From NCBI GenBank assembly GCA_937973635.1, contig CALJJZ010000041.1, positions 1 through 53,577 of the forward strand: a stretch of DNA of 53,577 nucleotides, written 5' to 3'. Positions 1 to 53,577 of the stretch are shown here, piece by piece (position 1 is the first letter of the stretch; the number at the start of each line of letters is the position of its first letter). This DNA is from an uncultured Bacillota bacterium. Its GTDB lineage: Bacteria; Bacillota; Dethiobacteria; DTU022; UBA8154. Made by a program: the position numbers and the translations under genes. The notes below the pieces were generated by a model that saw only the letters and a program-made list of their open reading frames with translations, ran no database searches and had not been told where the DNA came from.

Positions 1-1
1 A

Positions 2-946
2 TTCCTGATTATCTCCATATTCCTGGGGCTTACCCTGGGGCAGCTGCAAACAGTCGCCGCCATAGCGGGCTACTTTATCCTTCCTTCGCTTATGGTTATG
101 CTCTTCGGCATTTTTTTGCAGATACCGCTACAAAGCCTGAGGGCAGGTTTTATAAACGTAAAGGTGACGGGTCTAAGCCTGGCCATCAATTTTTTCTGGA
201 CGCCCCTTTTAGCTTTTGCCCTCAGTCATCTTTTTTTCCGCCATGCTCCCGACATTTTCATAGCTTTAATCATGGATCTGGTAACACCCTGTACCGATTG
301 GTACCTGGTTTTTACTGGCATTGCCGGGGGGCACCTTGGCCTCTCCACGTCGCTGCTTCCCTGGAACTTGTTTTTACAACTGTTCCTTTTGCCCTTTTAT
401 CTTTTTCTGTTTGCCGGCGCCGTCGTAGAAATTCAGCTCTCTGTTTTCCTGCAAAGTTTTCTGCGGGTACTTTTACTTCCTTTCATCCTGGCTCTGGTAG
501 TAAGGAACCTAATCTGTGCTTATAAAGGCTCGGAGTGGTTTACCCAGAATCTCCTGAGAAAAAGCGGACCTCTGCAGGCATTTTTCCTCATACTGGCCGT
601 CACGGCCATGTTTGCTTCCCAGGGCAGGATTTTAATTGAACACTGGACAGTGGTAATTCGCCTCCTTGTCCCGGTAACAATTTTCTTTATGATCAATTTT
701 TCTCTGGGGCAGATCGTAGGGCGTTTTTTTAAGCTGTCTTACCAGGAGGGGGCCAGCCTTATCTTTACGACGCTGGCCCGCAACGCGCCGCTGGCCCTCA
801 CCCTTGCCGTGGCGGCTTTCCCCCACCGCCCGCTCATCCCCCTTGTTTTAGCGGTAGAATCTTTAATTGAGCTGCCTTTGCTTTTTGTTTTTGCCCAGCT
901 CATGTTGTTTATCTACCGTAAAAAATGGTGGTCCCATCATGCTTGA
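2..946 (+). CDS. BASS/ACR3-family transporter, 5' end cut by window edge
   Basis: This is a polytopic membrane protein of the bile acid:sodium symporter superfamily, the group that includes the ACR3 arsenite exporters. The reading frame is open from base 2, so the real start lies outside the window; an internal ATG at 92 is not the natural start. About 8-9 hydrophobic helices are visible. The family hallmark is the stretch TPCTDWYLVFTGIAGG near the middle, which matches the P-C-T motif region of ACR3-like carriers. The substrate cannot be fixed from the sequence: arsenite efflux is possible, but no arsR or arsC is visible nearby. Its stop overlaps the convergent gene on the other strand by about 10 bases. 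Confidence 0.75.
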   Translation, partial: FLIISIFLGLTLGQLQTVAAIAGYFILPSLMVMLFGIFLQIPLQSLRAGFINVKVTGLSLAINFFWTPLLAFALSHLFFRHAPDIFIALIMDLVTPCTDWYLVFTGIAGGHLGLSTSLLPWNLFLQLFLLPFYLFLFAGAVVEIQLSVFLQSFLRVLLLPFILALVVRNLICAYKGSEWFTQNLLRKSGPLQAFFLILAVTAMFASQGRILIEHWTVVIRLLVPVTIFFMINFSLGQIVGRFFKLSYQEGASLIFTTLARNAPLALTLAVAAFPHRPLIPLVLAVESLIELPLLFVFAQLMLFIYRKKWWSHHA

Positions 947-1737
947 AGGAATTCTTTGTTTTGTTTGCTAAAGGAAAGGGTAAACCCATAAATGGATAAA
1001 ATTAAGAGCGGTAAATGCAGCACGCCGTTCCACCACAAGGCAGGCTCAAAGACAAAATTGCTCAGCAGATTATAAAACCCGATCACCAACCCCACTAGGG
1101 CGGTTACCCGCAGCGTAACCAGGTTAACCCGTGGATAATAAAGGAACAAGACCGCCAGAAAGACCGGAGTCATCATACAAAAGGTAAGGGCAGAACCGGA
1201 AGTCAAGAAATACAGCAGTTTAAAATCAGGGCCAAAAGTATCCCCATTTATGGGATACCAAAAGGCAAGGGCTGCCGGTAAAACAACCCAGTAGCGCCAA
1301 GGGGAGCGGGGAGCAGCAGAAAAGTTATTGTAACCCAGAAAAGCTTCCCAAAACCAAAAGGCAGCAACAAAGGAGAACATGACAATATTAACAATTAACA
1401 CCGCTGTCCCATAAACCTCGGTGAGGGAAATATTCTGCCCAACGGCGAAGAAAAGGTACGAAAAGGCAACATAAATACTGAATATTTTGCTAAAGCGCTG
1501 CCGTAAAAAAACAACCCCTAGAATAAAAAGAACGGCCACTATCTGGAAAAAAGGATAAGCCGCTGACCAGCCCGTCATCAGAGAATGCTGCAATATATGG
1601 GCAATGAGATCGCCCGTTTGCGCCCACTCAAACCCTTTGAAGGCGTAAGGGGGGACAATAAAAGAAAACAAGCACATCAGGACAAAAAACCACCACCTAC
1701 CCGTGATCCTTTCCCAACGTTCATAGGCGTCGTTCAA
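937..1737 (-). CDS. unknown seven-helix membrane protein
   Basis: I do not recognise this 266-residue protein. It has about seven hydrophobic segments, beginning near residue 15 (RWWFFVLMCLFSFIVPP), many aromatic residues, and short loops, so it is an integral membrane protein without an obvious catalytic motif. It has no signal peptide separate from the first helix. It is convergent with the BASS-type transporter and overlaps its end by about 10 bases. Upstream on the same strand lie the TspO-like remnant and the phospholipase/glycosyltransferase pair, but a gap of roughly 60 bases to the remnant gives no clear operon signal. Confidence 0.6.
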   Translation of the reverse strand: MNDAYERWERITGRWWFFVLMCLFSFIVPPYAFKGFEWAQTGDLIAHILQHSLMTGWSAAYPFFQIVAVLFILGVVFLRQRFSKIFSIYVAFSYLFFAVGQNISLTEVYGTAVLIVNIVMFSFVAAFWFWEAFLGYNNFSAAPRSPWRYWVVLPAALAFWYPINGDTFGPDFKLLYFLTSGSALTFCMMTPVFLAVLFLYYPRVNLVTLRVTALVGLVIGFYNLLSNFVFEPALWWNGVLHLPLLILSIYGFTLSFSKQNKEFLQA

Positions 1738-1793
1738 GCCAAACCCTCCCTTATCTTTTACAAATTGTCCTTCGGCCTTACGTTTTTCCCTTT

Positions 1794-1936
1794 TCAGTCA
1801 ACCCTTATCCTTGCCGCCCGCGCCATGGCGATCATCAGCAGCACCATCGCCAGCCAATATGCACCAGGTAAGCGCTGATATTGGCTATGGTAGCGACGGT
1901 GACCCACCCCAGGTACAGGCTAAACGGTATCATCAT
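1794..1936 (-). pseudogene. frameshifted remnant resembling a TspO/MBR-type membrane protein
   Basis: A short minus-strand frame starts at an ATG (1936) preceded by AAAGGAT and reads [20 protein letters not shown] before stopping soon after. This resembles the [16 protein letters not shown] segment of longer tryptophan-rich sensory (TspO/MBR-like) proteins. Another frame just downstream reads [20 protein letters not shown], which would continue the membrane segment after a frameshift, ending at 1794. No intact gene is present. The family match is from memory and is the weakest part of this call. Confidence 0.35.
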
Positions 1937-1945
1937 ATCCTTTAT

Positions 1946-2578
1946 CTAAAGCAGAGAGACACTGCGGCTAAAAAGGTACAATAAGGAAGCGCTGGAGCGC
2001 TGGGCCAGAGCCAAAAGTTCTTTTGTTGCCTCCATTTTAACGGACACCCTGGGACTAGCGGTGATCTCCCGGTGTTCCGAGGCCTGCAGGGCGTTTTCCT
2101 GCAATATCTGCAGCGGATCCCGGCAGGCATAGTTGCCCTTTTCCTCTACGGCAAAAAGGGGGTAATGGCGCGCCACCCAATTTTCATATTCCCGGTGCCC
2201 GGAAAGAACTTTGGCCAGGGTATGGTGCGGCACACAGAGGTCCTGGATCAGATGAAGGGCCGACCCCAGGCAAAAAAAGCTGTCTGCTATCTTTCCCTTA
2301 CGGTAAAAGGTTAAAGCTCTCTTAAAATAAATGGCAAAGCACTTATCTGCCGGAGAAAAACCCATAATGCCTTTTCTGCTGCGGGGATCATAATAATGGT
2401 GCACACTGCGGAAACCATCGTCGGTCCAGCGGTTGCCGTTATCGATGATTTTGAGGAAAGGCTGAAGTCTGGCTGCCAAGGCTTTATGGCCGTCGTTGTT
2501 GAGGATGGAAAGCGCCTGGTGATTGCAAAAGATATGCACTTTTCTTACAGGGAAAAGGTTTAAAGCCAAGGCATTCAT
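1946..2578 (-). CDS. zinc-dependent phospholipase C family protein, no signal peptide
   Basis: The 210-residue protein belongs to the zinc-dependent phospholipase C (alpha-toxin/PC-PLC) family, which hydrolyses phospholipid headgroups. Most family zinc ligands can be picked out in order: His in VHIFCNHQAL, Asp in WTDDGF, His in SVHHYYDP, the block ALHLIQDLCVPHH (His, Asp, His), and SGHREYENW (His, Glu). Secreted family members use an N-terminal Trp exposed by signal-peptide cleavage; that Trp and a signal peptide are both absent, suggesting a cytosolic or altered enzyme. I prefer the ATG at 2578 (GGAGGAG seven bases upstream) to the ATG at 2593. Its start overlaps the stop of the glycosyltransferase gene by ATGA, so translation is probably coupled. 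Confidence 0.8.
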   Translation of the reverse strand: MNALALNLFPVRKVHIFCNHQALSILNNDGHKALAARLQPFLKIIDNGNRWTDDGFRSVHHYYDPRSRKGIMGFSPADKCFAIYFKRALTFYRKGKIADSFFCLGSALHLIQDLCVPHHTLAKVLSGHREYENWVARHYPLFAVEEKGNYACRDPLQILQENALQASEHREITASPRVSVKMEATKELLALAQRSSASLLYLFSRSVSLL

Positions 2579-3672
2579 GATGATCTCCTCCATGCATTGT
2601 TTTTTAAGCTTTCTTTCATAATCCTTGCCAGCCAGCTTGCAGCAAGGGGGTTGCCCCGCCCCAGTGCCAGCCGGGACATGGCTATCCTTTTCTCCGGTTC
2701 ATTTAAGAGTGTCCACACCGCCCGCTGCAAGGACAATTTATCCTCTGCCTGCCAGGCCCATCCCTCTTCGGCAGCTACAGCGGCGTTTTCCCTTTCATGG
2801 CCAGGTAAGGGGCGGTAAACAATTACAGGCAGCCCACACGCAGCCGCTTCGCTCAGAGTTACGGCACCCCCCTTAGAAATTAGCAAATCCGCCTGTTTCA
2901 TTAGAAGATCCACTCTCTTCATAAAAGGTAAAACATACCACTCTTTTACAGCGGCACTTAATTTTACTGTCAGCCTCTGTTGCAGCCAGCTGTTTTGCCC
3001 TGTAAGAATAGCCCCCTGCAGTGGCATCTCCAGTTCTTCCAGCATATCCACCATCTCCTCTATTGCCCCCAAACCAAGCCCGCCCCCCATAACAAGCACC
3101 AGAGGTTTTCGTCCCTGGACAGCTTTTTTGCTTTCACTGTTACCGGCATTACAAAAGGCTGCCGCCAGGGGAATACCGGTACAATAAACCTGTTCCTGGG
3201 GATAGCCCCTTTGCACCAGGGCGTTCCCGATGGCCTCCCGGGCTACAAAATAGCCTTTTATTTCCCGGTTATACCAGGAGGCGTGAAAAGAAAGGTCGCT
3301 GATTACAGCAAAAGCAGGAACGCCGCAGGCTGTACGGTAAGCAGACAAGCCAAAGGGGTGGACAAAGACAAATGCCGCAGGCTGAAAACGCTGTCTGACT
3401 CGCTCAAGGCTTTTGCGGCAGAGCAAATAAAACAAGCCGGTGGTAGAACCGGCTTTCCGGGACAAAAAATATGCGTTCCCATAAAGTGCAGGAGTTTTCT
3501 CCAATATAGAAAAATACAGCTCTTTGATCTTTTGCAGGGTGCTGCTTTCCTCCAGCAGATCTATAACCTGGGCAGGGATCCCTTCCTGTGCCAGGGCCTC
3601 TTTAATGCTGGCACTAATACTGTGGTGACCGTACCCCAGAGATACAGAAACAATGACCACTCTTCTGCTCAC
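2575..3672 (-). CDS. MGDG synthase/UgtP-like diacylglycerol glycosyltransferase
   Basis: This 365-residue protein has the two-Rossmann GT-B architecture of the MGDG-synthase/MurG-like (GT28) family, which transfers hexose from a nucleotide sugar to diacylglycerol. The N-terminus has a glycine-rich loop and SVSLGYGHHSISASI, the family signature for lipid glycosyltransferases. The C-terminal half carries VLVMGGGLGLG and the nucleotide-sugar block LISKGGAVTLSEAAACGLPVIV. The length fits the family. It overlaps the downstream phospholipase C gene by four bases, linking a glycolipid-forming enzyme with a phospholipid-cleaving one, as would suit replacing phospholipids by glycolipids. The roughly 270-base AT-rich stretch upstream (3673-3946) probably holds its promoter, but no convincing -35/-10 pair with standard spacing was found. 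Confidence 0.8.
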   Translation of the reverse strand: MSRRVVIVSVSLGYGHHSISASIKEALAQEGIPAQVIDLLEESSTLQKIKELYFSILEKTPALYGNAYFLSRKAGSTTGLFYLLCRKSLERVRQRFQPAAFVFVHPFGLSAYRTACGVPAFAVISDLSFHASWYNREIKGYFVAREAIGNALVQRGYPQEQVYCTGIPLAAAFCNAGNSESKKAVQGRKPLVLVMGGGLGLGAIEEMVDMLEELEMPLQGAILTGQNSWLQQRLTVKLSAAVKEWYVLPFMKRVDLLMKQADLLISKGGAVTLSEAAACGLPVIVYRPLPGHERENAAVAAEEGWAWQAEDKLSLQRAVWTLLNEPEKRIAMSRLALGRGNPLAASWLARIMKESLKNNAWRRSS

Positions 3673-3946
3673 TTCTTCTCCCCTTGCCTGCTTGATTCCG
3701 TAACTACCTGCCTTGAGTTTATAATTGAAGTATTAAAGCTAGCTTAAGACAGTGTCAAAAAGGCATTAAATCTATGTTAAAAATATGCTAAAAAGGCGGC
3801 AAATAATATTTAATTTATTAATTTAATTATATTATCTCCACCGCTGTGTAAATTATTGCCCAAAGAAACCGTCTCCTTTACCACTGTACGATCTCTTTTT
3901 TCTGTAAAGGTATAAACTTAAGCCCCAGATAATTCAGTCCACTCCT

Positions 3947-5305
3947 TTACCGAATCCGCATATTAGCGGCCAGTTTCTGTTTTTTCCATCTCCCGGAAGC
4001 ATAATAGGCAACACTTAACAGCATCCCCATAATGGCGCTAATCAATATAGCTAACCAGATGCCGTTTACACCTATTTGTGTGGCAAGAAGTTTCGCCAGA
4101 GGCACCCGTATTCCCCAAAGCGCTATTATCGTAAAAACCATGGCAGAGAAGGCGTCCCCCACACCCCTTAAAGCGCCGTTAGTAACATATCCGATGGCAA
4201 GGGGTGTGTAGGAGAAAGCTGCTATTCTAAAGTACGCTTTACCGCTGAGCAACACATTTTTATTATTTGTAAAAAGGCCGATAATCGCCTCGGGAGCCAG
4301 CAGGGCTAACAATGAAAAGACAGAGCTAAAGACACCGGCTAAAATCCAGGACCATTTTAACGTTTCTCTCATGTTTTTTTCGTTTCCCGCACCAAAATTT
4401 TGTGCCGCTATGGTAGTTGTGGCGGCAGCAATGGACATAGCAACCATGATGGCCAGCTTGTCAAGGTTCGTGGCTATGCCGTAAGCAGCAACGGTATATG
4501 TGCCAAAAGAATTAATGATGGAGGCTAAAACCATCCCTGACATAGATATTACAGTGGCCTGGACGCCGATAGGCACCCCGATTTTTAATATTTTTAATGT
4601 TATCTCGCGGGAGAATTTTATGTTTCTGGTTTTTAGTTGCATTAAGCTTGGCTTCTTTGCCATAAAGACAAAGGCTGTTAGGAAGGCAAAAAAATGAGAT
4701 AGAACGGTAGCCAGGGCTGCACCGTTAAGCCCCATTCTGGGGAAAAAACCCAGGCCAAGGATTAGAAACGGATCAAGGGCAATATTGAAGAAGACGGCAA
4801 CGAGCAAAAAAAGTAGCGGCGTTTTGGCGTCTCCCAAACCCCGCAGCACCGCGCTTACGCCATTGTAGCCAAACATAAAAACCAGGCCACAGAGTACAAT
4901 CACGAAGTATTCCGAGGCCGCCGGCAGTATCTCCGCGGGTGCGTTCATTAAAGCCAAAACTGTTCTATTAAATAGAATACCTGCGATGGCAACAAAAACA
5001 CCGGCAACAGTTAAAAGTAAAAGGGAATTATAAACCGTTTTTTCTATCTGCTCCACTTCTTTTGCCCCGGCGTACTGGGAAACCAGAATCGTGGTCGCCA
5101 TGGAAAAGCCCATAACCAGAGATACCAGCAAGAAAGTAAAGGGAAAACTCACAGCAATGGCTCCCAGCGCTGCGGGGCCGAGGAACCTTCCCACCCAGAT
5201 GCCGTCCATGACTGTGTTTAAAGTCTGTAGCAGGTTTCCCAGGAACATGGGGTAAGCAAAATTGACAATATGGGCAAGCATGCTTCCTTTCGTTAGGTCT
5301 CTCAC
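3947..5305 (-). CDS. MATE family efflux transporter
   Basis: A 452-residue protein with about twelve hydrophobic segments in two related halves. Its start, MRDLTKGSMLAHIVNFAYPMFLGNLLQ, is typical of the NorM/MepA/DinF-like MATE family, which exports cationic drugs or metabolites in exchange for Na+ or H+. Further family features are NTVMDGIWVGRFLGPAALGAIAVS and the repeated block near residue 245 (GVPIGVQATVISMSG). The gene starts 29 bases after the flavodoxin stop, at the end of the NEAT-sortase-flavodoxin run, so it may be co-transcribed and could export a product of that system. That role is inference; multidrug export is the default. Confidence 0.88.
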   Translation of the reverse strand: MRDLTKGSMLAHIVNFAYPMFLGNLLQTLNTVMDGIWVGRFLGPAALGAIAVSFPFTFLLVSLVMGFSMATTILVSQYAGAKEVEQIEKTVYNSLLLLTVAGVFVAIAGILFNRTVLALMNAPAEILPAASEYFVIVLCGLVFMFGYNGVSAVLRGLGDAKTPLLFLLVAVFFNIALDPFLILGLGFFPRMGLNGAALATVLSHFFAFLTAFVFMAKKPSLMQLKTRNIKFSREITLKILKIGVPIGVQATVISMSGMVLASIINSFGTYTVAAYGIATNLDKLAIMVAMSIAAATTTIAAQNFGAGNEKNMRETLKWSWILAGVFSSVFSLLALLAPEAIIGLFTNNKNVLLSGKAYFRIAAFSYTPLAIGYVTNGALRGVGDAFSAMVFTIIALWGIRVPLAKLLATQIGVNGIWLAILISAIMGMLLSVAYYASGRWKKQKLAANMRIR

Positions 5306-5334
5306 TTTTTCTCCTCCATATTAGCAAAGCCGCC

Positions 5335-5847
5335 TTAAATACCAAGCCGGCGCAAAATTACTCGGTAAACCGTCCTGGCGTTTTGCAAGTCTTGCTCATT
5401 AGGATGTCCGGCAGCCTTTGCATGTCGTGCTTTCCGCTCCGGCGTCAGGGCATGGGGATGGTCCGGAGGTAATTTAGCCAACGCTTCTGTAATTTTAGGG
5501 TCTATCTTTCCCTGGCAGATAAACTCCCCCATAAGCTCATTGCCCGGGGCAAGCATGCTTATTACATTGTCCATGCTCCGGCGGGCATGCACCGAATCGG
5601 GCTCGGCCCCGAGGGTGGCAAATAATGCTACTTGCCGGTCCTTTATCTTTTTTACATATACCTGGGCTGTTTGGTCGGCGGTCTCCTTGTTTACCCAGAA
5701 CCCAAAGGCAATAAAAGCATACTCTTGCGGCGGCGGAGCTTCTTCCACCGGAAAGATATCTGTCCCCTCCGGCATCACAGAAAAAATTGCCTCTGCCACC
5801 CTTTTTGTGTTCCCTGTCCTGCTGGAGTATGTGACCAAAAGTTTCAT
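5335..5847 (-). CDS. flavodoxin-family protein
   Basis: This 170-residue protein begins MKLLVTYSSRTGNTKRVAEAI; the SSRTGNT loop is the FMN phosphate-binding loop of flavodoxins. A second conserved block (EYAFIAFGFWVNKETADQTAQ) corresponds to the flavin-contacting loop of the single-electron or hydride-shuttling flavodoxin domain. The C-terminal 40 residues are charged and rich in His and Lys, beyond a minimal flavodoxin. It lies 21 bases after the sortase stop and 29 bases before the MATE gene. In this operon it could deliver electrons to the imported tetrapyrrole or to the NifH-like protein, since flavodoxins are classic nitrogenase reductants; this is inference. Confidence 0.85.
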   Translation of the reverse strand: MKLLVTYSSRTGNTKRVAEAIFSVMPEGTDIFPVEEAPPPQEYAFIAFGFWVNKETADQTAQVYVKKIKDRQVALFATLGAEPDSVHARRSMDNVISMLAPGNELMGEFICQGKIDPKITEALAKLPPDHPHALTPERKARHAKAAGHPNEQDLQNARTVYRVILRRLGI

Positions 5848-5868
5848 TTTTATGGTAAGCCCCTTTCT

Positions 5869-6657
5869 TTATTCATCATAGCTTCTTTTAGCATGGACGA
5901 CAAACCTGGCATCGTCAGATTCGTAACTGCAAGTGGAAAGGGTAAGGATCCTGTCTTTAACTGTAACCTCCTGCTCTCTTTTAAAAAGTGACCTTTTCTG
6001 GATGCTTTCCAAGAAATAACCGTAATCATCCACAGTGGGGAAATATGTTTCCAGATAGTAAAAGTCGCCAGACGTAACATAGACAGAGAATATTTCCCAT
6101 TTCATTTCTGCGTAAAGGGTATTGAACTCCACCACAGGGTGCTTGTCAAAATAATCTTTCTTTTTGTAGCGCATAAGATCCCTAAACATGGACCCGTCTT
6201 TCATATTGTGGCCGTAGAGGATGGTATGCAGATCTTCAGCCGTACCCGTATTCCGGAAATCCATAAAGATTGACCCTCCCCTGGCAGGTTCTTTATGTAC
6301 ATTGTGAGCCAAGTAAAAATCATTATTATCTGTCTTCACCACCGGATAAGCGATGGCCGTGCCCGGTATGGTAATCCAGCCCACCAAATCCTCGTTTATT
6401 GGGAGAAGGCTCGCATACCTTCCCATGATGGGGGGCCTGGTTCCTTCACCGGTAAAGGCAGCTCCGTCTTCTGCAGAAAGATTTACAGCCCCTTGGTTTT
6501 CACCTTCGTACAAACATAGCGCCTCATAATTTGTTCTCCACGCTTCATAAACACTTTTGCTGTTAATAACCTCTGCGCAGTAAGTCCAAATAAAATACCC
6601 TGTATATAACAGCAAAAGAGCCCAGGCCATAAGCAATACTTTTTTAAAGATGTACAC
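5869..6657 (-). CDS. srtB: class B sortase
   Basis: This 262-residue transpeptidase anchors surface proteins to peptidoglycan. An N-terminal membrane segment covers roughly residues 5-26. The catalytic residues are visible: His150 in LYGHNMKDG, Cys243 in TLSTCSY, and Arg251 in DDARFVV. Class B features include VGWITIPGTAIAYPVVKTDNNDFYLAH and the helix-containing insertion between the catalytic His and Cys. Class B sortases typically serve iron-acquisition NEAT proteins; here the gene directly follows a NEAT protein with a SPKTAD sorting motif, its likely only substrate in this window. A strong hairpin lies between the two genes and may reduce sortase expression relative to its substrate. Confidence 0.93.
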   Translation of the reverse strand: MYIFKKVLLMAWALLLLYTGYFIWTYCAEVINSKSVYEAWRTNYEALCLYEGENQGAVNLSAEDGAAFTGEGTRPPIMGRYASLLPINEDLVGWITIPGTAIAYPVVKTDNNDFYLAHNVHKEPARGGSIFMDFRNTGTAEDLHTILYGHNMKDGSMFRDLMRYKKKDYFDKHPVVEFNTLYAEMKWEIFSVYVTSGDFYYLETYFPTVDDYGYFLESIQKRSLFKREQEVTVKDRILTLSTCSYESDDARFVVHAKRSYDE

Positions 6658-6692
6658 CGTTTACCCCTGTTTCCCCATCAGGTAAATAAATT

Positions 6693-6736
6693 GGCAAAAG
6701 AGGGGAAAAGGGATACTACCCCCTTCCCCTTTTGCC
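6693..6736 (-). terminator. long hairpin between the NEAT gene and the sortase gene
   Basis: An inverted repeat with arms GGCAAAAGAGGGGAA and TTCCCCTTTTGCC (one bulged base) encloses a short loop. On the transcript strand it is followed by only a weak U-rich tail (AATTTATTT). It is more likely an attenuator or processing site than a full terminator, because sortase, flavodoxin and MATE follow on the same strand with no clear promoter. Confidence 0.6.
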
Positions 6737-6747
6737 CAAAATAGTCC

Positions 6748-7398
6748 CTAATTGTTTTCAGCAGCTTTTTTCCTTTTGGCTGGGTGCATATAATACAGTG
6801 CTCCCGACAAGAGCAAAACCGCCAAAAGCAAAGTGACACTGGTGTAAAATGCCCTGTCTGCTGTTTTAGGTGAAGGAACAGAGAGGCTCCCTGCCGGTGT
6901 TTGTGTTGGTGAAGCATTTTGGCCTGCCCCAGTTGTTTTCCCTGTAAGATGCATTAGCGTTGTCGGATCAAAAGCCAACCTAAAGTTTACCGGCCTGCCC
7001 ATAGGGACTATATATGCTTGCACAGTTATGGGCTGCTCCAACTGCGCAATTGGGAGCTTGTATGTTGTCTCATTGACGGTTTTATCCTGCCCAATTACTG
7101 AAGCGGGCTCAAAGTGTCCCGCACTGTTTTTAAAACTCAAATCCTTTACCACTTCGCTGTCGGTCATGGTTATAGCAGCATAGATTTTACCACTAAGTAC
7201 TTCCAATTTGACCGGTTTTTTGATAGTTTTGTCCGCCATGGAGGGCGCATCGTTTGTCTCGTTAATAGCCACCACTTGAATGCTATACTCTCCTTCTTCA
7301 AGACCTGCGGCGGCGAATACCAATCCCGGCATCAGTGTAAAGAACAAAATTATCAACATTACAGCTAACATGTTTTTCCCTATTTTATTTGTGTTCAT
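6748..7398 (-). CDS. NEAT-domain surface protein with sortase B-type sorting signal
   Basis: This is a cell-wall tetrapyrrole-binding protein of about 216 residues. A signal peptide (NMLAVMLIILFFTLMPGLVFA) is followed by one NEAT domain of about 115 residues. Family features are EGEYSIQVVAINETNDAPSM, KLEVLSGKIYAAITMTDS and VKDLSFKN. The strand that usually carries the heme-ligating Y-x3-Y reads instead VPMGRPVNFRLAFD, so the canonical iron-ligating Tyr pair is missing. A linker rich in Thr, Pro and Ser leads to SPKTAD, a sortase B-like motif, then a hydrophobic helix and a KRKK tail. The next gene is a class B sortase. I chose the ATG at 7398 (AGGGGG eight bases upstream); a GTG at 7404 is possible. 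A Fur-like promoter lies upstream. Confidence 0.87.
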   Translation of the reverse strand: MNTNKIGKNMLAVMLIILFFTLMPGLVFAAAGLEEGEYSIQVVAINETNDAPSMADKTIKKPVKLEVLSGKIYAAITMTDSEVVKDLSFKNSAGHFEPASVIGQDKTVNETTYKLPIAQLEQPITVQAYIVPMGRPVNFRLAFDPTTLMHLTGKTTGAGQNASPTQTPAGSLSVPSPKTADRAFYTSVTLLLAVLLLSGALYYMHPAKRKKAAENN

Positions 7399-7525
7399 TT
7401 TCACATCCCCCTAGTTATCTTGCACTTTTGTTGACAACTACTGCTCAAGAATAGTGCTCTACGCAACAGCCCCTAGATTATGATCAGAACACCACCTCCT
7501 CTTTTGCCTTCCTGCTGTCTAAAGC

Positions 7526-7554
7526 TATATATTGTTAGGGAATTTCATTAACAA
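7526..7554 (-). promoter_or_regulatory. promoter with embedded Fur-like box upstream of the NEAT gene
   Basis: On the minus strand TTGTTA (7554-7549) and TATATA (7531-7526) are separated by exactly 17 bases. The spacer overlaps GTTAATGAAATTCCCTAAC (7534-7552), which matches the 19-base Fur consensus GATAATGATAATCATTATC at 13 of 19 positions. A repressor bound here would cover the spacer and the -35 element. It would give the NEAT-sortase-flavodoxin-MATE genes their own iron-responsive start. Confidence 0.55.
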
Positions 7555-7589
7555 CATTATTTAAAAATATGACCTGGCGCTTTTAAAAA

Positions 7590-8864
7590 CTAGAGCCTGG
7601 CCTGCAAGTTTTTGCGTTGGGCCTGGAGGTGGTTTAAAAGTACCTCCGTTAAATAGACCGCACCGTTAAAGCCCATAAAGGGGGTGTGTGCATAAAACTT
7701 AATCATGTGTGTCAGGTTAGGATTGGCCAGCTGGAGGCGCACAGGCACGTGCGCCCCCAGCTCTAGCAGCACGCCGTCGCCCAGCAGCAGGGAAGGATTA
7801 CTCTCTGCAATAAGCTGGGACATCTGCTGCTCATCGCTGTCAAAGAGGATAATTTCCCGAAGGGGCGCGGGCAGGGCAGCGGCGAAACCTTTTTCTTTAT
7901 GCCTGATCAGGATTTTTTTGATCTCCAGTTTCAGCTCATCCCTAAGAAACGGCAATATACCCAGGGCAAAATCATAGGCGCCGGAAAGTATGGCCGTCAT
8001 ATTCCCATACGTAAAGGCCGTATGGACAAACTTGTGCAGGTGCTTTTGCCCTTTACCTGCCTGATCTTTAAAGAAAAGCTCATTACCTTTGCTTGAACAG
8101 GCAGCTTCAATCTTTTTAACCCACTGGTATGTGCCTTTGATGCCGTAGGGGCTGCCGTAAACAAAGGGCATACCGTATTTTTCCTGCAAGATCTCGGCAC
8201 ATTGGAGGCCCTCGGAACGCAGCACGAGGTTAAATTCCGCCTGGGAGGCCTGCTCGATCTCTTTAATGGAGGTATTGGCTGTAAAAACAGTATGTGCCCT
8301 GTAGCCAAACCCCCCAGACATAATATTTTGGATCTCCTGGAGGTCAGCGGCAAAGTTATAGGCATCGATCGTGCCGCCGATGATGTTATATGTCCCCTTT
8401 AATTTCTCCCGCGGCCCCTGGACAATCTGCCCAGCTAAAACGGTCAGCACCTCTCGGAGGCCCTGAGTATAATCGCCCCGGAACCCGCCCCCTGTAAAGC
8501 AGATAAGCTTTGCCCTTACTTTATCCCGCAACTCCTGGCAAATGCTTTCAATATCGACTCCTACAATTGATGAGATGGAGGAGGCCAGCACAAAGATCAC
8601 CGGAGGGCTATAATGCTCGTCTACCTCCTTTATCGTCTCGGCCAGCCTGCCGCTGTCCCCCATGATGAGGTCTTCTTCTTCCAGGTGAGTAGTATAAAGC
8701 TTTGCCTGCAGTTCCCCGTTGTACTGCGTCAGCCCTTCCAAAGCATAGTGGGTTGTCCCCGCCGGGCCATACTCAATTATATAAGCGTCTTTTATGGTAG
8801 ACAGCGCCCAGATCACGCCCATCCTATCCGAGGGCAAAGGCAAATATTTATAGAGCTGCCGCAT
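7590..8864 (-). CDS. nitrogenase component 1-like subunit without cluster cysteines
   Basis: This is a 424-residue protein of the nitrogenase component 1 superfamily (NifD/NifK/BchN/BchB/CfbD). I chose the ATG at 8864 (AAGGG eight bases upstream), which overlaps the preceding subunit gene by 17 bases; the longer frame to 8984 adds 40 unrelated residues. Conserved structural blocks are IIEYGPAGTTHYALEGL, LASSISSIVGVDIESIC and NIIGGTIDAYNFAADLQEI. All three usual cluster cysteines are replaced: Ser/Ala in the first region, Thr37/Thr38 in GPAGTT where GPxGC is expected, and Ser near residue 96. The Asp that completes the BchNB cluster is also not at that place. It probably pairs with the upstream Cys-bearing subunit in a tetrapyrrole-reductase-like heterotetramer. 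Confidence 0.85.
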   Translation of the reverse strand: MRQLYKYLPLPSDRMGVIWALSTIKDAYIIEYGPAGTTHYALEGLTQYNGELQAKLYTTHLEEEDLIMGDSGRLAETIKEVDEHYSPPVIFVLASSISSIVGVDIESICQELRDKVRAKLICFTGGGFRGDYTQGLREVLTVLAGQIVQGPREKLKGTYNIIGGTIDAYNFAADLQEIQNIMSGGFGYRAHTVFTANTSIKEIEQASQAEFNLVLRSEGLQCAEILQEKYGMPFVYGSPYGIKGTYQWVKKIEAACSSKGNELFFKDQAGKGQKHLHKFVHTAFTYGNMTAILSGAYDFALGILPFLRDELKLEIKKILIRHKEKGFAAALPAPLREIILFDSDEQQMSQLIAESNPSLLLGDGVLLELGAHVPVRLQLANPNLTHMIKFYAHTPFMGFNGAVYLTEVLLNHLQAQRKNLQARL

Positions 8865-10164
8865 GGTGTTCACCCTTTCGCCTGTATTTAAAAACACTGA
8901 TAGCATCAGCCAGCGCCTGCATGACCAGGAGAGGCACTTCAAACCCCAGTTTTTTGGCCACGCCATCCAGGACCACCTGGACAATACCTTTCTCCATTAA
9001 AAGCATGGGGTTTTCGTGTCCGATATAGATATCCAGGGACAGGTGGTCATACAGCTGCCGTAACAGGGCGATATTGGCAACGCGGGAAACGTAGGGGTCA
9101 TGGCCCGTAGCAAGAATTTCCTTTAGGTACTGCTCATCGTCCGCATAGAGGTCCCTTGCCTGGATCAGTACCGGTTCCATCCCCAGAGCAGCCAAAAAGC
9201 CGCTTAACTCAAAGGCTAAAAGGGGCGTATTGGCATAAAGAAACCGCTTGCCCCGCAGCATCCCTTGATACTGCTGCTGTGCTTTTAATACCTGTCCTTT
9301 CATCTCTTTCACTTCCTGCTCCAGGCTCAGCCCCAGCTTTGCCCCAATTTCCCGGTAGCCTCTCTCAATCCGCTCCAAATTCAGGTATTTCTCAAAATAA
9401 ACATAGGGAACCTTGAATTTTTCCTTCATTTTCTGCGCCAGCTTCAAGGACGTAAAATCCGTTACAATATTCAGTGCCGCCGCCGGAGCCGTTTTGAGTA
9501 AATCAATACTGCTGCTGGCAGGAAGGACCATATGGACCTGCACCTCCCGGGTCCGCAGCACCTTTAACAATTCAGTATCTTCCACGCCGCTATAGCGGTG
9601 GCCGAGGAGATTAACCGTCTTTTCTTGGCGCGGCTGTTCCTCCATAAGTTTAAGCATTACCTCCAGCGACCGCTCGATCCCTGGAATGTGGTTGTCGCAC
9701 TTAAAATGCTCTGTTTTAACCAGCAGCAGCTTGGCCTGCACCTGTTCCTGCACTTCACAAATAAGCGCTGCCAGATCCTCGCCAATTACTTCCAGGATAC
9801 AAGTTGTTACCAGCAGAATGGCTTGGGGCCGGTAGCGGCGATCGATTTCCATAACTGCTTCCCTTACTTTTCCCTGGCAACTAAAGACTACGTCGTCCTT
9901 GGTCAAAGCAAAGCTGAGGAAATTATCCTCCAGGCCGGCAAGACTATTTGCTCTGTCAATGCTGAACGATTTTGTGTAGTAGGTGCATTCATCGCTGCCC
10001 ACCACCAGGACAAAGAGGCCCTTGATATAGCCCGCCGTCAGGGCTACGCCGAACAAGGGGCAGTGGGTTCCGGGGAACTGGGCCAAGGAGAGCTGTTTGA
10101 TATCCTTGGCCGTGCTGATTTGTGAGACACGCTTTAATTTTTCAAGCTCTTTAAGTCTAGACAA
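8848..10164 (-). CDS. nitrogenase component 1-like subunit with three cluster cysteines
   Basis: The second component-1-like subunit has 438 residues if the TTG at 10164 is used (GGAGGAG upstream; overlap of eight bases with the ATPase stop). The cysteines sit at about 35 (GTHCPLFG), 60 (GSDECTYY) and 122 (TTCILEVIGED). The spacing of 25 and 62 residues is very close to that of BchN of dark-operative protochlorophyllide reductase (26, 51, 112). The protein is shorter than NifD and I see no equivalent of the NifD FeMo-cofactor ligands. It is therefore expected to hold an Fe-S cluster that passes electrons to a substrate other than dinitrogen. Genomic context (importer, NEAT protein, Fur-like boxes) points to a tetrapyrrole. 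Confidence 0.88.
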   Translation of the reverse strand: MSRLKELEKLKRVSQISTAKDIKQLSLAQFPGTHCPLFGVALTAGYIKGLFVLVVGSDECTYYTKSFSIDRANSLAGLEDNFLSFALTKDDVVFSCQGKVREAVMEIDRRYRPQAILLVTTCILEVIGEDLAALICEVQEQVQAKLLLVKTEHFKCDNHIPGIERSLEVMLKLMEEQPRQEKTVNLLGHRYSGVEDTELLKVLRTREVQVHMVLPASSSIDLLKTAPAAALNIVTDFTSLKLAQKMKEKFKVPYVYFEKYLNLERIERGYREIGAKLGLSLEQEVKEMKGQVLKAQQQYQGMLRGKRFLYANTPLLAFELSGFLAALGMEPVLIQARDLYADDEQYLKEILATGHDPYVSRVANIALLRQLYDHLSLDIYIGHENPMLLMEKGIVQVVLDGVAKKLGFEVPLLVMQALADAISVFKYRRKGEHHAAAL

Positions 10165-10972
10165 AGGTTCCTCTCCTCCTCGCTTCAGTCTGGGCGCAGG
10201 AAATACCAAGGGGATAAAACACGGGCTTGCCTATGCGCCTGTCTAGGGCAACTTCTGCTTCCACATGGTACACATGCCTGAGCATCTCTTTAGTAAGGAC
10301 TTTTTCCGGGGCGCCCTCCGCAAAAATTCGACCCTCTTTAATTACCAGGAGCCTGTGGCTATAACGTGCCGCCTGGTTGAGGTCGTGCAGCACCATAATA
10401 ATGGTAATGCCAAACTCTTTATTTAAACCGCTAATCAACTCCATAACTTCAAGCTGATGGCTTATATCCAGGTAAGTAGTCGGTTCATCCAGTAGCAAAA
10501 CTTCAGTTTTTTGGGCAAGGGCCATGGCAATCCAGGCCCGCTGCCGTTCCCCACCTGATAAACTGTTTACCGTCCTGTGAGAAAGTTTTTCTAAACGGGT
10601 CTGTTTAATCGCCCACCATACTATTTCTTCATCTGCGCTGCTCTGGCACGCATACCACTTACGGTGAGGCAGCCGACCGTACCACACCAGCTCCTCCACG
10701 GTAAAATCGGGTGGGCTGACATTATACTGGGAAAGGGCAGAAAGCTTTTTCGCCACCTCTTTGGTGGGCAATTTATGGATATCATACCCATCCAGGTACA
10801 CCGCCCCACCCTGCTTAGCCATCAACCTAGATAAAACTTTTAATATAGTGGACTTCCCTGAGCCGTTGGGCCCAATTAAAGAGACTATTTCGCCTTTCTC
10901 AAGGGTAAACCCGAAGCCGTCCACCACAATGTTGTTGTCATAGCCAACCTTTAAGTTAGCGGCTTTTATCAT
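10157..10972 (-). CDS. FecE/BtuD/HmuV-type ABC importer ATPase
   Basis: This 271-residue ATPase energises uptake of iron-siderophore, heme or cobalamin. Walker A is GPNGSGKST, the Q-loop follows LSALSQYN, the signature is LSGGERQR, Walker B is VLLLDEPTTYLD, and the switch His is in MVLHDLNQAARYS. These are the features of the FecCD-associated ATPase group. The start overlaps the permease stop by four bases (ATGA), and the stop overlaps the nitrogenase-like gene by eight bases. Importer and reductase genes are therefore translationally interlocked, which argues that they share one substrate. Confidence 0.95.
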   Translation of the reverse strand: MIKAANLKVGYDNNIVVDGFGFTLEKGEIVSLIGPNGSGKSTILKVLSRLMAKQGGAVYLDGYDIHKLPTKEVAKKLSALSQYNVSPPDFTVEELVWYGRLPHRKWYACQSSADEEIVWWAIKQTRLEKLSHRTVNSLSGGERQRAWIAMALAQKTEVLLLDEPTTYLDISHQLEVMELISGLNKEFGITIIMVLHDLNQAARYSHRLLVIKEGRIFAEGAPEKVLTKEMLRHVYHVEAEVALDRRIGKPVFYPLGISCAQTEARRRGTFV

Positions 10973-12003
10973 ACTCTGTATGTCCCTCTCCTTCTTAGCA
11001 AATAAAGAAAAAACGGCCCGCCGATAATCGCCATCAATATTCCCACCGGCAGCTCCACCGGGCTAAAAGCAGCCCGGGCTCCCGTATCGGCCATAACCAG
11101 CAATGCTGCCCCCAGCACGGCGCTGAGCGGCAGCAAAAAGCGGTAATCTGTGCCGACGAGAAGCCTGCTAATATGCGGCACAACCAGTCCCACAAAACCA
11201 ATCAAACCCACCATAGCCACGGAAATGCCCGCCAAAAAAGCTGCAACCAAGGACAATATGACCCTCGCAGCGTTGACGCGTATGCCGAGATTTTTGGCCA
11301 CGTCGTCACCCAATAGCAACACATTAGCCGTGTTGACACAAAGCATGGCAGCGATAAGGCCAATAAGGCTGTATGGCAGCAAGGTCCCTGCCTGGTACCA
11401 GCTCCTGCCAGCTACGGTGCCATTCAGCCACATAATCACATTTTGGATGCGGTCGCTGTACAAAACAGACAACAAGGCCAAGCCCCCCCCCAGAATGGCA
11501 TTTACGGCCACACCGGCCAGGATGATCCTGATCGGGTCAATGCCCCTTTTCCAGGCCAAAACATAAACCATAAATGCGGCCATAATGCCGCCCAAAAACG
11601 CAGCTATGGGAACAAACCTGGTCAGTTGGGGCAGAGTTAACATAATTGTCACTGCGGCCAGACCCGCCCCTGCCGATACGCCGGTAAGGCCGGGATCGGC
11701 CAGGGGGTTGCGCATTACTGCTTGCAGCAGGGCACCGGACATGGCCAGGTTAGCCCCTACCATAATGGCAATCAACGTCCTCGGCAGGCGTATATGCATA
11801 ATTACCGTCCTGGCCGCCGTTGTTTCCGCCGCGGAAACAGCGCCTATTATCTCCGAAACAGCATAGTTAACGCTGCCATAGCGTATGGACAGCAGGCTGA
11901 CTGAAAATAAAAGGCAAAGGCTGCAAAGAAAGATAAAGACGCGTTTGGCTAACCGGGGACCCAATTTTCCTTTGGCTGCTTCTAATTTAGGCATTGCTTT
12001 CAT
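10969..12003 (-). CDS. FecCD/BtuC-type ABC importer permease
   Basis: This 344-residue permease has about ten membrane helices and the FecCD/BtuC hallmarks: RLPRTLIAIMVGANLAMSGALLQAVMRNPLADPGLTGVSAGA near the N-terminus, and LAGISVAMVGLIGFVGLVVPHISRLLVGTDYR in the ATPase-contact region. The family imports iron-siderophores, heme and cobalamin. Its start overlaps the end of the binding-protein gene by 17 bases; an alternative ATG nine bases downstream is possible. The substrate is not readable from the permease itself and is inferred from the adjoining nitrogenase-like and NEAT genes. Confidence 0.95.
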   Translation of the reverse strand: MKAMPKLEAAKGKLGPRLAKRVFIFLCSLCLLFSVSLLSIRYGSVNYAVSEIIGAVSAAETTAARTVIMHIRLPRTLIAIMVGANLAMSGALLQAVMRNPLADPGLTGVSAGAGLAAVTIMLTLPQLTRFVPIAAFLGGIMAAFMVYVLAWKRGIDPIRIILAGVAVNAILGGGLALLSVLYSDRIQNVIMWLNGTVAGRSWYQAGTLLPYSLIGLIAAMLCVNTANVLLLGDDVAKNLGIRVNAARVILSLVAAFLAGISVAMVGLIGFVGLVVPHISRLLVGTDYRFLLPLSAVLGAALLVMADTGARAAFSPVELPVGILMAIIGGPFFLYLLRRRGTYRV

Positions 12004-12997
12004 CCTGTTTGTACATTATTTCTGCCAAGAACATCAAGGCCTCCACCACCTCCGGGCCGGGGTTGGAAAAAAACAGAGCTGAAGGCAGGTCGTACACCCG
12101 GTTGTTTTGCCAGGCAGAAAATGTCTGCCAAAGGGGGTTTTTGAGAAACTCCTCCTCAAAGAGCTTTTGTGTTTCTTCTGGGGTACCATGGGAAATACGC
12201 AGAATGATCTCTGGGTTAAACTCCGCAACCTGCTCCATGCTTATGGGGAGATAAGCAGAGGCACCCTCGGCTAGTCTGATTCCCTCCGTAATGTTTTCCC
12301 CACCCAGCATTTTTACCATACTACCTGCATAAGAAGTCTCCCTGGCCATGAGAAAAGAGCCTCCGGCACCGAAAAGTATGAGTACCCGGGGCGATGGTTT
12401 GCCTTCAGCCAGGCTTAAAGCCGCTTTTTCCTTTGCCTTCATTTCTTTTAGCAATTGAGAAGCCTCCTCTTCTTTGCCAAAAGCCCGGCCAAGCATTTCA
12501 ACGCTGTTGATTGTCCCGGCATAAGACTGATTATCCAGAAAGAAAACGGGGAGCTTATGCTGGGCCATTTTTTCTCCAAGATTGGGCTTAAAGTTTGAAG
12601 AAACAATCACCAAATCCGGATTTAAAGCCGTAATCGCCTCCAGGTCAGGCTCCATGGGAAAGCCTACCGTCGGCAATTCTGCCAGCTTGCCCGGCAGTGG
12701 TTGCATCGTGCGGGTTATACCTACCATTTCAATCCCCAGTCTGTCCATAAGCTTGGCCGTAGCCACGGAGAGAACGATGATACGCTCGGGCATGCTCTCA
12801 CTGACAAAGACGGTACCGTCAGGCTCCACCAGCCTGAATTTCCCCGTCTCCGCCATTACATCCTTATCGCTGCTTTCAAGGTTATAATTCACATCTGGAG
12901 CAGCGTGGGGAGAAACTCCGCAGCCGCCCAGTAATAACGCGGAAAATATAATGATACAAGCAGCAAGCAGATACTTCTTGCTTAACATTTTTAACAT
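11987..12997 (-). CDS. periplasmic-binding lipoprotein of the FecB/BtuF type
   Basis: This substrate-binding lipoprotein has about 336 residues. The start at ATG 12997 has GGGGG upstream and gives the lipoprotein signal MLKMLSKKYLLAACIIIFSA with lipobox LLGGC (Cys26). The mature part is the two-lobe helical-linker fold: MPERIIVLSVATAKLMDRLGIEMVGI, DLEAITALNPDLVIVSSN, and ILFGAGGSFLMARETSYAGSMVKMLGGENI. It delivers a metal chelate to the permease encoded immediately downstream. Heme, a corrinoid or a siderophore all fit the fold; the NEAT/sortase B neighbours favour heme. Confidence 0.9.
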   Translation of the reverse strand: MLKMLSKKYLLAACIIIFSALLLGGCGVSPHAAPDVNYNLESSDKDVMAETGKFRLVEPDGTVFVSESMPERIIVLSVATAKLMDRLGIEMVGITRTMQPLPGKLAELPTVGFPMEPDLEAITALNPDLVIVSSNFKPNLGEKMAQHKLPVFFLDNQSYAGTINSVEMLGRAFGKEEEASQLLKEMKAKEKAALSLAEGKPSPRVLILFGAGGSFLMARETSYAGSMVKMLGGENITEGIRLAEGASAYLPISMEQVAEFNPEIILRISHGTPEETQKLFEEEFLKNPLWQTFSAWQNNRVYDLPSALFFSNPGPEVVEALMFLAEIMYKQDESNA

Positions 12998-13025
12998 TGT
13001 TCCAACCCCCACCAGCTGAGATGAA

Positions 13026-13793
13026 TTAAGGTGCACTGCTTATTCGCTCTTGTTTAATTACTGTTTTTGCCAACTCCATATATATGGCCGTAAGATCGGC
13101 TGCTGGAAAGGCTTCTACTACAGTTTTCCCCTTTTGCTCCGCTTTCTGCACGTAGCTGTCCCGGGGAATGTACTGCACCACAGCTGTATTTATCTCCTCT
13201 GCCACCTTTGCTACTAGCTCCCGCTCACCGTCAACCCCCTTCGCGTTTAAAATTAGCCCCTTTAAAGTTGCATAACCTTTACTTTTGAACTGCTCTAGTG
13301 CTGTAGAAATATTTGTGGCAGCATAAAGGGACATCATCTCTCCTGAAGTTACAACGAAAACATCCTCCGCATACCCTCCCCGCAGCGGCATGGCAAAACC
13401 TCCGCACACTACGTCCCCCAGCACGTCATAAATAACCACATCGGGACGGTATACGGCAAAGGCATTTAATTCCTCCAGCTTTTCAAAGGCGGTGATTATT
13501 CCTCTGCCAGCACAGCCTATGCCTGGTGTGGGGCCTCCCGTTTCCACACAAAGGACATTCTTGTACCCCTGAAAAACGATGTCTTCCAGGGAGAGGGCAT
13601 CCTTCTTGTTTTTGATACTCTCCAGTACAGTGGGCACCTTTTCCCCGTCCCTCAGATTCTTGGTAGAATCAGCTTTGGGGTCACAGCCGATCTGCATAAC
13701 TTTTAGCCCCATGACAGACAAAGCAGCAGAGAGGTTAGCCGCTGTTGTTGACTTGCCGATACCACCTTTGCCATAAATTGCTATTTTGTGCAT
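13026..13793 (-). CDS. NifH/BchL-like iron protein
   Basis: This 255-residue ATP-dependent reductase is the electron donor expected for the two component-1-like subunits. The P-loop [19 protein letters not shown] is at residues 7-25. The two Cys that bridge a [4Fe-4S] cluster between monomers are present: Cys94 in GIGCAGRG and Cys130 in [14 protein letters not shown]. These blocks are essentially the NifH switch regions, including the Arg that is ADP-ribosylated in some NifH proteins. It is shorter than NifH (about 290) because the C-terminal extension is missing. The gene sits between the DUF2325 gene and the importer genes. No nifD, nifK, nifE, nifN or nifB is visible. Confidence 0.92.
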
Positions 13794-13849
13794 CTACCTT
13801 CCCTCCTGAAAAACGACCTTTTCTGGCTATAAAAATATGAGCTTAAGCT

Positions 13850-14140
13850 CTAACAGAGCTGCGGCCCCTGCAACGTTAACGCCCTGTAAATATGGGACCA
13901 GGCCCGGCGTGCAAAAACGGTTCTAATGCCTTTTCCCCGGGCTTCTACTTTAATTTTTTCTGCAAGGCGGTGGTTAACATAATCGATGAGCACCAGGATC
14001 ATATCCACCTGCTGGGGCAGGGCAACGTTAAAATGCCCTTTCTTGCGGCCGCTGAGATGCTTGACCTCGGTAAAACCAAAAAGTTTCAACTTTGACGGTA
14101 TCTCTCCTAACCTGTCTCCTCCCACAACTAATACAGACAT
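13850..14140 (-). CDS. DUF2325 family protein
   Basis: This 96-residue protein matches the DUF2325 family: SVLVVGGDRLGEIPSKLKLFGF, then HLSGRKKGHFNVALPQQVDMILVLIDYVNH, and FARRAWSHIYRAL. The fold looks like a small Rossmann-type domain. No biochemical function is known to me. I chose the ATG at 14140 (GGAGG six bases upstream) over a start at 14158. It is the first gene behind the Fur-like box at 14178-14196 and is followed after 57 bases by the NifH-like gene, so it is probably the leader gene of the tetrapyrrole import/reduction operon and may be a regulator or assembly factor for it. Confidence 0.8.
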   Translation of the reverse strand: MSVLVVGGDRLGEIPSKLKLFGFTEVKHLSGRKKGHFNVALPQQVDMILVLIDYVNHRLAEKIKVEARGKGIRTVFARRAWSHIYRALTLQGPQLC

Positions 14141-14177
14141 GCTCCACCTCCAGCGCATATTTGCCCTGCGGGCTTTT

Positions 14178-14196
14178 GTTAATGAGATTCATTATC
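14178..14196 (-). promoter_or_regulatory. Fur-like box upstream of the nitrogenase-like operon
   Basis: The minus strand reads GATAATGAATCTCATTAAC, 15 of 19 positions matching the Fur consensus GATAATGATAATCATTATC; the left half TGATAAT is perfect. The GATAAT itself could serve as a -10 element, but no good -35 was seen. The box lies 38 bases before the DUF2325 start codon. Confidence 0.6.
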
Positions 14197-14346
14197 AGTT
14201 ATTCTTTTTTAAAAAACTGCGGCCGCTGTTTTTATCACCTTACGCAGTTACAAAGTGCTGTGCAAGTCAGGGTTTTTGCCGGACAAGCTAAGGTCTCCTG
14301 CCAGACGAGAGGTTGCTTTACGCCTTTCGCTTTTATTTTTATTTGT

Positions 14347-14520
14347 TTATTTGCATCTGCCCATAAACTGCTCTTCCTGCTCTTTTTTTCGGCCGGAGCA
14401 GCCGCCCGCCTCCTTACAGGAGCCACAGCCCTTTCCCCTGGCCGCCACGGCAAATTGCCTGATCAGGATCCCCAGCGCCAGCAGGCCTGTCAGAAATATT
14501 ATGGTTATTTCCATCTGCAT
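14347..14520 (-). CDS. FeoB-associated Cys-rich membrane peptide
   Basis: This is a 57-residue protein. The start at ATG 14520 has AAAGGAG six bases upstream. Residues 4-25 form one membrane helix (EITIIFLTGLLALGILIRQF), followed by a short basic stretch and the Cys cluster KGCGSCKEAGGCSG, ending GRCK. This architecture matches the FeoB-associated Cys-rich proteins that often follow feoB and are thought to support ferrous iron transport. It starts 39 bases after the FeoB stop on the same strand, so it is the last gene of the feo operon. Confidence 0.8.
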   Translation of the reverse strand: MQMEITIIFLTGLLALGILIRQFAVAARGKGCGSCKEAGGCSGRKKEQEEQFMGRCK

Positions 14521-14559
14521 CAGCATCTCCTTTCAGGGGATGGTCATGACCATGCCCTA

Positions 14560-16617
14560 CTAGCCGAGTCCCAAAAGGGTCCCCACCTGGTAGACCAGGA
14601 CGGCCATCAGCCAGCCCAGGACCAGGCTGTAGCCCACGGCAAAAGACATCCAGCCCCAGGAGTTTGTCTCCCGTTTAATGGCAGCAATAGAGGCGATGCA
14701 GGGGATATAGATCAGCGTCATGACCATAAAAGCGTAGGCAGACAGAGGTGTCCAGTGCTGGGCGATTGCGCTGCTCAGACCCGCTTCTCCCATACCGTAA
14801 ACTACACCCAGCGTGCCCACCACAACCTCCTTAGCCAGGATACCGAAGATTAAAGCAGCTGCTGCTTCCCAGGTGCCAAAGCCGGCAGGTTTAAAAACGG
14901 GGGCCACAAAACTTCCGATTCTTCCCAGGATGCTCTCCTGGCTGGCGTACTCCACCCCGGCAGGCAGGCTGGAAAGGACCCAGACCAGGATTACCACGGC
15001 AACGATAATGGTGCCGGCTTTACGCACAAAAGCGCTGCCCCGCTCCCACATGTGGAGCAAAGTGCTTTTAAGGGTGGGCATCCTGTAAGGGGGCAGTTCC
15101 AGCACAAAATGGGAGCTTTCGCCTTTAAACAAGAAGCGTTTGAAGAGGACCCCCATGAGGATGGCCAGGACGATGCCTAAAAGATAAAGGGAAAAGATAA
15201 CCATACCCTGCCTTGCACCGAAAAAGGCCCCGGCAAACAGGACGTATACGGGCAGGCGGGCAGCGCAGGACATGAGGGGGTTAATTAAAATGGTAATTAT
15301 GCGGTCGTTTTTATTTTCCAGCGTGCGCGTGGCCATAATGGCGGGGGTGTTGCAGCCAAAGCCAATCAAAAGGGGGATGAAAGATTTGCCGTGCAGGCCC
15401 AGGGCGTGCATAAAACGGTCCACGATATACGCTGCGCGGGCCATGTAGCCGCTGTCTTCCAGGAGGGAGATGGCAAAGAACAGCAGGAAGATGGGAGGGA
15501 TAAAGACCAGGACCGCACCAACTCCAGCAATGATACCGTCTCCCACCAGGGAAGAGATTAGTTCCCCCGCACCGAGGGCTGCCAATAATGAGCCTAGAAC
15601 CTCGCCGAGCCACTCAAAGAGCTCCTCTGTCCAGCCAATAAGGGGATCACCAAGTTTGAAAGTAAATTGAAACATGGCCCACATGGCTAAAAGGAAGATG
15701 GGGATCCCCAGGTAGCGGTTGGTAACGACGCGGTCGATCTTATCCGAGATGGAGAGCCGTTCTTCAGCGCTCCTGCGGCGGATAACCACTTCCCTGGCAA
15801 GGCCACCAATAAAGCCGTAGCGGCGGTCTGCGAGCAGCGATTCCATATCCTCCCCCCACACTGCCTCCAGCTTTTTTACAGCCTCGTGGCGGCGGTTTAA
15901 AAGGGGGGCCAGCCTTTGGTGCCTCTGCAGCTCTTTTAGGATAAACTCGTCACCCTCTAGTACCTTGACTGCCAGCCAGCGGGGGGCATATTTTTCTGCC
16001 AGATCAGGGGAGGCAAGGATCTCTTTTTCCAGCACAGCCAGCTCCTTTTCCATCTCCTCGCCGTAGTTGAGACGTAAGGGCAGGATCTCTTTTTCCCCGG
16101 CTGCCTTAAGCGCCATTGCCACCAGCTCTTTCATTCCCTGGTTGCGTGTAGCCACCGTCGGCACCACCGGCACAGCCAACAGTCTCGACAGCTCGCCCAC
16201 GTTAATTTCCATCTGCCTGGCACCCAGTTCGTCGGACATGTTCAGGGCAACCACCACGTTGGCCCCCAGCTCCAGAAGCTGGACAGTAAGGTAAAGGTTG
16301 CGCTCCAGGTTGGTGGCGTCAACAATATTGACTACCACGTCGGGTTTTTGGAAGAGGAGATAATTGCGGGCTACCGCTTCATCTTCCGCATAAGCGCTGA
16401 GGCTATAGGTGCCAGGCAGGTCCACCACCTGCACTGTGTACTCTCCGGATTGGAATTGTCCTTCCTTTTTTTCTACCGTGACACCGGGCCAGTTCCCTAC
16501 GTGCTGCCTCGCCCCTGTTAAAGCATTAAAAACAGTGGTTTTACCTGAATTTGGGTTTCCGGCCAAAGCCAGCACAATTTTTTTGCTTTCCTTTCTTGCC
16601 TTTTGGAGCACTTCCAT
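14560..16617 (-). CDS. feoB: ferrous iron transporter FeoB
   Basis: A 685-residue GTPase-permease for Fe2+ uptake. The N-terminal G domain carries [36 protein letters not shown] (G1 and switch), [11 protein letters not shown] (G3) and ALNMSDE (NxxD, G4). A helical segment follows, then the membrane part from about residue 300 with two Gate-like blocks ([42 protein letters not shown] and the C-terminal half). Length and order fit the family. It follows two feoA genes, with a Fur-like box in front of the first. Confidence 0.97.
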
Positions 16618-16668
16618 ACTGGTTTTCGCCTCCTCTACTTAAGCAAGTCTTGACACCATTGGGAAAAG

Positions 16669-16908
16669 TCAGCTTCCTTCCTCCACCATAATCTTCAGGG
16701 CCATTGCGCGGGCGATAGCCAGGCGCCCCTCGCCGATGGAGATAATCAGCGGGCTGCCCGCATCGTTTTTAACAACATCTATTTTTGTTCCGTGAAGCAG
16801 GCCCAAATTATTTAACCGCTGGCGCAAGTCCTTTGTCCCGTGAAGATCTCTGACCACGGCGCTACAGCCAGCCCGTAGGAAACCCAGGGGTAAAATATGG
16901 CCCCTCAT
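16669..16908 (-). CDS. feoA: FeoA family protein (second copy)
   Basis: This 79-residue SH3-like small protein belongs to the FeoA family, which assists FeoB. The core LGFLRAGCSAVVRDLHGTKDLRQRLNNLGLLHGTKIDVVKNDAGSPLIISIGEGRLAIARAMA follows the family pattern of a turn with LxxLGLxxGT. It overlaps the first feoA by four bases (ATGA) and precedes feoB by about 50 bases. The N-terminus is unusually short and hydrophobic, and its Cys15 is not a typical family feature. Confidence 0.9.
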   Translation of the reverse strand: MRGHILPLGFLRAGCSAVVRDLHGTKDLRQRLNNLGLLHGTKIDVVKNDAGSPLIISIGEGRLAIARAMALKIMVEEGS

Positions 16909-17156
16909 AGCGGCTGCACCTCCACCAAAATACAGGCTGCTTCTCCTTTCCTGAGGCTGAGATGGTAACCTTTCACCAGTATCTCCATGGGATCACCAAG
17001 GGGGGCTATCCCCTGCACGCAGATATCTGTCCCGGGGGTAACCCCCATTTCCAGGATACGGCGGCGGACCGGGTTTTTGGCTGTTATACGCATGACCCGG
17101 CCCCCTTCTCCTTTTTTTAGCTCGCTCAGGGTTTTAGTGATTAACAGCCTTTCCAT
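16905..17156 (-). CDS. feoA: FeoA family protein (first copy)
   Basis: This is an 83-residue FeoA with LSELKKGEGGRVMRITAKNPVRRRILEMGVTPGTDICVQGIAPLGDPMEILVKGYHLSLRKGEA. I place the start at the ATG at 17156. GGAGG lies about 14 bases upstream, rather far, so the exact start is uncertain. An upstream in-frame ATG at 17273 would add 39 residues, run through the Fur-like box and give a FeoA much longer than the family norm; I reject it. The 3' end overlaps the second feoA. Confidence 0.9.
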   Translation of the reverse strand: MERLLITKTLSELKKGEGGRVMRITAKNPVRRRILEMGVTPGTDICVQGIAPLGDPMEILVKGYHLSLRKGEAACILVEVQPL

Positions 17157-17216
17157 GTTAACTGGCTTTACCTCCTTCAAGATGTCAGTCCTTACGCAAA
17201 CAAACGTGGCAGTATT

Positions 17217-17235
17217 AATAATGAATTTCATTTTC
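17217..17235 (-). promoter_or_regulatory. Fur-like box upstream of feoAAB
   Basis: The stretch AATAATGAATTTCATTTTC matches the Fur consensus at 14 of 19 positions and contains a perfect AATGAA-T-TTCATT inverted repeat. It lies about 60 bases before the feoA start codon, in the gap between feoA and the divergent cobalamin riboswitch. AATGAAATTC is shared with the box before the NEAT gene. Confidence 0.65.
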
Positions 17236-17320
17236 ATCATACTTAGTTTAGCCTTTCCGGTAGGGTTTGTCAAGGGTTTAGGTTGCTAAAATTTTGAGCC
17301 ATAATTTAAGCAAAAAATGA

Positions 17321-17348
17321 TTGCTTTTGTCGCTGGTAATGGTAAAAT
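17321..17348 (+). promoter_or_regulatory. probable promoter of the cobalamin riboswitch transcript
   Basis: TTGCTT (17321-17326) and TAAAAT (17343-17348) are 16 bases apart, about 35 bases before the first conserved riboswitch element. Both hexamers are imperfect matches to the housekeeping consensus. Confidence 0.4.
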
Positions 17349-17382
17349 AAAAAGGTAAAAAATTAAATCTGTTTCACTTTCC

Positions 17383-17540
17383 AGGTGCCCTCTATCTATG
17401 AGGGAGAATAGGGAATTAGGTGCAAAGCCTAAACGGGCCCGCCACTGTAAAGGGGAGCTGTTGCTCAAAAGCCACTCCGCAAGGGGGAAGGCGGCAGCAA
17501 ACGATGAACCTGAGTCAGGAGACCTGCCTGGGAAGGTAAG
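17383..17540 (+). promoter_or_regulatory. cobalamin (B12) riboswitch
   Basis: Conserved elements of the adenosylcobalamin riboswitch appear in order. An AGGTGCC start stem is followed by GAGAATAGGGAA, GGTGCAAAGCCTAAACGG, the B12 box (GCCCGCCACTGTAA), AAAGCCACT, then GATGAACCTGAGTCAGGAGACC and the closing CCTG. The expression platform ends in an intrinsic terminator at 17587-17615, so high cobalamin should stop transcription of the two downstream genes. Confidence 0.93.
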
Positions 17541-17586
17541 CTGCTTGCGCGAACAAAGCAGGCTTATGCGTTTGGATGTTGGAAAG

Positions 17587-17615
17587 TCCACGCTATTATC
17601 AGCGTGGATTTTTTT
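17587..17615 (+). terminator. riboswitch-controlled intrinsic terminator
   Basis: TCCACGCT-ATTATC-AGCGTGGA forms an eight-base-pair stem with a six-base loop, followed directly by seven Ts. It lies between the riboswitch core and the dehydrogenase start codon (17655), the standard OFF-switch arrangement. A possible in-frame GTG at 17604 falls inside this hairpin and cannot be the real start. Confidence 0.9.
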
Positions 17616-17654
17616 GTTAATAAGGCGGATCGCGGTAAAGAAGGAGGTGAAAAG

Positions 17655-18689
17655 GTGAAAGCAGCGATCCTAGAAGGCAGAAGAAAGCTAAAGATCAGGG
17701 AGCTGCCCCTGCCCCGGTGTGGCGATGATGAGGCCATTATCAGGGTGGAGGCGTGCGGGATCTGCCGCACCGACCTGAAGTGCTATGAAGACGGCCAGCG
17801 CGATCTCACACTCCCCCGGATCTTGGGACATGAACTTGCGGGAACAGTATACGTTGCGGGCAAAAAAGTAAAAGGCGTGCAGCCCGGCATGAGAGTACAG
17901 GTTGCACCTGGCCTTAGTTGTGGCGCTTGCCGTTACTGCCAGCAAGGACGAGACAATCTCTGCCATGAGCTGAAAATAGTGGGTTTCAACTACGACGGTG
18001 GTTTTGCCCAGTATATGGTCGTCCCGGCCCGGGGTTTGGAACGGGGCATCTTGAAAGAAATAGCCCCTTCCCTTTCCTTCGCTGAAGCCAGCCTGACCGA
18101 GCCTCTGGCCTGCTGTATCCATATGCAGGAGGCGCTGGGCCTGGCCCCCGGAGAGAGTATCTTGATTTCTGGTTGCGGGCGCCTGGGAATTTTAAATGCC
18201 AAACTAGCCATGCTGCGTGGGGCCGAAAAAGTTATCCTCCTTGAGCCTGCAGAGCAGCGCCGTGAGCTGGCTTCCCGCTTGGGGATGTTTTATTGCCTGG
18301 ATGGGGCAAATGCCAATGTGGTGGAGGAAATCCGCCGCCTTACCGGAGGGCAAGGGGTAGATCTGGCTATACCCTGCTGCCCTGATCCTGCAGCACTAGA
18401 AACTAGCCTGCAAGCCCTGGCCAAAGGAGGCAGGCTCGGTTTTTTCAGCGGCCTGCTCCCGGAAAAGTTACCCCTTAACTTCAACCTGATCCATTATAAA
18501 GAAATAACCGTTATCGGAGGCTATGGCTGCACCCTTAAAGACAACCGGGCAGCTCTGGATCTTTTGGCCTCAGGGGCCATTGAAGTTAAAGAGATCCTAA
18601 CTAGAGAAATATCCCTGGAGGAGGTGGAGGCGGGGCTCTCCATGATCAGGGAGATGGCCGCACTTTCTGTAATCATAACCTTTAACTGA
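17655..18689 (+). CDS. zinc-dependent medium-chain alcohol dehydrogenase, B12-riboswitch controlled
   Basis: A 344-residue member of the medium-chain dehydrogenase family (threonine/sorbitol dehydrogenase-like). The start is GTG 17655 with AAGGAGG eight bases upstream. Catalytic zinc ligands are Cys34 (VEACGICRTD) and the GHE motif at His59-Glu60; structural zinc cysteines are 89, 92, 95 and 103. The Rossmann loop reads ISGCGRLGILNAKLAMLRGAEKVILLEP, with a Glu after the strand favouring NAD. The substrate is unknown. The upstream cobalamin riboswitch implies that the product is needed when cobalamin is scarce, for example in cobamide synthesis or a B12-independent route. The TrpD-like gene follows after about 40 bases. 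Confidence 0.9.
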   Translation: MKAAILEGRRKLKIRELPLPRCGDDEAIIRVEACGICRTDLKCYEDGQRDLTLPRILGHELAGTVYVAGKKVKGVQPGMRVQVAPGLSCGACRYCQQGRDNLCHELKIVGFNYDGGFAQYMVVPARGLERGILKEIAPSLSFAEASLTEPLACCIHMQEALGLAPGESILISGCGRLGILNAKLAMLRGAEKVILLEPAEQRRELASRLGMFYCLDGANANVVEEIRRLTGGQGVDLAIPCCPDPAALETSLQALAKGGRLGFFSGLLPEKLPLNFNLIHYKEITVIGGYGCTLKDNRAALDLLASGAIEVKEILTREISLEEVEAGLSMIREMAALSVIITFN

Positions 18690-18728
18690 TGCTGTTTAAA
18701 GTAAAATGACAACAGAGGAGGTATTAAC

Positions 18729-19832
18729 GTGGTAAAGAGTGAACTAAAGGATTTTGGCGCCGTTGTTTCCAGACTGATCCAAAAAGAAGACTTAAGCAGG
18801 GAAGAATGCCGGGAGATGTTTTACGCCGTCTTGAACAATGCCCCTACAGAGATGCACCAGGGCGCCTTCCTCGCAGCCCTAGCCGCCAAAGGCGAGACGG
18901 CAGAGGAGATCGCGGGAGCCTGGGAAGCTATCTATAGCCTGGATACAGTTAAAGTAAAGTTGGAAGGGCAAAAGACCCCCGTAGAAAACTGTGGGACAGG
19001 TATGGATGCGCTGAAGACCTTTAATATCAGCACCGCCGCCTCCATTGTCGCCGCTGCCGGGGGCGTCACCATGGCCAAACACGGCGCCCGGGCCATTACC
19101 TCGACCTGTGGCACCGTGGACATCCTGGAGGAGTTGGGCGTAGATGTGGAATGCGAACCGGAGATTGTAAAAAAAAGCATAGAACAGGCTGGCATCGGCA
19201 TTTTTAACGGCATGAGCCCCAAAGTCCACCCCGTGGCGCTGGGGCGCATCCTCTCCCAGATTTCCTTTGGTACAGTATTAAATATCGCCGCTTCCCTGGC
19301 CAACCCGGTCCTGCCTCGCTACGCAGTGAGAGGAGTATATGCCCCTGAGCTGCTGCAGCAGGTACCGCAGATCATGAGGGAAACCGGCTACTGCAGGGCC
19401 CTCGTTGTCCATGGCCTCTGTGCAGACGGGAGAAGGGGCATGGACGAAGCCTCCACTCTGGGGGAGACGCTGGTAGCTGAACTTAAAGAAGACGGCAGCA
19501 TCCACCGTTACTCTTTCTTCCCTGAAGACCTGGGCATAAAGAGAGGACAAGTAGAGGAGCTGCGGCCTGCCGCCGAGATAAAAACGGAAGCAGGGCGCAT
19601 GGTACGGCTTTTAAGCGGCGCGGCAAACGGCGCCAGACGGGACATCGTTTGTCTCAACGGCGGGCTCATCCTCTACCTCATGGGCCTCAGCGGGTCCATT
19701 AAAGAGGGCTATCACGATTCCCTAGAAATTATCCGTTCCGGCAGGGCCATCCAGAAGCTCCAGGAGTGGGTAAAAGTACAAAACAGAGATCCAGAGACAG
19801 GCCTTGCCCGGCTCCGCAACTTTATGGAGTAG
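18729..19832 (+). CDS. divergent TrpD-family (anthranilate phosphoribosyltransferase-like) protein
   Basis: A 367-residue protein of the nucleoside phosphorylase/TrpD fold, starting at GTG 18729 behind GAGGAGG. The N-terminal helical domain is followed by the phosphoribosyl-diphosphate loop region NCGTGMDALKTFNISTAASIVAAAGG (residues 87-112) and MAKHGARAITSTCGTVDILEELG. True TrpD has GTGGD and KHGxR..SS; here GTGMD and an altered anthranilate region (GRILSQISFGTVLNIAAS for the usual R..LG.RTxFN) suggest a different acceptor. It is about 20-30 residues longer than TrpD. No trp genes are nearby. Position behind a B12 riboswitch makes transfer of phosphoribose to a cobamide lower-ligand base an attractive but untested idea. 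Confidence 0.82.
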   Translation: MVKSELKDFGAVVSRLIQKEDLSREECREMFYAVLNNAPTEMHQGAFLAALAAKGETAEEIAGAWEAIYSLDTVKVKLEGQKTPVENCGTGMDALKTFNISTAASIVAAAGGVTMAKHGARAITSTCGTVDILEELGVDVECEPEIVKKSIEQAGIGIFNGMSPKVHPVALGRILSQISFGTVLNIAASLANPVLPRYAVRGVYAPELLQQVPQIMRETGYCRALVVHGLCADGRRGMDEASTLGETLVAELKEDGSIHRYSFFPEDLGIKRGQVEELRPAAEIKTEAGRMVRLLSGAANGARRDIVCLNGGLILYLMGLSGSIKEGYHDSLEIIRSGRAIQKLQEWVKVQNRDPETGLARLRNFME

Positions 19833-19856
19833 TACCGCAGCTGCCAGAGGGCGGGG

Positions 19857-20687
19857 TTATCTGCCGGCAAGCCTCACGGGGGAGAAACGAAAAAGGAGCC
19901 AAGCAATGAGTGAAAGGAGCGGTATCCCTAAAAGTCCGACCGGATTGGCCCAGAGCATGGAAGCGCTGGGGATAAAGGAGCCGCCCAGGAATACAGTCCC
20001 GTTTAAAACACCGTGGGCAAAACCCACCACCACAGCGCTACCGGACTTAAGCCTTAACCAGGTGAAAATTGCCCCCATGGGAATAACGGCAATGGTCATG
20101 GTGATTACACCCAGGTATGGGTTTTCCGGGAAGTTATGGCCCATCAAGACCACCGGGGCATGCCAGAGCCCCCAGATAACACCGCCCACCACAATGGCAT
20201 ACCAAAGGCCCCCGGGGAGGAGCTTGTTCAGCAGGTAGCCGCGCCAGCCGAATTCCTCGCCGAAGCCAAAGATGATGTTCTGCACTGGCCCCAGAATAAA
20301 AACCAGCAGCACTATCTGCCAGACGGGCCATTGCAGATCAGGGGCAAGGCGGCTAAAGCCCTCCGCCAGGCCCACATACTCGGCGAAACCAAAACCCCAG
20401 CTTAGCAGGGAGTGGAGCAGATGGTAACCCACCATGAGCAGGTAAGCCAGTAGGTAGTACCTAAGCCCGCCGAACCTGAAACCGTATTCCCGGAAGCTGC
20501 CCTTTTCTTTCAGGATCAACCCCGCAGCTACCAGGGCGGGGATGAACATCTGCAGAGGCACAAGGGCCCTAGCCGAGGCAGAGGCATAGCCCCCCTGCAG
20601 GTAGACAAACAGGTTTAAAACAAAAGTAACGGCATAAACAACAACTACAAAGAGAAACACGTTCTTCCTGTCCTGGGGCGTCATCAT
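19857..20687 (-). CDS. CPBP family intramembrane metalloprotease
   Basis: A 276-residue membrane protein with about eight helices and the Abi/CPBP (Rce1-like) motifs: FGEEFGWRGYL (EExxxR), WGLWHAPVVLMGH (HxxxP region) and FAHGVLNG. Family members cleave prenylated peptides, process bacteriocins or act in surface maturation; the substrate here is unknown. It is convergent with the TrpD-like gene, their ends 24 bases apart, and no terminator-like hairpin was noticed between them. Confidence 0.88.
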   Translation of the reverse strand: MMTPQDRKNVFLFVVVVYAVTFVLNLFVYLQGGYASASARALVPLQMFIPALVAAGLILKEKGSFREYGFRFGGLRYYLLAYLLMVGYHLLHSLLSWGFGFAEYVGLAEGFSRLAPDLQWPVWQIVLLVFILGPVQNIIFGFGEEFGWRGYLLNKLLPGGLWYAIVVGGVIWGLWHAPVVLMGHNFPENPYLGVITMTIAVIPMGAIFTWLRLKSGSAVVVGFAHGVLNGTVFLGGSFIPSASMLWANPVGLLGIPLLSLIAWLLFRFSPVRLAGR

Positions 20688-20725
20688 CTTTTCTCCTCAT
20701 TTAATTGTTTGGCCGCCTTCCAGCC

Positions 20726-21031
20726 TTAAATTTTTACCGCCGTCCCGTAGGCAATAATCTCCGCCATGCCCCCGGCAACCTGGGCGGAGGAAAACTGGAT
20801 GCCCATAATACCGTTGGCACCTAGCTTTTTTGCTTCTGCAACCATCTCCTCCAGCGCCGCCTGCCGCACCCTTTGCATCAGCTCCGAGTACTCCTTAACT
20901 TCGCCGCCCACCAGGTTTTTCAGGGCAGCCATAATATCCCTGCCTACATGCACTGCCCGCACCTTGCTGCCCATGACCAAACCCAGCACTTCGTAATCCA
21001 CGTTGTTCAGCACTGTCGTCGTTAAAATCAT
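20726..21031 (-). CDS. YbjQ/DUF74 family protein
   Basis: This 101-residue protein matches the YbjQ (heavy-metal-binding-like, DUF74) family: VMGSKVRAVHVGRDIMAALKNLVGGEVKEYSELMQRVRQAALEEMVAEAKKLGANGIMGIQFSSAQVAGGMAEIIAYGTAVKI. Family proteins form pentameric rings; their biochemical role is unclear. It precedes the CPBP protease gene by about 38 bases on the same strand and could be co-transcribed with it. Confidence 0.9.
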   Translation of the reverse strand: MILTTTVLNNVDYEVLGLVMGSKVRAVHVGRDIMAALKNLVGGEVKEYSELMQRVRQAALEEMVAEAKKLGANGIMGIQFSSAQVAGGMAEIIAYGTAVKI

Positions 21032-21084
21032 TGCACAAACCTCCCTCAGTTTATTATATTGCCTTAATTTCCCCTGTTATGTTT

Positions 21085-21846
21085 TTAAAAATCTTTCTTA
21101 CACCAGTAGTAGACCCCCACTGCAAAAAACAGGTACCCCGCTACCAGGATGAGCAAAAGCGCCGGCCAGGGGAAAGCTCCATGCAGCCAGTAACGGACTC
21201 CTTTCATCTGGTAGAACAGGGAATACTGGGCCAGGCCCCGGGAAAACCCCGGCAGGGAGGCCAGCCCCCAAAAGACAGCAGCCGCTACCCCCGCTTTAAC
21301 GGGATCGGGAATGAGGACAGAAAAGAGGGCCGTTCCCAGGTAAACAACGGCAACCCCGGCAAACACTAGAAACACAGAGACAACGAAGGCCCCAGTCTGA
21401 AGTGTGTAGCCTTTTAATGCTGAAACAAACAAAAGCAAAAGCGTGGAGATCCCCATAGCCAGGGCAAGGAGGAAAAGGCCGGCTGCGGCCTTTGTGGCAT
21501 ATATCTGCCGCCGCGAAAGGGGCTTGCTGAGCAAAAAGGGCGCCGTGCCGTAAGACGCCTCCCCGGCCAGGGTGCCCATGCCCAGCACAATGGCTGTAAG
21601 GGAAGCAAGCTGGGTCAGGTTCTTGGCCGTCCATTGGCTCCAGGCGTAATTGTCATAACTGGCATAAATAAAAGCCAGCTCTGCCGGGTTTACGTAAGGG
21701 GCAAGGTCCATGCCGCGCAGGATCTCCCCGGTAAGGTCATACAGCAGGGGGATAACGATTGCCAAAGCACTCAGGATGGCGAGGGCAATCCAAAATTTTA
21801 TCCTGTTCTCCATAAGTTCCTTTATAAACAAAGCAGCATTAAGCAT
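21085..21846 (-). CDS. ABC-2 type permease
   Basis: A 253-residue permease with six membrane helices; the cytosolic N-terminus MLNAALFIKELMENRIKFWIAL is typical of ABC-2 exporters. The block LAGEASYGTAPFLLSKPLSRRQIYATKAAAG is the conserved loop before the third helix. It partners the ATPase encoded two bases upstream and is the last gene of the YtrA-type regulator operon. This group is often linked to antibiotic or envelope-stress resistance in Firmicutes; the exported compound is unknown. Confidence 0.88.
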   Translation of the reverse strand: MLNAALFIKELMENRIKFWIALAILSALAIVIPLLYDLTGEILRGMDLAPYVNPAELAFIYASYDNYAWSQWTAKNLTQLASLTAIVLGMGTLAGEASYGTAPFLLSKPLSRRQIYATKAAAGLFLLALAMGISTLLLLFVSALKGYTLQTGAFVVSVFLVFAGVAVVYLGTALFSVLIPDPVKAGVAAAVFWGLASLPGFSRGLAQYSLFYQMKGVRYWLHGAFPWPALLLILVAGYLFFAVGVYYWCKKDF

Positions 21847-21847
21847 T

Positions 21848-22738
21848 TTAGCGCCCCTCCCCTGTATAACGCAGAAATATATCCTCCAGCTCCGGGCTAA
21901 TTATTTCCAGAACAAAATGGGGAACGGAGGCGCAGGCCTGCCAGATCTCTTCCAGCCCTGTGGATACGGAAAGGCGAAAGGCCCTGCCCTCCTGTTTGAC
22001 CTGCACAATGCCGGGATGACAGAAGAGGTCAGCAGGGGGCTCCTTTTGAAAGACCACCCGGATCTCTTTCTCCCGTTCCCGCAATTCGTCCAGCGAGCAG
22101 GTATGCACGAGCCTTCCTTTATGCATCAGCCCCACGCGGTCTGCCACCCGTTCCATCTCCTCCAGGTTATGGGAGGCCAGGAGCACCGTTTTCCCCGCGG
22201 CAACCATCTCCTGTAGCACCGCCTGGAAAAAAAGGCGGCGCTTTAGCGGATCAAAGCCGGTGGTCGGTTCGTCCAGCAGCAGCAGTTCGGGGCGGGGTGC
22301 CAGGGCCAGGATCAGGGCCAGCTGGTTTTTCTGGCCCTGGGAAAGCTGGTGCACTTTACTTTCCCCGGGAATTTGAAATTTCTCCATATATGCTTCCACC
22401 AGCCCGTCATCCCAGTTCCGGTAAAGGCCGCCGCAAAAACGCACAACCTGGCGCACGCTCATATAGCCGTAAATACGGGGTTCATCTCCCATATAACCCA
22501 CTTTCCGGCGGATCTCCGCCCCCCGGGAACGGATCTCCATACCTAAACAATAGCCCTCCCCGCCGGAAGGGTGGACCAGGCCGACCAGCATTTTAAGCAC
22601 CGTGCTCTTCCCCGCACCGTTGAGCCCCAGCAGGGCGAACACACTGCCAGCAGGCACTTCCAGATCCAGGCCGTCCACCGCCCTTTTTTCGCCGTAGTGC
22701 TTGCGCAAAGCCTTTGTCTGGACCGCCCAGTTATTCAT
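21848..22738 (-). CDS. ABC exporter ATP-binding protein
   Basis: This 296-residue ATPase has Walker A GLNGAGKST, signature LSQGQKNQLALILALA, Walker B ELLLLDEPTTGFDP and the switch His in LLASHNLEEMERVADRVG. A C-terminal extension of about 70 residues follows the nucleotide-binding domain, as in YtrB/CcmA-like exporters. Its start overlaps the GntR regulator gene by eight bases, and the permease gene follows after one base, so regulator, ATPase and permease form one translationally coupled unit. Confidence 0.95.
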   Translation of the reverse strand: MNNWAVQTKALRKHYGEKRAVDGLDLEVPAGSVFALLGLNGAGKSTVLKMLVGLVHPSGGEGYCLGMEIRSRGAEIRRKVGYMGDEPRIYGYMSVRQVVRFCGGLYRNWDDGLVEAYMEKFQIPGESKVHQLSQGQKNQLALILALAPRPELLLLDEPTTGFDPLKRRLFFQAVLQEMVAAGKTVLLASHNLEEMERVADRVGLMHKGRLVHTCSLDELREREKEIRVVFQKEPPADLFCHPGIVQVKQEGRAFRLSVSTGLEEIWQACASVPHFVLEIISPELEDIFLRYTGEGR

Positions 22739-23162
22739 TGCCTTTCTCTCCTTTCCCCCGTTGCAGGCGTGTTTCCCAGGCTTTGAGGCGCTCTCCCCAG
22801 AGCTCCTGCAGCTCTACAGGAGTAAACCTTAAATTAAAGGCCTCCACCAGTACCCTGTCAATCAGCCCCTGCACCTGGATCTTCCGCTCCTCCCTGCCCA
22901 GCAGGGGCTCAGCAGCACGGACAAAAGTGCCCCGCCCCTGCTCCGAACTGAGCAGGCCCTCCCGCTCAAGCTCGCTGTATGCCCGGGCCACCGTATTGGG
23001 GTTGACGGAAAGGGCTGCGGCCAGCTCGCGCACAGGCGGCAGCCTGTCGCCGGGCTTCAGCACCCCGCCGGCCACAGCCATTTTAAGCTGTTCCTTTAGC
23101 TGCAAGTATAAAGGCACCCCGCTGCGCGGATTTAAGTAAAACCAGTTGTAAATCATAGGCAA
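22731..23162 (-). CDS. GntR family regulator, YtrA type
   Basis: A 143-residue repressor. The N-terminal winged helix covers about residues 10-75 (GVPLYLQLKEQLKMAVAGGVLKPGDRLPPVRELAAALSVNPNTVARAYSELEREGLLSSEQGRGTFV), matching GntR proteins. The short C-terminal part of about 65 residues, mostly helical, is the YtrA-type dimerisation region without a ligand-binding domain. It is first in the operon with its own ABC exporter. A strong promoter followed by TGTATTAA repeats lies directly upstream and is the likely autoregulatory operator. Confidence 0.93.
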   Translation of the reverse strand: MPMIYNWFYLNPRSGVPLYLQLKEQLKMAVAGGVLKPGDRLPPVRELAAALSVNPNTVARAYSELEREGLLSSEQGRGTFVRAAEPLLGREERKIQVQGLIDRVLVEAFNLRFTPVELQELWGERLKAWETRLQRGKGEKGNE

Positions 23163-23204
23163 AACCTCATTGAATTTGAAGTTGTTGCGCGCAAAGGCAA
23201 GCCG

Positions 23205-23261
23205 TATTAAAGTGTATTAATGTATTAATACAATAATAGCAGCCAACCCCTTCCCTGTCAA
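23205..23261 (-). promoter_or_regulatory. promoter and operator of the YtrA-type operon
   Basis: On the minus strand TTGACA (23261-23256) and TATTAT (23238-23233) are 17 bases apart, a near-ideal housekeeping promoter. Immediately downstream, over the expected transcription start, is the perfect palindrome TGTATTAATACA (23221-23232). It is extended by a second TGTATTAA (23213-23220) and a GTATTAA (23204-23210). This layout fits repression by the GntR-type protein encoded next. Confidence 0.8.
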
Positions 23262-23331
23262 GGGCGAGAGCAAATTTTTCTCCCCTGCGCGGTTCTGAAG
23301 CAAGCAGGAGAATAGCCTGTTTCAGCTCAGC

Positions 23332-23496
23332 TTAAATCTCTTTGCTGGATTTAATCTCTTTGCTGGATCTCCTGTTTTTGATGAGGTCAAGCCAGGCATG
23401 GGACCTTTTGACACTTAGCTGATGCTGATAATTGATTAAACCGATGGCCAAAAGTATGATCAAAAGCAAAAAACTGTTAAATACCTGAATAAACAT
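23332..23496 (-). CDS. 54-residue single-helix membrane peptide after pstB
   Basis: This is a small frame starting at ATG 23496 behind GGGGAAAGAG, 35 bases after the pstB stop on the same strand. Residues 3-21 are a membrane helix (IQVFNSFLLLIILLAIGLI), followed by a basic tail. The last residues repeat, SSKEIKSSKEI, and the DNA carries the corresponding tandem TTTGCTGGAT duplication. I know no family for it. It sits where phoU often follows pstB. Confidence 0.55.
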   Translation of the reverse strand: MFIQVFNSFLLLIILLAIGLINYQHQLSVKRSHAWLDLIKNRRSSKEIKSSKEI

Positions 23497-23531
23497 CTCT
23501 TTCCCCTAAACTATGATTTTTTACCATCTAG

Positions 23532-24350
23532 CTAAAATTTACCCGACAGGTACCTCTCCAACATTTCTGTCTCCGGGGCAAGGAATAACTTTTTGGCCGG
23601 GCCCATTTCAACCAACTTGCCTGTATAAAAGAACGCCACGTTATCAGCAATCCTGCGAGCTTGCTCGATGTTATGGGTCACGATTACCACTGTATATTTT
23701 TCTTTCAACTGCAGGAGCAAATCTTCAATTTTTTTTGTGGACAGGGGGTCAAGGGAGGCGCACGGCTCGTCAAAAAGGAGAATCTGCGGGTCGATCGTAA
23801 GCATCCTAGCAATGCACAGCCTCTGCTGCTGACCTCCGGAAATCCTAAGCGCCGAGTGGTGGAGCCGGTCTTTTATTTCTGTGTAGATGTTGGCATCTTT
23901 AAGTTTCTGGACAATAATATCTTCTATTTTTGCTTTTTCTAGATCGGGAAAGTTTTCTGCTAGGGGCAGCCTTAAGTTGTTAAAGATGGACATAGGGAAA
24001 GGGTTGGGTTGCTGAAATACCATTCCCACCTTTTTGCGCAGCGCTAGCACATCTGTGTTTTTGGAGGTAATATCTTCATCCCCGATTTTGATCGTCCCTG
24101 TAAGCCTGAAACTCTTGATAATATCGTTCATGCGGTTAAAACACCGGAGCAGGGTAGTTTTACCGCAACCAGAAGGACCGATAAAAGCCATAATTTCATT
24201 TTTTTTAATCTGCATATCAACATTGAATAAGACCTGTTTTCTCCCATACCAAGCATTTACATTTTCCACCACAATAGCACAGCCGTCATCAGAAACCGGC
24301 GCTGAACCATTAGTTTTTGAAAGAGGGTGCTCGACTAAGACGTTGCCCAT
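23532..24350 (-). CDS. pstB: phosphate ABC transporter ATPase PstB
   Basis: A 272-residue ATPase of the high-affinity phosphate importer. Walker A is GPSGCGKTT, the signature ISGGQQQRLCIARML, Walker B ILLFDEPCASLDP, switch His in VIVTHNIEQARR. The PstB-specific stretch NAWYGRKQVLFNVDMQIKKNEIMAFIGPSGCGKTTLLRCFNRMND is clear. A 20-residue polar N-terminal extension precedes it. It starts two bases after the pstA stop. No phoU follows in this window. Confidence 0.97.
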   Translation of the reverse strand: MGNVLVEHPLSKTNGSAPVSDDGCAIVVENVNAWYGRKQVLFNVDMQIKKNEIMAFIGPSGCGKTTLLRCFNRMNDIIKSFRLTGTIKIGDEDITSKNTDVLALRKKVGMVFQQPNPFPMSIFNNLRLPLAENFPDLEKAKIEDIIVQKLKDANIYTEIKDRLHHSALRISGGQQQRLCIARMLTIDPQILLFDEPCASLDPLSTKKIEDLLLQLKEKYTVVIVTHNIEQARRIADNVAFFYTGKLVEMGPAKKLFLAPETEMLERYLSGKF

Positions 24351-24352
24351 AC

Positions 24353-25285
24353 CTACTCCTCCTTTACCTTGCCCATAAAACCGATAAGCCCTGCTGCTGC
24401 GTTAAGAAAAACTATAATCACTACTAATACAAGGGAAGCTGCAAAGGCCAATTCTGGTTTGTTCCCTTCACCGGCCGGGGAATTTAAAAAGATATAGGTC
24501 GTCAGGGTAGAACCTGTGTTCTGCAAAGTGCTCAACCAATTAGAGAGATGCCACCAGGGTTGCTGCCCAGTCATCCTGATACTACCTCCCAGCAGGAGCC
24601 AGACGATGGCTGTATCGCCGATAATCCTTCCCATGCCCAAAATAATGGCAGTAATAATGCCCCTCCTAGCGGAAGGTAAAACTACATCAGTGATGGTTAT
24701 CTTTTTAGACGCCCCCAAGGCCAGGGAGGCTTCCCTAAAGGCGTTGGGCACAGCTTTAATCGCCTCTTCACAGGTCTTGATCATATAGGGTAAAACCATA
24801 ATGGCCATACCGATGCCACACACGAGAAAAGACTTGCCAAAGGCCTTGTTTACTCCCTCCACACCTTCGATCATGGAGCTGAGAAAACCCAGTGTGGGGT
24901 TGGTAAAGAGGGCCACCCCAAAGATGGCGATGACAATGGTAGGTACACCGGAAAGGACATCGATGGCAAGTTTTAGGTAGGCAGTGGCCAGATTCTTTTT
25001 TGCATACTCGGAGAGGTAAGTGGCAGTGGCTATAGCCCAAGGCAAGGCGATAACAACCCCTGTCAGCGTGACGATAAACGTCCCTGCCATGGGCGCCAGG
25101 ATCCCCCCCGCTCCCTCAGCCTGAAAAGTAGGGTTAGGATCGGTGAGCAAGAACTCCAAGGTAACAGCTCCATGCCCTTTGACCAGCAGGAAGAGGATGA
25201 TGCCGAAGCACGCAGCAAGGGTAATAAGGGCGGAAACCCAGGCAAATAACTGTTGTGAAGCATCTCTTATTTTTATTTTAATCAA
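24353..25285 (-). CDS. pstA: phosphate ABC transporter permease PstA
   Basis: This is the membrane subunit of the phosphate importer, with six helices and the family loop EAIKAVPNAFREASLALGASKKITITDVVLPSARRGIITAIILGMGRIIGDTAIVWLL. I favour the TTG start at 25285 (GGAGG seven bases upstream), overlapping the pstC stop by eight bases and giving 310 residues; a start at 25318 would add eleven residues with no better ribosome site. PstA and PstC form the translocation pore. Confidence 0.94.
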   Translation of the reverse strand: MIKIKIRDASQQLFAWVSALITLAACFGIILFLLVKGHGAVTLEFLLTDPNPTFQAEGAGGILAPMAGTFIVTLTGVVIALPWAIATATYLSEYAKKNLATAYLKLAIDVLSGVPTIVIAIFGVALFTNPTLGFLSSMIEGVEGVNKAFGKSFLVCGIGMAIMVLPYMIKTCEEAIKAVPNAFREASLALGASKKITITDVVLPSARRGIITAIILGMGRIIGDTAIVWLLLGGSIRMTGQQPWWHLSNWLSTLQNTGSTLTTYIFLNSPAGEGNKPELAFAASLVLVVIIVFLNAAAGLIGFMGKVKEE

Positions 25286-26306
25286 GGCCCTGCCTCCTTC
25301 GCACCGCAGATTCAACAATCCTGGTGCTGATGCTGAGAAAAGCGCAGATAACCAGTAAGATCACCCCACAGGAAAAAAGGGCGGCTTCAATGCTGGGCAC
25401 AGAAATGGCTTGAGACTTGTTTATAATAGCTGAGGCCAGGGGCAGTACAGGGGTTAAGAAGAAAACAAAGCCATGCCGCAGTGACGGCATATTAGCACTG
25501 GCACCGCTGACCATGGAGAGGGCTATGGCCTCCCCAATCCCCCTGCCAGCTGCTAAGATTACACCGGCCAAAATGCCCGATTTGGCTGCCGGGATCACCA
25601 CCTTGATAATTGTACGCCATTTGGTTATGCCCAGCGCCAAAGAGGCCTCCCGGTACTTTCGGGGGACAGCGTTAATGGCATCAACGGACAGAGCTATGAC
25701 CAAGGGAACAATCATAAAACTTAAGACAATGATGCCAGCCAACATGCTGTAACCGTTTAACTGGAAATATTCCAGATATTTTATCTGTAGCTCCACATTC
25801 AGCAGCCTGTCGCTGATGAGGGGAATTACGACCATTAGCCCTACAAGGCCGTAAATAACAGAAGGAATGGCCGCCAAGAGCCTGGTAGCAGCTTCTAAAA
25901 ATCTCTTTAATAAACCAGAAGACATTTCACAGATGATCACAGCCGTACCCACACCAGCTGGAACAGCAATAAAAAGGGCGCCCAGTGCCGTGGTTAAGCT
26001 GCCCACAATCAGGCTCAACAAACCGAATTCCCAGAGCTGCTCATCCAGAGGAGCAAAATAGGCATGGCGGATCTGCTCTTCAAAATTTGACGTAGTAATA
26101 ACTTTCAAGCCGCTGGCTTGAAAAACGGGCCACGCTTTCATAAAAATGAAAACAAAGATCAAAACTATAATTATGGCCCCCGTTGCCGCCAGGGAAAAGA
26201 TGGCGTATTCCCAGAGCTTGTCATAAAGGGCAGAAAGGTTAAAGCTTATTTTAGTTTTAGAGAAAACTGTAGGCTTGACGACGTCCTCAAAAAATATTTT
26301 GGCCAT
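25278..26306 (-). CDS. pstC: phosphate ABC transporter permease PstC
   Basis: A 342-residue permease, slightly longer than usual because of a polar N-terminal region of about 30 residues. The conserved loop DAINAVPRKYREASLALGITKWRTIIKVVIPAAKSGILAGVILAAGRGIGEAIALSMVSGA contacts PstB. The start has AGGAGG seven bases upstream. A hairpin at 26334-26365 separates it from pstS. Confidence 0.96.
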   Translation of the reverse strand: MAKIFFEDVVKPTVFSKTKISFNLSALYDKLWEYAIFSLAATGAIIIVLIFVFIFMKAWPVFQASGLKVITTSNFEEQIRHAYFAPLDEQLWEFGLLSLIVGSLTTALGALFIAVPAGVGTAVIICEMSSGLLKRFLEAATRLLAAIPSVIYGLVGLMVVIPLISDRLLNVELQIKYLEYFQLNGYSMLAGIIVLSFMIVPLVIALSVDAINAVPRKYREASLALGITKWRTIIKVVIPAAKSGILAGVILAAGRGIGEAIALSMVSGASANMPSLRHGFVFFLTPVLPLASAIINKSQAISVPSIEAALFSCGVILLVICAFLSISTRIVESAVRRRQGLD

Positions 26307-26333
26307 ATCTTTACCTCCTCAGCCCAACGCTAA

Positions 26334-26365
26334 GCCGCCACGGTCAACCACTGCCCCGTGACGGC
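26334..26365 (-). terminator. hairpin between pstS and pstC
   Basis: Arms GCCGCCACGG and CCGTGACGGC pair at nine of ten positions around a 12-base loop, between the pstS stop and the pstC ribosome site. No T-run follows. It is probably a partial attenuator or mRNA-stabilising element that keeps binding-protein transcript in excess over permease transcript. Confidence 0.5.
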
Positions 26366-26394
26366 CTAGCTTGCGGGTCTTCTTTGCCCTAACG

Positions 26395-27573
26395 CTATTT
26401 CATGGGCAAATAGTTCTCTTCTTCCAGTATCTTGAAGCCTTGTGGCGATGTATGGTAATCAATAAACTTAGCAGCAAGGGGAGTTGGCGCCCCTTTTGTT
26501 ACGACCACGAGGGGCCTGACGTAGGCGAATTTTCCCGCAAGGGCATTTTCTGCGGTAGCTTCAACCCCGTCAATTTTCAGTGCTTTAACACTGCTGTCAA
26601 TGTAGCCAAATGAAATAAAACCAATGTTGTTTTCCCCCCTGGCAACAGCCTGCTTTACCAGCCCATTTGAACCATGGGGAGCAGCTGTGGGGGTAATTTT
26701 TGCGTTTTTGTCAATCGCTTGGATGGCCAGTTCAACAAAAGCACCAAGGGTGCCGGCACCTTCTTCACGGGTCTGCACAAAGATAGGCGCATTTTTACCG
26801 CCTACTTCTTTCCAGTTTCTGATTTTCCCCGTATAGATATCGAAAACCTGCTGGCGGGTAAGGCCGCTTACGGTATTGGAAGGGTGCACAATTACCGCTA
26901 TCCCATCACTGCCCACCTGGTGCTCTACGAGGCCATATTCCTTTATTTCCGCCTCTTTAATGGCCCGGGAAGAATTGCCAATATGATAGCGCCCTTCCCC
27001 TGCACCTTTAATGCCATCTCCTGAACCTGTCCCTGCCGTAGTAATAGAAAGACCTTTATTCATCTTCATAAGTTCCAGGGCGATCTTTTCCGAAATGGGC
27101 TGCACAGTCGTAGAGCCGCCGATTTTCAAGGTCCCTGCCATGTTGGAGAAATACTTTACATTTACCGTCCTGCTGCTGCTGTCATAATTAATCTCGGCGC
27201 CAAGGTTATCGCTGACAAACCTGAGGGGAATCATTGTCCTGCCACCAATTATTTTGGCAGGAACCTCGAGGGTTTTCCTTACTCCGTTTACAGTTACATT
27301 TTTAGAACCAATCGTCAGGACAATATCGTTGGCAGCGGTCTTAATTTTTACTTCCTGTTTGGCCCCGTCCCAGCCAACCCTGGCACCAAACCCTTCGGCA
27401 ATGACCCTTACCGGAACCAGCGTCCGGTTGTCTTCCAGTACCGGAGCAACATCCGTAGCTACTTGCTTGCCGTCGATAACAATGCAGATATCTGCGGCCA
27501 GAGAAACAGACGCCATACTGCATACCAGCAGAAAAACAAGGCCCAGCATCACGAAAACCTTTCTGGAAGTCAT
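26395..27573 (-). CDS. pstS: PstS phosphate-binding protein with N-terminal copper-amine-oxidase-N-like domain
   Basis: A 392-residue exported binding protein. Residues 1-27 are a signal peptide ending SLAA. Residues about 30-140 form two repeats of the copper amine oxidase N-terminal-like domain (ILPxF family): DNRTLVPVRVIAEGFGARVGWDGAKQEV and GGRTMIPLRFVSDNLGAEINYDSSSRTVNV. From about residue 147 the phosphate-binding module begins (LKIGGSTTVQPISEKIALEL), with GTGSGDGIKGAGEGRYHIGNSSR contacting phosphate. No lipobox is seen, so the extra domain may tether the protein to the wall. Five Pho-box repeats lie upstream. Confidence 0.95.
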   Translation of the reverse strand: MTSRKVFVMLGLVFLLVCSMASVSLAADICIVIDGKQVATDVAPVLEDNRTLVPVRVIAEGFGARVGWDGAKQEVKIKTAANDIVLTIGSKNVTVNGVRKTLEVPAKIIGGRTMIPLRFVSDNLGAEINYDSSSRTVNVKYFSNMAGTLKIGGSTTVQPISEKIALELMKMNKGLSITTAGTGSGDGIKGAGEGRYHIGNSSRAIKEAEIKEYGLVEHQVGSDGIAVIVHPSNTVSGLTRQQVFDIYTGKIRNWKEVGGKNAPIFVQTREEGAGTLGAFVELAIQAIDKNAKITPTAAPHGSNGLVKQAVARGENNIGFISFGYIDSSVKALKIDGVEATAENALAGKFAYVRPLVVVTKGAPTPLAAKFIDYHTSPQGFKILEEENYLPMK

Positions 27574-27662
27574 TAAATTACCGCCTCCTACAATAGTTTT
27601 TATTTATTGCCGCAAGCCAGACAGCTTGCCGAGAAAAGTATAAGCAAAAATGAAAAGGCCGT

Positions 27663-27712
27663 GGTTAAGAAGAGATTAACTTAAGGTTAACTTTTGGTAA
27701 AATTGTTGTTAA
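27663..27712 (-). promoter_or_regulatory. PhoP box array: five TTAACA-like repeats with 11-bp period
   Basis: On the minus strand TTAACA, TTTACC, TTAACC, TTAATC and TTAACC begin exactly 11 bases apart, each separated by five bases. This is the direct-repeat pattern bound by PhoP in Firmicutes. It lies about 90-140 bases upstream of the pstS start codon, oriented toward pstS. Confidence 0.85.
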
Positions 27713-27730
27713 TAAGTGGTTATTTTTGAA

Positions 27731-30091
27731 TTAATCTGCCAGGGAAGATACTGCCTCACCACGGCGGTCCCGCACGAAGGCGCTGCCCGGGATAGATTTG
27801 GCATAGCATTTAAGCTGGGCCGCCTTTTCCGCGATTGACCGCAGGTCGGCGCCCTTTATTTTGTCATAGTCTATAATGGCCATGGAAATAGAAATAAAGG
27901 GAAACAGCCTAGCCTGGCAGGAGCCTTCGCCGCATTCCCCCCGCGGATAACCATAAATGCCGCCCTGCTTACGCGCCTCAGGGTCATAATATCTTTTTAT
28001 TAGGCGGTCAAAATAGCTCACCGTACGGGAACAGAGCAGATCTACCTTTTCAGTATCCGTAACAATAAGCACAAAATCGTCCCCGCCGATATGGCCCACA
28101 AAATCTTTTTCCCGGCTGCCATACTTATTGACAACGCTGCTCAACAATTTTGCCGTAAAGACAATGATCTCGTTGCCCTGTTCAAAACCATAATGGTCGT
28201 TATAGGCCTTAAAATTGTCCAAATCAATATAAATAAAGGAAAAACTCGCCTTGGCCGCTTTAAGTTCCTCAAATCGCTGCTCAATGGCAATATTTCCGGG
28301 AAGACCGGTTAAAGGGTTAGCTCCCCTGGCCATTTCTAGGCGCAGGCGTGTCAACGTATCGAGCAAATTCTGCACCGACACTACCCCGTAGTAAAAGCCC
28401 GATTTATCTATGAGCAGGACAAAATCGTACAGCTTGCTTTTTTTACGGCCCATAGCCAGATGGGACACTGTTTCAATGGACATATCGGCGCTGACAATCA
28501 GGGGAGCATGATCCATGAGGATGCCGATCTCTTTATTTAAATAAAGGGACGCCCCGTACTGGGTGCCAAGGTGACTGTTTAGCTGGTTGCGCATCACCAA
28601 GCCCACAGGCTTGCCTTCGTCAACTACTACGACTCCTTGTAAATCGTCGTTGCTATCAAATATCTCTTTAACCCTCCATACATGGGTCCTTTGCAGGACA
28701 GTAGGAGCATTTTCGGCAATGTCCCTAATGGGAAAAGCATGTTTGAAGATATTTGCACGTCCGGTGGATGTTAAGGCGAGCAGCCGAGCAAAGGCTTCAT
28801 TAACGGGCGGGGAAGGAGGAAAAGCCGGCCGGCCTAGATAATATCCCTGTCCAAAATGGACACCAATTTGTATAAGGGTTTTTAACACCTCTTCGTCTTC
28901 GATCCCTTCAGCGATGACAAACGAATTAAACTTTTCCGCAAAGGAAACCATGATCTCCAGCAGGGCCCGCTTAGCCGGGTTAGTATTTATACCCTGTACC
29001 AGCGACATATCGATCTTGATGAAATCTGGCCTGAGCTCAGCGATGGATTGGAGGGAAGAGAAACCGGAACCGGCATCATCTACCGCCACTAAGAACCCCT
29101 GGTTGCGGTAATGTTCCAAAGTCCTGTTCAAAGACAGGTAATTGTCAATGCTTTGGCGTTCCGTTATCTCAAAAACAATATTTTTGGGGGTAAGGCCTGT
29201 CTCCTGTATCATTTTCAAGGTTTCTCCCCGGGCAAAATGGGGGTCGTTGATCGTATGGGGGTTGATATTAAGAAATAATTTTTGCCCTTCAGCAAGCTGG
29301 CCAATATGCTGGAGGGCTTTTTTACGGCAGAGTTTTTCCAAGGGGAAAAGCAGCCCCGCCTTTTCGGCAAAGGTAAAGATAACCAACGGGTTTTGAAAGT
29401 AAGTTTCCTGCGGCCCCCGGGCCAGGGCCTCCCAGCCCAGCAGACTGCCCGATTGTAAAGAGACAATGGGCTGGTAGACTACATTGATAAGTTCCCTGTT
29501 TAAGATCTCTTTAAAATCAAACAACAGCTGCGCTATCTCTAGGTCCGTCTTGCCTTTGGCAATTTCCTGGGCCTCCCTGACAGCACGGTATAAACTTATC
29601 TCCAGGTTGCTCAATTTATTCTCAACCAGGGCATAGCCCACATGCACTTCCAACGCCTTGCCCGCAATTCTCTGTATATCTTTCTTTATTTTATCACAGA
29701 CGGCCACACGGCAGGCAAAAGCAAGCTCCTGCAAAACCGGGAAATGCGGACTTTTCTCCAGGGCAAGGAAAGCCACAAAATCATCCCCCCAGAGGTTTTC
29801 CACTCCCAGCAGCCGGCCATAGCCGATAACTTGAGGTATTTCGCTTTCTAGGGCCCGCTTAAACATGGAAAGGACCCGCAGCGTTATCCCCGGGTCGTTT
29901 ATCTGCTCCACCTCGTGAAAACCCACAATATCAAAATAAAGTAAAGCCACTGTTTTGCTTTCTCCTATACTTGCAGCAATACTGGCCTGCAAAGAAGGGT
30001 TTTTTAGTCGCTCCTTGCCGAAAAGAGAATGCTGCCGCAAAAGGGAAGGAAACAATTTTTTAGCTTGCAAGAGCATATTGTTAAAAGCCAT
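27731..30091 (-). CDS. c-di-GMP signalling protein: degenerate GGDEF, EAL, CBS pair, GGDEF
   Basis: A 786-residue cytosolic protein that probably both makes and degrades c-di-GMP. Approximate domain order: residues 45-185 a degenerate GGDEF-like domain (WGDDF instead of GGDEF), 195-435 an EAL phosphodiesterase, 450-590 a CBS pair, and 600-770 a GGDEF domain with IGGDDF. EAL catalytic motifs are intact: EALARG, NINP, EITER, DDAGSGFSSL, KIDM, AEGIED and QGYYLGRP. The start at ATG 30091 (AAGGG upstream) is preferred to a GTG at 30100. No membrane segment is present, so the CBS pair is the likely sensor, possibly of adenine nucleotides. It is divergent from the enoyl-CoA hydratase gene. Confidence 0.93.
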   Translation of the reverse strand: MAFNNMLLQAKKLFPSLLRQHSLFGKERLKNPSLQASIAASIGESKTVALLYFDIVGFHEVEQINDPGITLRVLSMFKRALESEIPQVIGYGRLLGVENLWGDDFVAFLALEKSPHFPVLQELAFACRVAVCDKIKKDIQRIAGKALEVHVGYALVENKLSNLEISLYRAVREAQEIAKGKTDLEIAQLLFDFKEILNRELINVVYQPIVSLQSGSLLGWEALARGPQETYFQNPLVIFTFAEKAGLLFPLEKLCRKKALQHIGQLAEGQKLFLNINPHTINDPHFARGETLKMIQETGLTPKNIVFEITERQSIDNYLSLNRTLEHYRNQGFLVAVDDAGSGFSSLQSIAELRPDFIKIDMSLVQGINTNPAKRALLEIMVSFAEKFNSFVIAEGIEDEEVLKTLIQIGVHFGQGYYLGRPAFPPSPPVNEAFARLLALTSTGRANIFKHAFPIRDIAENAPTVLQRTHVWRVKEIFDSNDDLQGVVVVDEGKPVGLVMRNQLNSHLGTQYGASLYLNKEIGILMDHAPLIVSADMSIETVSHLAMGRKKSKLYDFVLLIDKSGFYYGVVSVQNLLDTLTRLRLEMARGANPLTGLPGNIAIEQRFEELKAAKASFSFIYIDLDNFKAYNDHYGFEQGNEIIVFTAKLLSSVVNKYGSREKDFVGHIGGDDFVLIVTDTEKVDLLCSRTVSYFDRLIKRYYDPEARKQGGIYGYPRGECGEGSCQARLFPFISISMAIIDYDKIKGADLRSIAEKAAQLKCYAKSIPGSAFVRDRRGEAVSSLAD

Positions 30092-30251
30092 ATAGATCAC
30101 CCTTTTGTATTTTAAAGAATAACAGTTAATCCTTTATTAAAAATCCTTAATGGTTGAGTTAAATTTAAGTTAAACTTTCGTAATATTGTTTAACAACGGT
30201 ATAATAGTCATGGTTTTTAGTCCTATCAAACTTAAGAAAGGAAAGGCAAAA

Positions 30252-31013
30252 ATGGGAAAACAATTAAAGGTAAAATGGGAAAAAGAGGGAAACATTGCTG
30301 TAATTATCATCGATAACCCTCCTGCCAATACCTTGAGCCACGCCGTAACAGTCCAGCTACTTAGCTCCCTCAAAGAAATTGAAAGCGTGGAAGAAATCAG
30401 GTGCGTGGTATTGACTTCGGCCGGGGAAAAATTCTTCATGGCGGGGGCGGACCTGCGCGAGTATACCGGCAGGGACTATTTTACGCCGGGCTTTGCTTTG
30501 GATTACCTTGACGCTTTTAAACAGCCGGTAATCGCAGCGGTACAAGGGCTGGCCCTGGGGGGGGGATGCGAATTGACGCTCTGCTGTGACCTCTGTATCG
30601 CCGCAGAAAACGCCTGCTTCGGCCTGCCCGAAGTTAAGCTGGGCATGATCCCCGGCGGCGGCGGCACACAGCGCCTACCCCGGCGCGTAGGAGAGGCTAG
30701 GGCCAAGGAGTTAATGTTCCTCGGCGAACAGATATCCGCCCAGGAAGCCCTGAAAATCGGCCTCGTTAACCGGGTCGTGGCAGAAGGGACAGCCTTGGCA
30801 GAAGCAAAAAAAATGGCGCAGCGTATCGCCGCCCAACCCGCCGTTTCCATCAGGATGATTAAACAGTGCGTGGAGAGGGGCTTGGAAGTCCCCCTGGCAG
30901 AGGGTTTAAAAATCGAGGCGGACCTGTTTGAGCTTGCTTACCGCACCGCAGATGCCCGGGAAGGGGTAGCCGCTTTTCTGGAGAAACGCCGGCCCAATTT
31001 CAAACATAAATAG
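30252..31013 (+). CDS. enoyl-CoA hydratase/isomerase (crotonase) family protein
   Basis: A 253-residue crotonase-fold protein that probably hydrates enoyl-CoA. Family motifs are AGEKFFMAGADLREY (oxyanion loop), GLALGGGCELTLCCDLCIAAENACFGLPEVKLGMIPGGGGTQRLPRRVG with both catalytic Glu residues (GGGCEL and LPEVKLG), and the C-terminal VAAFLEKRRPNFKHK. I chose ATG 30252 (GGAAAGG nine bases upstream) over an ATG at 30186 in the promoter region. It stands alone between divergent and convergent genes, without beta-oxidation partners in the window. Confidence 0.94.
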   Translation: MGKQLKVKWEKEGNIAVIIIDNPPANTLSHAVTVQLLSSLKEIESVEEIRCVVLTSAGEKFFMAGADLREYTGRDYFTPGFALDYLDAFKQPVIAAVQGLALGGGCELTLCCDLCIAAENACFGLPEVKLGMIPGGGGTQRLPRRVGEARAKELMFLGEQISAQEALKIGLVNRVVAEGTALAEAKKMAQRIAAQPAVSIRMIKQCVERGLEVPLAEGLKIEADLFELAYRTADAREGVAAFLEKRRPNFKHK

Positions 31014-31034
31014 GGGTCTGACCCCCAGGAAAAA

Positions 31035-32561
31035 TTAGGTAAAATAGAGACATATTTTTGTGCCCGTACCGTCAAGGCTGCGCCCCACTTCTATCCTGCC
31101 TCCCAGCTGGTGCTCACCGAGCATCTGCACTAAGCGGAAACCGATAGAAGAGGGCCTTTTCAGGTCAAAATGGGGGGGCAAGCCTATGCCGTTGTCCGTT
31201 ACCTCAAGGCGGTACCAGCAACCTTCCTGTTCTAGCCTTACACTTATTTCCCAGGGCATGGCGTCAGAGCCGGCTGCTCCCCCAGGAAAAGCATGTTTTA
31301 AGGCATTGGAGACCGTTTCATGGACAATTAGGCCACAGGGGATAGCTGTATCCAGATCCATCTCCACACCTTGCGCTTCTACACAAATATTTACGTTTTC
31401 TTTAAGCTGGGAAAAGTCGTACAGGTGCGAAACAAGGGTCTGCAGGTACGCATGCATATTAATACGGGAAAGTCTCTTGGAGCGGTAGAGTTTTTCATGT
31501 ACCAGGGCCATGGAAAAGATACGATTGCTTAGCTCCTGGAGCATGGCAGCTGTTTTCCCGTCCTCCAAAAGCCGGCGTTGCATATCGATCAGGCTGATAA
31601 TCACAGACAAATTGTTTTTAACGCGGTGGTGTGTCTCCCGCAGGAGGACTTCGTTTTCTTCCAGGGAACTCTTCAGTTTGCCTTCGTAATCTTTGAGGTC
31701 AGTAATATCCGTGGCGATCTGCAGGTGGGCCATACGCCCATCTACCCATTCGATGGCCCGGTCTTGGCAGTAAAACCAGCGCCCGCTATAGCTGTCCCAG
31801 TGTTCCCACCTGTAGACGCCTGCGGGAAGCCCCTCTTCATCGACCAGCCTGTCCACAGGACAGGATTTACAGAAAACGGTTTGGCCGTGTTGAAATACCT
31901 CCCAACACTTTTCCCCCAGTATGCGGGTATTACCCCTGTTGCACATCGCCGAGCCATAGGCGTTGACGTACAATAGCTCACAGCTCTGCAAATCGCTGAC
32001 AAAAACCCGTGCATCCATGCTGTCCATGACAATGAGAAGCCTTAAATGGGCTTCGGTAAGTTCCTGTCCAATTACCTCCTGTTTTGCTTCAGGCAGAATA
32101 GGATACAGCCCCTCCCCACTGTCTAGGATAAGGCGGAAAAGCAAAACAAGATATCCCGACCCATTATTGCAGGCTGTAATCTCATACCAACGCTTTAATA
32201 GTTTATGGTATTTCCTGAAAATGGTGCAACCATTACACAAAGCAGCCCGGGCAAAGGTTCCTGCCCAGTCAAAGGCCGATCCGTCCAGTTGCGGCAGTAA
32301 AGTTTTAAAAGTGAGGCCGACGATCTTTTCCCCGCTAAGACCGGCCAGGGCCATAAAAGCAGCGTTTACCTCAAGAAAAAGGTAGTCTACGGGAGTACCG
32401 TCAGGATCCTGGATGATTTTCTGGTAGACAAAGGCATCGGGCAGGCTTTGCATTAGCGTCAAAAGCAGTTCGGACGCTGGTTCCATAACCTCATAAACCC
32501 CCAGGGCAATCTTCTGCAGTGTTTTTGGTCCTACAGTCAGCTGGTGGGGCAACCTTGGCAC
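31035..32561 (-). CDS. PAS-domain sensor kinase, HisKA_2 type
   Basis: A 508-residue soluble histidine kinase. Two PAS-type domains (about residues 30-140 and 165-290) are followed by the HisKA_2 dimerisation helix with the phosphoacceptor in LLRETHHRVKNNLSVIISLIDMQRRL (near residue 315) and a HATPase domain (N box CGLIVHETVSNALKHAF, G box DNGIGLP). The second PAS carries four Cys (CNRGN, EKC, FCKSCPVD) that could bind a metal or redox cofactor. Start is GTG 32561, five bases after the stop of the receiver-phosphatase gene. This kinase is the likely donor to that receiver. Confidence 0.9.
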   Translation of the reverse strand: MPRLPHQLTVGPKTLQKIALGVYEVMEPASELLLTLMQSLPDAFVYQKIIQDPDGTPVDYLFLEVNAAFMALAGLSGEKIVGLTFKTLLPQLDGSAFDWAGTFARAALCNGCTIFRKYHKLLKRWYEITACNNGSGYLVLLFRLILDSGEGLYPILPEAKQEVIGQELTEAHLRLLIVMDSMDARVFVSDLQSCELLYVNAYGSAMCNRGNTRILGEKCWEVFQHGQTVFCKSCPVDRLVDEEGLPAGVYRWEHWDSYSGRWFYCQDRAIEWVDGRMAHLQIATDITDLKDYEGKLKSSLEENEVLLRETHHRVKNNLSVIISLIDMQRRLLEDGKTAAMLQELSNRIFSMALVHEKLYRSKRLSRINMHAYLQTLVSHLYDFSQLKENVNICVEAQGVEMDLDTAIPCGLIVHETVSNALKHAFPGGAAGSDAMPWEISVRLEQEGCWYRLEVTDNGIGLPPHFDLKRPSSIGFRLVQMLGEHQLGGRIEVGRSLDGTGTKICLYFT

Positions 32562-32567
32562 AGATAA

Positions 32568-34184
32568 TCAGCAGGCTGGCCCCTTCTCTACCTGCTTAGT
32601 TTCAACCTGCAAAATCAAAAAGGTTATATCGTCCTTACCCTGTAAAGAGCCGCCGTTAAAACGGCGGAAATCCTCGTTAATAGCGTGTACAATTTGCTCA
32701 GGCGGCAGGTGCGCGTTAGCGTAAAAAACCTCGGCCAGCCTTTCCCTGTAATATACGCCCTCAACAAGCTGTTCCGGGAGCCCGTCCGTCGTAAAAAGGA
32801 TGGTAGTACCGGGGGTAAGCCTAATGGAATCATCCTGAAAGCTGTACATCCCCTCCGGAAGATAAGAAGTAACAAAAATCCCCCTAGCCGTAAGTTCAGA
32901 CCTCTCGCCGTTTTCCCATTGTACCAGCGGCATTTCATGGAAACCAGCACCGCAGTATGTCAGCTCCAGGCTATCCAGGTCCAGCACATTGATAAAAATA
33001 CAGAAATACAGTTCCTCGGGGTAGTTCTCCTTTTTAAACTGCTGCACCAAGTAACGCAGCAAGTTGGCAGGGCTAATCCTTGTAGGGGACATAAGGGAAA
33101 CGTAATTATTTACGTTATGCCGAATAAACAAACTGAACATGGCCCCGTCCAGACCATGCCCCACCACATCGGAAAGATAAAAAACAAGCTTCCTGCCGAC
33201 TTGTATGAGATCGTAATAGTCTCCGCCTAGCTTGTGCGCCGGTTGAAAATGGGCGCCAAAGGAAATACCGCATACAGTAGGCAGGGATACAGGCAAAGTA
33301 CCGGTATAAATCTGGACGGCCCTTTCCATTTCCTTGTCCAGCTGGGCCTGGAACCGTTCCAGCTCCACAGTACAGCGCTTCGTATGCTGCCGCAGCGTTT
33401 CTTCTGCTTTTTTGCGCTCTGTAATATCCCTTGTACTGAACAAGATCTCTTTTCGCTCCCCATTTTTATCCAGAAGGAAATTACCAACCGTTTCCAAGTA
33501 GAGATAGCTGCCATCGGCACAGCGGCACCTGTACTCTATCTTAAGTGCTTGCTCAATTTCAGGGTTAGCTAAAAAATTTTTAAACGCTCCCAAGACATGG
33601 GGCAAATCAGCGGGGTGGACAAAATCCAAAATATTTTTATCGATTAAATCGTCAGGATCATAACCCAGAACCCTGTAAGAGGCGCCCACAAATCTAATTT
33701 TGCCCTTCAGGTCGGTTAAAGCAACCAGATCAAAGATATGATCAACTATCTTTTTATAAAGCTCTTCGCTCTGGCGCAAGGCTCTGCCGGCGGCCTTCAA
33801 CTGCTGTTCAAGGCTGTACTTATGTAAGGCAATCTCAATAGTGGCAATCAGCTCCCGTTCTTTTACAGGTTTAACCAGGTAAGAGTAGGGGAGCGTTTCT
33901 CTGGCCCTTTTGATTAAAATATCGTCGGCATAGGCAGTTAAGTAGATTACGGGTACGTCTGCCACTTTCCTGATGTAGTGCGCTACCTCGATGCCATCAA
34001 GCTTTCCGGCGAGTTTGATGTCTATGAGCACGAGATCTGGCTTACGGGCACACAACAGACTTAAAGCCGCTTCCCCGGAAGGCACAGCGCTTAGCACACC
34101 GTATCCTGCCGCTACAAGCATATCCTCCAGGTTGGCACAGATTATCCCATCATCTTCAACGATGAGGATATTCTCTGCGGGCAT
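32568..34184 (-). CDS. receiver-PAS-SpoIIE phosphatase response regulator
   Basis: A 538-residue regulator. The N-terminal receiver (residues 4-120) has the acidic pocket EDD and the phosphoacceptor Asp55 (LVLIDIKLAG). A PAS domain follows (about 145-255), then a short coiled coil and a PP2C/SpoIIE phosphatase (about 310-530) with ISFGAHFQPAHKLGGDYYDLIQVG, DVVGHGLDGAM and GKDDITFLIL. Such proteins dephosphorylate anti-sigma-factor antagonists in partner switching. The start has AAGGAGG six bases upstream and overlaps the previous phosphatase gene by 43 bases. Confidence 0.92.
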   Translation of the reverse strand: MPAENILIVEDDGIICANLEDMLVAAGYGVLSAVPSGEAALSLLCARKPDLVLIDIKLAGKLDGIEVAHYIRKVADVPVIYLTAYADDILIKRARETLPYSYLVKPVKERELIATIEIALHKYSLEQQLKAAGRALRQSEELYKKIVDHIFDLVALTDLKGKIRFVGASYRVLGYDPDDLIDKNILDFVHPADLPHVLGAFKNFLANPEIEQALKIEYRCRCADGSYLYLETVGNFLLDKNGERKEILFSTRDITERKKAEETLRQHTKRCTVELERFQAQLDKEMERAVQIYTGTLPVSLPTVCGISFGAHFQPAHKLGGDYYDLIQVGRKLVFYLSDVVGHGLDGAMFSLFIRHNVNNYVSLMSPTRISPANLLRYLVQQFKKENYPEELYFCIFINVLDLDSLELTYCGAGFHEMPLVQWENGERSELTARGIFVTSYLPEGMYSFQDDSIRLTPGTTILFTTDGLPEQLVEGVYYRERLAEVFYANAHLPPEQIVHAINEDFRRFNGGSLQGKDDITFLILQVETKQVEKGPAC

Positions 34185-35617
34185 GAAAAACCTCCTTCTC
34201 CGCTTTCTCCGCTCTCATTCCACTTTTGACCGCTGCCGGAGGAGGGATGAAGTTGCAAAATCAAGAAAGTAATGTCATCCTTTCCCTGTAACGAACCGCC
34301 ATTAAAACGGCGGAAATCTTCGGTTACAGCCCGGGCAATTTCCTGGGGAGAAAGGTGCGCGTTGGCGAAAAAAACTTCCTCCAGCCTTTCGACGTAATAC
34401 AACCCAGCATAGCCCTGTTCAGACAAACCGTCTGTATTTAAAAAGATGGTACTGCCAGGTGTTAACATCAGTCTGCCTTCCGTAAATTTATTAACCCCTT
34501 CAAGTCCAAGGAAAAAATTCAGGATAAACATATTGTTGCCCGCGAGTTTAAGTTTCCTACCGTCGCCCAGGCGGACAAAAGGCGTGTCCTGGAAACCTGC
34601 CTGGCTGTAGGACAGTTCCATACTTTCCAGGTTGAGCACGCAAACAAAAGCGCAGATAAACAGCTCTTCAGGGTAATTTTCCCGGCAGAATTGCTCAGCC
34701 AGGAAGTCCAGTATGGCTGCGGGCTTGATTGCTTCAGCCGGGGCCAGAGAAACGTAATTTTTGACCGTATATTTAATAAAAACGCTTAGCATGGCTCCAT
34801 CAAGGCCATGCCCGGAAACATCGGAGAGGTAAAAAACCAGCCTGTTCCCCCGGTGCAGCACGTCATAAAAATCGCCTCCCAGCCTTTGAGCAGGCTGATA
34901 ATAAGCGGCAAAGGAAAGGCCTGGGATTCGGGGAAAGCTCCGGGGCAGCAGACTTTGGTGCAGCTGCCGGGCTTTATCCATTTCTATCTCCAGCTGCCCG
35001 TTCAGCGTTTCCAGTTCTGCGGTATAACGGGCTATTTTTTCCCGGGCATTTTTTTGTTCCGTAATGTCGCTGACCACAACCAGGAGCTTCGGCCCGTCCT
35101 GAAAGGAAAAGGGGTCGGGCAGGGTCGGCAGGGCTGCAGCCTCAATACGCACAGGGAGAAGGTATCTATCGCTATACCACAGGGACAGCTCCATGTTTTT
35201 ATGCCTGGGATTTTTAAAAAAGGCCCGGTAACGGGCAGCAAAGCCGGCCCGTTCCTTTTCGCTGATAAACCTGCTGAACGGCTTGCCCGTTACCCCGGCA
35301 GAATCCTGCCCTACCATACCGCAAAAAGTCTCGTTGGCCTGCCTGATTATGCCCGTGCTATCCAGAACAAGGTAACCCACAGGCGCTTTATGAAAAAGCT
35401 GAAAAAAACAGGCATAAGACCTTTCCAGTTCTTCTTGAGCCTGGCGCAGCTCGTCGTTCTGCAATTCCAGTTCTATTTGATGTACCTGCAGTTCATGCAG
35501 GAGCTTTTTCATTACCAGAGCTCCAGGAGGAGCATCGCTTGTTGTTTTTAGTTCCCTTACAAAAACCTCTGCTTTCTGACGGAGCCTTTTTAACCTGTCG
35601 TCATCGCCACCATCCAA
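34142..35617 (-). CDS. PAS-SpoIIE phosphatase
   Basis: A 491-residue paralogue of the next gene without a receiver. A coiled-coil N-terminus (LHELQVHQIELELQNDELRQAQEELERSY) precedes a PAS domain at about residues 65-195. The PP2C/SpoIIE domain (about 230-450) carries LSFAAYYQPAQRLGGDFYDVLHRG, DVSGHGLDGAM and GKDDITFLIL, so metal-binding Asp residues are retained. The coiled coil resembles that of the upstream CheB-CheR fusion and may mediate contact with it. The C-terminus is Gly/Ser rich and overlaps the downstream gene. Confidence 0.92.
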   Translation of the reverse strand: MDGGDDDRLKRLRQKAEVFVRELKTTSDAPPGALVMKKLLHELQVHQIELELQNDELRQAQEELERSYACFFQLFHKAPVGYLVLDSTGIIRQANETFCGMVGQDSAGVTGKPFSRFISEKERAGFAARYRAFFKNPRHKNMELSLWYSDRYLLPVRIEAAALPTLPDPFSFQDGPKLLVVVSDITEQKNAREKIARYTAELETLNGQLEIEMDKARQLHQSLLPRSFPRIPGLSFAAYYQPAQRLGGDFYDVLHRGNRLVFYLSDVSGHGLDGAMLSVFIKYTVKNYVSLAPAEAIKPAAILDFLAEQFCRENYPEELFICAFVCVLNLESMELSYSQAGFQDTPFVRLGDGRKLKLAGNNMFILNFFLGLEGVNKFTEGRLMLTPGSTIFLNTDGLSEQGYAGLYYVERLEEVFFANAHLSPQEIARAVTEDFRRFNGGSLQGKDDITFLILQLHPSSGSGQKWNESGESGEGGFSCPQRISSSLKMMG

Positions 35618-35640
35618 GACAAAACGCCTCCTTCTGCAGC

Positions 35641-38600
35641 TTAACCCTCACTTCCAGAGTTGTTTTCCCTCTGGTTGCCGGCCTTTACCTCGCTGAAAAC
35701 AATATAAACCTGGTATGGCTTCTCTTCCCCTGGCCTGAATTGAGGGATAGCATCTACAACAAACCAGGTATAGTCATTTTTCCAGGGGTTAAATATACCC
35801 ATCACCATGCCATGGACCTCTGCGCCGGTTTTTAACGCCATCATGGCAGGAAATTCGCTCTCCGGCAAAGGAGAACCGTCTTCGCGCACCGCCCGCCAGG
35901 CAGCACCGCTGGAAGCAAGCTCCTGCAACTGTTCTAGGGTTAAACCTAGAATCTTTAAAGCGGCAGGATTGGCTGAAATGATACGTCCGTCTGCTTCTTG
36001 GAAAATAACACCCTGCAGCATAGTTTCAAAAAGGAGCTGGTAATCTTCCTCACGTTTACGTAGTTCCCTTTCAGCCATTTTAAGCCCCGTTATATCCACT
36101 GCCAGTTCCAGGCGCACGTCTCGCCCGTCAGGCCATTTGATCATCTGGTCCACAAGCTGATATTCTCTGTTGTTTACAGGGCTTTTGTATTCCCAGGTAT
36201 ATGGTTTATAATGCATCTGCCTGATTATGGAGTTTGTGCAAAATTCACAAGGCTCTAAACGGCCTTGCAGTTCCCGGTAACATATCCCTCCCACTAGTTC
36301 GCTGCCAAAGGCTTCCTGAGCAGCTTTGTTGGCGTAGAGGATTTCATAATTATCCATATCAGAGACATAAATAATTTGGTTAATCCCGTCAAAGATGGAG
36401 AAGAGCTGTGCCCGTTCATGCTTTAGTTTATTTTCAGTTTCTTTTAACGGGCCAATATCTGTAAAAGTAATTACTGCTCCAGACGAAACGGGCCCACCTA
36501 CGGCATAGGGGAGCACACGCATAAGGTAAGATTCGCCGCCTTCCGTGCATACTTCAACTTCGCTGGCTTTGCCCGTTTCTACCACCCTCTTCACCACAGC
36601 CAAGGGATCGACATCTTTGAGCCTGTGGGTAAGATGGGCCAGAGGGCGTCCCAGGTCGCTAGCCAAAATACGGTATATCCGGGCTGTTTCCGGGGTAAAC
36701 CTGCGGATCTCCAGGTTCTCGTCCAAAAATATGGTCCCAATACGGGTGGCAGCCATAAGGTTGTCCAGGTCATTGGTTATCTCTGTGAGTTCCAATATTT
36801 TGCTTTGGTACTCAGCATTAACGGTATGCAGTTCTTCATTTACAGATTGCAGCTCTTCGTTGGTGCTCTGAAGCTCCTCATTACTGGCAAGGAGTTCCTC
36901 GTTGGTGGCCTGCAGCTCTTCATTGGAGGTTTCCAGTTCTTCGATTGTGGCCTGCAGGTTTTCCTTGGTAAACTGGAGTTCCTGTTCAAGATCATAAATA
37001 CGCTGCTCCGCTTCCCTGCTAATATCAAATTCCTGGACCTCGCCCTCGCTGCCTGAGAGCTTGCGTTTGGGCAAAGGCAGATCTTGAATTATCAATGCAG
37101 CCAGGGGTTCCTGGCCACGCTTGGCCGGCAGCAGGCGGATCTGTAATTGCACCAGCTTGGTCCCGCCGGGCCAAGGCAGGCGTATGTTGGTGTATTTGAT
37201 CTCTTTGCCATCATGGAACACTTTCTGCAGGCCGGTGGCCATGGGAATGGCCAGCTCTTTCTCCGCCATACGACAGATGTCATAAACCACCTTGCCTGAA
37301 GGAAGATGCAGAAAGCCGGAAGCATCGCCCACAAGGTGCAAAAGCTCCATACGTTCATTTACCACCGCCACCAGCCGGACATACTCCTCTACCAGGGACT
37401 GGAGCAAACGCTCCTGCAGCCGTTCCTCCTCCCTCACTCCCGGTATCTTGCGTCCCTGAGAGAAACGATTTGCATATTGTTTTAATGTCAGCTCCCCTTC
37501 CGCCCCTTCAAATTGCAGGGTTTCGGCAGGAGGGCGTTTTTTACCCCGTGAGCAAAAAATTTTAAATTTATGGTGTAGCGTTTCAAAATACTCCCCCAAA
37601 TCCCCCGGCATCTCACTTGTCCCCAGAAGTAGGATCCCCCGAGGATTAAGGGAAAAGTTAAACATTTCCATAACTTTTTGCTGCAAGACAGGCTGAAGAT
37701 AGATAAGCAAGTTTCGGCAACTTATAAAATCGATTTTAGTAAAGGGCGGGTCTTTAACCAGATTATGCCGGGCGAAAACTACCATCTCCCGGAGAGAACG
37801 CTGGACCTGGTACTGCTCGCCCCGGCGCAGAAAATACTTGCTTAAAAATCCAGGAGGCATATCAGCAGCAATACTCTCGGGATAAACGCCGTTGCTTGCA
37901 TAAAGGATGGCGTCTTTGTCAATATCAGTGGCAAATATCTTGATGTTTAAAGGGCGTTTTATCCTCTCCATACCTTCCCGGGACAGGATAGCTAGGGAAT
38001 ATGCTTCCTCGCCGGTAGAGCAACCAGCTACCCAGAAACGGGCTTCCCGGTGCGTAAGGCCTCCTAGAAACCCGGGGAGGATTTTCTCCGCAAGCTCGTC
38101 AAAGACTTCCCGGTCCCGGAAAAAACTAGTCACCCCTATGAGTAATTCGCGGTAGAGGGTGGTAATCTCCCCCGGCCTGTTTTCCAGCATGCGCACATAT
38201 TCCCGTAAATCATTAAGCTGGTTTACAGTCATACGGCGTTCGATGCGCCGTACAATGGTACTGGGTTTGTAAAACGTAAAATCTACGCTCGTCTGCTCTC
38301 GCAGCAAGGCAAAGATCCTGGTCAAACCGTCTTCATCGGAAAGTAATGCCCGGGGCAAACTGGCAGGGACGGTAAAAGTGCTGTTTGTAAAGGAGAGGAG
38401 GCGTGCCGGCATCTCTTCCGGGGGGAGGATCACATCGGCCAGACCTGTGGCAATGGCCGCCCGCGGCATGCCGTCAAACTTGGCAGATTCCTCGCTCTGT
38501 ACCATGATCATGCCTCCGGCTTCTTTGATGGCACGGATGCCGCGCACCCCATCACTGCCTGTGCCCGAAAGGATGATGGCCACAGCTTTGTCTCCCTGAT

Positions 38601-38979
38601 CATCGGCCAGGGATCTGAGGAATATATCTATGGGCAAATTAATGCCCCGGCTATGGTCCATATCGCTGAGGATCAGCCTACCGTGGAAAATAGTCAGCTG
38701 TTTACGGGGCGGGATCAGGTATACCGTATTGGGCAGTACGTGCATCCCTTCCTCGGCGCGGCGGACAGTCATAGGCGTCCGTTTTGCCAGCAGTTCCACC
38801 ATAAGGCTCTTATAATCGGGAGAAAGGTGCTGAATAACAATAAAGGCTAGGTCGCTGTCCGCAGGCATGTGGGTAAAAAAGGCGTCCAGAGCCTCCAGCC
38901 CTCCGGCCGAAGCGCCAATTCCCACGTAATAACGGGGTTCTTTCTCTGCAGTATTTACAGGTTGCAGACAATCTGTCAT
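35641..38979 (-). CDS. CheB-CheR-coiled coil-PAS fusion protein
   Basis: A 1112-residue fusion. Residues about 15-200 are a CheB methylesterase domain (GIGASAGGLEAL with Ser24, VIQHLSPDYKSLM, SGTGSDGVRG). Residues about 215-485 are a CheR methyltransferase (VRRIERRMTVNQL, VTSFFRDREVFDEL, FWVAGCSTGEEAYSLAI, FATDIDKDAI, FISCRNLLIYL). A long heptad coiled coil (about 665-740, many NEELQSTNEEL repeats) leads to at least two to three PAS domains. No chemotaxis genes are nearby; such fusions are thought to signal outside chemotaxis. It heads the four-gene signalling operon. Confidence 0.95.
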   Translation of the reverse strand: MTDCLQPVNTAEKEPRYYVGIGASAGGLEALDAFFTHMPADSDLAFIVIQHLSPDYKSLMVELLAKRTPMTVRRAEEGMHVLPNTVYLIPPRKQLTIFHGRLILSDMDHSRGINLPIDIFLRSLADDQGDKAVAIILSGTGSDGVRGIRAIKEAGGMIMVQSEESAKFDGMPRAAIATGLADVILPPEEMPARLLSFTNSTFTVPASLPRALLSDEDGLTRIFALLREQTSVDFTFYKPSTIVRRIERRMTVNQLNDLREYVRMLENRPGEITTLYRELLIGVTSFFRDREVFDELAEKILPGFLGGLTHREARFWVAGCSTGEEAYSLAILSREGMERIKRPLNIKIFATDIDKDAILYASNGVYPESIAADMPPGFLSKYFLRRGEQYQVQRSLREMVVFARHNLVKDPPFTKIDFISCRNLLIYLQPVLQQKVMEMFNFSLNPRGILLLGTSEMPGDLGEYFETLHHKFKIFCSRGKKRPPAETLQFEGAEGELTLKQYANRFSQGRKIPGVREEERLQERLLQSLVEEYVRLVAVVNERMELLHLVGDASGFLHLPSGKVVYDICRMAEKELAIPMATGLQKVFHDGKEIKYTNIRLPWPGGTKLVQLQIRLLPAKRGQEPLAALIIQDLPLPKRKLSGSEGEVQEFDISREAEQRIYDLEQELQFTKENLQATIEELETSNEELQATNEELLASNEELQSTNEELQSVNEELHTVNAEYQSKILELTEITNDLDNLMAATRIGTIFLDENLEIRRFTPETARIYRILASDLGRPLAHLTHRLKDVDPLAVVKRVVETGKASEVEVCTEGGESYLMRVLPYAVGGPVSSGAVITFTDIGPLKETENKLKHERAQLFSIFDGINQIIYVSDMDNYEILYANKAAQEAFGSELVGGICYRELQGRLEPCEFCTNSIIRQMHYKPYTWEYKSPVNNREYQLVDQMIKWPDGRDVRLELAVDITGLKMAERELRKREEDYQLLFETMLQGVIFQEADGRIISANPAALKILGLTLEQLQELASSGAAWRAVREDGSPLPESEFPAMMALKTGAEVHGMVMGIFNPWKNDYTWFVVDAIPQFRPGEEKPYQVYIVFSEVKAGNQRENNSGSEG

Positions 38980-39156
38980 GCTTTCAACTCTCCCCGGGAA
39001 AAAGAGAAATATGCTTAAAAATAAAAAATATATTCAACATTTACCCGCGAAACCCTTTTTATTTAATCCTGAAATTATTTCGCTACAATAATATTATTTA
39101 CCTGCAAATAATTCAACAACTACACCTTTTTCCCTGCCAATATGGGCAGCGCCGCA

Positions 39157-39212
39157 TATAATATAAAAACTGGTGCCAGCGATGGATCGCCCTCCTATGA
39201 CAGGCACCAGTT
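39157..39212 (+). promoter_or_regulatory. promoter -10 and perfect 10-bp inverted repeat in the amidase leader
   Basis: TATAAT at 39157-39162 is followed seven bases past its start region by AACTGGTGCC (39168-39177), which pairs perfectly with GGCACCAGTT (39203-39212) around a 25-base loop. The repeat would lie at the very 5' end of the transcript. No convincing -35 was seen, though CTGCC-N6-GGCAG lies in that place. Confidence 0.45.
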
Positions 39213-39235
39213 CCGGCACAGAAGCAGGGAGAAAG

Positions 39236-39718
39236 ATGCCTTATAACCGCGAAACAGCAGTAGCATACGCAGAAAGATGGTGGAACAGGCGTAACCCCGA
39301 GTACATCTCCTTTGAATTTAACTGTACAAATTATGTCTCCCAATGCCTGCGGGCCGGAGGCGCGCCCATCTGGGGCTATCCCTATACGGAAAGGGGCTGG
39401 TGGTACGTCGATCATCTGTGGAGCTTGAGCTGGTCCGTAGCCCATGCCCTTTACTGGTACTTAAGGACTTCCACAACGGGCCTGCAGGCACAGATAATGG
39501 CATTGCCTGAAGAGCTCATGCCGGGAGATATAATCTGTTATGATTTTGACGGGGACGGCAGGTGGCAACATAATGCCATCGTCGTAGCCAAGGACGACTG
39601 CAATATGCCCCTGGTAAACGCCAATACTTACGACACGCGCATGCACTACTGGGCCTATGACGATGAAACGGGCTGGGAGATGCATGCCCGGTATGCTTTT
39701 TTCCATATTTACTTTTAA
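39236..39718 (+). CDS. amidase-domain (Amidase_6-like) protein
   Basis: A 160-residue protein resembling the cysteine-type putative amidase domain found in Firmicute cell-wall or sporulation proteins. The N-terminus [24 protein letters not shown] is followed by the catalytic region [14 protein letters not shown] (Cys), a Trp-rich middle part, and [21 protein letters not shown] with the probable catalytic His. I chose ATG 39236 (AGGGAG five bases upstream); starts at 39173 or 39182 would fall inside the leader hairpin. There is no signal peptide, so it may act in the cytosol, mother cell or on lysis. Confidence 0.82.
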
Positions 39719-39730
39719 ATAAAGACCCAG

Positions 39731-40921
39731 CTAGACGCCGATGATTCCCTCAGGGTACAGGGTGATCTTTTCCAGGTTGCTGCCATTAAAAAAAACCGTA
39801 TTTTCCACCCCTACTACGGCGCTCCCTTTAAATAGTATCTTAGGCTCCAGGGCAAAGACCATTCCCTCAGCAAGGGGGTAATGCTGCCTGGCGGTAAGAA
39901 CAGGCCATTCATCCAGCTCCAGCCCTAAGCCGTGGCCGATAAAGCCAGCTTTGTCCGTGCCATAACCCATGAAATTATCTCCATAACCAAGTTCTGCTGC
40001 CATGCTGAAAGCAAGGTTGGAAAGCTCAGAGCAGGGCATGCCCGGTTTGGCTGCTTTAATTACTTCTCCATGGATTAACAGTGCATCCTGGTGCGCCTTT
40101 TGCAGAGGCAAAGGAGGCGTTCCCAGGCAGAAAATGCGCGTGCAGTCCACACAGTAGCCGTGATAAGCAGTAACGTAATCCACCAGGACAAGATCGCCCT
40201 TTTCTATCCTTTTCCAGCCCGGTCCTTGGGGGTAGGCAGGAGAAAGGCCCGGCCCGCCCGTAGGCCCATCAAAGAAGGAAGAAACTGTAAGATTCGCCCC
40301 AGACATGATATGGCCGTAAAAAACTTCCTGATTGTACTGGCGCATCCGCACAGCACCCTGGTGCCCCAGGGTGCGTACCAGGTGTTCCAGATCTGCAGCG
40401 AACTCTATCTCCCTTTTCCCGGCCTGTAAAAAGCGCGGTACCGACTCTAGCATGCGGCGGGTAATCTCTGCTCCCTGCCTGATTATCTCCAGCTCATAAG
40501 GGCTTTTATACATGCGCAGCTCCTTGATCAAGGGAGAGATGTCCACTATCGTTGCCTCAGGAAAGGTTTCCCGGTAACGGAAATAGAGGGCGGCAGGCAA
40601 GACATCCAGCTCCATCCCCAACTTTTTAACCTGACCTGCCCTTCCCCGTACAGTGGCAGAAACCTTTTGAAAACTCTGCTGATATTCTACGTCAGTCAAG
40701 GAGGTTTCTTTTTGAGCTCGTTCCAGGCTTTTACTTACTAGGTAACAGGCCTCCCCCTCCGCCGGGATCACCAGGTGCCCTTTCTGGCAGCTACCAGTAA
40801 AATAGAACAGGTCCACACCCTGAGTAATAAGGGCAACGCCGATTTCCTGTGCCCGTATTTTTTCCTGCAGTTTACTGATTCTGGCGTCGATTTCAGTTTT
40901 TGGCGTGGTTTCTCCTTGCAC
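39731..40921 (-). CDS. M24 family Xaa-Pro aminopeptidase-like protein
   Basis: A 396-residue creatinase/prolidase-family protein. The N-terminal domain (residues 1-150) is followed by the pita-bread catalytic domain. Metal ligands are visible: two Asp in LVDYVTAYHGYCVDCTRIF, His in GHGLGLELDEWP, Glu in FALEPKI and Glu in VGVENTV. It probably cleaves X-Pro bonds. It starts 20 bases after the hgcB stop, so it is probably co-transcribed with hgcAB, though I know of no required link with mercury methylation. Confidence 0.92.
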   Translation of the reverse strand: MQGETTPKTEIDARISKLQEKIRAQEIGVALITQGVDLFYFTGSCQKGHLVIPAEGEACYLVSKSLERAQKETSLTDVEYQQSFQKVSATVRGRAGQVKKLGMELDVLPAALYFRYRETFPEATIVDISPLIKELRMYKSPYELEIIRQGAEITRRMLESVPRFLQAGKREIEFAADLEHLVRTLGHQGAVRMRQYNQEVFYGHIMSGANLTVSSFFDGPTGGPGLSPAYPQGPGWKRIEKGDLVLVDYVTAYHGYCVDCTRIFCLGTPPLPLQKAHQDALLIHGEVIKAAKPGMPCSELSNLAFSMAAELGYGDNFMGYGTDKAGFIGHGLGLELDEWPVLTARQHYPLAEGMVFALEPKILFKGSAVVGVENTVFFNGSNLEKITLYPEGIIGV

Positions 40922-40941
40922 AGGCTAGAGCCTCCCGTATT

Positions 40942-41265
40942 TTACTTTTTTGCTTTATGCTCTTCCACCTCAATATAACAACATGGGGATTCTGCACAGC
41001 AAGTTGAAGTTTTTCCTTTTCTCAGTTTTCCCATAATGACGCCGTAGGCACAGCCCACACCGGCCCTGACAGACACAGCACCATAAGGGCAGTTTCTGGA
41101 ACAGGCGCCGCACTCCAGACAGGCGTCCCGGTCTGCAATCACACAACGGTCATCTTGCAGAGAAAAAACCTGCTGCGGGCAGACCGTCAGGCAGACGCCG
41201 CAAGCAGTGCACTTCTCCTGGTCCAACTCCAAGGTAACTACATTTTTAAGGTAACGGTATTTCAA
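40942..41265 (-). CDS. hgcB: HgcB ferredoxin of mercury methylation
   Basis: A 107-residue ferredoxin with two [4Fe-4S] motifs: Cys19, 22, 25, 29 (CTACGVCLTVCP) and Cys49, 52, 55, 59 (CLECGACSRNCPYGA). A further Cys72 (VGCAYG) matches a conserved HgcB cysteine, and the C-terminal tail carries two vicinal pairs, Cys89-Cys90 and Cys95-Cys96, where HgcB normally has one. HgcB reduces the corrinoid of HgcA and its C-terminal cysteines are thought to bind Hg(II). It begins 24 bases after the hgcA stop. Confidence 0.93.
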   Translation of the reverse strand: MKYRYLKNVVTLELDQEKCTACGVCLTVCPQQVFSLQDDRCVIADRDACLECGACSRNCPYGAVSVRAGVGCAYGVIMGKLRKGKTSTCCAESPCCYIEVEEHKAKK

Positions 41266-41289
41266 GGTTATCGCCTCCTCTCCAGAGCA

Positions 41290-42471
41290 TTATATCCCTA
41301 AATATGGCCGGTAAAAGAGCCCAGCCACAAAAAATATTACACCTAAGGCGGCAGAAGTAAGTATGGCCGGCAAGGCTACCTTCATCTCCTTCAGCACTCC
41401 CGAAAGGGAGGTATACGTACTAGAGCCAGTATAATTTAAGGCCAGAAACGAAGCAATGGCCGGCAGCAACAAAAGATGGGACAGGGAGAACAGCCATCCG
41501 GGCCCAGGGAAGGTAAAAGCCAGGTACACCAACGTCCAGAGAAGTCCGGCCAGCCAACCTTTCCAGGCAAAGGCACGGCCGGGGATATAAGGCAATAAGG
41601 CAGGCACCAGGACCGTCCCTACTAGCATAGCACCCAGGTACGGGAAAAAATCGTTAAAAGTTTGCCTGGACAGCACTCCTGCCGTAACAGAGCCCAAGGT
41701 AAAGAAGTTGATAAGGAAAAGAACAAAAAGGACGAAAAGAGCAGGCTTAAGCAGTTTAGCCAGTTCCAGAGGGGTCAGAACCAGGCGGTCCCAAAGGTTG
41801 AAACGGACCATGCGCATCTCCGGCGTAGCTTGCAAGCCCGCCGCAAGAAACGGAGGAATATCCGCCGCCCGTACCGGGCCGTAAACTACGCTGAAACCCG
41901 TCCTTTGTTTAACGGCGTGGGCAGCTACGCCGGGAGCGCTCAGCTGAGGCAGAATAAGCGTACGGTGTGTAACCACGCGGTCAAGGCAAGTCTGCTTGAT
42001 ACGATTAACAATTTCTTCTGTACCAAAAGTGCCTTTCCCCGCGGCGCACCAGACATTGACTCCGTCGGTATCGACAACCATAACAAAAAGATCCAGGCCG
42101 GAAAGTTCCCGGCGCAGGCGATCAAAGCTCAGCTTATAGTTGGCAGAAACCAGGATCGGCGCAGCAGGGCCGGGGTTGCCCACGGCATATAAACCGGGAG
42201 GGATACGGTAGTCCGTCCTTCCCAGCCCAAGACGCACCTTTAAGGTCCCGACCATGTCCTGCCAACGCAAAACGGTGCTTATTCGGTACACCGGGCCGAC
42301 CGACGTCTCTACTGTCCCCTCTACCCAGGGAAAAGTTACGGTAAAAGCCGTATTTATATTTACGGCTGCAACCGGGATAGCGCCCGTTAGGTCTTGACTT
42401 ATTTTTTCCCCATCGCAGGCACAAGAAGCTTCGCAACACGAAAGCGATACCCGTTCCTCTTCCTGTTTCAC
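41290..42471 (-). CDS. hgcA: HgcA corrinoid protein of mercury methylation
   Basis: A 393-residue membrane corrinoid protein that transfers a methyl carbanion to Hg(II). The diagnostic cap-helix motif NVWCAAGKGTFGTEEIV is present, with the lower-axial ligand Cys142. The N-terminal corrinoid domain spans about residues 60-220; a C-terminal domain of about five membrane helices follows from residue 245. Start is GTG 42471, with AGGGGG ten bases upstream. The N-terminus is unusual: SCCEASCACDG puts four to five cysteines within ten residues. A perfect 17-bp tandem repeat lies in its promoter region, and hgcB follows directly. Confidence 0.96.
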   Translation of the reverse strand: MKQEEERVSLSCCEASCACDGEKISQDLTGAIPVAAVNINTAFTVTFPWVEGTVETSVGPVYRISTVLRWQDMVGTLKVRLGLGRTDYRIPPGLYAVGNPGPAAPILVSANYKLSFDRLRRELSGLDLFVMVVDTDGVNVWCAAGKGTFGTEEIVNRIKQTCLDRVVTHRTLILPQLSAPGVAAHAVKQRTGFSVVYGPVRAADIPPFLAAGLQATPEMRMVRFNLWDRLVLTPLELAKLLKPALFVLFVLFLINFFTLGSVTAGVLSRQTFNDFFPYLGAMLVGTVLVPALLPYIPGRAFAWKGWLAGLLWTLVYLAFTFPGPGWLFSLSHLLLLPAIASFLALNYTGSSTYTSLSGVLKEMKVALPAILTSAALGVIFFVAGLFYRPYLGI

Positions 42472-42518
42472 TTGCTATTAACCCCCTTCCTGGGATGTTT
42501 TGGAGTTACTTCTTCTCT

Positions 42519-42552
42519 AAATAACTATACCATATAAATAACTATACCATAT
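42519..42552 (-). repeat. perfect tandem 17-bp repeat in the hgcA promoter region
   Basis: AAATAACTATACCATAT (plus-strand reading) occurs twice head-to-tail without a mismatch. On the transcribed strand each unit contains TGGTATAGT, an extended -10-like sequence. It sits about 50-80 bases before the hgcA start codon and could be a duplicated promoter or a regulator site. A similar TGGTATAGT occurs upstream of the HesB-like gene near 53210-53222. Confidence 0.7.
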
Positions 42553-42608
42553 TTCCAGGGATTATTTGCATTAAATTCCTGTTATCCGCAAAAACCGTTA
42601 TAATAATA

Positions 42609-42636
42609 AATCCCCCTGGCTGAAGAACGGGGGATT
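42609..42636 (-). terminator. terminator-like hairpin after the thioredoxin-like gene
   Basis: AATCCCCC and GGGGGATT form an eight-base-pair stem with a 12-base loop; on the minus strand TTTATTATTATAA follows. It lies between the thioredoxin-like stop and the hgcA promoter repeats and probably separates the two transcripts. Confidence 0.65.
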
Positions 42637-42669
42637 GCCGTATGTCAAGTATCTGCCCTTGTAATTCTC

Positions 42670-42924
42670 TCAGGCAATTTTTGCTTCTTCTTTTAACCAG
42701 GCCCTAATCTCATCTTTGCGGGGGATCCTGCCATAGGCTTTAATCTTGTCATTGATCACCAAAACTGGCGTTTCCGGTATATCAAACTTCTTAATTTTGT
42801 TTTCATCCCTAATTGTGGATAGCTCGGTAACAACAGGCAGCCCGGTAACTGCTTTTATCGTTTCTTTTAGCAATTCTTCAGACTTCTCCCTGTCAGACTC
42901 CAGAATGGCTATTCTGATTGACAT
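42670..42924 (-). CDS. thioredoxin-like protein lacking the CXXC motif
   Basis: An 84-residue protein with the small thioredoxin-fold pattern of redox-active disulfide protein 2 (Thioredoxin_3) family: an N-terminal strand MSIRIAILES, a helix, then IKKFDIPETPVLVINDKIKAYGRIPRKDEIRAWL, with the cis-Pro region (TPVLVIN) and the GRIPxKxEI tail clear. The place of CxxC is occupied by SDREKS, and there are no cysteines at all, so it cannot perform thiol-disulfide exchange. The start has GGGAGG upstream. It lies about 200 bases before hgcA on the same strand. Confidence 0.8.
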   Translation of the reverse strand: MSIRIAILESDREKSEELLKETIKAVTGLPVVTELSTIRDENKIKKFDIPETPVLVINDKIKAYGRIPRKDEIRAWLKEEAKIA

Positions 42925-43101
42925 TGGCCTATTACCTCCCTTTGATTGTTTATATGGTATTTATTTATAAAACCCTGCTGCGTATATTAGTTTACCACAG
43001 GCAAAGGCGTTCTTCAAGAGGTTGTCATGGGCTTCCCCACAGGTGCCTACCAGCCCCTTCCCTTACACCTTGCCCTGCCCTTTCAATTTTGGGAGGCCTC
43101 G

Positions 43102-43130
43102 TTGCTGTGCCGGCTTAGATAGGTTATAAT
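43102..43130 (+). promoter_or_regulatory. promoter of the MBL hydrolase gene
   Basis: TTGCTG (43102-43107) and TATAAT (43125-43130) are exactly 17 bases apart, about 30 bases before the ATG region. The -10 lies within the near-palindrome GGTTATAATAACC. Confidence 0.65.
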
Positions 43131-43161
43131 AACCGCATTAAAGCCCAGTTGGAGAAGAATT

Positions 43162-44097
43162 ATGCTTTTTAAGGCAACAGGCCCGGTACCGTTAACAGAA
43201 AATTTTTATGTCCTGGGGCTGTCCACTTACCCAGTTCACCTTTTGGACGGCCCTTGCCCAGTCCTTTTTGAAGGAGGCACCAGCTGCGCCGGCAGGCTAT
43301 ATGTAGAAGCCATACGCTCCGTCCTGGGCACGCGCCAGCCGCAAATATTATTCCTGACCCACGCCCACTGGGACCACTGTGGGGCAGCTTCTTACCTGAA
43401 AAAGGCCTTCCCCCAGATGAAAATAACCGCCTCCAGCCAAACAGCACAAATATTAAAAAGGCCGGGGGCCCTGGAGCTGATTGTTAAGCTCAACAAAGAG
43501 GCCCGCAGTATTGTAAGCAATTATCCAAATATTGATATTCCCCGCCTGTTAGACGGCACCTTTTATCCCTTTGGGGTGGACATAGAAATCGAGGACGGGC
43601 AGTGTTTTGACCTGGGCAACGGTTCCACGGTGGAAGTCCTAGCCACTCCCGGCCATACTCGAGATCACCACAGCTATTACCTGCCGGCAAAAAAAATACT
43701 GATCGCCGGCGATGCGGTAGGGTGCATGGACAGCAGGGGAGGCATGGCCTGCGAATTCCTTTATGATTACCAAGCATATTTGCAGAACATAAATAAGCTG
43801 GCCGCCCTTCCCTTGGAGATCCTTTGCCAGGGGCACCGCATCGTCCTGGTAGGGCAGGATGAAGTTACAACCTTCTTTAACAGTTCCCTAGAGGAAACTA
43901 TGCGTTTTAAAAACGAGGTTTACAGACTCCTTGATGCAGAAGAAGGCTCTCTTGAGCGCGTCGTGCAAAGGATTAAGGCAGAGTATTATGATCATCTCCC
44001 GGAGCCCAAACAACCGGAAATCCCATACCTCTTAAACCTTACCGCTAAAGTCAACCACCTGGCCGCCAGGAGACACCACCTTAACAAGGATTTATAA
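43162..44097 (+). CDS. MBL-fold metallo-hydrolase
   Basis: A 311-residue metallo-beta-lactamase-fold protein. The metal motif is LTHAHWDHCGAASYL (HxHxDH), followed by the third His in TPGHTRDHHSYYLP, the bridging Asp in LIAGDAVG, and a final His in CQGHRIVLVG. A helical C-terminal extension of about 80 residues distinguishes it from glyoxalase II. The substrate is unknown; such proteins often hydrolyse thioesters or lactones. ATG 43162 has GGAGAAG seven bases upstream. Confidence 0.92.
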   Translation: MLFKATGPVPLTENFYVLGLSTYPVHLLDGPCPVLFEGGTSCAGRLYVEAIRSVLGTRQPQILFLTHAHWDHCGAASYLKKAFPQMKITASSQTAQILKRPGALELIVKLNKEARSIVSNYPNIDIPRLLDGTFYPFGVDIEIEDGQCFDLGNGSTVEVLATPGHTRDHHSYYLPAKKILIAGDAVGCMDSRGGMACEFLYDYQAYLQNINKLAALPLEILCQGHRIVLVGQDEVTTFFNSSLEETMRFKNEVYRLLDAEEGSLERVVQRIKAEYYDHLPEPKQPEIPYLLNLTAKVNHLAARRHHLNKDL

Positions 44098-44228
44098 ATT
44101 CCCCTAAACCGGCAGGGAAACGGCACCTTTTATGGAAATATGGAATTAAGTAAAGCAAAAACATATTTTTATCTGCCTAGAAAACATTTTATGTTTACCT
44201 TTAACAGAAGATAACGGGGTGAAATGAA

Positions 44229-45059
44229 ATGGGCAAAGAGCTGGAGCTTTCCCAGGAATTTAACCTTTTAAGACAGCAATATGAGGATCTGCGTGAAGAG
44301 CTGGTTAAACTGGCTACAGAGCGGGAAATATTACTGACTACGGAGAAAAGGGCGCTGGAAACAAAGTATTATCTTAAAATAGGGCGTAAGCAGTACCAAT
44401 TGTATCTGCTGCGCAACGAGGTGCTCAGGCTCAGGCGAAAAACGGAGATCATCCGCGCCTCCCTTAACCGCGGGGAAAGTTATGACCTGGAAATGGTAGA
44501 AAAGTGCCTGGACGAAGAGTTAAAACGCTGGGAAGAAGAAGTGCTGGAGCTTTTCCAAAAAATCCGTTATGCCGAGTACATCAATAAACTGCCCCTACTC
44601 ACTCCTGCAGAGGCCGGCGAGTTAAAAAAGCTGTTCCGGGAACTGGTGCGCCGGCTGCACCCCGACCTTAACAGAGAGCTGGCAGAAAAAAATAAACACC
44701 TGTGGAACCGTGCCCTGGCCGCATACGACCACGGCGACCTGCAGGAGCTAAAAACCCTGGCACTGCTGGTAGAAGACAAGGAAAAGGCCAAAGAAAGCTT
44801 TACAGCCACAGCGGAATTAAATACGGCCATCGGGAAGATAAAAAAGCAGATCACACACCTGCTGCAGGATCTGGCTAAGATCGAACAACAATTTCCTTTT
44901 ACCCTGCGTGAAAAGTTAGATGACGAAGCCTGGGTAAAAGAGCAAAACGTCGAGATGGAAAGGCAAATGTCTTACTACCGCGAGCAGAAGCTCCTCTATC
45001 TATCTCTCCTTTCTGATCTCACTGGCAACGCCGGTGAGGGCAGTACTTTGTGGCATTAA
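44229..45059 (+). CDS. coiled-coil protein with a J-domain-like segment
   Basis: A 276-residue, highly charged, helical protein. Residues 5-120 and 195-260 are predicted coiled coil. Between them LKKLFRELVRRLHPDLNRELAEKNKHLWNRALAAYDHGDLQEL resembles helices II and III of a J domain, with the HPD tripeptide that stimulates DnaK-type ATPases. No membrane segment or signal peptide is present. The stop overlaps the HIRAN gene start by about ten bases, so the two are translationally coupled. Function unknown; a cochaperone role is inferred. Confidence 0.75.
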   Translation: MGKELELSQEFNLLRQQYEDLREELVKLATEREILLTTEKRALETKYYLKIGRKQYQLYLLRNEVLRLRRKTEIIRASLNRGESYDLEMVEKCLDEELKRWEEEVLELFQKIRYAEYINKLPLLTPAEAGELKKLFRELVRRLHPDLNRELAEKNKHLWNRALAAYDHGDLQELKTLALLVEDKEKAKESFTATAELNTAIGKIKKQITHLLQDLAKIEQQFPFTLREKLDDEAWVKEQNVEMERQMSYYREQKLLYLSLLSDLTGNAGEGSTLWH

Positions 45060-45469
45060 AGGAGATGGATTCTTTGGACAACAAACAGGTCCTACCCATC
45101 GAGCACGTATGGGCGATAATCCAGAGCTCTTTCGCCGGAGGCCTGCCGTTGCCATATATCCAGGAGATTTTTCTCCTGGAATGCCATATAGCCGGGACAG
45201 CTTATGTGGATATCAACAAGATAGAGCCGGATTTGCACCACGGAGACCTCCTGGCATTCAAACGAGAGCCCGAAAATGCACACGATCCCCTGGCCATCAT
45301 GATCTTTGAGCAAAAGGGAAGGAAGCTGGGGTACATTCCCCGTGCCAAGAATGAAGTGCTAGCCCGTTTAATGGACGCCGGCAAATTGGTCTTCGGGAAA
45401 ATTGAAGGTTTGGAGAGATTTGAGAAATGGCTAAAAATTACCATCAGGGTTTATATGAAAGATCTATAG
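45050..45469 (+). CDS. HIRAN-domain protein
   Basis: A 139-residue protein; residues about 40-125 match the HIRAN domain (ECHIAGTAYVDINKIEPDLHHGDLLAFKREPENAHDPLAIMIFEQKGRKLGYIPRAKNEVLARLMDAGK). HIRAN domains in eukaryotic HLTF bind single-stranded 3' DNA ends; the stand-alone bacterial version is of unknown role but may recognise damaged or stalled DNA. I accept GTG 45050 (GAGGG nine bases upstream); ATG 45065 is the alternative. It overlaps the J-domain-like gene and converges on the giant VWA gene. Confidence 0.88.
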   Translation: MALKEMDSLDNKQVLPIEHVWAIIQSSFAGGLPLPYIQEIFLLECHIAGTAYVDINKIEPDLHHGDLLAFKREPENAHDPLAIMIFEQKGRKLGYIPRAKNEVLARLMDAGKLVFGKIEGLERFEKWLKITIRVYMKDL

Positions 45470-45579
45470 CGCCGCCTATTAAAATATATGTATAAAAAGG
45501 GTGAACAAGTATTCCACCGTGCGCGTCGATACCTGCCACGGCGCGGCACCAGGCCAATATGTGGGGGAATTCCCTAGTC

Positions 45580-48500
45580 TCAGCGGGCGCGCTGGAAATA
45601 ATATTCCACGCCGGCCCTGAAACCTTCGGTAAAGCCCAGCACGTTCTGCGAAGCGTCGGCACTGCCGTCAAAACTGAATTTGACCGGCCCTATTGTTTGT
45701 GAGAGGGAGAGCTTGCCGCCAATGGAACCACCCAGCGCCCCCATGTTAAAGCCAAACCTTTCCGCGAGGCCCAGGGCCAAAGCTTTGGCCGCCTGCAGTA
45801 TCTCCTGGTAGTCGTCATTTTCCAGGGAATATTTAGCTACAGACCAGAGAGAAGTTTCTATCCCTTTAAAAGCCCCTGCGGCATACTGGCCGGCGCTCCT
45901 TACCGTATCCACAAGGGTACTTTCCACAAAGGCTCCTTTTTCCAAAGTGTCCATCACGGCAAGCATTTCCCAGGTTTTGGGGTTAATTTCAAACCAAGCC
46001 CAGCGCCTGCAGCCGTCGATAAGCGACGGCCTGTTCGTGATGAGGACCATATTTGGCGTTTGCGATAGGTGCTCGAGCATTTCAGACGAGGCACCGGCCC
46101 TTTCCAGGGCCAGCCTGGCATCTTGCTCTAGGTACTCCAGGAACACAAGCCCTGTCCCTTCGGGCGCCTGCAGCCAGATCTCTGTCAGGCCGCTACCTTG
46201 GCCAGGCAAAACAGCGGTTTCTAAAGTAGAGGCAAAGATGCCGCTGAGGATGTTAAAAGTTTTGCTCCTGCTTTCTTCTCCGGCGTGCACCTGGTCGTGC
46301 ACAGACAACAGGCTCAAGGAGATCCGCAGTTTTTCCCCTCCTTTATGCGTCACCACCATAACCCGGGGCCTGGTGATTCTGCCGACAGTTAAGCCCAGCT
46401 CCCTGCTCAGGGCACGGTCATGCAGCGTCTGGGCAGAAATAAATTTGGCAATAATGCTCCTGCCGTACCATCTAAGGGCAGAGAGCTCGCCGGGGTCTTT
46501 CGCCATGCTGTATACCTTCTCGGCCGCCTCCTGCAGTTTTCTGCTTGCTGCCGGCGTTAAATCGGGAGCATTAATGCTTGCCGTAATAAAAACATCGTCA
46601 ATTTCCATGCCCTCATCCAACCTCACCAGGTGGACAGCCTTTGTTTGATCAGGAAAGCTGAAGATAAGTTCAAATTTCTTTGACTCAAATCTATCTAACT
46701 CCACGTATTGCTCGCCAAAAACCTCCCCCGCGGGCGTAATTAAATAGATCCGGGCCCTCTTGCCATCCCTGGCTATGCCTATATCCACAGCATCCAGGCT
46801 CAAGAGGTCCAGGGCAAGCTGGCCGTTGTACAGTAAGCGGCTGGCCAGGCCAGGCGCACCCTCTGTCTCCCCGCTGAGGGCCGCAGCAAGCTCGCCCAGC
46901 TGCTCCCTGGATCCTTTCTCTACAGCATAACCATAAACATTTATTTCAAGCCACATTTTATTAGGTGCTTTTTCCAGGTAAGGCGTATAGTCCAGGTATA
47001 CCAGCCGTTTGAGGGCTTCCAGTTCCTCCAGGAAAGGCATTACCAGGATATGGTAATTGTTTTCCTGGTCCACATAAGCTACTGCCGGCAAAGAATCAAG
47101 GGTCATCTCCGTTACACCGGACATCTTAGCCAGTTCTTTGCGTCCCCGCTCCGTTAGCTTAACAACCTTCAATTTAGGCTGGTAGCCCAGCCGGGAAAGG
47201 AGTCCCACGGCCAGGTGGGCATAATCCTGTTCTGTGCCAAAACCCTGGGTCAATACCGCTTCCCGAGCAAAATTATAATTGAACGGCCCGTAGTTGCCCG
47301 GGCTTGGGATGTAGCGCAGGCGTTTCATGACCCTGATCATGGCGTCTACAGAATTTATTTCCCCCATCAGCTGCGCGCCGTAGAAGCTGAGGGTAGGCGG
47401 CGCTATCTCCTCCTTGTCAATCGCCGGCTCTCCCAGGGGAATATGTCCCTGGGTGAGCTGTACGGTTTTTTCAGGATGCTGCAGGCGGTATCTTTCCACG
47501 GCAAGGCCGATGGCCGCGTTTAAATCCCGGGCAAAGAAGTTATCCCCTTCTTGGTAATAAGTTTCTTCGGTCAACAGACCCTGAGGGTAACTGCCGCTCC
47601 TTACCTTTAACTTCAACCCGGTAAAAGCTTCTCCGTATAAATACCATTCATTTCCTGCTTCAGGCAGGAGTTGAAAGACGATGATGCCGCGTCTGCTCGT
47701 GCCGTCATAAACCACGCTCTCATCTGTAAAGCCTAAAATCAGCCGTTCCGTCAGGGCGTCAGGAAGCAGCCTTTCTGAAGCGGCTGTGCTCCTCCCAGGC
47801 CCTTGAGCAAAACTGCCAAGGCCCCCGCTCCTTTCTTGCGCTGACGGATCCTCTCCTTGCACCTCGTCCTGAGAATTTTTCCCAGCCTCAAAGAAAGCAT
47901 CGGAGACAAGGGAAAACAAGCCGGCAATACCCGCTGAGGAAAGGCCGTCTTTTTTGTCATGGATGGTGATATCGGCAATAACACATTCATCAGGGTATCC
48001 AGGGAGGCCACCGTCTATTTTTACCAGGTCATTGACGGTTAGACCCATGAATTCCGAACTGTACTGCACATTTAAGTTGCCCGGCAGCATCTCCCCGGCA
48101 GCCACCGGCACAGCCTTATCCTCACCGCGCAGCTCCACGTAGAGCTCCACCGCGTTTTTTCTCAAGGCCCCGGGGACTTCAAAGAGCCACCTCACCCGGT
48201 TGAAGGAACCGGGATAAAGCATCCTGGGGTGGGCAAACCCTGCAGGTAGCAAACTGGTAGCAGGGCTTACGGGAATATAAAAATCGCCGCTGGCCGTCTT
48301 GAAGCGCAGGGAAAAGCGCTCCAGGGGATCGACCTGCAAAAGGGCCTGCAGCCGGGAAGTAAAGTTGCCTTCCACCACCTTAAAAACAGCGCCCGCACCC
48401 GGCGTAAAGCTCCGATCTATCCCGTCATCCCCCTTATCCTTGCCCGTACCCGGTATTTCCGTCAGTTCGTCCCAGGCAGTGATCTCCAGGGTGAAAGCGT

Positions 48501-51500
48501 CTGTCAACCTGGCAGGGGCTTGTTTGGGCAAAGAGGTAAGGGCAAAGCTCCTAGGCCGCATTTCGCCCACCAGGGGAAGGTCTATATGTCCGTAGTTGAG
48601 ATCGTAAACATGCAAGGACAGCTGCTCCATGGGTATATCGGGCACCAGGAAGACCAGCGTGCCTGCAATGCTTTCCTCGGGCATAACCATGAGGGCATTA
48701 TCGCCAGGAGCGGCAAGGGGCTTCTCCACCAGCCAGGTAGCCAAAGAAGCAGGATAAGCCCCTCCGTTGTTGTAAGTCAGGGAAAAATGAGAGACAAAAT
48801 CGGGAATCAGGTAGGGTATTTTAAGCAATTTAGTTTCCCCCTTGGCGCCACCACCCAGCCAAGCAGAGGGGTGGGAGGAGCCATCGGGATAGACAGTGAC
48901 TTCCTGGGCCTCCAGGATATTTCGCATCTCCATGGTCAGAGCCAAGAAACGGTAATTGTTAGGGGCGGTAACACCGCCCAGTTTTTTCATCAAAACAAGG
49001 GCAGAAGTGCTGATCTCCGCAGCCCCGTTGGCGCCTTTTTTGTTCGCTGCCATACGTTTGGTAATAATCGTATCCTCCGCCGGCACGCCGTAACCAGAAA
49101 TGAACTCTGCCGTATATTTGTCATACTGCCTGAGAATTTTACCGGGCAGGTATCTTATTGTCTCAGCCGCCACTAGCTCGCCGCTTTTTTTAACGGGGGA
49201 GAGCTCCACCAGTTTGCCTGTGGAATACGATTCCCTAGCGCCTGTAGGCGTTGTCTTTTCAATGGCCACAAAGAGGTTGCTAAGCTCGCTGGGAGGAGCA
49301 CTCTTCACCTGGGCAAGGAGCCTGTTGAAGCTCTGGGATAAAAGGGCCGGGTCTTCGCTGACCACATATTCTCCTCCTGACAATGCTGCAGCCAGCCTGA
49401 AATCCTCCGCCTCTTCCTCTACGCCGAGACCCACCCAGAGAACACTAATCTCATCTTTTTTGATCTGGCCGAGAAGTTCGAGGAAAGATTCGTTGCCCGC
49501 CGTCGTCTCCAAGGCCGCATCGGTGATATAGACAAGCACCTTCTTTGTTGAAGGTATTTCTTTCAGGGTCTTGTAGCCGGCCAGCACGGAGCCCGCAATA
49601 TCCGTAGCCCCGCCGGCCTCAAGACGCCCCAGCCCCCTCAGGATCTTCATTTTATCCGTGGTCAGGGCCTGAACGATCTTAGTCTCATCATTAAACTCCG
49701 CCAGCTGCAGCAGCACATCAGGGGGCAGCTCCAGGACAAAGTGGCGTAGCAGTTTTTTTACGTTGTAGATTCTGCTACCATAGGTCTCACTGTAATCATT
49801 CATAGAGCCGCTGGTATCAATGACAAAGGAAACCACGGGGACGTCACCGGGGGAAGCTTCCAACGGTCGGACATAGGTTGCTTCATAAGTGTTGCCCAAG
49901 TTTTCGTTGATGGCCGCGAAAACCTGCTGCAGCGCCGCAGCGTCGGTTGCACTGAAATACCGGCCGCCTGATACCTTAGCCAGGCTCTCCAGGGTAGCCC
50001 CGTCATGCTCCCTGCCAAACCCAATGGTAAAAAGTGGAACAGCTGCCTCCTGCACCAGCTGCAGGGTCTCGGCCAGAGTCAGGCCACCGCTGTATTTGAC
50101 GTCGTTTTCTCCGTCCGTAAAGACAACGAGGGTGGGCCGGTCTTCCCCGGCGAGGAGGGCAAGTCCCATTTTAATCGCTTCATAGAGGGCCGTATCCCCG
50201 CCAACTTTAAGCGATGCTAAATTTCTTACCGCCTCTGCTTTGGTAGTGCCCTTGAGCTCCCTGGGTATATCATCAAAATCAACGACCCTGATCAGTGCCT
50301 CTTCAGGCAGCCCTCTGATGAACTGCTCCGCTGCTTTTAAGGTGGCCTGCATCTGCCCCCGCATGGAACCAGACGAGTCCAATAAAAGGACGACACTTGG
50401 GGGCGTTTGCAGCGGCGCCACACTGAGCAGCTTTACAGGCACGCCTCCTTCCATCACCATGGTATTGCCGGTGTCGGGTAAAATTTCCCTCGTGCTTCTG
50501 TCCAAAAGCGTAAAATTAAAGCTAACTTGGTTTTTGGAGGTATCTTCTTTCAGCGTGCCGATGCGGATACCCCTCTCGTTATAGCCGTCTGCGCTAGCCC
50601 TCATGGTGTTAGCCAGAAAAAAGGGCACCTCCACTTCCGTCATTTCGCCAGAATGGACCGGCACCATAAGGGTCTCATAGTTGCTTACTAAAGCATCGCC
50701 CCGGGGATAGATCTTGACATCCCAGAGTCCCGCTGGGACAAACATAATAAAGTCCCCGTCAGGCGTGCGGTCCAGGTAAAAGTCTTCATAGGAAAATTCT
50801 GGATGTTCGATGCTCAGGCAGGCATTGCCGCCCAGGGGAAAGGCTTCAATACCCGCCACAAATTCAGAGCTGACCTTAATGGCGCCCAGGGGTTCCCCGT
50901 ATTTTATCTGCGGCAAAGAGCCGGTTTTTAAGAGGGTAATTTTTATTTCCTTTGTGGTAGCAGGATCATACCAGCTAACTTCCCAGTTGCTAAACCCCGG
51001 ATCGTACATAATGCTGTCATAGTAGAAGGAAGTGCCCATGGCGTCAAAAACCGTATCCCTGGTCCGGTAGCTGCGCCTGTAGGCCCCAAAATTATTCTCT
51101 GTTTTAATTTCAAAGCTCACCTGGCCCCCATCATATTCAAGGTGGATAGACTGGTACTCGTCTCCGGGATTATAAGAGGCAAAACGGACAACATTTTCGT
51201 CATAATCCTCAGTATGGATCACAAGGGTATCGCCAACCTTTAACTCGTCCTGCCTGACGATATTCAACATAATTTTGTCATAAGCAATTGCCGCCTCCGC
51301 CCACCAGCGCAGGCCGTCATCGCCGTTAAGGACAAAGACAATACTGTCTGCGGCATAACCCATGATCGTGCCGTTTTTGAATCTAATGTAATGCTCGATG
51401 TCGTAGACAAATTGATGGTTTTCTTCCATGGTTTTCCCAGAATCAAAGGGCACATGCAACAACCATGCATCGCCATACACTTCCCTCTGCGTAAGGGCAT

Positions 51501-51828
51501 TCTGCCTGTCGGCATAGGTATAGGTATAATAACTTCTGGGGCGCAGTTCAATATAAGAGTAATTGCTTTCGGCACCCATGGGGTTGACAAAGGGCATGGG
51601 ATTAACCCAGGGAGGGAAATCGCCGTTTTCGGCAAAAAACCAGACCTGAGGGAAATCGTCGGGGGTAAAGACATAAACATCTTCAGACTCATCGCTCAGG
51701 GGAGCGCCAGCGGCAGGATCGCTTTCCTTTCCGCCTTCTTTGAGCAAAACAACGGCTGTTACGAGAGCCGCCAGAAACAACACAACCATACCTGCCAGCA
51801 TAATTTTTTTCCTTGTCAACCCGGCCAC
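45580..51828 (-). CDS. giant membrane-anchored protein with two VWA domains
   Basis: A 2082-residue protein. One membrane helix at residues 9-29 (IMLAGMVVLFLAALVTAVVLL) after a basic N-terminus makes it a signal-anchored extracellular protein; no LPxTG or SLH motif ends it. Two von Willebrand factor A domains have complete MIDAS motifs: DSSGSM near residue 483 with TDGEND, and DTSGSM near 670 with ITDAA. Around residues 1500-1620, GTEQDYAHLAVGLLSRLGYQPK and YHILVMP resemble a transglutaminase-like core, but the nucleophilic Cys is replaced. The rest is mostly beta-rich. No homologue of known function is recognised; adhesion or protein-protein scaffolding at the cell surface is likely. Confidence 0.85.
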   Translation of the reverse strand: MAGLTRKKIMLAGMVVLFLAALVTAVVLLKEGGKESDPAAGAPLSDESEDVYVFTPDDFPQVWFFAENGDFPPWVNPMPFVNPMGAESNYSYIELRPRSYYTYTYADRQNALTQREVYGDAWLLHVPFDSGKTMEENHQFVYDIEHYIRFKNGTIMGYAADSIVFVLNGDDGLRWWAEAAIAYDKIMLNIVRQDELKVGDTLVIHTEDYDENVVRFASYNPGDEYQSIHLEYDGGQVSFEIKTENNFGAYRRSYRTRDTVFDAMGTSFYYDSIMYDPGFSNWEVSWYDPATTKEIKITLLKTGSLPQIKYGEPLGAIKVSSEFVAGIEAFPLGGNACLSIEHPEFSYEDFYLDRTPDGDFIMFVPAGLWDVKIYPRGDALVSNYETLMVPVHSGEMTEVEVPFFLANTMRASADGYNERGIRIGTLKEDTSKNQVSFNFTLLDRSTREILPDTGNTMVMEGGVPVKLLSVAPLQTPPSVVLLLDSSGSMRGQMQATLKAAEQFIRGLPEEALIRVVDFDDIPRELKGTTKAEAVRNLASLKVGGDTALYEAIKMGLALLAGEDRPTLVVFTDGENDVKYSGGLTLAETLQLVQEAAVPLFTIGFGREHDGATLESLAKVSGGRYFSATDAAALQQVFAAINENLGNTYEATYVRPLEASPGDVPVVSFVIDTSGSMNDYSETYGSRIYNVKKLLRHFVLELPPDVLLQLAEFNDETKIVQALTTDKMKILRGLGRLEAGGATDIAGSVLAGYKTLKEIPSTKKVLVYITDAALETTAGNESFLELLGQIKKDEISVLWVGLGVEEEAEDFRLAAALSGGEYVVSEDPALLSQSFNRLLAQVKSAPPSELSNLFVAIEKTTPTGARESYSTGKLVELSPVKKSGELVAAETIRYLPGKILRQYDKYTAEFISGYGVPAEDTIITKRMAANKKGANGAAEISTSALVLMKKLGGVTAPNNYRFLALTMEMRNILEAQEVTVYPDGSSHPSAWLGGGAKGETKLLKIPYLIPDFVSHFSLTYNNGGAYPASLATWLVEKPLAAPGDNALMVMPEESIAGTLVFLVPDIPMEQLSLHVYDLNYGHIDLPLVGEMRPRSFALTSLPKQAPARLTDAFTLEITAWDELTEIPGTGKDKGDDGIDRSFTPGAGAVFKVVEGNFTSRLQALLQVDPLERFSLRFKTASGDFYIPVSPATSLLPAGFAHPRMLYPGSFNRVRWLFEVPGALRKNAVELYVELRGEDKAVPVAAGEMLPGNLNVQYSSEFMGLTVNDLVKIDGGLPGYPDECVIADITIHDKKDGLSSAGIAGLFSLVSDAFFEAGKNSQDEVQGEDPSAQERSGGLGSFAQGPGRSTAASERLLPDALTERLILGFTDESVVYDGTSRRGIIVFQLLPEAGNEWYLYGEAFTGLKLKVRSGSYPQGLLTEETYYQEGDNFFARDLNAAIGLAVERYRLQHPEKTVQLTQGHIPLGEPAIDKEEIAPPTLSFYGAQLMGEINSVDAMIRVMKRLRYIPSPGNYGPFNYNFAREAVLTQGFGTEQDYAHLAVGLLSRLGYQPKLKVVKLTERGRKELAKMSGVTEMTLDSLPAVAYVDQENNYHILVMPFLEELEALKRLVYLDYTPYLEKAPNKMWLEINVYGYAVEKGSREQLGELAAALSGETEGAPGLASRLLYNGQLALDLLSLDAVDIGIARDGKRARIYLITPAGEVFGEQYVELDRFESKKFELIFSFPDQTKAVHLVRLDEGMEIDDVFITASINAPDLTPAASRKLQEAAEKVYSMAKDPGELSALRWYGRSIIAKFISAQTLHDRALSRELGLTVGRITRPRVMVVTHKGGEKLRISLSLLSVHDQVHAGEESRSKTFNILSGIFASTLETAVLPGQGSGLTEIWLQAPEGTGLVFLEYLEQDARLALERAGASSEMLEHLSQTPNMVLITNRPSLIDGCRRWAWFEINPKTWEMLAVMDTLEKGAFVESTLVDTVRSAGQYAAGAFKGIETSLWSVAKYSLENDDYQEILQAAKALALGLAERFGFNMGALGGSIGGKLSLSQTIGPVKFSFDGSADASQNVLGFTEGFRAGVEYYFQRAR

Positions 51829-51919
51829 CCCGTTCTAAAAATGGCTATAGTGCTCTTAATAATGAATATACGCCTTTTTGTTTTTTTTGGCAACAGGGGA
51901 TATTTTTCCCTTTTTCTGG

Positions 51920-52123
51920 TTAAAGCTGCCGGGCCAACCTTGCTCCCAGGGTAAAAGCCTTCTGGTAATTTTTAGCAAAGACTTCCTTGCGACACGCCAA
52001 CCGCTGCGCCAGATCAAAGCGGGAGGAAAGCGCATTGCCATAATCTTCAAATTGTAGAGTTTCACCGTCCCCCTGTGCAGCGCGGCCCTCCAATGTTTCC
52101 TGGACAAACCAATATCCTCTCAA
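51920..52123 (-). CDS. small protein of unknown function, coupled to the radical SAM gene
   Basis: A 67-residue frame starting at TTG 52123, overlapping the radical SAM stop by TTGA. The sequence (GYWFVQETLEGRAAQGDGETLQFEDYGNALSSRFDLAQRL, then KEVFAKNYQKAFTLGARLARQL) has the composition of a real soluble protein. I do not recognise the family. The ribosome site is weak, so expression would rely on coupling. It ends about 90 bases before the start of the VWA gene. Confidence 0.5.
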   Translation of the reverse strand: MRGYWFVQETLEGRAAQGDGETLQFEDYGNALSSRFDLAQRLACRKEVFAKNYQKAFTLGARLARQL

Positions 52124-52830
52124 AATAACTTAAGTTTACCCTTTATCTGCTGGAAGTAAGCCTCCGTATGCTTATCCTCCAAGCCATATTTGCGGTACAC
52201 CCAGTCTGCATAATGGTAGTTCATGCGGTCAAGCAACAAATAATCGACCTTTCCCTGAAGCAACTCCGCCAACCCTTCCGCCCCCGGCAGTACCGGCGCC
52301 ACCATGGCATAAGTCTTGAGGCCAGCTTTGCGCAACTCACCTAGGGCCTTGAGCCTGACCTTAACCGGGGGCGCAGCGGGTTCAAACAGCCTGCGCACGG
52401 CATCGTCCGCCGTGGTAATCGTAAAGCCTACGGTCAAATCTTTTATCTCCTTAAGGAGCTCTAGATCCCGCAGCACCAGAGGCGAACGGGTCTGGATGAT
52501 GACGGGCCAGTTGCTTTGCGCCAGTATTTCCAAGCATTTTCTGGTCAGCTTGTATTCAGCCTCTAGGGGTTGGTACGGGTCACAGACACCGCTCACCCAA
52601 ACTCTGCCCCGCTTTTTTTTTGCCAGCTCCGCCCCAAGTAGATCCGCCGCGTTCAGCTTGACGTCAACAAATTTACCCCAGGGCTCTTGATGCCCGCTAA
52701 ACCTTTGCATAAAACGGGCATAACAGTATGAACAGGCATACTGGCAGCCCACATAGGGATTAATAGTCCATGCGTATATTTTAGAGGGGGAGAGGATCGT
52801 TTTAACCTTGATCTCTCTGATGCTGATCAT
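52120..52830 (-). CDS. SPL-family radical SAM protein
   Basis: A 236-residue radical SAM protein of the spore-photoproduct-lyase-like group. The iron-sulfur motif is CxxxCxxC at Cys29, 33 and 36 (GCQYACSYCYARF), the spacing of that family. SGVCDPYQPLE and TITTADDAVRRLFEP follow the SAM-binding pattern. It is shorter than true SplB and lacks its N-terminal domain, so DNA-lesion repair is not assured. I chose ATG 52830; a GTG at 52863 would overlap the HesB-like stop by eleven bases. It lies directly downstream of the HesB-like gene. Confidence 0.85.
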   Translation of the reverse strand: MISIREIKVKTILSPSKIYAWTINPYVGCQYACSYCYARFMQRFSGHQEPWGKFVDVKLNAADLLGAELAKKKRGRVWVSGVCDPYQPLEAEYKLTRKCLEILAQSNWPVIIQTRSPLVLRDLELLKEIKDLTVGFTITTADDAVRRLFEPAAPPVKVRLKALGELRKAGLKTYAMVAPVLPGAEGLAELLQGKVDYLLLDRMNYHYADWVYRKYGLEDKHTEAYFQQIKGKLKLF

Positions 52831-52852
52831 ATTATCTTTATCTCTCAACAGT

Positions 52853-53143
52853 CTATCTGCCACCTTCTATGACTCGAAAATCCAAGCCGTGCTGCCCCAG
52901 GGTATAATCCAGGATCTTACCCTCAAAATAGCGCGATAACCGGCTTTCGTAAACCAGCGTCAGATCGTTGACCGCAAATCTTATATCCCCGACATAATTA
53001 ACGGGCTCTTCCAGAGCCAGGCTGATGCTTGGGCCTCCTCAGGTTACGCTGTCCAGTTGCAGGCGTACGTGTTTTTCCCCTGCGCCTTCATTTTTGATCA
53101 TCTCCGCCAACCTGGTAGCTGCCTGCGGCGTTACACTCATCAT
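52853..53143 (-). CDS. HesB-like selenoprotein with in-frame TGA (Sec35)
   Basis: A 96-residue HesB/IscA-like protein that is only continuous if the TGA at 53041-53039 is decoded as selenocysteine. Before it: MMSVTPQAATRLAEMIKNEG and KHVRLQLDSVT. After it: GGPSISLALEEP, then NDLTLVYESRLSRYFEGKILDYTLGQHGLDFRVIEGG. The motif (Sec)GGPS and the following LxLEEP are those of the known HesB-like selenoproteins, where the position is Cys in other members. The reading frame is maintained on both sides and a SECIS-like hairpin lies at the right distance. Other HesB/IscA cluster-binding cysteines are absent. Start ATG 53143 (or 53140), with AGGTGA upstream. The selenocysteine machinery itself is outside this window. 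Confidence 0.85.
53004..53018 (-). promoter_or_regulatory. SECIS-like hairpin downstream of the in-frame TGA
   Basis: On the minus strand GGCTCT-GGA-AGAGCC forms six perfect base pairs with a three-base GGA loop. It begins 20 bases after the TGA, placing the loop G about 26 bases downstream, within the range of bacterial SECIS elements, whose loops require a G at the first positions. Confidence 0.75.
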
Positions 53144-53302
53144 CGTCTCTTCACCTGACCTGCTTTGTAAAATTTCGTAATCCAGTTTTTTCTGCTCATT
53201 ACTCCCTTTAATTACTATACCACAATTTCAAGCTTTTTTATTAAGCATAAATCGTCCACGATCGTTCGCCTTTCTGCCTTAAAAAGGCTACGATAAGGAA
53301 GG

Positions 53303-53320
53303 TAGGCCATCTAGGCCATC
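53303..53320. repeat. short tandem repeat TAGGCCATC x2
   Basis: Two perfect head-to-tail copies of TAGGCCATC lie between the HesB-like gene and the IS66 remnant, about 17 bases from the proposed IS end. It may be a scar of insertion or chance. Confidence 0.5.
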
Positions 53321-53336
53321 TTATGTAAAATAAATA

Positions 53337-53577
53337 GTAACTGCTCAGCTCTTTGACAAACGATCTACAATTCCGGAACAAATGGTTTTCCTGCCAGTGC
53401 AGACTTAATAGCATCAAGCACCGGGACAGAATTTTTCCTGGCCGTAGAAATGTAGCTGCGGATACGGCAGAACATTTTTGCGCCCAGATCACTGCGGAAA
53501 ACGCCTGAGATTTTCTGCTTCACCTTGAGCATGCGCAAATCCCTTTCTGCTAAATTGTTGTCAAAGGGAATCTTAAA
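53337..53577 (-). mobile_element. IS66-family element, one end within the window
   Basis: The transposase frame at 53365-53577 is the 3' end of an IS66 element that continues beyond the window. The proposed terminus is GTAACTGCTCAGC at 53337, 28 bases past the transposase stop; IS66 elements commonly begin with GTAA. The other end and any target duplication are not visible, so the boundary is provisional. Confidence 0.55.
53365..53577 (-). CDS. IS66-family transposase, C-terminal part only
   Basis: The frame, open to the window edge, encodes the last 70 residues of an IS66 TnpC transposase. [47 protein letters not shown] is the highly conserved C-terminal region containing the catalytic Glu of the DDE triad (NLAERDLR). 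The stop is TAG at 53365-53367. The upstream part of the gene lies outside the window, so intactness cannot be judged. Confidence 0.92.

Follow-up and report, generated by a model that had tools for sequence, protein, structure and literature searches.

Among described heme-uptake systems, Isd of S. aureus and Cht of C. perfringens come closest to the locus reported here. NEAT proteins, a sortase, an IsdE-type lipoprotein, a FecCD permease and Fur-type control are common to all three, whereas here a three-part nitrogenase-like enzyme is encoded inside the importer operon, and no PF01126 heme oxygenase was found in 10 genomes that carry the locus or its close relatives (group 1). The cht locus has two permease/ATPase fusions (PMC5026354), to which the ABC exporter pairs found at two related loci (L066 and L067) can be likened. 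The anaerobic routes to heme iron named in review passages are radical SAM enzymes; besides these, the dechelatase HmuS is reported from gut bacteria (PMC12583661). ChuW/HutW and HmuS recover heme iron without oxygen, as we propose here, but are radical SAM or CobN-type enzymes and not nitrogenase-like.

Among nitrogenase-like reductases, DPOR (BchL-BchN-BchB) shares with our enzyme a NifH-like donor, two homologous subunits, of which the N/A type has three Cys and the B type contributes no cysteine ligand, and the lack of a nifB-type cofactor. It differs in sequence (about 15% identical across the structural alignment), in having Asp where our subunit B has Thr-Thr-His, and apparently in clade, as judged from one BchN and one BchB row. 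BchB supplies the Asp ligand to the DPOR cluster. An Asp cluster ligand is also named for DPOR in two papers (PMC3464626, PMC11423573). CfbCD, of coenzyme F430 synthesis, has one catalytic subunit where two different ones occur here. In 2012, Dos Santos et al. described a "light-blue" nitrogenase-like clade in which genes for NifH and an ABC ATPase are linked; its NifE-like subunit carries three P-cluster Cys and its NifN-like subunit none (PMC3464626). Our subunits share this Cys pattern and these linked genes, a likeness by description; the passages on the clade give no heme link, and the word "heme" occurs zero times in the text. We found no description of a nitrogenase-like heme-iron route in the literature. 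The locus described below rather likely serves to acquire iron from heme under strictly anaerobic conditions and Fur control, by means of a nitrogenase-like heme reductase.

Layout and conservation of the cluster

The window, by which we mean the whole stretch of DNA analysed (53.6 kb), carries on its minus strand, from 14158 to 5335, genes for a DUF2325 protein, a NifH-like protein, an IsdE-like lipoprotein, a FecCD permease, an ATPase, two component-1 subunits (A and B), a NEAT protein, sortase B and a flavodoxin (Table 1). A sequence-only reading of this DNA had named these genes, their order and their single strand, and all were found as it described, every named gene scoring above the curated cut-off of a Pfam family. 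The overlaps of 4 to 17 bases that it gave also agree (permease/lipoprotein 17, ATPase/permease 4, A/ATPase 8, B/A 17). Subunit A starts at a TTG (10164) with a Shine-Dalgarno-like stretch and subunit B at an ATG (8864), while the likelier lipoprotein start, an ATG, leaves a short gap after nifH.

Table 1. Features of the cluster and its flanks in the window, from high to low coordinates
Feature	Coordinates	Strand	Evidence
feoB + feoA, adjoining ferrous iron uptake operon, separate unit	14560..17156	-	ORFs named by eye
Fur-box-like operator	14178..14196	.	best 19-mer match in window, 3 mismatches, sole site at that level
DUF2325 protein, first gene	13850..14158, start 14158 or 14140	-	PF10087 50.3 bits
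NifH-like ATP-dependent Fe-protein, putative electron donor	13026..13793	-	PF00142 312 bits
IsdE-like lipoprotein, putative heme-binding	11987..13036, likely start 12997	-	Peripla_BP_2 125.5 bits
FecCD-type permease	10969..12003	-	PF01032 315.6 bits
Importer ABC ATPase	10157..10972	-	PF00005 114 bits; closest NCBIfam model FecE, 288.7 bits (cut-off 375)
Component-1 subunit A	8848..10164	-	PF00148 212.3 bits
Component-1 subunit B	7590..8864	-	PF00148 245.2 bits
Secreted NEAT protein (IsdC/Shp-like)	6748..7404	-	PF05031 83.8 bits (cut-off 32.8 bits), PF11545 Shp 33.7 bits
SPKTAD sorting signal, then hydrophobic stretch and basic tail	6856..6873	-	read by eye from sequence
Class B sortase	5869..6657	-	TIGR03064 228.1 bits, above cut-off 153.75
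Flavodoxin (Flavodoxin_3, BilS-like)	5335..5847	-	PF12641 172.8 bits
MATE-family exporter, named by eye	3947..5305	-	65% identical protein directly after flavodoxin in G222 (L052)

The linkage that this reading expected in relatives was also found. In the 15 loci of group 1, the importer is linked in 14, NifH in 13 and NEAT genes in 6; the exceptions for importer and NifH (L052, L058) lie on contigs ending there, and of the 9 loci where NEAT was not seen, at least 3 (L052, L058, L073) are on contigs ending close by. DUF2325 is linked in 4 of these loci and the MATE exporter, which possibly serves product export, is present in 5. The flavodoxin (linked in 5/15 group-1 loci and 19/50 loci of a second group, group 2) has BilS as its nearest NCBIfam model, at 101.3 bits and thus below the cut-off of 155; an electron donor or a tetrapyrrole-handling partner are possible roles. 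Overall, the large nitrogenase-like group was found mostly in gut and rumen genomes, with some environmental anaerobes.

Heme capture, import and iron regulation

The window NEAT protein has, by sequence, no YXXXY heme motif; a Met-containing PSM...PMGR stands at the usual heme site instead. A like deviation, with Met here in place of the Tyr pair, is reported for ChtD/E and Shp, and ChtD/E bind heme although they lack the tyrosines (PMC5026354). The sorting signal is NPxT-like and not the exact motif, relatives having NPKTGD, SPQTSD or IPKTGD, and the sortase scores 60.1 bits with Pfam Sortase, above the curated cut-off. NEAT proteins over the cut-off are found in just 9 of 398 sampled Bacillota genomes (2 of the 9 sampled group-1 genomes versus 7/389 among the rest), and in the window genome (G000) and one other (G092) the sole NEAT genes found sit in this locus. 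The Hathewaya locus has as its neighbour a gene for a hemoglobin-receptor-like protein with two NEAT and three Shr-like hemoglobin-interacting (HID) stretches. The locus of the diderm Phascolarctobacterium faecium carries a heme-binding ChaN protein (4.4e-54) and TonB receptors, the latter not cleanly typed as hemin receptors.

The lipoprotein is nearest to the NCBIfam model IsdE (TIGR03659), at 245.5 bits, below the cut-off of 298.65. Its nearest solved structures are 5joq (E 5.5e-46) and IsdE 2q8p (E 2.7e-44), and IsdE and Lmo2184 are the top PDB sequences, the next one trailing by over 20 orders of magnitude. Its predicted axial ligands, in numbering from 13036, are Met128 (codon 12653-12655) and His283 (codon 12188-12190). 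Both align at one constant offset with the IsdE ligands Met78 and His229. In group 1, His283 is kept in 14/14 lipoproteins and Met128 in 9 of the 13 scored. Heme as the ligand of the system has good support, and the earlier claim of heme capture and import by this cluster is well supported by independent lines: NEAT, SrtB and HID in monoderms, ChaN and TonB in diderms, the lipoprotein with both axial-ligand positions, and Fur boxes.

Fur-like boxes had been placed before both gene blocks. The one before DUF2325, about 20 bases upstream, is the single best 19-mer match in the window and stands, but the site before the NEAT gene (7534) is weak, with 6 mismatches, and 17 sites across the window attain this level. 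The second-best 19-mer (17217-17235), the sole site with 4 mismatches, is found about 60 bases upstream of the probable start of feoA. A shorter 15-mer gave 4 matches with at most 3 mismatches against 1.63 expected, a count reached by 7 of 100 shuffles, so the Fur word alone is not significant. Of 13 group-1 loci, counting the window, 8 have an upstream site with at most 4 mismatches, as against none of the 33 group-2 loci examined. Since group 2 (50 loci) also lacks the IsdE-type His (absent in 43/43 lipoprotein rows) and 26 of its loci include an AraC-like regulator, its substrate may differ.

The nitrogenase-like enzyme

Subunits A and B are the sole PF00148 matches in the genome. No nifB was found in it, which makes a NifB-made cofactor unlikely. 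The three cluster cysteines of A (codons 10060-10062, 9985-9987 and 9799-9801) are invariant in 45/45 aligned relatives, and no cysteines are present at the P-cluster positions of B (52 aligned). The fourth-ligand site of B is Thr37-Thr38-His39 (Thr37 codon 8754-8756), with Thr37 in 52/52; the residue is Cys in nitrogenase, Asp in DPOR and His in a siderophore-linked sister clade. The A/B active-site signature is common to groups 1 and 2, not to that clade.

In structural comparisons of the predicted models (pLDDT 89.6 for A and 89 for B), B is nearest to BchB (Z 40.5), with nitrogenase, NifN and Mar chains at 36.1 or less (Mar 35.6), and the BchB-type preference of A is small (Z 32.0 vs 30.6). 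In the tree, A and B form their own clades (support 96/88 and 100/94, respectively), apart from Nif, Vnf and Bch rows; the references held a single BchN and a single BchB row, both long-branched, with CfbD, BchYZ, MarDK and IsrDK absent. A and B do not group with the non-tetrapyrrole clades included (Nif, Vnf), in keeping with the sequence-only reading.

An N2-fixing nitrogenase does not fit two PF00148 genes only, which leaves no NifEN scaffold pair next to a NifDK, nor the lack of a nifB match and P-cluster Cys in A but not B. The NifH-like protein scores best with CfbC (348.1 bits, cut-off 402; nifH 335.3, BchL 202.3), yet A (31.4) and B (37.2) stay far below the CfbD cut-off of 268.4. A DPOR-type site of three Cys and Asp is not found either, as the three Cys are kept but the Asp position is Thr in 52/52.

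A proposed route and its alternatives

The nitrogenase-like enzyme probably attacks imported heme to free its iron, an oxygen-free route. The NEAT protein, anchored by sortase B, would take heme at the wall, and the IsdE-like lipoprotein and FecCD/ATPase importer would carry it inside. Reduced ferredoxin or the linked flavodoxin would feed the NifH-like protein, whose ATP hydrolysis would drive low-potential electrons into an A-B complex holding a [4Fe-4S] cluster on the three Cys. This complex would reduce heme so that the ring loosens the iron, giving for example a chlorin, phlorin or porphyrinogen-level product; the freed iron would join the Fur-regulated pool, while the linked MATE or ABC exporters may carry the spent tetrapyrrole out. 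The scheme starts from what was observed, namely the genes present, their conserved linkage, the signatures at ligand and cluster sites, and the Fur boxes; cluster, reaction, product and export step are its predicted parts.

Other routes to heme iron were searched for in 10 group-1 genomes. A PF03992 ABM protein (IsdG-type family) was found in one genome (one protein, G085) and none in the window genome, a draft that is 96% complete. HutW (TIGR04107) was not found over its 400-bit cut-off in any of the 10; weaker matches to this model (31 to 199 bits) occur in all 10 and likewise in 14/14 controls, the best in the window genome reaching 31.2.

The nearest sister clade of A and B is associated with siderophore uptake. 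On a Sporomusa plasmid its neighbours are AraC, a pair of FecCD permeases, a TonB siderophore receptor that passes its cut-off, a FepB-nearest lipoprotein and a PF00756 esterase. This setting makes reduction of an imported ferric chelate a serious variant: a general ATP-driven reductase would pass electrons to the bound metal, and iron would be released with the porphyrin left intact as protoporphyrin IX or, for the sister clade, from a siderophore. The same three Cys in A and a tree that joins the groups are consistent with it. However, the fourth-ligand residue, His versus Thr-Thr-His, differs between the clades and suggests that their chemistry differs too. Reducing the iron of free heme is easy and needs no ATP, so that an ATP-driven enzyme seems excessive if Fe(III) is merely to become Fe(II). 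We regard this variant as unlikely.

It is improbable that imported heme is converted into a modified tetrapyrrole used as a cofactor, with iron release not the aim. The known nitrogenase-like reductases without a nifB-type cofactor (DPOR, COR, CfbCD) are biosynthetic and are named so in PMC11423573, and heme may be needed as such, given that ferrochelatase was found in 0/10 group-1 genomes. The Fur-like sites directly upstream and the exporters nearby argue against this, and there is no further tetrapyrrole-modifying gene among the Pfam/NCBIfam matches.

Corrinoids are also carried by FecBCD-type importers. Together with the missing IsdE-type His of the group-2 lipoproteins and the BilS-like flavodoxin, this would suit another tetrapyrrole (a corrinoid, chlorophyll breakdown product or linear bilin) or other chelate as ligand, but the IsdE-type ligand positions of group 1, the hemoglobin-interacting domains in Hathewaya and ChaN in P. 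faecium make this very improbable. It is equally improbable that a CobN/HmuS-like chelatase elsewhere in the genome removes the iron and that the nitrogenase-like enzyme has a different task, for instance the metallocluster assembly suggested in 2012 (PMC3464626). G000 and G092 each have two CobN-type proteins, those of G092 about 13 kb away from the cluster, which could remove iron, as HmuS is reported to do. But CobN was found in none of the remaining 8 of these 10 genomes, and nearly every locus of sufficient length keeps the reductase genes within the importer operon.

Beyond the heme reductase proposed for this locus, we see about an even chance that an ATP-driven ring reductase, whose three-Cys cluster has a fourth site either open or bound by Thr/His, releases the iron of imported heme without oxygen, radical SAM or dechelatase, and founds a wider family of nitrogenase-like reductases in FecBCD importers, with a heme branch in environmental and gut anaerobes and a siderophore branch. 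The fourth-ligand residue (Cys, Asp, His or Thr) offers a simple sequence marker for the branches, and an orphan clade would become a testable enzyme with a named substrate. The question addressed is how strict anaerobes without heme oxygenase, many Bacillota among them, release iron from heme. If true, the nitrogenase-like route would be a new reaction for the nitrogenase superfamily, linked to iron acquisition, and would explain a large uncharacterised nitrogenase-like group.

Operon makeup and relatives

On the minus strand of the window the genes run DUF2325, NifH-like protein (the putative electron donor), lipoprotein, FecCD permease, ABC ATPase, the two component-1-like subunits A and B, NEAT protein, class B sortase and flavodoxin, which upholds the gene set and order given by the sequence-only reading. 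A MATE-like exporter, named by eye, ends the cluster after the flavodoxin. The 2.56 Mb draft genome (G000, 96% complete) has no PF00148 matches other than A and B. Nitrogen fixation was ruled out, as nifB was not found in this draft, there is no second component-1 pair, and B is without cluster cysteines.

Searches with the B protein found matches in 7 of 97 genomes from the class (E 0.001) and, as a graded series, in 45 of 398 genomes sampled across the phylum (1e-20). A pattern scan with an eight-row alignment of A over 84,980 species, one genome per species, gave 60 loci. We distinguish the 15 loci closest to the window's (group 1, window included; A 47-70% and B 40-66% identical to the window) from 50 more distant ones (group 2; A about 34-43% identical where well covered), mostly, going by record titles, from gut or rumen MAGs; the counts leave out five loci repeating genomes already included (L068, L070, L071, L098, L121). 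Linkage was counted by tblastn with queries partly drawn from the same loci; these counts include genes missed or cut by the simple ORF caller, which the A3 and A4 rows leave out. Lipoprotein, permease and ATPase were each found in 14 of 15 group-1 loci and NifH in 13, the contigs ending where importer or NifH genes are missing. Among the 50 group-2 loci the lipoprotein was found in 46, the ATPase in 45, the permease in 44, NifH in 43 and B in 48; many of the misses appear to lie on short contigs. Since importer and NifH linkage is kept across both groups, as the earlier reading had expected for the importer, the importer-reductase operon forms a unit.

A flavodoxin precedes or follows the reductase genes in 5/15 group-1 and 19/50 group-2 loci (tblastn). 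The family nearest to the window's flavodoxin is BilS, and a title in the reference list of PMC12583661 links a Fusobacterium flavodoxin-family protein to heme trafficking and anaerobilin reduction; on these grounds the flavodoxin may be an electron donor or a partner that handles the product.

Group 2 includes Phascolarctobacterium, Catenibacillus, Neobittarella, Epulopiscium and one Spirochaetaceae MAG. Several group-1 carriers are named Alkaliphilus, CROMO, BS524 or GPS119 (L067, L068, L070, L071, L121), names that we take to denote iron-poor settings of an alkaline or serpentinising kind. An in-frame TAG was noted in the B genes of G265 and G309; that of G265 is a stop near the C-terminal end.

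Coordinates of features in the window and in related loci
Locus	Position	Feature	Basis
Window	14178-14196	Single 3-mismatch match to the 19-base Fur-box word, about 20 bases before the first gene	
Window	17217-17235	Only 4-mismatch Fur site, preceding the likely feoA start	
Window	27731-38979	Large signalling proteins in a row: GGDEF/EAL-like, PAS, PP2C-type phosphatases, CheB/CheR-like	By eye
Window	45580-51828	2082-residue protein, secreted-looking, with von Willebrand A-like stretches	By eye
L126, Sporomusa termitida pSPTER	4852-17301	Reductase after a lipoprotein nearest FepB, two permeases and ATPase	
L059 (G294)	1364-11425	Gene order ATPase, permease, lipoprotein, then others (one of them methyltransferase-like), then A, B, NifH	Methyltransferase by eye
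L064 (G144)	6803-14416	More distant nitrogenase-like set, FecBCD-type importer, biotin-synthase-like radical SAM protein	By eye
L066	3482-7228	YgbA_NO (PF11756) protein and pair of ABC exporters, within or next to the heme/reductase genes	YgbA_NO by profile scan
L067	15812-19681	As L066	YgbA_NO by eye
L089	4284-5246	Look-alike protein near FecBCD or TonB locus, distant genome; AP_endonuc_2-like TIM barrel, below family cut-off	By eye; profile for the barrel
L133	18294-19292	Counterpart of the L089 look-alike in a second distant genome	By eye
L133 (G092)	3102-17621	Two tandem CobN-type proteins, CbiZ-like protein and another FecBCD importer; the nitrogenase-like genes are about 13 kb away	CobN neighbours by eye

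Active site and placement of the reductase

The cluster cysteines C26, C51 and C113 of A (numbered from window position 10137), together with H25, E50 and H150, are present in 45/45 aligned relatives. B is cysteine-free at the cluster positions, and its S12, D13, T37, T38 and H39 are invariant in 52/52; D13 and H39 are missing from a sister clade of siderophore-linked relatives. The fourth-ligand residue is Cys in nitrogenase, Asp in DPOR (BchL-BchN-BchB), His in the sister clade and Thr in the heme-type clade, which takes in group 2, and also in the divergent L059. From these residues, A-B would hold a site-differentiated [4Fe-4S] cluster. The active-site signature is one and the same in groups 1 and 2 despite their differing lipoproteins, which we read as a sign that the two would share one reductase chemistry. 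Membership of DPOR was rejected on the fourth-ligand residue, though not on the tree, and that of CfbCD on profile scores.

AlphaFold2 models reached a mean pLDDT of 89.6 (A) and 89.0 (B). The B model is nearest BchB (Z 40.5, 2.6 Å over 408 residues), with nitrogenase, Mar and NifN chains next at 36.1 or below; for A, BchB is nearest by a slight margin (Z 32.0, 3.5 Å over 389 residues, versus 30.6). References for the joint A/B tree were Bch, Nif and Vnf, each as a single plasmid-borne set, and rows of two genomes that the searches had turned up; it is without CfbD, BchYZ, Mar and Isr rows. In it the A and the B rows of groups 1-3 and L059 each make up a clade (support 96/88 for A, 100/94 for B). 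These clades stand apart from Nif and Vnf, both with non-tetrapyrrole substrates, as the earlier reading requires, and from BchN and BchB, which, with one row each, lie like L064 on long branches. Groups 2 and 3 are clades. No single branch sets group 1 off from the rest, either in this tree or in that of NifH, which is without CfbC and has little resolution.

Signs of heme uptake

The PDB entries nearest to the window lipoprotein are Lmo2184 (5joq), which we take to be a heme binder, and IsdE (2q8p), the heme lipoprotein of Isd uptake; after IsdE comes a drop, with an ABC transporter protein next (1.6e-20) and siderophore binders beginning at 6.5e-16. Met128 and His283 align at one offset to Met78 and His229 of IsdE, presumably its ligand residues. 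Passages of PMC7815599 describe heme ligation in IsdE by Met and His. The IsdE-type His is found in 14/14 group-1 lipoproteins and the Met in 9 of the 13 scored; the His occurs in 0/43 group-2 rows and 0/6 rows of the sister clade and L059. The IsdE ligand positions therefore cannot serve as proof across all relatives, since group 2 fails on them; its lipoproteins have a motif like NxNFDIE, and its loci often carry an AraC-like regulator in place of a Fur box.

Fur-like boxes had been claimed before both blocks; the one upstream of the first gene stood, but no strong box precedes the NEAT gene. The 15-base Fur word has 4 matches in the window versus 1.63 expected, equalled by 7/100 shuffles and not significant alone. 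Sites were sought only upstream of NifH, DUF2325, SBP or NEAT genes found by the simple ORF caller. A 19-base site with at most 4 mismatches is present in 8/13 group-1 loci (window, L022, L023, L054, L056, L067, L072, L073), with a single mismatch in L072, versus 0/33 group-2 loci examined. The Fur site is the locus's unique best in 7/13 (window, L022, L023, L053 with 5 mismatches, L054, L056, L072); upstream of the called genes of L057, L066 and L069, matches to the 19-base word are absent or weak. Fur-family genes are present in 4/4 genomes tested, and an AraC-like regulator lies nearby in 26/50 group-2 loci.

The co-occurrence with NEAT and sortase predicted earlier holds for part of group 1, with NEAT beside the reductase in 6/15 loci and sortase in 5/15. 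NEAT passes its cut-off in 9/398 sampled Bacillota genomes, namely 2/9 group-1 genomes versus 7/389 others, and in G000 and G092 every match falls inside the reductase locus. Three of the seven others (G280, G335, G418) carry more distant component-1 relatives; in G280 the NEAT gene lies on a different contig. In Hathewaya massiliensis a neighbouring 1352-residue protein combines two NEAT stretches with three Shr-like ones of the hemoglobin-interacting type and several LRRs, and is followed by an LPXTG-type NEAT protein. Downstream in Epulopiscium (group 2) are a 1560-residue SLH protein (NEAT 60 bits summed, no single stretch passing) and a 324-residue protein (NEAT 32.6 bits, cut-off 32.8). 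After B, the diderm Phascolarctobacterium faecium has the heme-binding protein ChaN (4.4e-54) along with a TonB receptor. ChaN is found in 2/50 group-2 loci and TonB in 5/50, all five Phascolarctobacterium or Acidaminococcaceae. The best type for the L084 receptor is hemin (235, cut-off 317); the two receptors of L089 gave B12 203 and hemin 166, and ligand-gated channel 202 and hemin 197, all below cut-off.

In the window NEAT, PSM and PMGR stand in place of the YXXXY pair, resembling the Met66/Met153 site described for Shp; according to passages of PMC5026354, the tyrosines are absent from C. perfringens ChtD/E too, yet heme is bound. Met ligands would suit ferrous heme and a reducing habitat. 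The C. perfringens cht locus also has permease/ATPase fusions, comparable to the ABC exporter pairs of L066 and L067.

Substrates of importer-linked reductases

Among ten group-1 genomes, HutW was over cut-off in none, with weaker matches in 10/10 and in all controls; PF01126 heme oxygenase and ferrochelatase were each found in 0/10, and ABM in one (G085). CobN was ruled out as a conserved partner, being present in 2/10 only (G000, G092), where the genes sit with ChlI/D-like AAA proteins (by eye). G000 has its two CobN loci (L134, L135) elsewhere in the genome; next to one of them is, by eye, an importer of the oligopeptide/nickel type.

Passages of PMC3464626 (2012) describe NifH linked with an ABC ATPase in Clostridium botulinum and Alkaliphilus oremlandii, one subunit having three Cys and its partner none, and suggest metal supply to cofactor assembly. 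Group IV enzymes and isethionate reductase are treated in parts of PMC11423573, HmuS in parts of PMC12583661, and anaerobic heme degraders in a 2025 review (PMC12670364), in the available text of which the word 'nitrogenase' has zero occurrences; the passages searched of PMC9147875 and PMC9431491 hold nothing on heme uptake. Among the matches listed from open-licence PMC papers, with preprints and most subscription papers outside, none describes a nitrogenase-like system with heme, NEAT, sortase or siderophore uptake. Each part belongs to a known kind; what is new, as far as the literature searched goes, is that one operon unites them. That the cluster takes up heme is very probable and that the reductase acts on this heme once imported is likely, while ring reduction leading to iron release stands at even chances.

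The sister clade includes L060, L062 and the pSPTER locus; near the reductase on that plasmid are a regulator of the AraC type, a PF00756 esterase and a TonB receptor typed as a siderophore receptor (340 bits, cut-off 223.5). The clade's enzyme, with His at the fourth-ligand site, is perhaps an ATP-driven ferric-siderophore reductase. Given this siderophore-type uptake context, the nitrogenase-like reductases linked to importers probably do not all serve one and the same ferric chelate.

Follow-up and report, generated by a model that had tools for sequence, protein, structure and literature searches.

The window analyzed here is a stretch of 53,577 nucleotides from an uncultured Bacillota bacterium. 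On its minus strand it carries two adjacent genes, hgcA and hgcB, which the original prediction had read as mercury methylation genes at 40942-42471, and these coordinates are exact. The hgcA gene (41290..42471) runs from a GTG at 42471 to a stop at 41290, has an AGGGGG about 10 nt 5' of its start, and encodes a membrane corrinoid protein of 393 aa. After a gap of 24 nt between the hgcA stop and the next start follows hgcB (40942..41265), which runs from a TTG at 41265 to a stop at 40942, is preceded by an AGGAGG at 8 nt, and encodes a dicluster ferredoxin of 107 aa. In profile searches both proteins scored above the cut-offs of the NCBIfam equivalog models: 443.2 bits for HgcA against NF040863 (cut-off 275, E 5e-133) and 114.3 bits for HgcB against NF040864 (cut-off 99, E 2e-33). 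These E-values, together with the recurrence of the same features in relatives, argue that the HgcAB features are not due to chance.

The domain composition of HgcA agrees with this assignment. The protein matches Pfam CdhD with 45 bits and contains the cap helix N(V/I)WCA(A/G)GK in the form NVWCAAGK (42034..42057, minus strand), including the cobalt-ligating cysteine, Cys142; the WCAAGK part is invariant across 19 aligned members of the order, and the role of the cap-helix cysteine in corrinoid ligation has been described (PMC7305189, PMC11588087). An AlphaFold model, for which sequences of 19 order members were used, has a mean pLDDT of 79 and shows the corrinoid domain together with five long helices at the C-terminal end (residues 232-258, 263-294, 300-319, 325-344 and 365-390), which make up the membrane domain encoded at 41299..41775. 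When this model was compared with the PDB using Foldseek, the published HgcAB model 9a0b (9a0b_A) ranked at the top (E 3e-20, 43% identity), followed by CFeSP structures; the match to 2ycl (E 1e-7, 1.7 A over 126 columns) indicates a CFeSP-like corrinoid-binding fold. HgcB carries two CxxCxxCxxxCP motifs (C19/22/25/29 and C49/52/55/59), the strictly conserved cysteine of GVGC (Cys72), and a C-terminal tail, CCAESPCC (residues 89-96, 40978..41001), with two vicinal pairs at C89/90 and C95/96. The cap helix, the membrane domain, the two 4Fe-4S motifs and the vicinal cysteines were thus all found as originally predicted.

In strain ND132, methylation by HgcAB depends on HgcA Cys93, HgcB Cys73 and one or both of Cys94/95 (PMC7305189, PMC11588087). 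Their equivalents in the window are HgcA Cys142, HgcB Cys72 and the tail cysteines 89, 90, 95 and 96, so every residue known to be essential for methylation is kept. Based on the curated equivalog models, the fold match to 9a0b and CFeSP, and the retention of all mutationally essential residues, we are highly confident that the locus is an intact, genuine two-gene hgcAB operon. It can fairly be predicted from these sequences, as had been proposed, that the organism produces methylmercury. We found no dsrA in the genome, and the organism, a predicted methylator, is thus not a sulfate reducer. With its Wood-Ljungdahl genes, it is a further predicted methylmercury producer that lacks dsrA. The label "Firmicute" also holds, since named members of the order with identical HgcA are titled Syntrophomonadaceae or Bacillota.

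HgcA begins with a Cys-rich leader that bears the motif SCCEASCACDG (residues 11-21, 42409..42441), and residues 1-43 are predicted to be disordered (pLDDT about 30 in the AlphaFold model). The original prediction was right that this motif and the two vicinal pairs in the HgcB tail exist, yet its view of them as oddities of the lineage had to be rejected, because both are the majority state. Among 116 distinct HgcA sequences, which span many phyla, 90 have a leader with either CC (77) or a cysteine next to or near an in-frame TGA, read as Sec (13); the rest comprise three leaders with two separated cysteines, seven with one, 15 with none and one left without a class, and all of these counts are approximate since several start sites were set by eye. 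The cysteine is near, rather than next to, the TGA in two loci (L100 and L138). As for HgcB, four cysteines are present in 68 of 103 tails, and in 13 loci, two of which are copies of the window locus itself, the tail has two CC pairs; up to four extra HgcB tail cysteines are already on record (Cooper et al.).

Both the CC and the C-TGA forms of the leader are present in each of two deep HgcA clades. Parsimony on the HgcA tree, a quick tree with many weak forks, gave at least nine changes between two or more cysteines and fewer, and at least five between CC and C-TGA. The Sec forms themselves have been published: in PMC13188914, which cites Haft and Gwadz 2023, HgcA (CU) and HgcB (GVGU) are listed as selenoproteins. 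The Sec site of HgcA falls on the leader CC pair that is also present in the window, and the window proteins have cysteine at all of the listed sites. This exchange of Cys and Sec speaks for a function of the leader pair, and the leader may have the same Hg(II)-capturing role as is proposed for the HgcB tail. It is dispensable for the chemistry itself, as the leaderless HgcA of ND132 works and HgcA of the Desulfosporosinus type also has no Cys-rich leader.

In nine further loci (L017, L076, L080, L091, L108 and L132-L135), of which L017 belongs to the same family as the window organism, an in-frame TGA takes the place of the codon for the strictly conserved HgcB cysteine (GVGU). Four of them (L076, L091, L132 and L133) combine GVGU with C-TGA in the HgcA leader, so that both proteins appear to be selenoproteins. 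We do not claim a complementarity in which a Cys-rich HgcA leader is present wherever HgcB has no CC pair in its tail: the leader contains at least two Cys or Sec residues in 12 of the 13 systems of this type, with a Fisher p of 0.30 and related rows.

The region upstream of hgcA contains a tandem direct repeat, ATATGGTATAGTTATTTA (42518..42552, minus strand), which is a candidate control element; its two copies are the only ones in the whole genome. A part of it, TTTATATGGTAT, is found again 5' of the neighboring thioredoxin-like gene at 42949-42960, and once elsewhere in the genome. We considered the ATATGGTATAG repeat as a counterpart of the operator found in relatives and rejected it, as even its closest match to the palindrome is within what shuffled sequences give (p 0.4). 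Further upstream, a hairpin followed by a U-rich run (42605..42636, minus strand; MFE -13.3 kcal/mol, z -2.3) is a probable terminator of the upstream gene, which would make hgcAB a transcription unit of its own; the terminator scan missed this hairpin, the loop of which is longer than 8. No sigma-70-like promoter was found upstream of hgcA in the window.

The gene adjoining hgcA (42670..42924, minus strand) encodes a thioredoxin-fold protein of the MTH895/ArsE type (Pfam Thioredoxin_3, 43 bits) that has no CxxC and no cysteine at all. It scores 45.3 bits against TIGR00412, below the cut-off of 62, and thus falls outside MTH895/ArsE on both score and CxxC, with the ars-linked ArsE as its closest family. 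We regard it as a neighbor of hgcA and claim no functional link to hgcAB. In a comparison with 98 related loci, no syntenic counterpart was found for the window neighbors (an M24 peptidase, a metallo-beta-lactamase and this thioredoxin-like protein). Weak matches there were limited to the thioredoxin-like protein in L083 and in the Desulfosporosinus locus L061, where a similar gene lies directly 3' of hgcB (7449-7628), and to the metallo-beta-lactamase in L067.

Two other loci in the window were observed. One (7590-13793, minus strand) is a nitrogenase-like cluster that encodes a NifH/CfbC-like protein, two NifD/E-like proteins and, between these, a FecBCD-type ABC transporter, with a FeoB-like gene nearby. 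None of its nitrogenase-like proteins scored above the cut-off in the NCBIfam models for nitrogenase, DPOR or F430, and the cluster is possibly an uncharacterized metal-cofactor or tetrapyrrole reductase system. The other (45580-51828, minus strand) encodes a single protein of 2082 aa that has a hydrophobic stretch at its N-terminus and two stretches resembling von Willebrand A (DxSGSM).

HgcA above the cut-off was found in 20 of the 71 genomes of the order and in 30 of the 398 genomes sampled from the phylum. Across the order its similarity does not track that of CFeSP. The congener G063 shares 86% identity with the window organism in CFeSP and only 58% in HgcA, and it carries hgcAB at another place in the genome; the genes that flank the pair in the window lie elsewhere in congeners, in which no clean empty site for hgcAB was found. 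A vertically inherited locus was therefore rejected, and it follows from the identities and the different location that the pair moves horizontally, as is already known for hgcAB (PMC7438021). This patchy and mobile distribution within the order matters for the prediction of methylation from community data.

In most members of the order that carry hgcA, a MarR-type gene lies directly 5' of it (among others in L140-L142, L144, L148, L149 and L151-L154), and a Pfam MarR domain was recognized in 12 of 12. The motif CCGxTxxQCH is invariant in the aligned set. This Cys-rich MarR occurs in 12 of the 20 hgcA-positive genomes and in none of the 51 others of the order (Fisher p 1e-8); in those 12 genomes it is always encoded just 5' of hgcA, mostly behind a palindrome, TTGTATAATACAA. 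A palindrome near AGTTGTATAATACAACT lies upstream in 14 of 20 loci, where it has 0-3 mismatches, compared with four or more in shuffled sequences, a count that is descriptive because the motif was derived from the same sequences that were scored. A MarR gene 5' of hgcA had been noted earlier in Dethiobacter and Geobacter daltonii (PMC10349881). Both elements are absent from the window: the MarR gene from the genome of the organism (E<=1e-20) and the palindrome from the region 5' of hgcA.

Strict specificity of this MarR subfamily for hgcAB holds within the order and fails in the phylum, where the subfamily is present in 49 of 398 genomes. In six hgcA-positive genomes (G029, G371, G322, G300, G433 and G176) it is encoded on the hgcA contig just 5' of hgcA, and in five hgcA-negative Bacillota loci (L188, L190, L191, L193 and L195) it precedes arsM. 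These arsM genes score 303-326 bits against an arsenite methyltransferase cut-off of 263, and the ArsM N-termini in the MarR-arsM loci carry a Cys-rich leader, for example SSCCCGTSCC. No arsM was seen beside the MarR gene in L187 and L192. In L184 and L172 an arsM-like frame 3' of the MarR gene looks interrupted and could be a Sec-containing ArsM or a pseudogene. We found no description of a MarR subfamily shared by arsM and hgcAB in the part of the literature that we searched.

This Cys-rich MarR protein is a candidate shared regulator of mercury and arsenic methylation. We tentatively propose, at somewhat less than even odds, that the HgcA leader is a metal-capture module shared with the unrelated ArsM, that the MarR protein, as a cysteine-sensing regulator with an operator near TTGTATAATACAA, is a switch common to arsM and hgcAB in Bacillota, and that hgcAB in the window has escaped this switch and is otherwise controlled. 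The leader module and the MarR switch are leads drawn from relatives of the window organism, not from the window. Both the role of the Cys/Sec leader and the control of arsenic and mercury methylation by one MarR protein are testable, and the latter bears on why bacteria keep hgcAB.

We weighed three other readings of the locus. HgcA might be a corrinoid paralog, either CFeSP gamma or a member of the HgcAB-like fusion family, that methylates a different acceptor. Its corrinoid domain is indeed homologous to CFeSP, as seen in the CdhD and 2ycl matches, and the HgcAB-like fusion model NF043039 also recognizes it with 199.2 bits. However, that score is below the cut-off of 285 and the window has two separate genes; the CFeSP-gamma model NF003195 gives 69.4 bits against a cut-off of 306, whereas the HgcA equivalog model is exceeded by a wide margin (443 vs 275). 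The genome also encodes a separate CFeSP gamma together with acetyl-CoA synthase on contig C17 (G000:C17). Placement of HgcA among CFeSP, which the original prediction had named as the outcome that would count against it, was thus not what we found, and we consider this reading extremely improbable and refuted at the sequence level.

If the genes are genuine hgcAB, as we hold, their physiological substrate might still not be mercury, or not mercury only, with an arsenic compound or another soft metal(loid) in its place and Hg methylation as a side activity. Arsenic-type control is common around hgcAB in relatives: ArsR is encoded at position -1 or -2 in 28 loci and Acr3-like neighbors occur in 16. 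The MarR subfamily is common to hgcAB and arsM, Cys-rich leaders are found on both ArsM and HgcA, and PMC10349881 cites a connection of ArsR and arsenic with the transcription of hgcAB in ND132. Regulation by arsenic does not define the substrate, however, and methylation by hgcAB has been demonstrated for Hg alone, so that we regard a different substrate as unlikely. Decay or silencing of the window copy after loss of the relatives' regulator would explain why the MarR gene, the palindrome and a consensus promoter are all missing, but both full-length frames are open, no functional residue is missing and the ribosome-binding sites are good; a unique tandem repeat is present upstream, and the MarR gene is likewise missing from seven further hgcA-positive genomes of the order. 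A decaying copy is therefore very unlikely.

The activity of the pair, its methyl donor and any function of the leader are inferred, with characterized HgcAB as the guide to the mechanism. HgcB would reduce the HgcA-bound corrinoid with two low-potential electrons, and the resulting Co(I) would accept a methyl cation from S-adenosylmethionine, which is assumed to be the donor here by analogy with ND132 HgcAB, for which SAM and not methyl-THF is the donor in vitro (PMC11588087). Methyl-Co(III), ligated by the Cys142 thiolate, would then pass its methyl group to thiol-held Hg(II) to yield methylmercury. The flexible CCAESPCC tail of HgcB may capture Hg(II) and pass it, or the product, along via Cys72; more speculatively, the disordered SCCEASCAC leader could take the same part in capture and hand-over.

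Comparison with known systems places the window pair close to characterized HgcAB. CFeSP gamma (AcsC) has a homologous corrinoid-binding domain but not the HgcA-type membrane domain. Relatives in the order (G063, G061, G059, G024 and others, with Syntrophomonadaceae MAGs CSSed16x) share 47-58% HgcA identity and four tail cysteines with the window, as well as, in most of them, the CC-type leader; unlike the window, most have the palindrome and a MarR gene overlapping or just 5' of hgcA. The annotation as hgcAB is correct and biologically relevant, and this kind of system is already known. With HgcAB of Pseudodesulfovibrio (Desulfovibrio) mercurii ND132 the window pair has in common the cap-helix cysteine, the five-helix membrane domain, the two 4Fe-4S motifs, the GVGC cysteine and the cysteines at the end of HgcB (PMC7305189). 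It differs in having about 49 extra N-terminal HgcA residues with the Cys-rich motif, where ND132 has about 12 residues before the conserved domain and its cap-helix cysteine at 93 instead of 142, and in four tail cysteines compared with two.

Follow-up and report, generated by a model that had tools for sequence, protein, structure and literature searches.

The 53,577-nucleotide stretch of DNA analysed here (the window) almost certainly carries a functional gene for a selenoprotein of the HesB-like/IscA (Fe-S_biosyn) superfamily, a gene in which UGA codon 35 would be translated as selenocysteine (Sec) by means of a downstream hairpin and whose product is predicted to form an IscA-like domain. 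The window is a single contig (C41) of a genome assembly (G000) of 2.56 Mb in 98 contigs, 96% complete. The features discussed below are:

52853..53143, minus strand: coding sequence of the predicted HesB/IscA-like selenoprotein, start ATG at 53143, stop TAG at 52853-52855, 96 amino acids.
53039..53041, minus strand: in-frame TGA, inferred selenocysteine at codon 35, with UGGP at residues 35-38; TGA in 62/65 homologues, Cys in 3/65.
53004..53018, minus strand: predicted bacterial SECIS (bSECIS) hairpin GGCUCU-GGA-AGAGCC, based on conservation and published model criteria (PMC13188914).
52120..52863, minus strand: radical SAM gene downstream of the selenoprotein gene, starting at GTG 52863 (11-base overlap) or ATG 52830 (no overlap).

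Read on the minus strand from 53143 to 52853 with TGA translated as U, the gene gives a 96-residue frame that contains a single TGA and is open on both sides of it: MMSVTPQAATRLAEMIKNEGAGEKHVRLQLDSVTUGGPSISLALEEPVNYVGDIRFAVNDLTLVYESRLSRYFEGKILDYTLGQHGLDFRVIEGGR. A preliminary description of the window had placed the gene in exactly this interval with an in-frame TGA at codon 35, and the minus-strand translation bears out both the frame and the codon; the strand, however, had been left unstated, and the plus strand of 52853-53143 holds no such frame. The translation contains one Sec and no Cys. This is a real gene for a small iron-sulphur-assembly-like protein, very probably with Sec at the in-frame UGA. 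Ordinary gene calling would skip or shorten it, and the curated NCBIfam models fall short of it.

Homologues were found in 17 of the 23 genomes of the same family and in 54 of the 71 genomes of the order, the matches listed in both cases all carrying exactly one TGA, while a profile search of the phylum gave matches in 78 of 398 genomes. Alignment with Cys-containing HesB homologues had been suggested earlier as a check, and an unrelated residue in the homologues at this site had been named as grounds for rejection. Among 65 aligned proteins extracted from the family, order and phylum searches, the codon-35 column holds U in 62 and Cys in 3, with no unrelated residue; this 62:3 ratio describes the best-scoring matches and is no census, three of the phylum matches without a stop having been read. 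Many of the further phylum matches without a stop are probably ordinary Cys-containing A-type carriers. The three Cys forms have continuous frames across the site and make up one clade nested among the Sec forms of one family, which is consistent with a Sec-to-Cys replacement there. Downstream of the TGA the family residues L44, D79 and F89 are kept. A scan of genome contigs returned a close relative already in the set (G016, see below) as its sole match, and a scan of viral contigs returned two weak relatives with 24-28% identity.

The hairpin begins exactly 20 nt past the TGA and places its apical loop 26 nt past the UGA, with a stem of 6 bp, a GGA loop and an energy of -8.2 kcal/mol in the centroid structure. 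The published bSECIS model describes a loop of 3-9 nt with G in the first two positions, a stem of 4-16 bp, a distance of 16-37 nt from the UGA and a minimum free energy (MFE) of at most -7.5 kcal/mol (PMC13188914). GGCTCT-GGA-AGAGCC, put forward earlier as a SECIS candidate, was thus correctly located and agrees with every one of these published criteria. A single hairpin would be unconvincing by itself, because its fold energy is unexceptional for the composition (z = 0.62) and randomising the gene's synonymous codons yields a 6-pair stem about 5% of the time. It is conservation that carries the case. All 62 Sec genes have the hairpin at one and the same offset from the TGA, 58 with a GGA loop, and stem pairs 3-5 are invariant; pair 1 is GC in 60 and AU in 2, pair 2 is AU in 31, GU in 24, GC in 6 and mismatched in 1, and the variable pair 6 is standard in 36. 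Codons within the hairpin are frozen accordingly (GAG 62/62, CTG 59/62, GCT or ACT 62/62), GAG being fixed despite GAA being the commoner Glu codon in the aligned Sec genes. At least 5 of the 6 pairs are kept in 61 of 62 genes, as against a mean of 8.9 and a maximum of 20 of 62 in 200 synonymous-codon randomisations, counts that are to be read as non-independent events among related sequences. Cys homologues have 3-4 of the 6 pairs left. Both this loss and the changes from G-C to A-U at the two outer pairs speak for selection acting on the RNA. Ala/Thr and Ser/Pro codons face each other in the stem, and in the family alignment the combination Thr-Pro occurs 0 times and Ala-Pro 5 times; in so small a sample this is only suggestive of RNA structure constraining the protein sequence.

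The preliminary description had implied that the organism has selA, selB, selC and selD and had named their absence as grounds for rejecting the reading; all four were located in the genome above their cut-offs. Contig C27 carries selA (601 bits, cut-off 267.9), selB (380 bits, cut-off 242) and the tRNA-Sec gene selC (75 bits, gathering score 47; called SeC with anticodon tca (UCA) by ARAGORN), all no more than 7 kb apart, and selD lies on C86 (363 bits, cut-off 125). The selD gene itself has a TGA in frame within the N-terminal segment that holds the active site (...SSSAGUAAKIGP...), and two full-length formate dehydrogenase genes (fdhA) above cut-off have one TGA each. Because selABCD are present and TGA interrupts selD and both fdhA genes, the source organism, by its gene content, decodes Sec and has several genes for selenoproteins. 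A formate-dehydrogenase-like gene with a TGA (L101, G000:C51:1615-4308) gives four separate matches in different open frames and is possibly frameshifted, an assembly error or decayed. Taken together, conservation and machinery give high confidence that the UGA would be decoded by SelB and tRNA-Sec at the hairpin. In the proposed mechanism, SelB with Sec-tRNA(UCA) would bind the GGCUCU-GGA-AGAGCC hairpin just 3' of the UGA and codon 35 would be decoded as Sec during translation. The protein would then fold into an IscA-like domain in which Sec takes the place of the first IscA ligand Cys; this Sec would be the only chalcogen side chain of its type in the protein, since the latter has no Cys.

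Other explanations of the TGA have to be weighed against Sec decoding. Were it a true stop, the product would be a 34-residue peptide and the hairpin an attenuator or terminator, and a pattern scan does find the hairpin terminator-like. We consider this very unlikely, as the IscA homology and the predicted fold span the TGA, the Cys forms are continuous frames and the full Sec machinery is present. Termination at the hairpin was rejected: no T-run follows it (CGTTAATTAT) and it is conserved inside coding sequence.

A pseudogene or sequencing error, with the TGA a real or artefactual nonsense mutation of a Cys codon, might be suspected in a single MAG contig where the gene sits near the contig end by an IS66 transposase fragment. 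Such a mutation would hardly recur at one codon position in 62 homologues whose genomes were assembled separately, nor leave the family residues downstream intact and the hairpin conserved through synonymous sites; we count this explanation as already refuted by conservation and its probability as negligible. Reading of the TGA as another amino acid, e.g. Trp, under a variant code found no support and has practically no chance of being correct, given that Cys is the only alternative residue in relatives, that tRNA-Sec(UCA) and SelA/B/D are encoded in the genome, and that selA, selB and the large open reading frames of the window are open under table 11.

With Sec decoding as the preferred reading, the gene can be placed in a family. 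HesB-like selenoproteins had entered the bacterial catalogue by 2006, from anaerobic Firmicutes and Deltaproteobacteria (PMC1794560), and a UxGP motif has been recorded for them (PMC13188914). The earlier assignment to this family from the (Sec)GGPS context agrees with the motif, UGGP fitting UxGP and Sec standing in the column of the Cys conserved in HesB. When compared with solved structures, the family profile matched IscA, SufA, HI1723 and AQ_1857 with E-values down to 1.8e-20 and aligned Sec with the first conserved IscA Cys. The AlphaFold model (pLDDT 85.6) has IscA/SufA as nearest folds at TM about 0.7-0.8, and its nine PDB matches at E <= 0.001 are all of IscA/SufA type. PF01521 (23.1, cut-off 26.3), NF038090 (34.2, cut-off 85), TIGR00049 (33.1, cut-off 58.8) and TIGR01911 (18.9, cut-off 66.35) are among the best families for the protein, each under its cut-off. 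The cut-offs of TIGR01911 and NF038090 appear strict for the whole branch, since all nine other Sec homologues scored singly, canonical ones included, also fall below both. The HesB-like identity is thus favoured by motif, fold and SECIS, on which membership in the wider family rests, and counts against itself the missed curated cut-offs and the lack of Cys.

The protein shares with HesB-like selenoproteins (TIGR01911 HesB_rel_seleno; NF038090 IscA_HesB_Se) a Sec at UxGP, the fold, the length and a SECIS just downstream, and differs from them in having no C-terminal Cys, in falling under both cut-offs and in belonging to a long-stem clade. A-type Fe-S carriers have three conserved Cys ligands, one internal and two in a C-terminal CxC. 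IscA/SufA/ErpA carriers (PF01521, TIGR00049) are similar in predicted fold (PDB 1x0g, 1r94, 2d2a, 1nwb), whereas the protein described here has none of the three ligand Cys, the first being Sec and the C-terminal pair absent. By sequence, then, it belongs, as a divergent member, to a selenoprotein family that was already known.

Together with copies in two other genomes, G016 and G013, the protein forms one clade with support of 100/99 and a stem of 1.19 changes per column. The copy of G016 (SLRC01000197.1, a Syntrophomonadaceae MAG of the same genus) is 63-65% identical to it and that of G013 52-53%; both have the TGA at the same codon and the same hairpin. None of the clade's three proteins contains Cys, a property shared by only two other Sec proteins among the 62, the remainder retaining one Cys or more among their 20 C-terminal residues. 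The G016 and G013 genomes encode an additional, canonical Sec copy, about 30% identical, with a Cys-rich tail. In the 96%-complete G000 assembly only the divergent copy was found and no canonical Cys-tailed one, an absence that may be genuine or may reflect sequence lacking from the assembly. For a divergent clade with no Cys residue, an IscA-like three-thiol site is not to be assumed. A lone Sec on the modelled IscA scaffold could not provide all three of the usual ligands from a single chain, and therefore oligomer-shared ligands or selenol redox chemistry come into consideration. Going by the model, the role would most likely lie in single-site metal/Fe-S chemistry or in redox or carrier chemistry of the selenol, with ligands perhaps contributed by several subunits of an oligomer, rather than in service as a three-thiol IscA scaffold. 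We regard it as possible, if somewhat doubtful, that the three-member clade is a distinct subfamily that uses one Sec on its IscA fold, has dropped every Cys ligand and would hence carry out redox chemistry with the selenol, or metal chemistry with a single (oligomer-bridged) ligand, in place of ordinary Fe-S carriage. A Cys-free, Sec-only clade joins the HesB-like family and should be useful for asking what Sec does.

The radical SAM gene is probably co-transcribed with the selenoprotein gene here. The G016 and G013 copies (neighbours read at L043 and L042) have other neighbours and no adjacent radical SAM gene, and a conserved operon was rejected on this ground. Because of this non-adjacency in relatives, the neighbouring genes are of no help in assigning a role. 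Upstream, the IS66 transposase fragment occupies 53365-53577 (minus strand) at the contig end. Elsewhere in the window, a cobalamin riboswitch aptamer (17366-17545, plus strand; RF00174, 126 bits) lies upstream of a plus-strand gene at 17604 that resembles a zinc-type alcohol dehydrogenase by sequence. A minus-strand cluster at 7590-13793, with a NifH-like gene (13026-13793), NifD/K-like genes (7590-8984 and 8848-10209) and ABC iron/cobalamin-type transporter genes, was judged from its open reading frame translations to encode a putative nitrogenase-like system. The minus strand at 45580-51828 holds a very large open reading frame (2082 residues) in which two regions, with DxSGS motifs, appear to be of von Willebrand A type.
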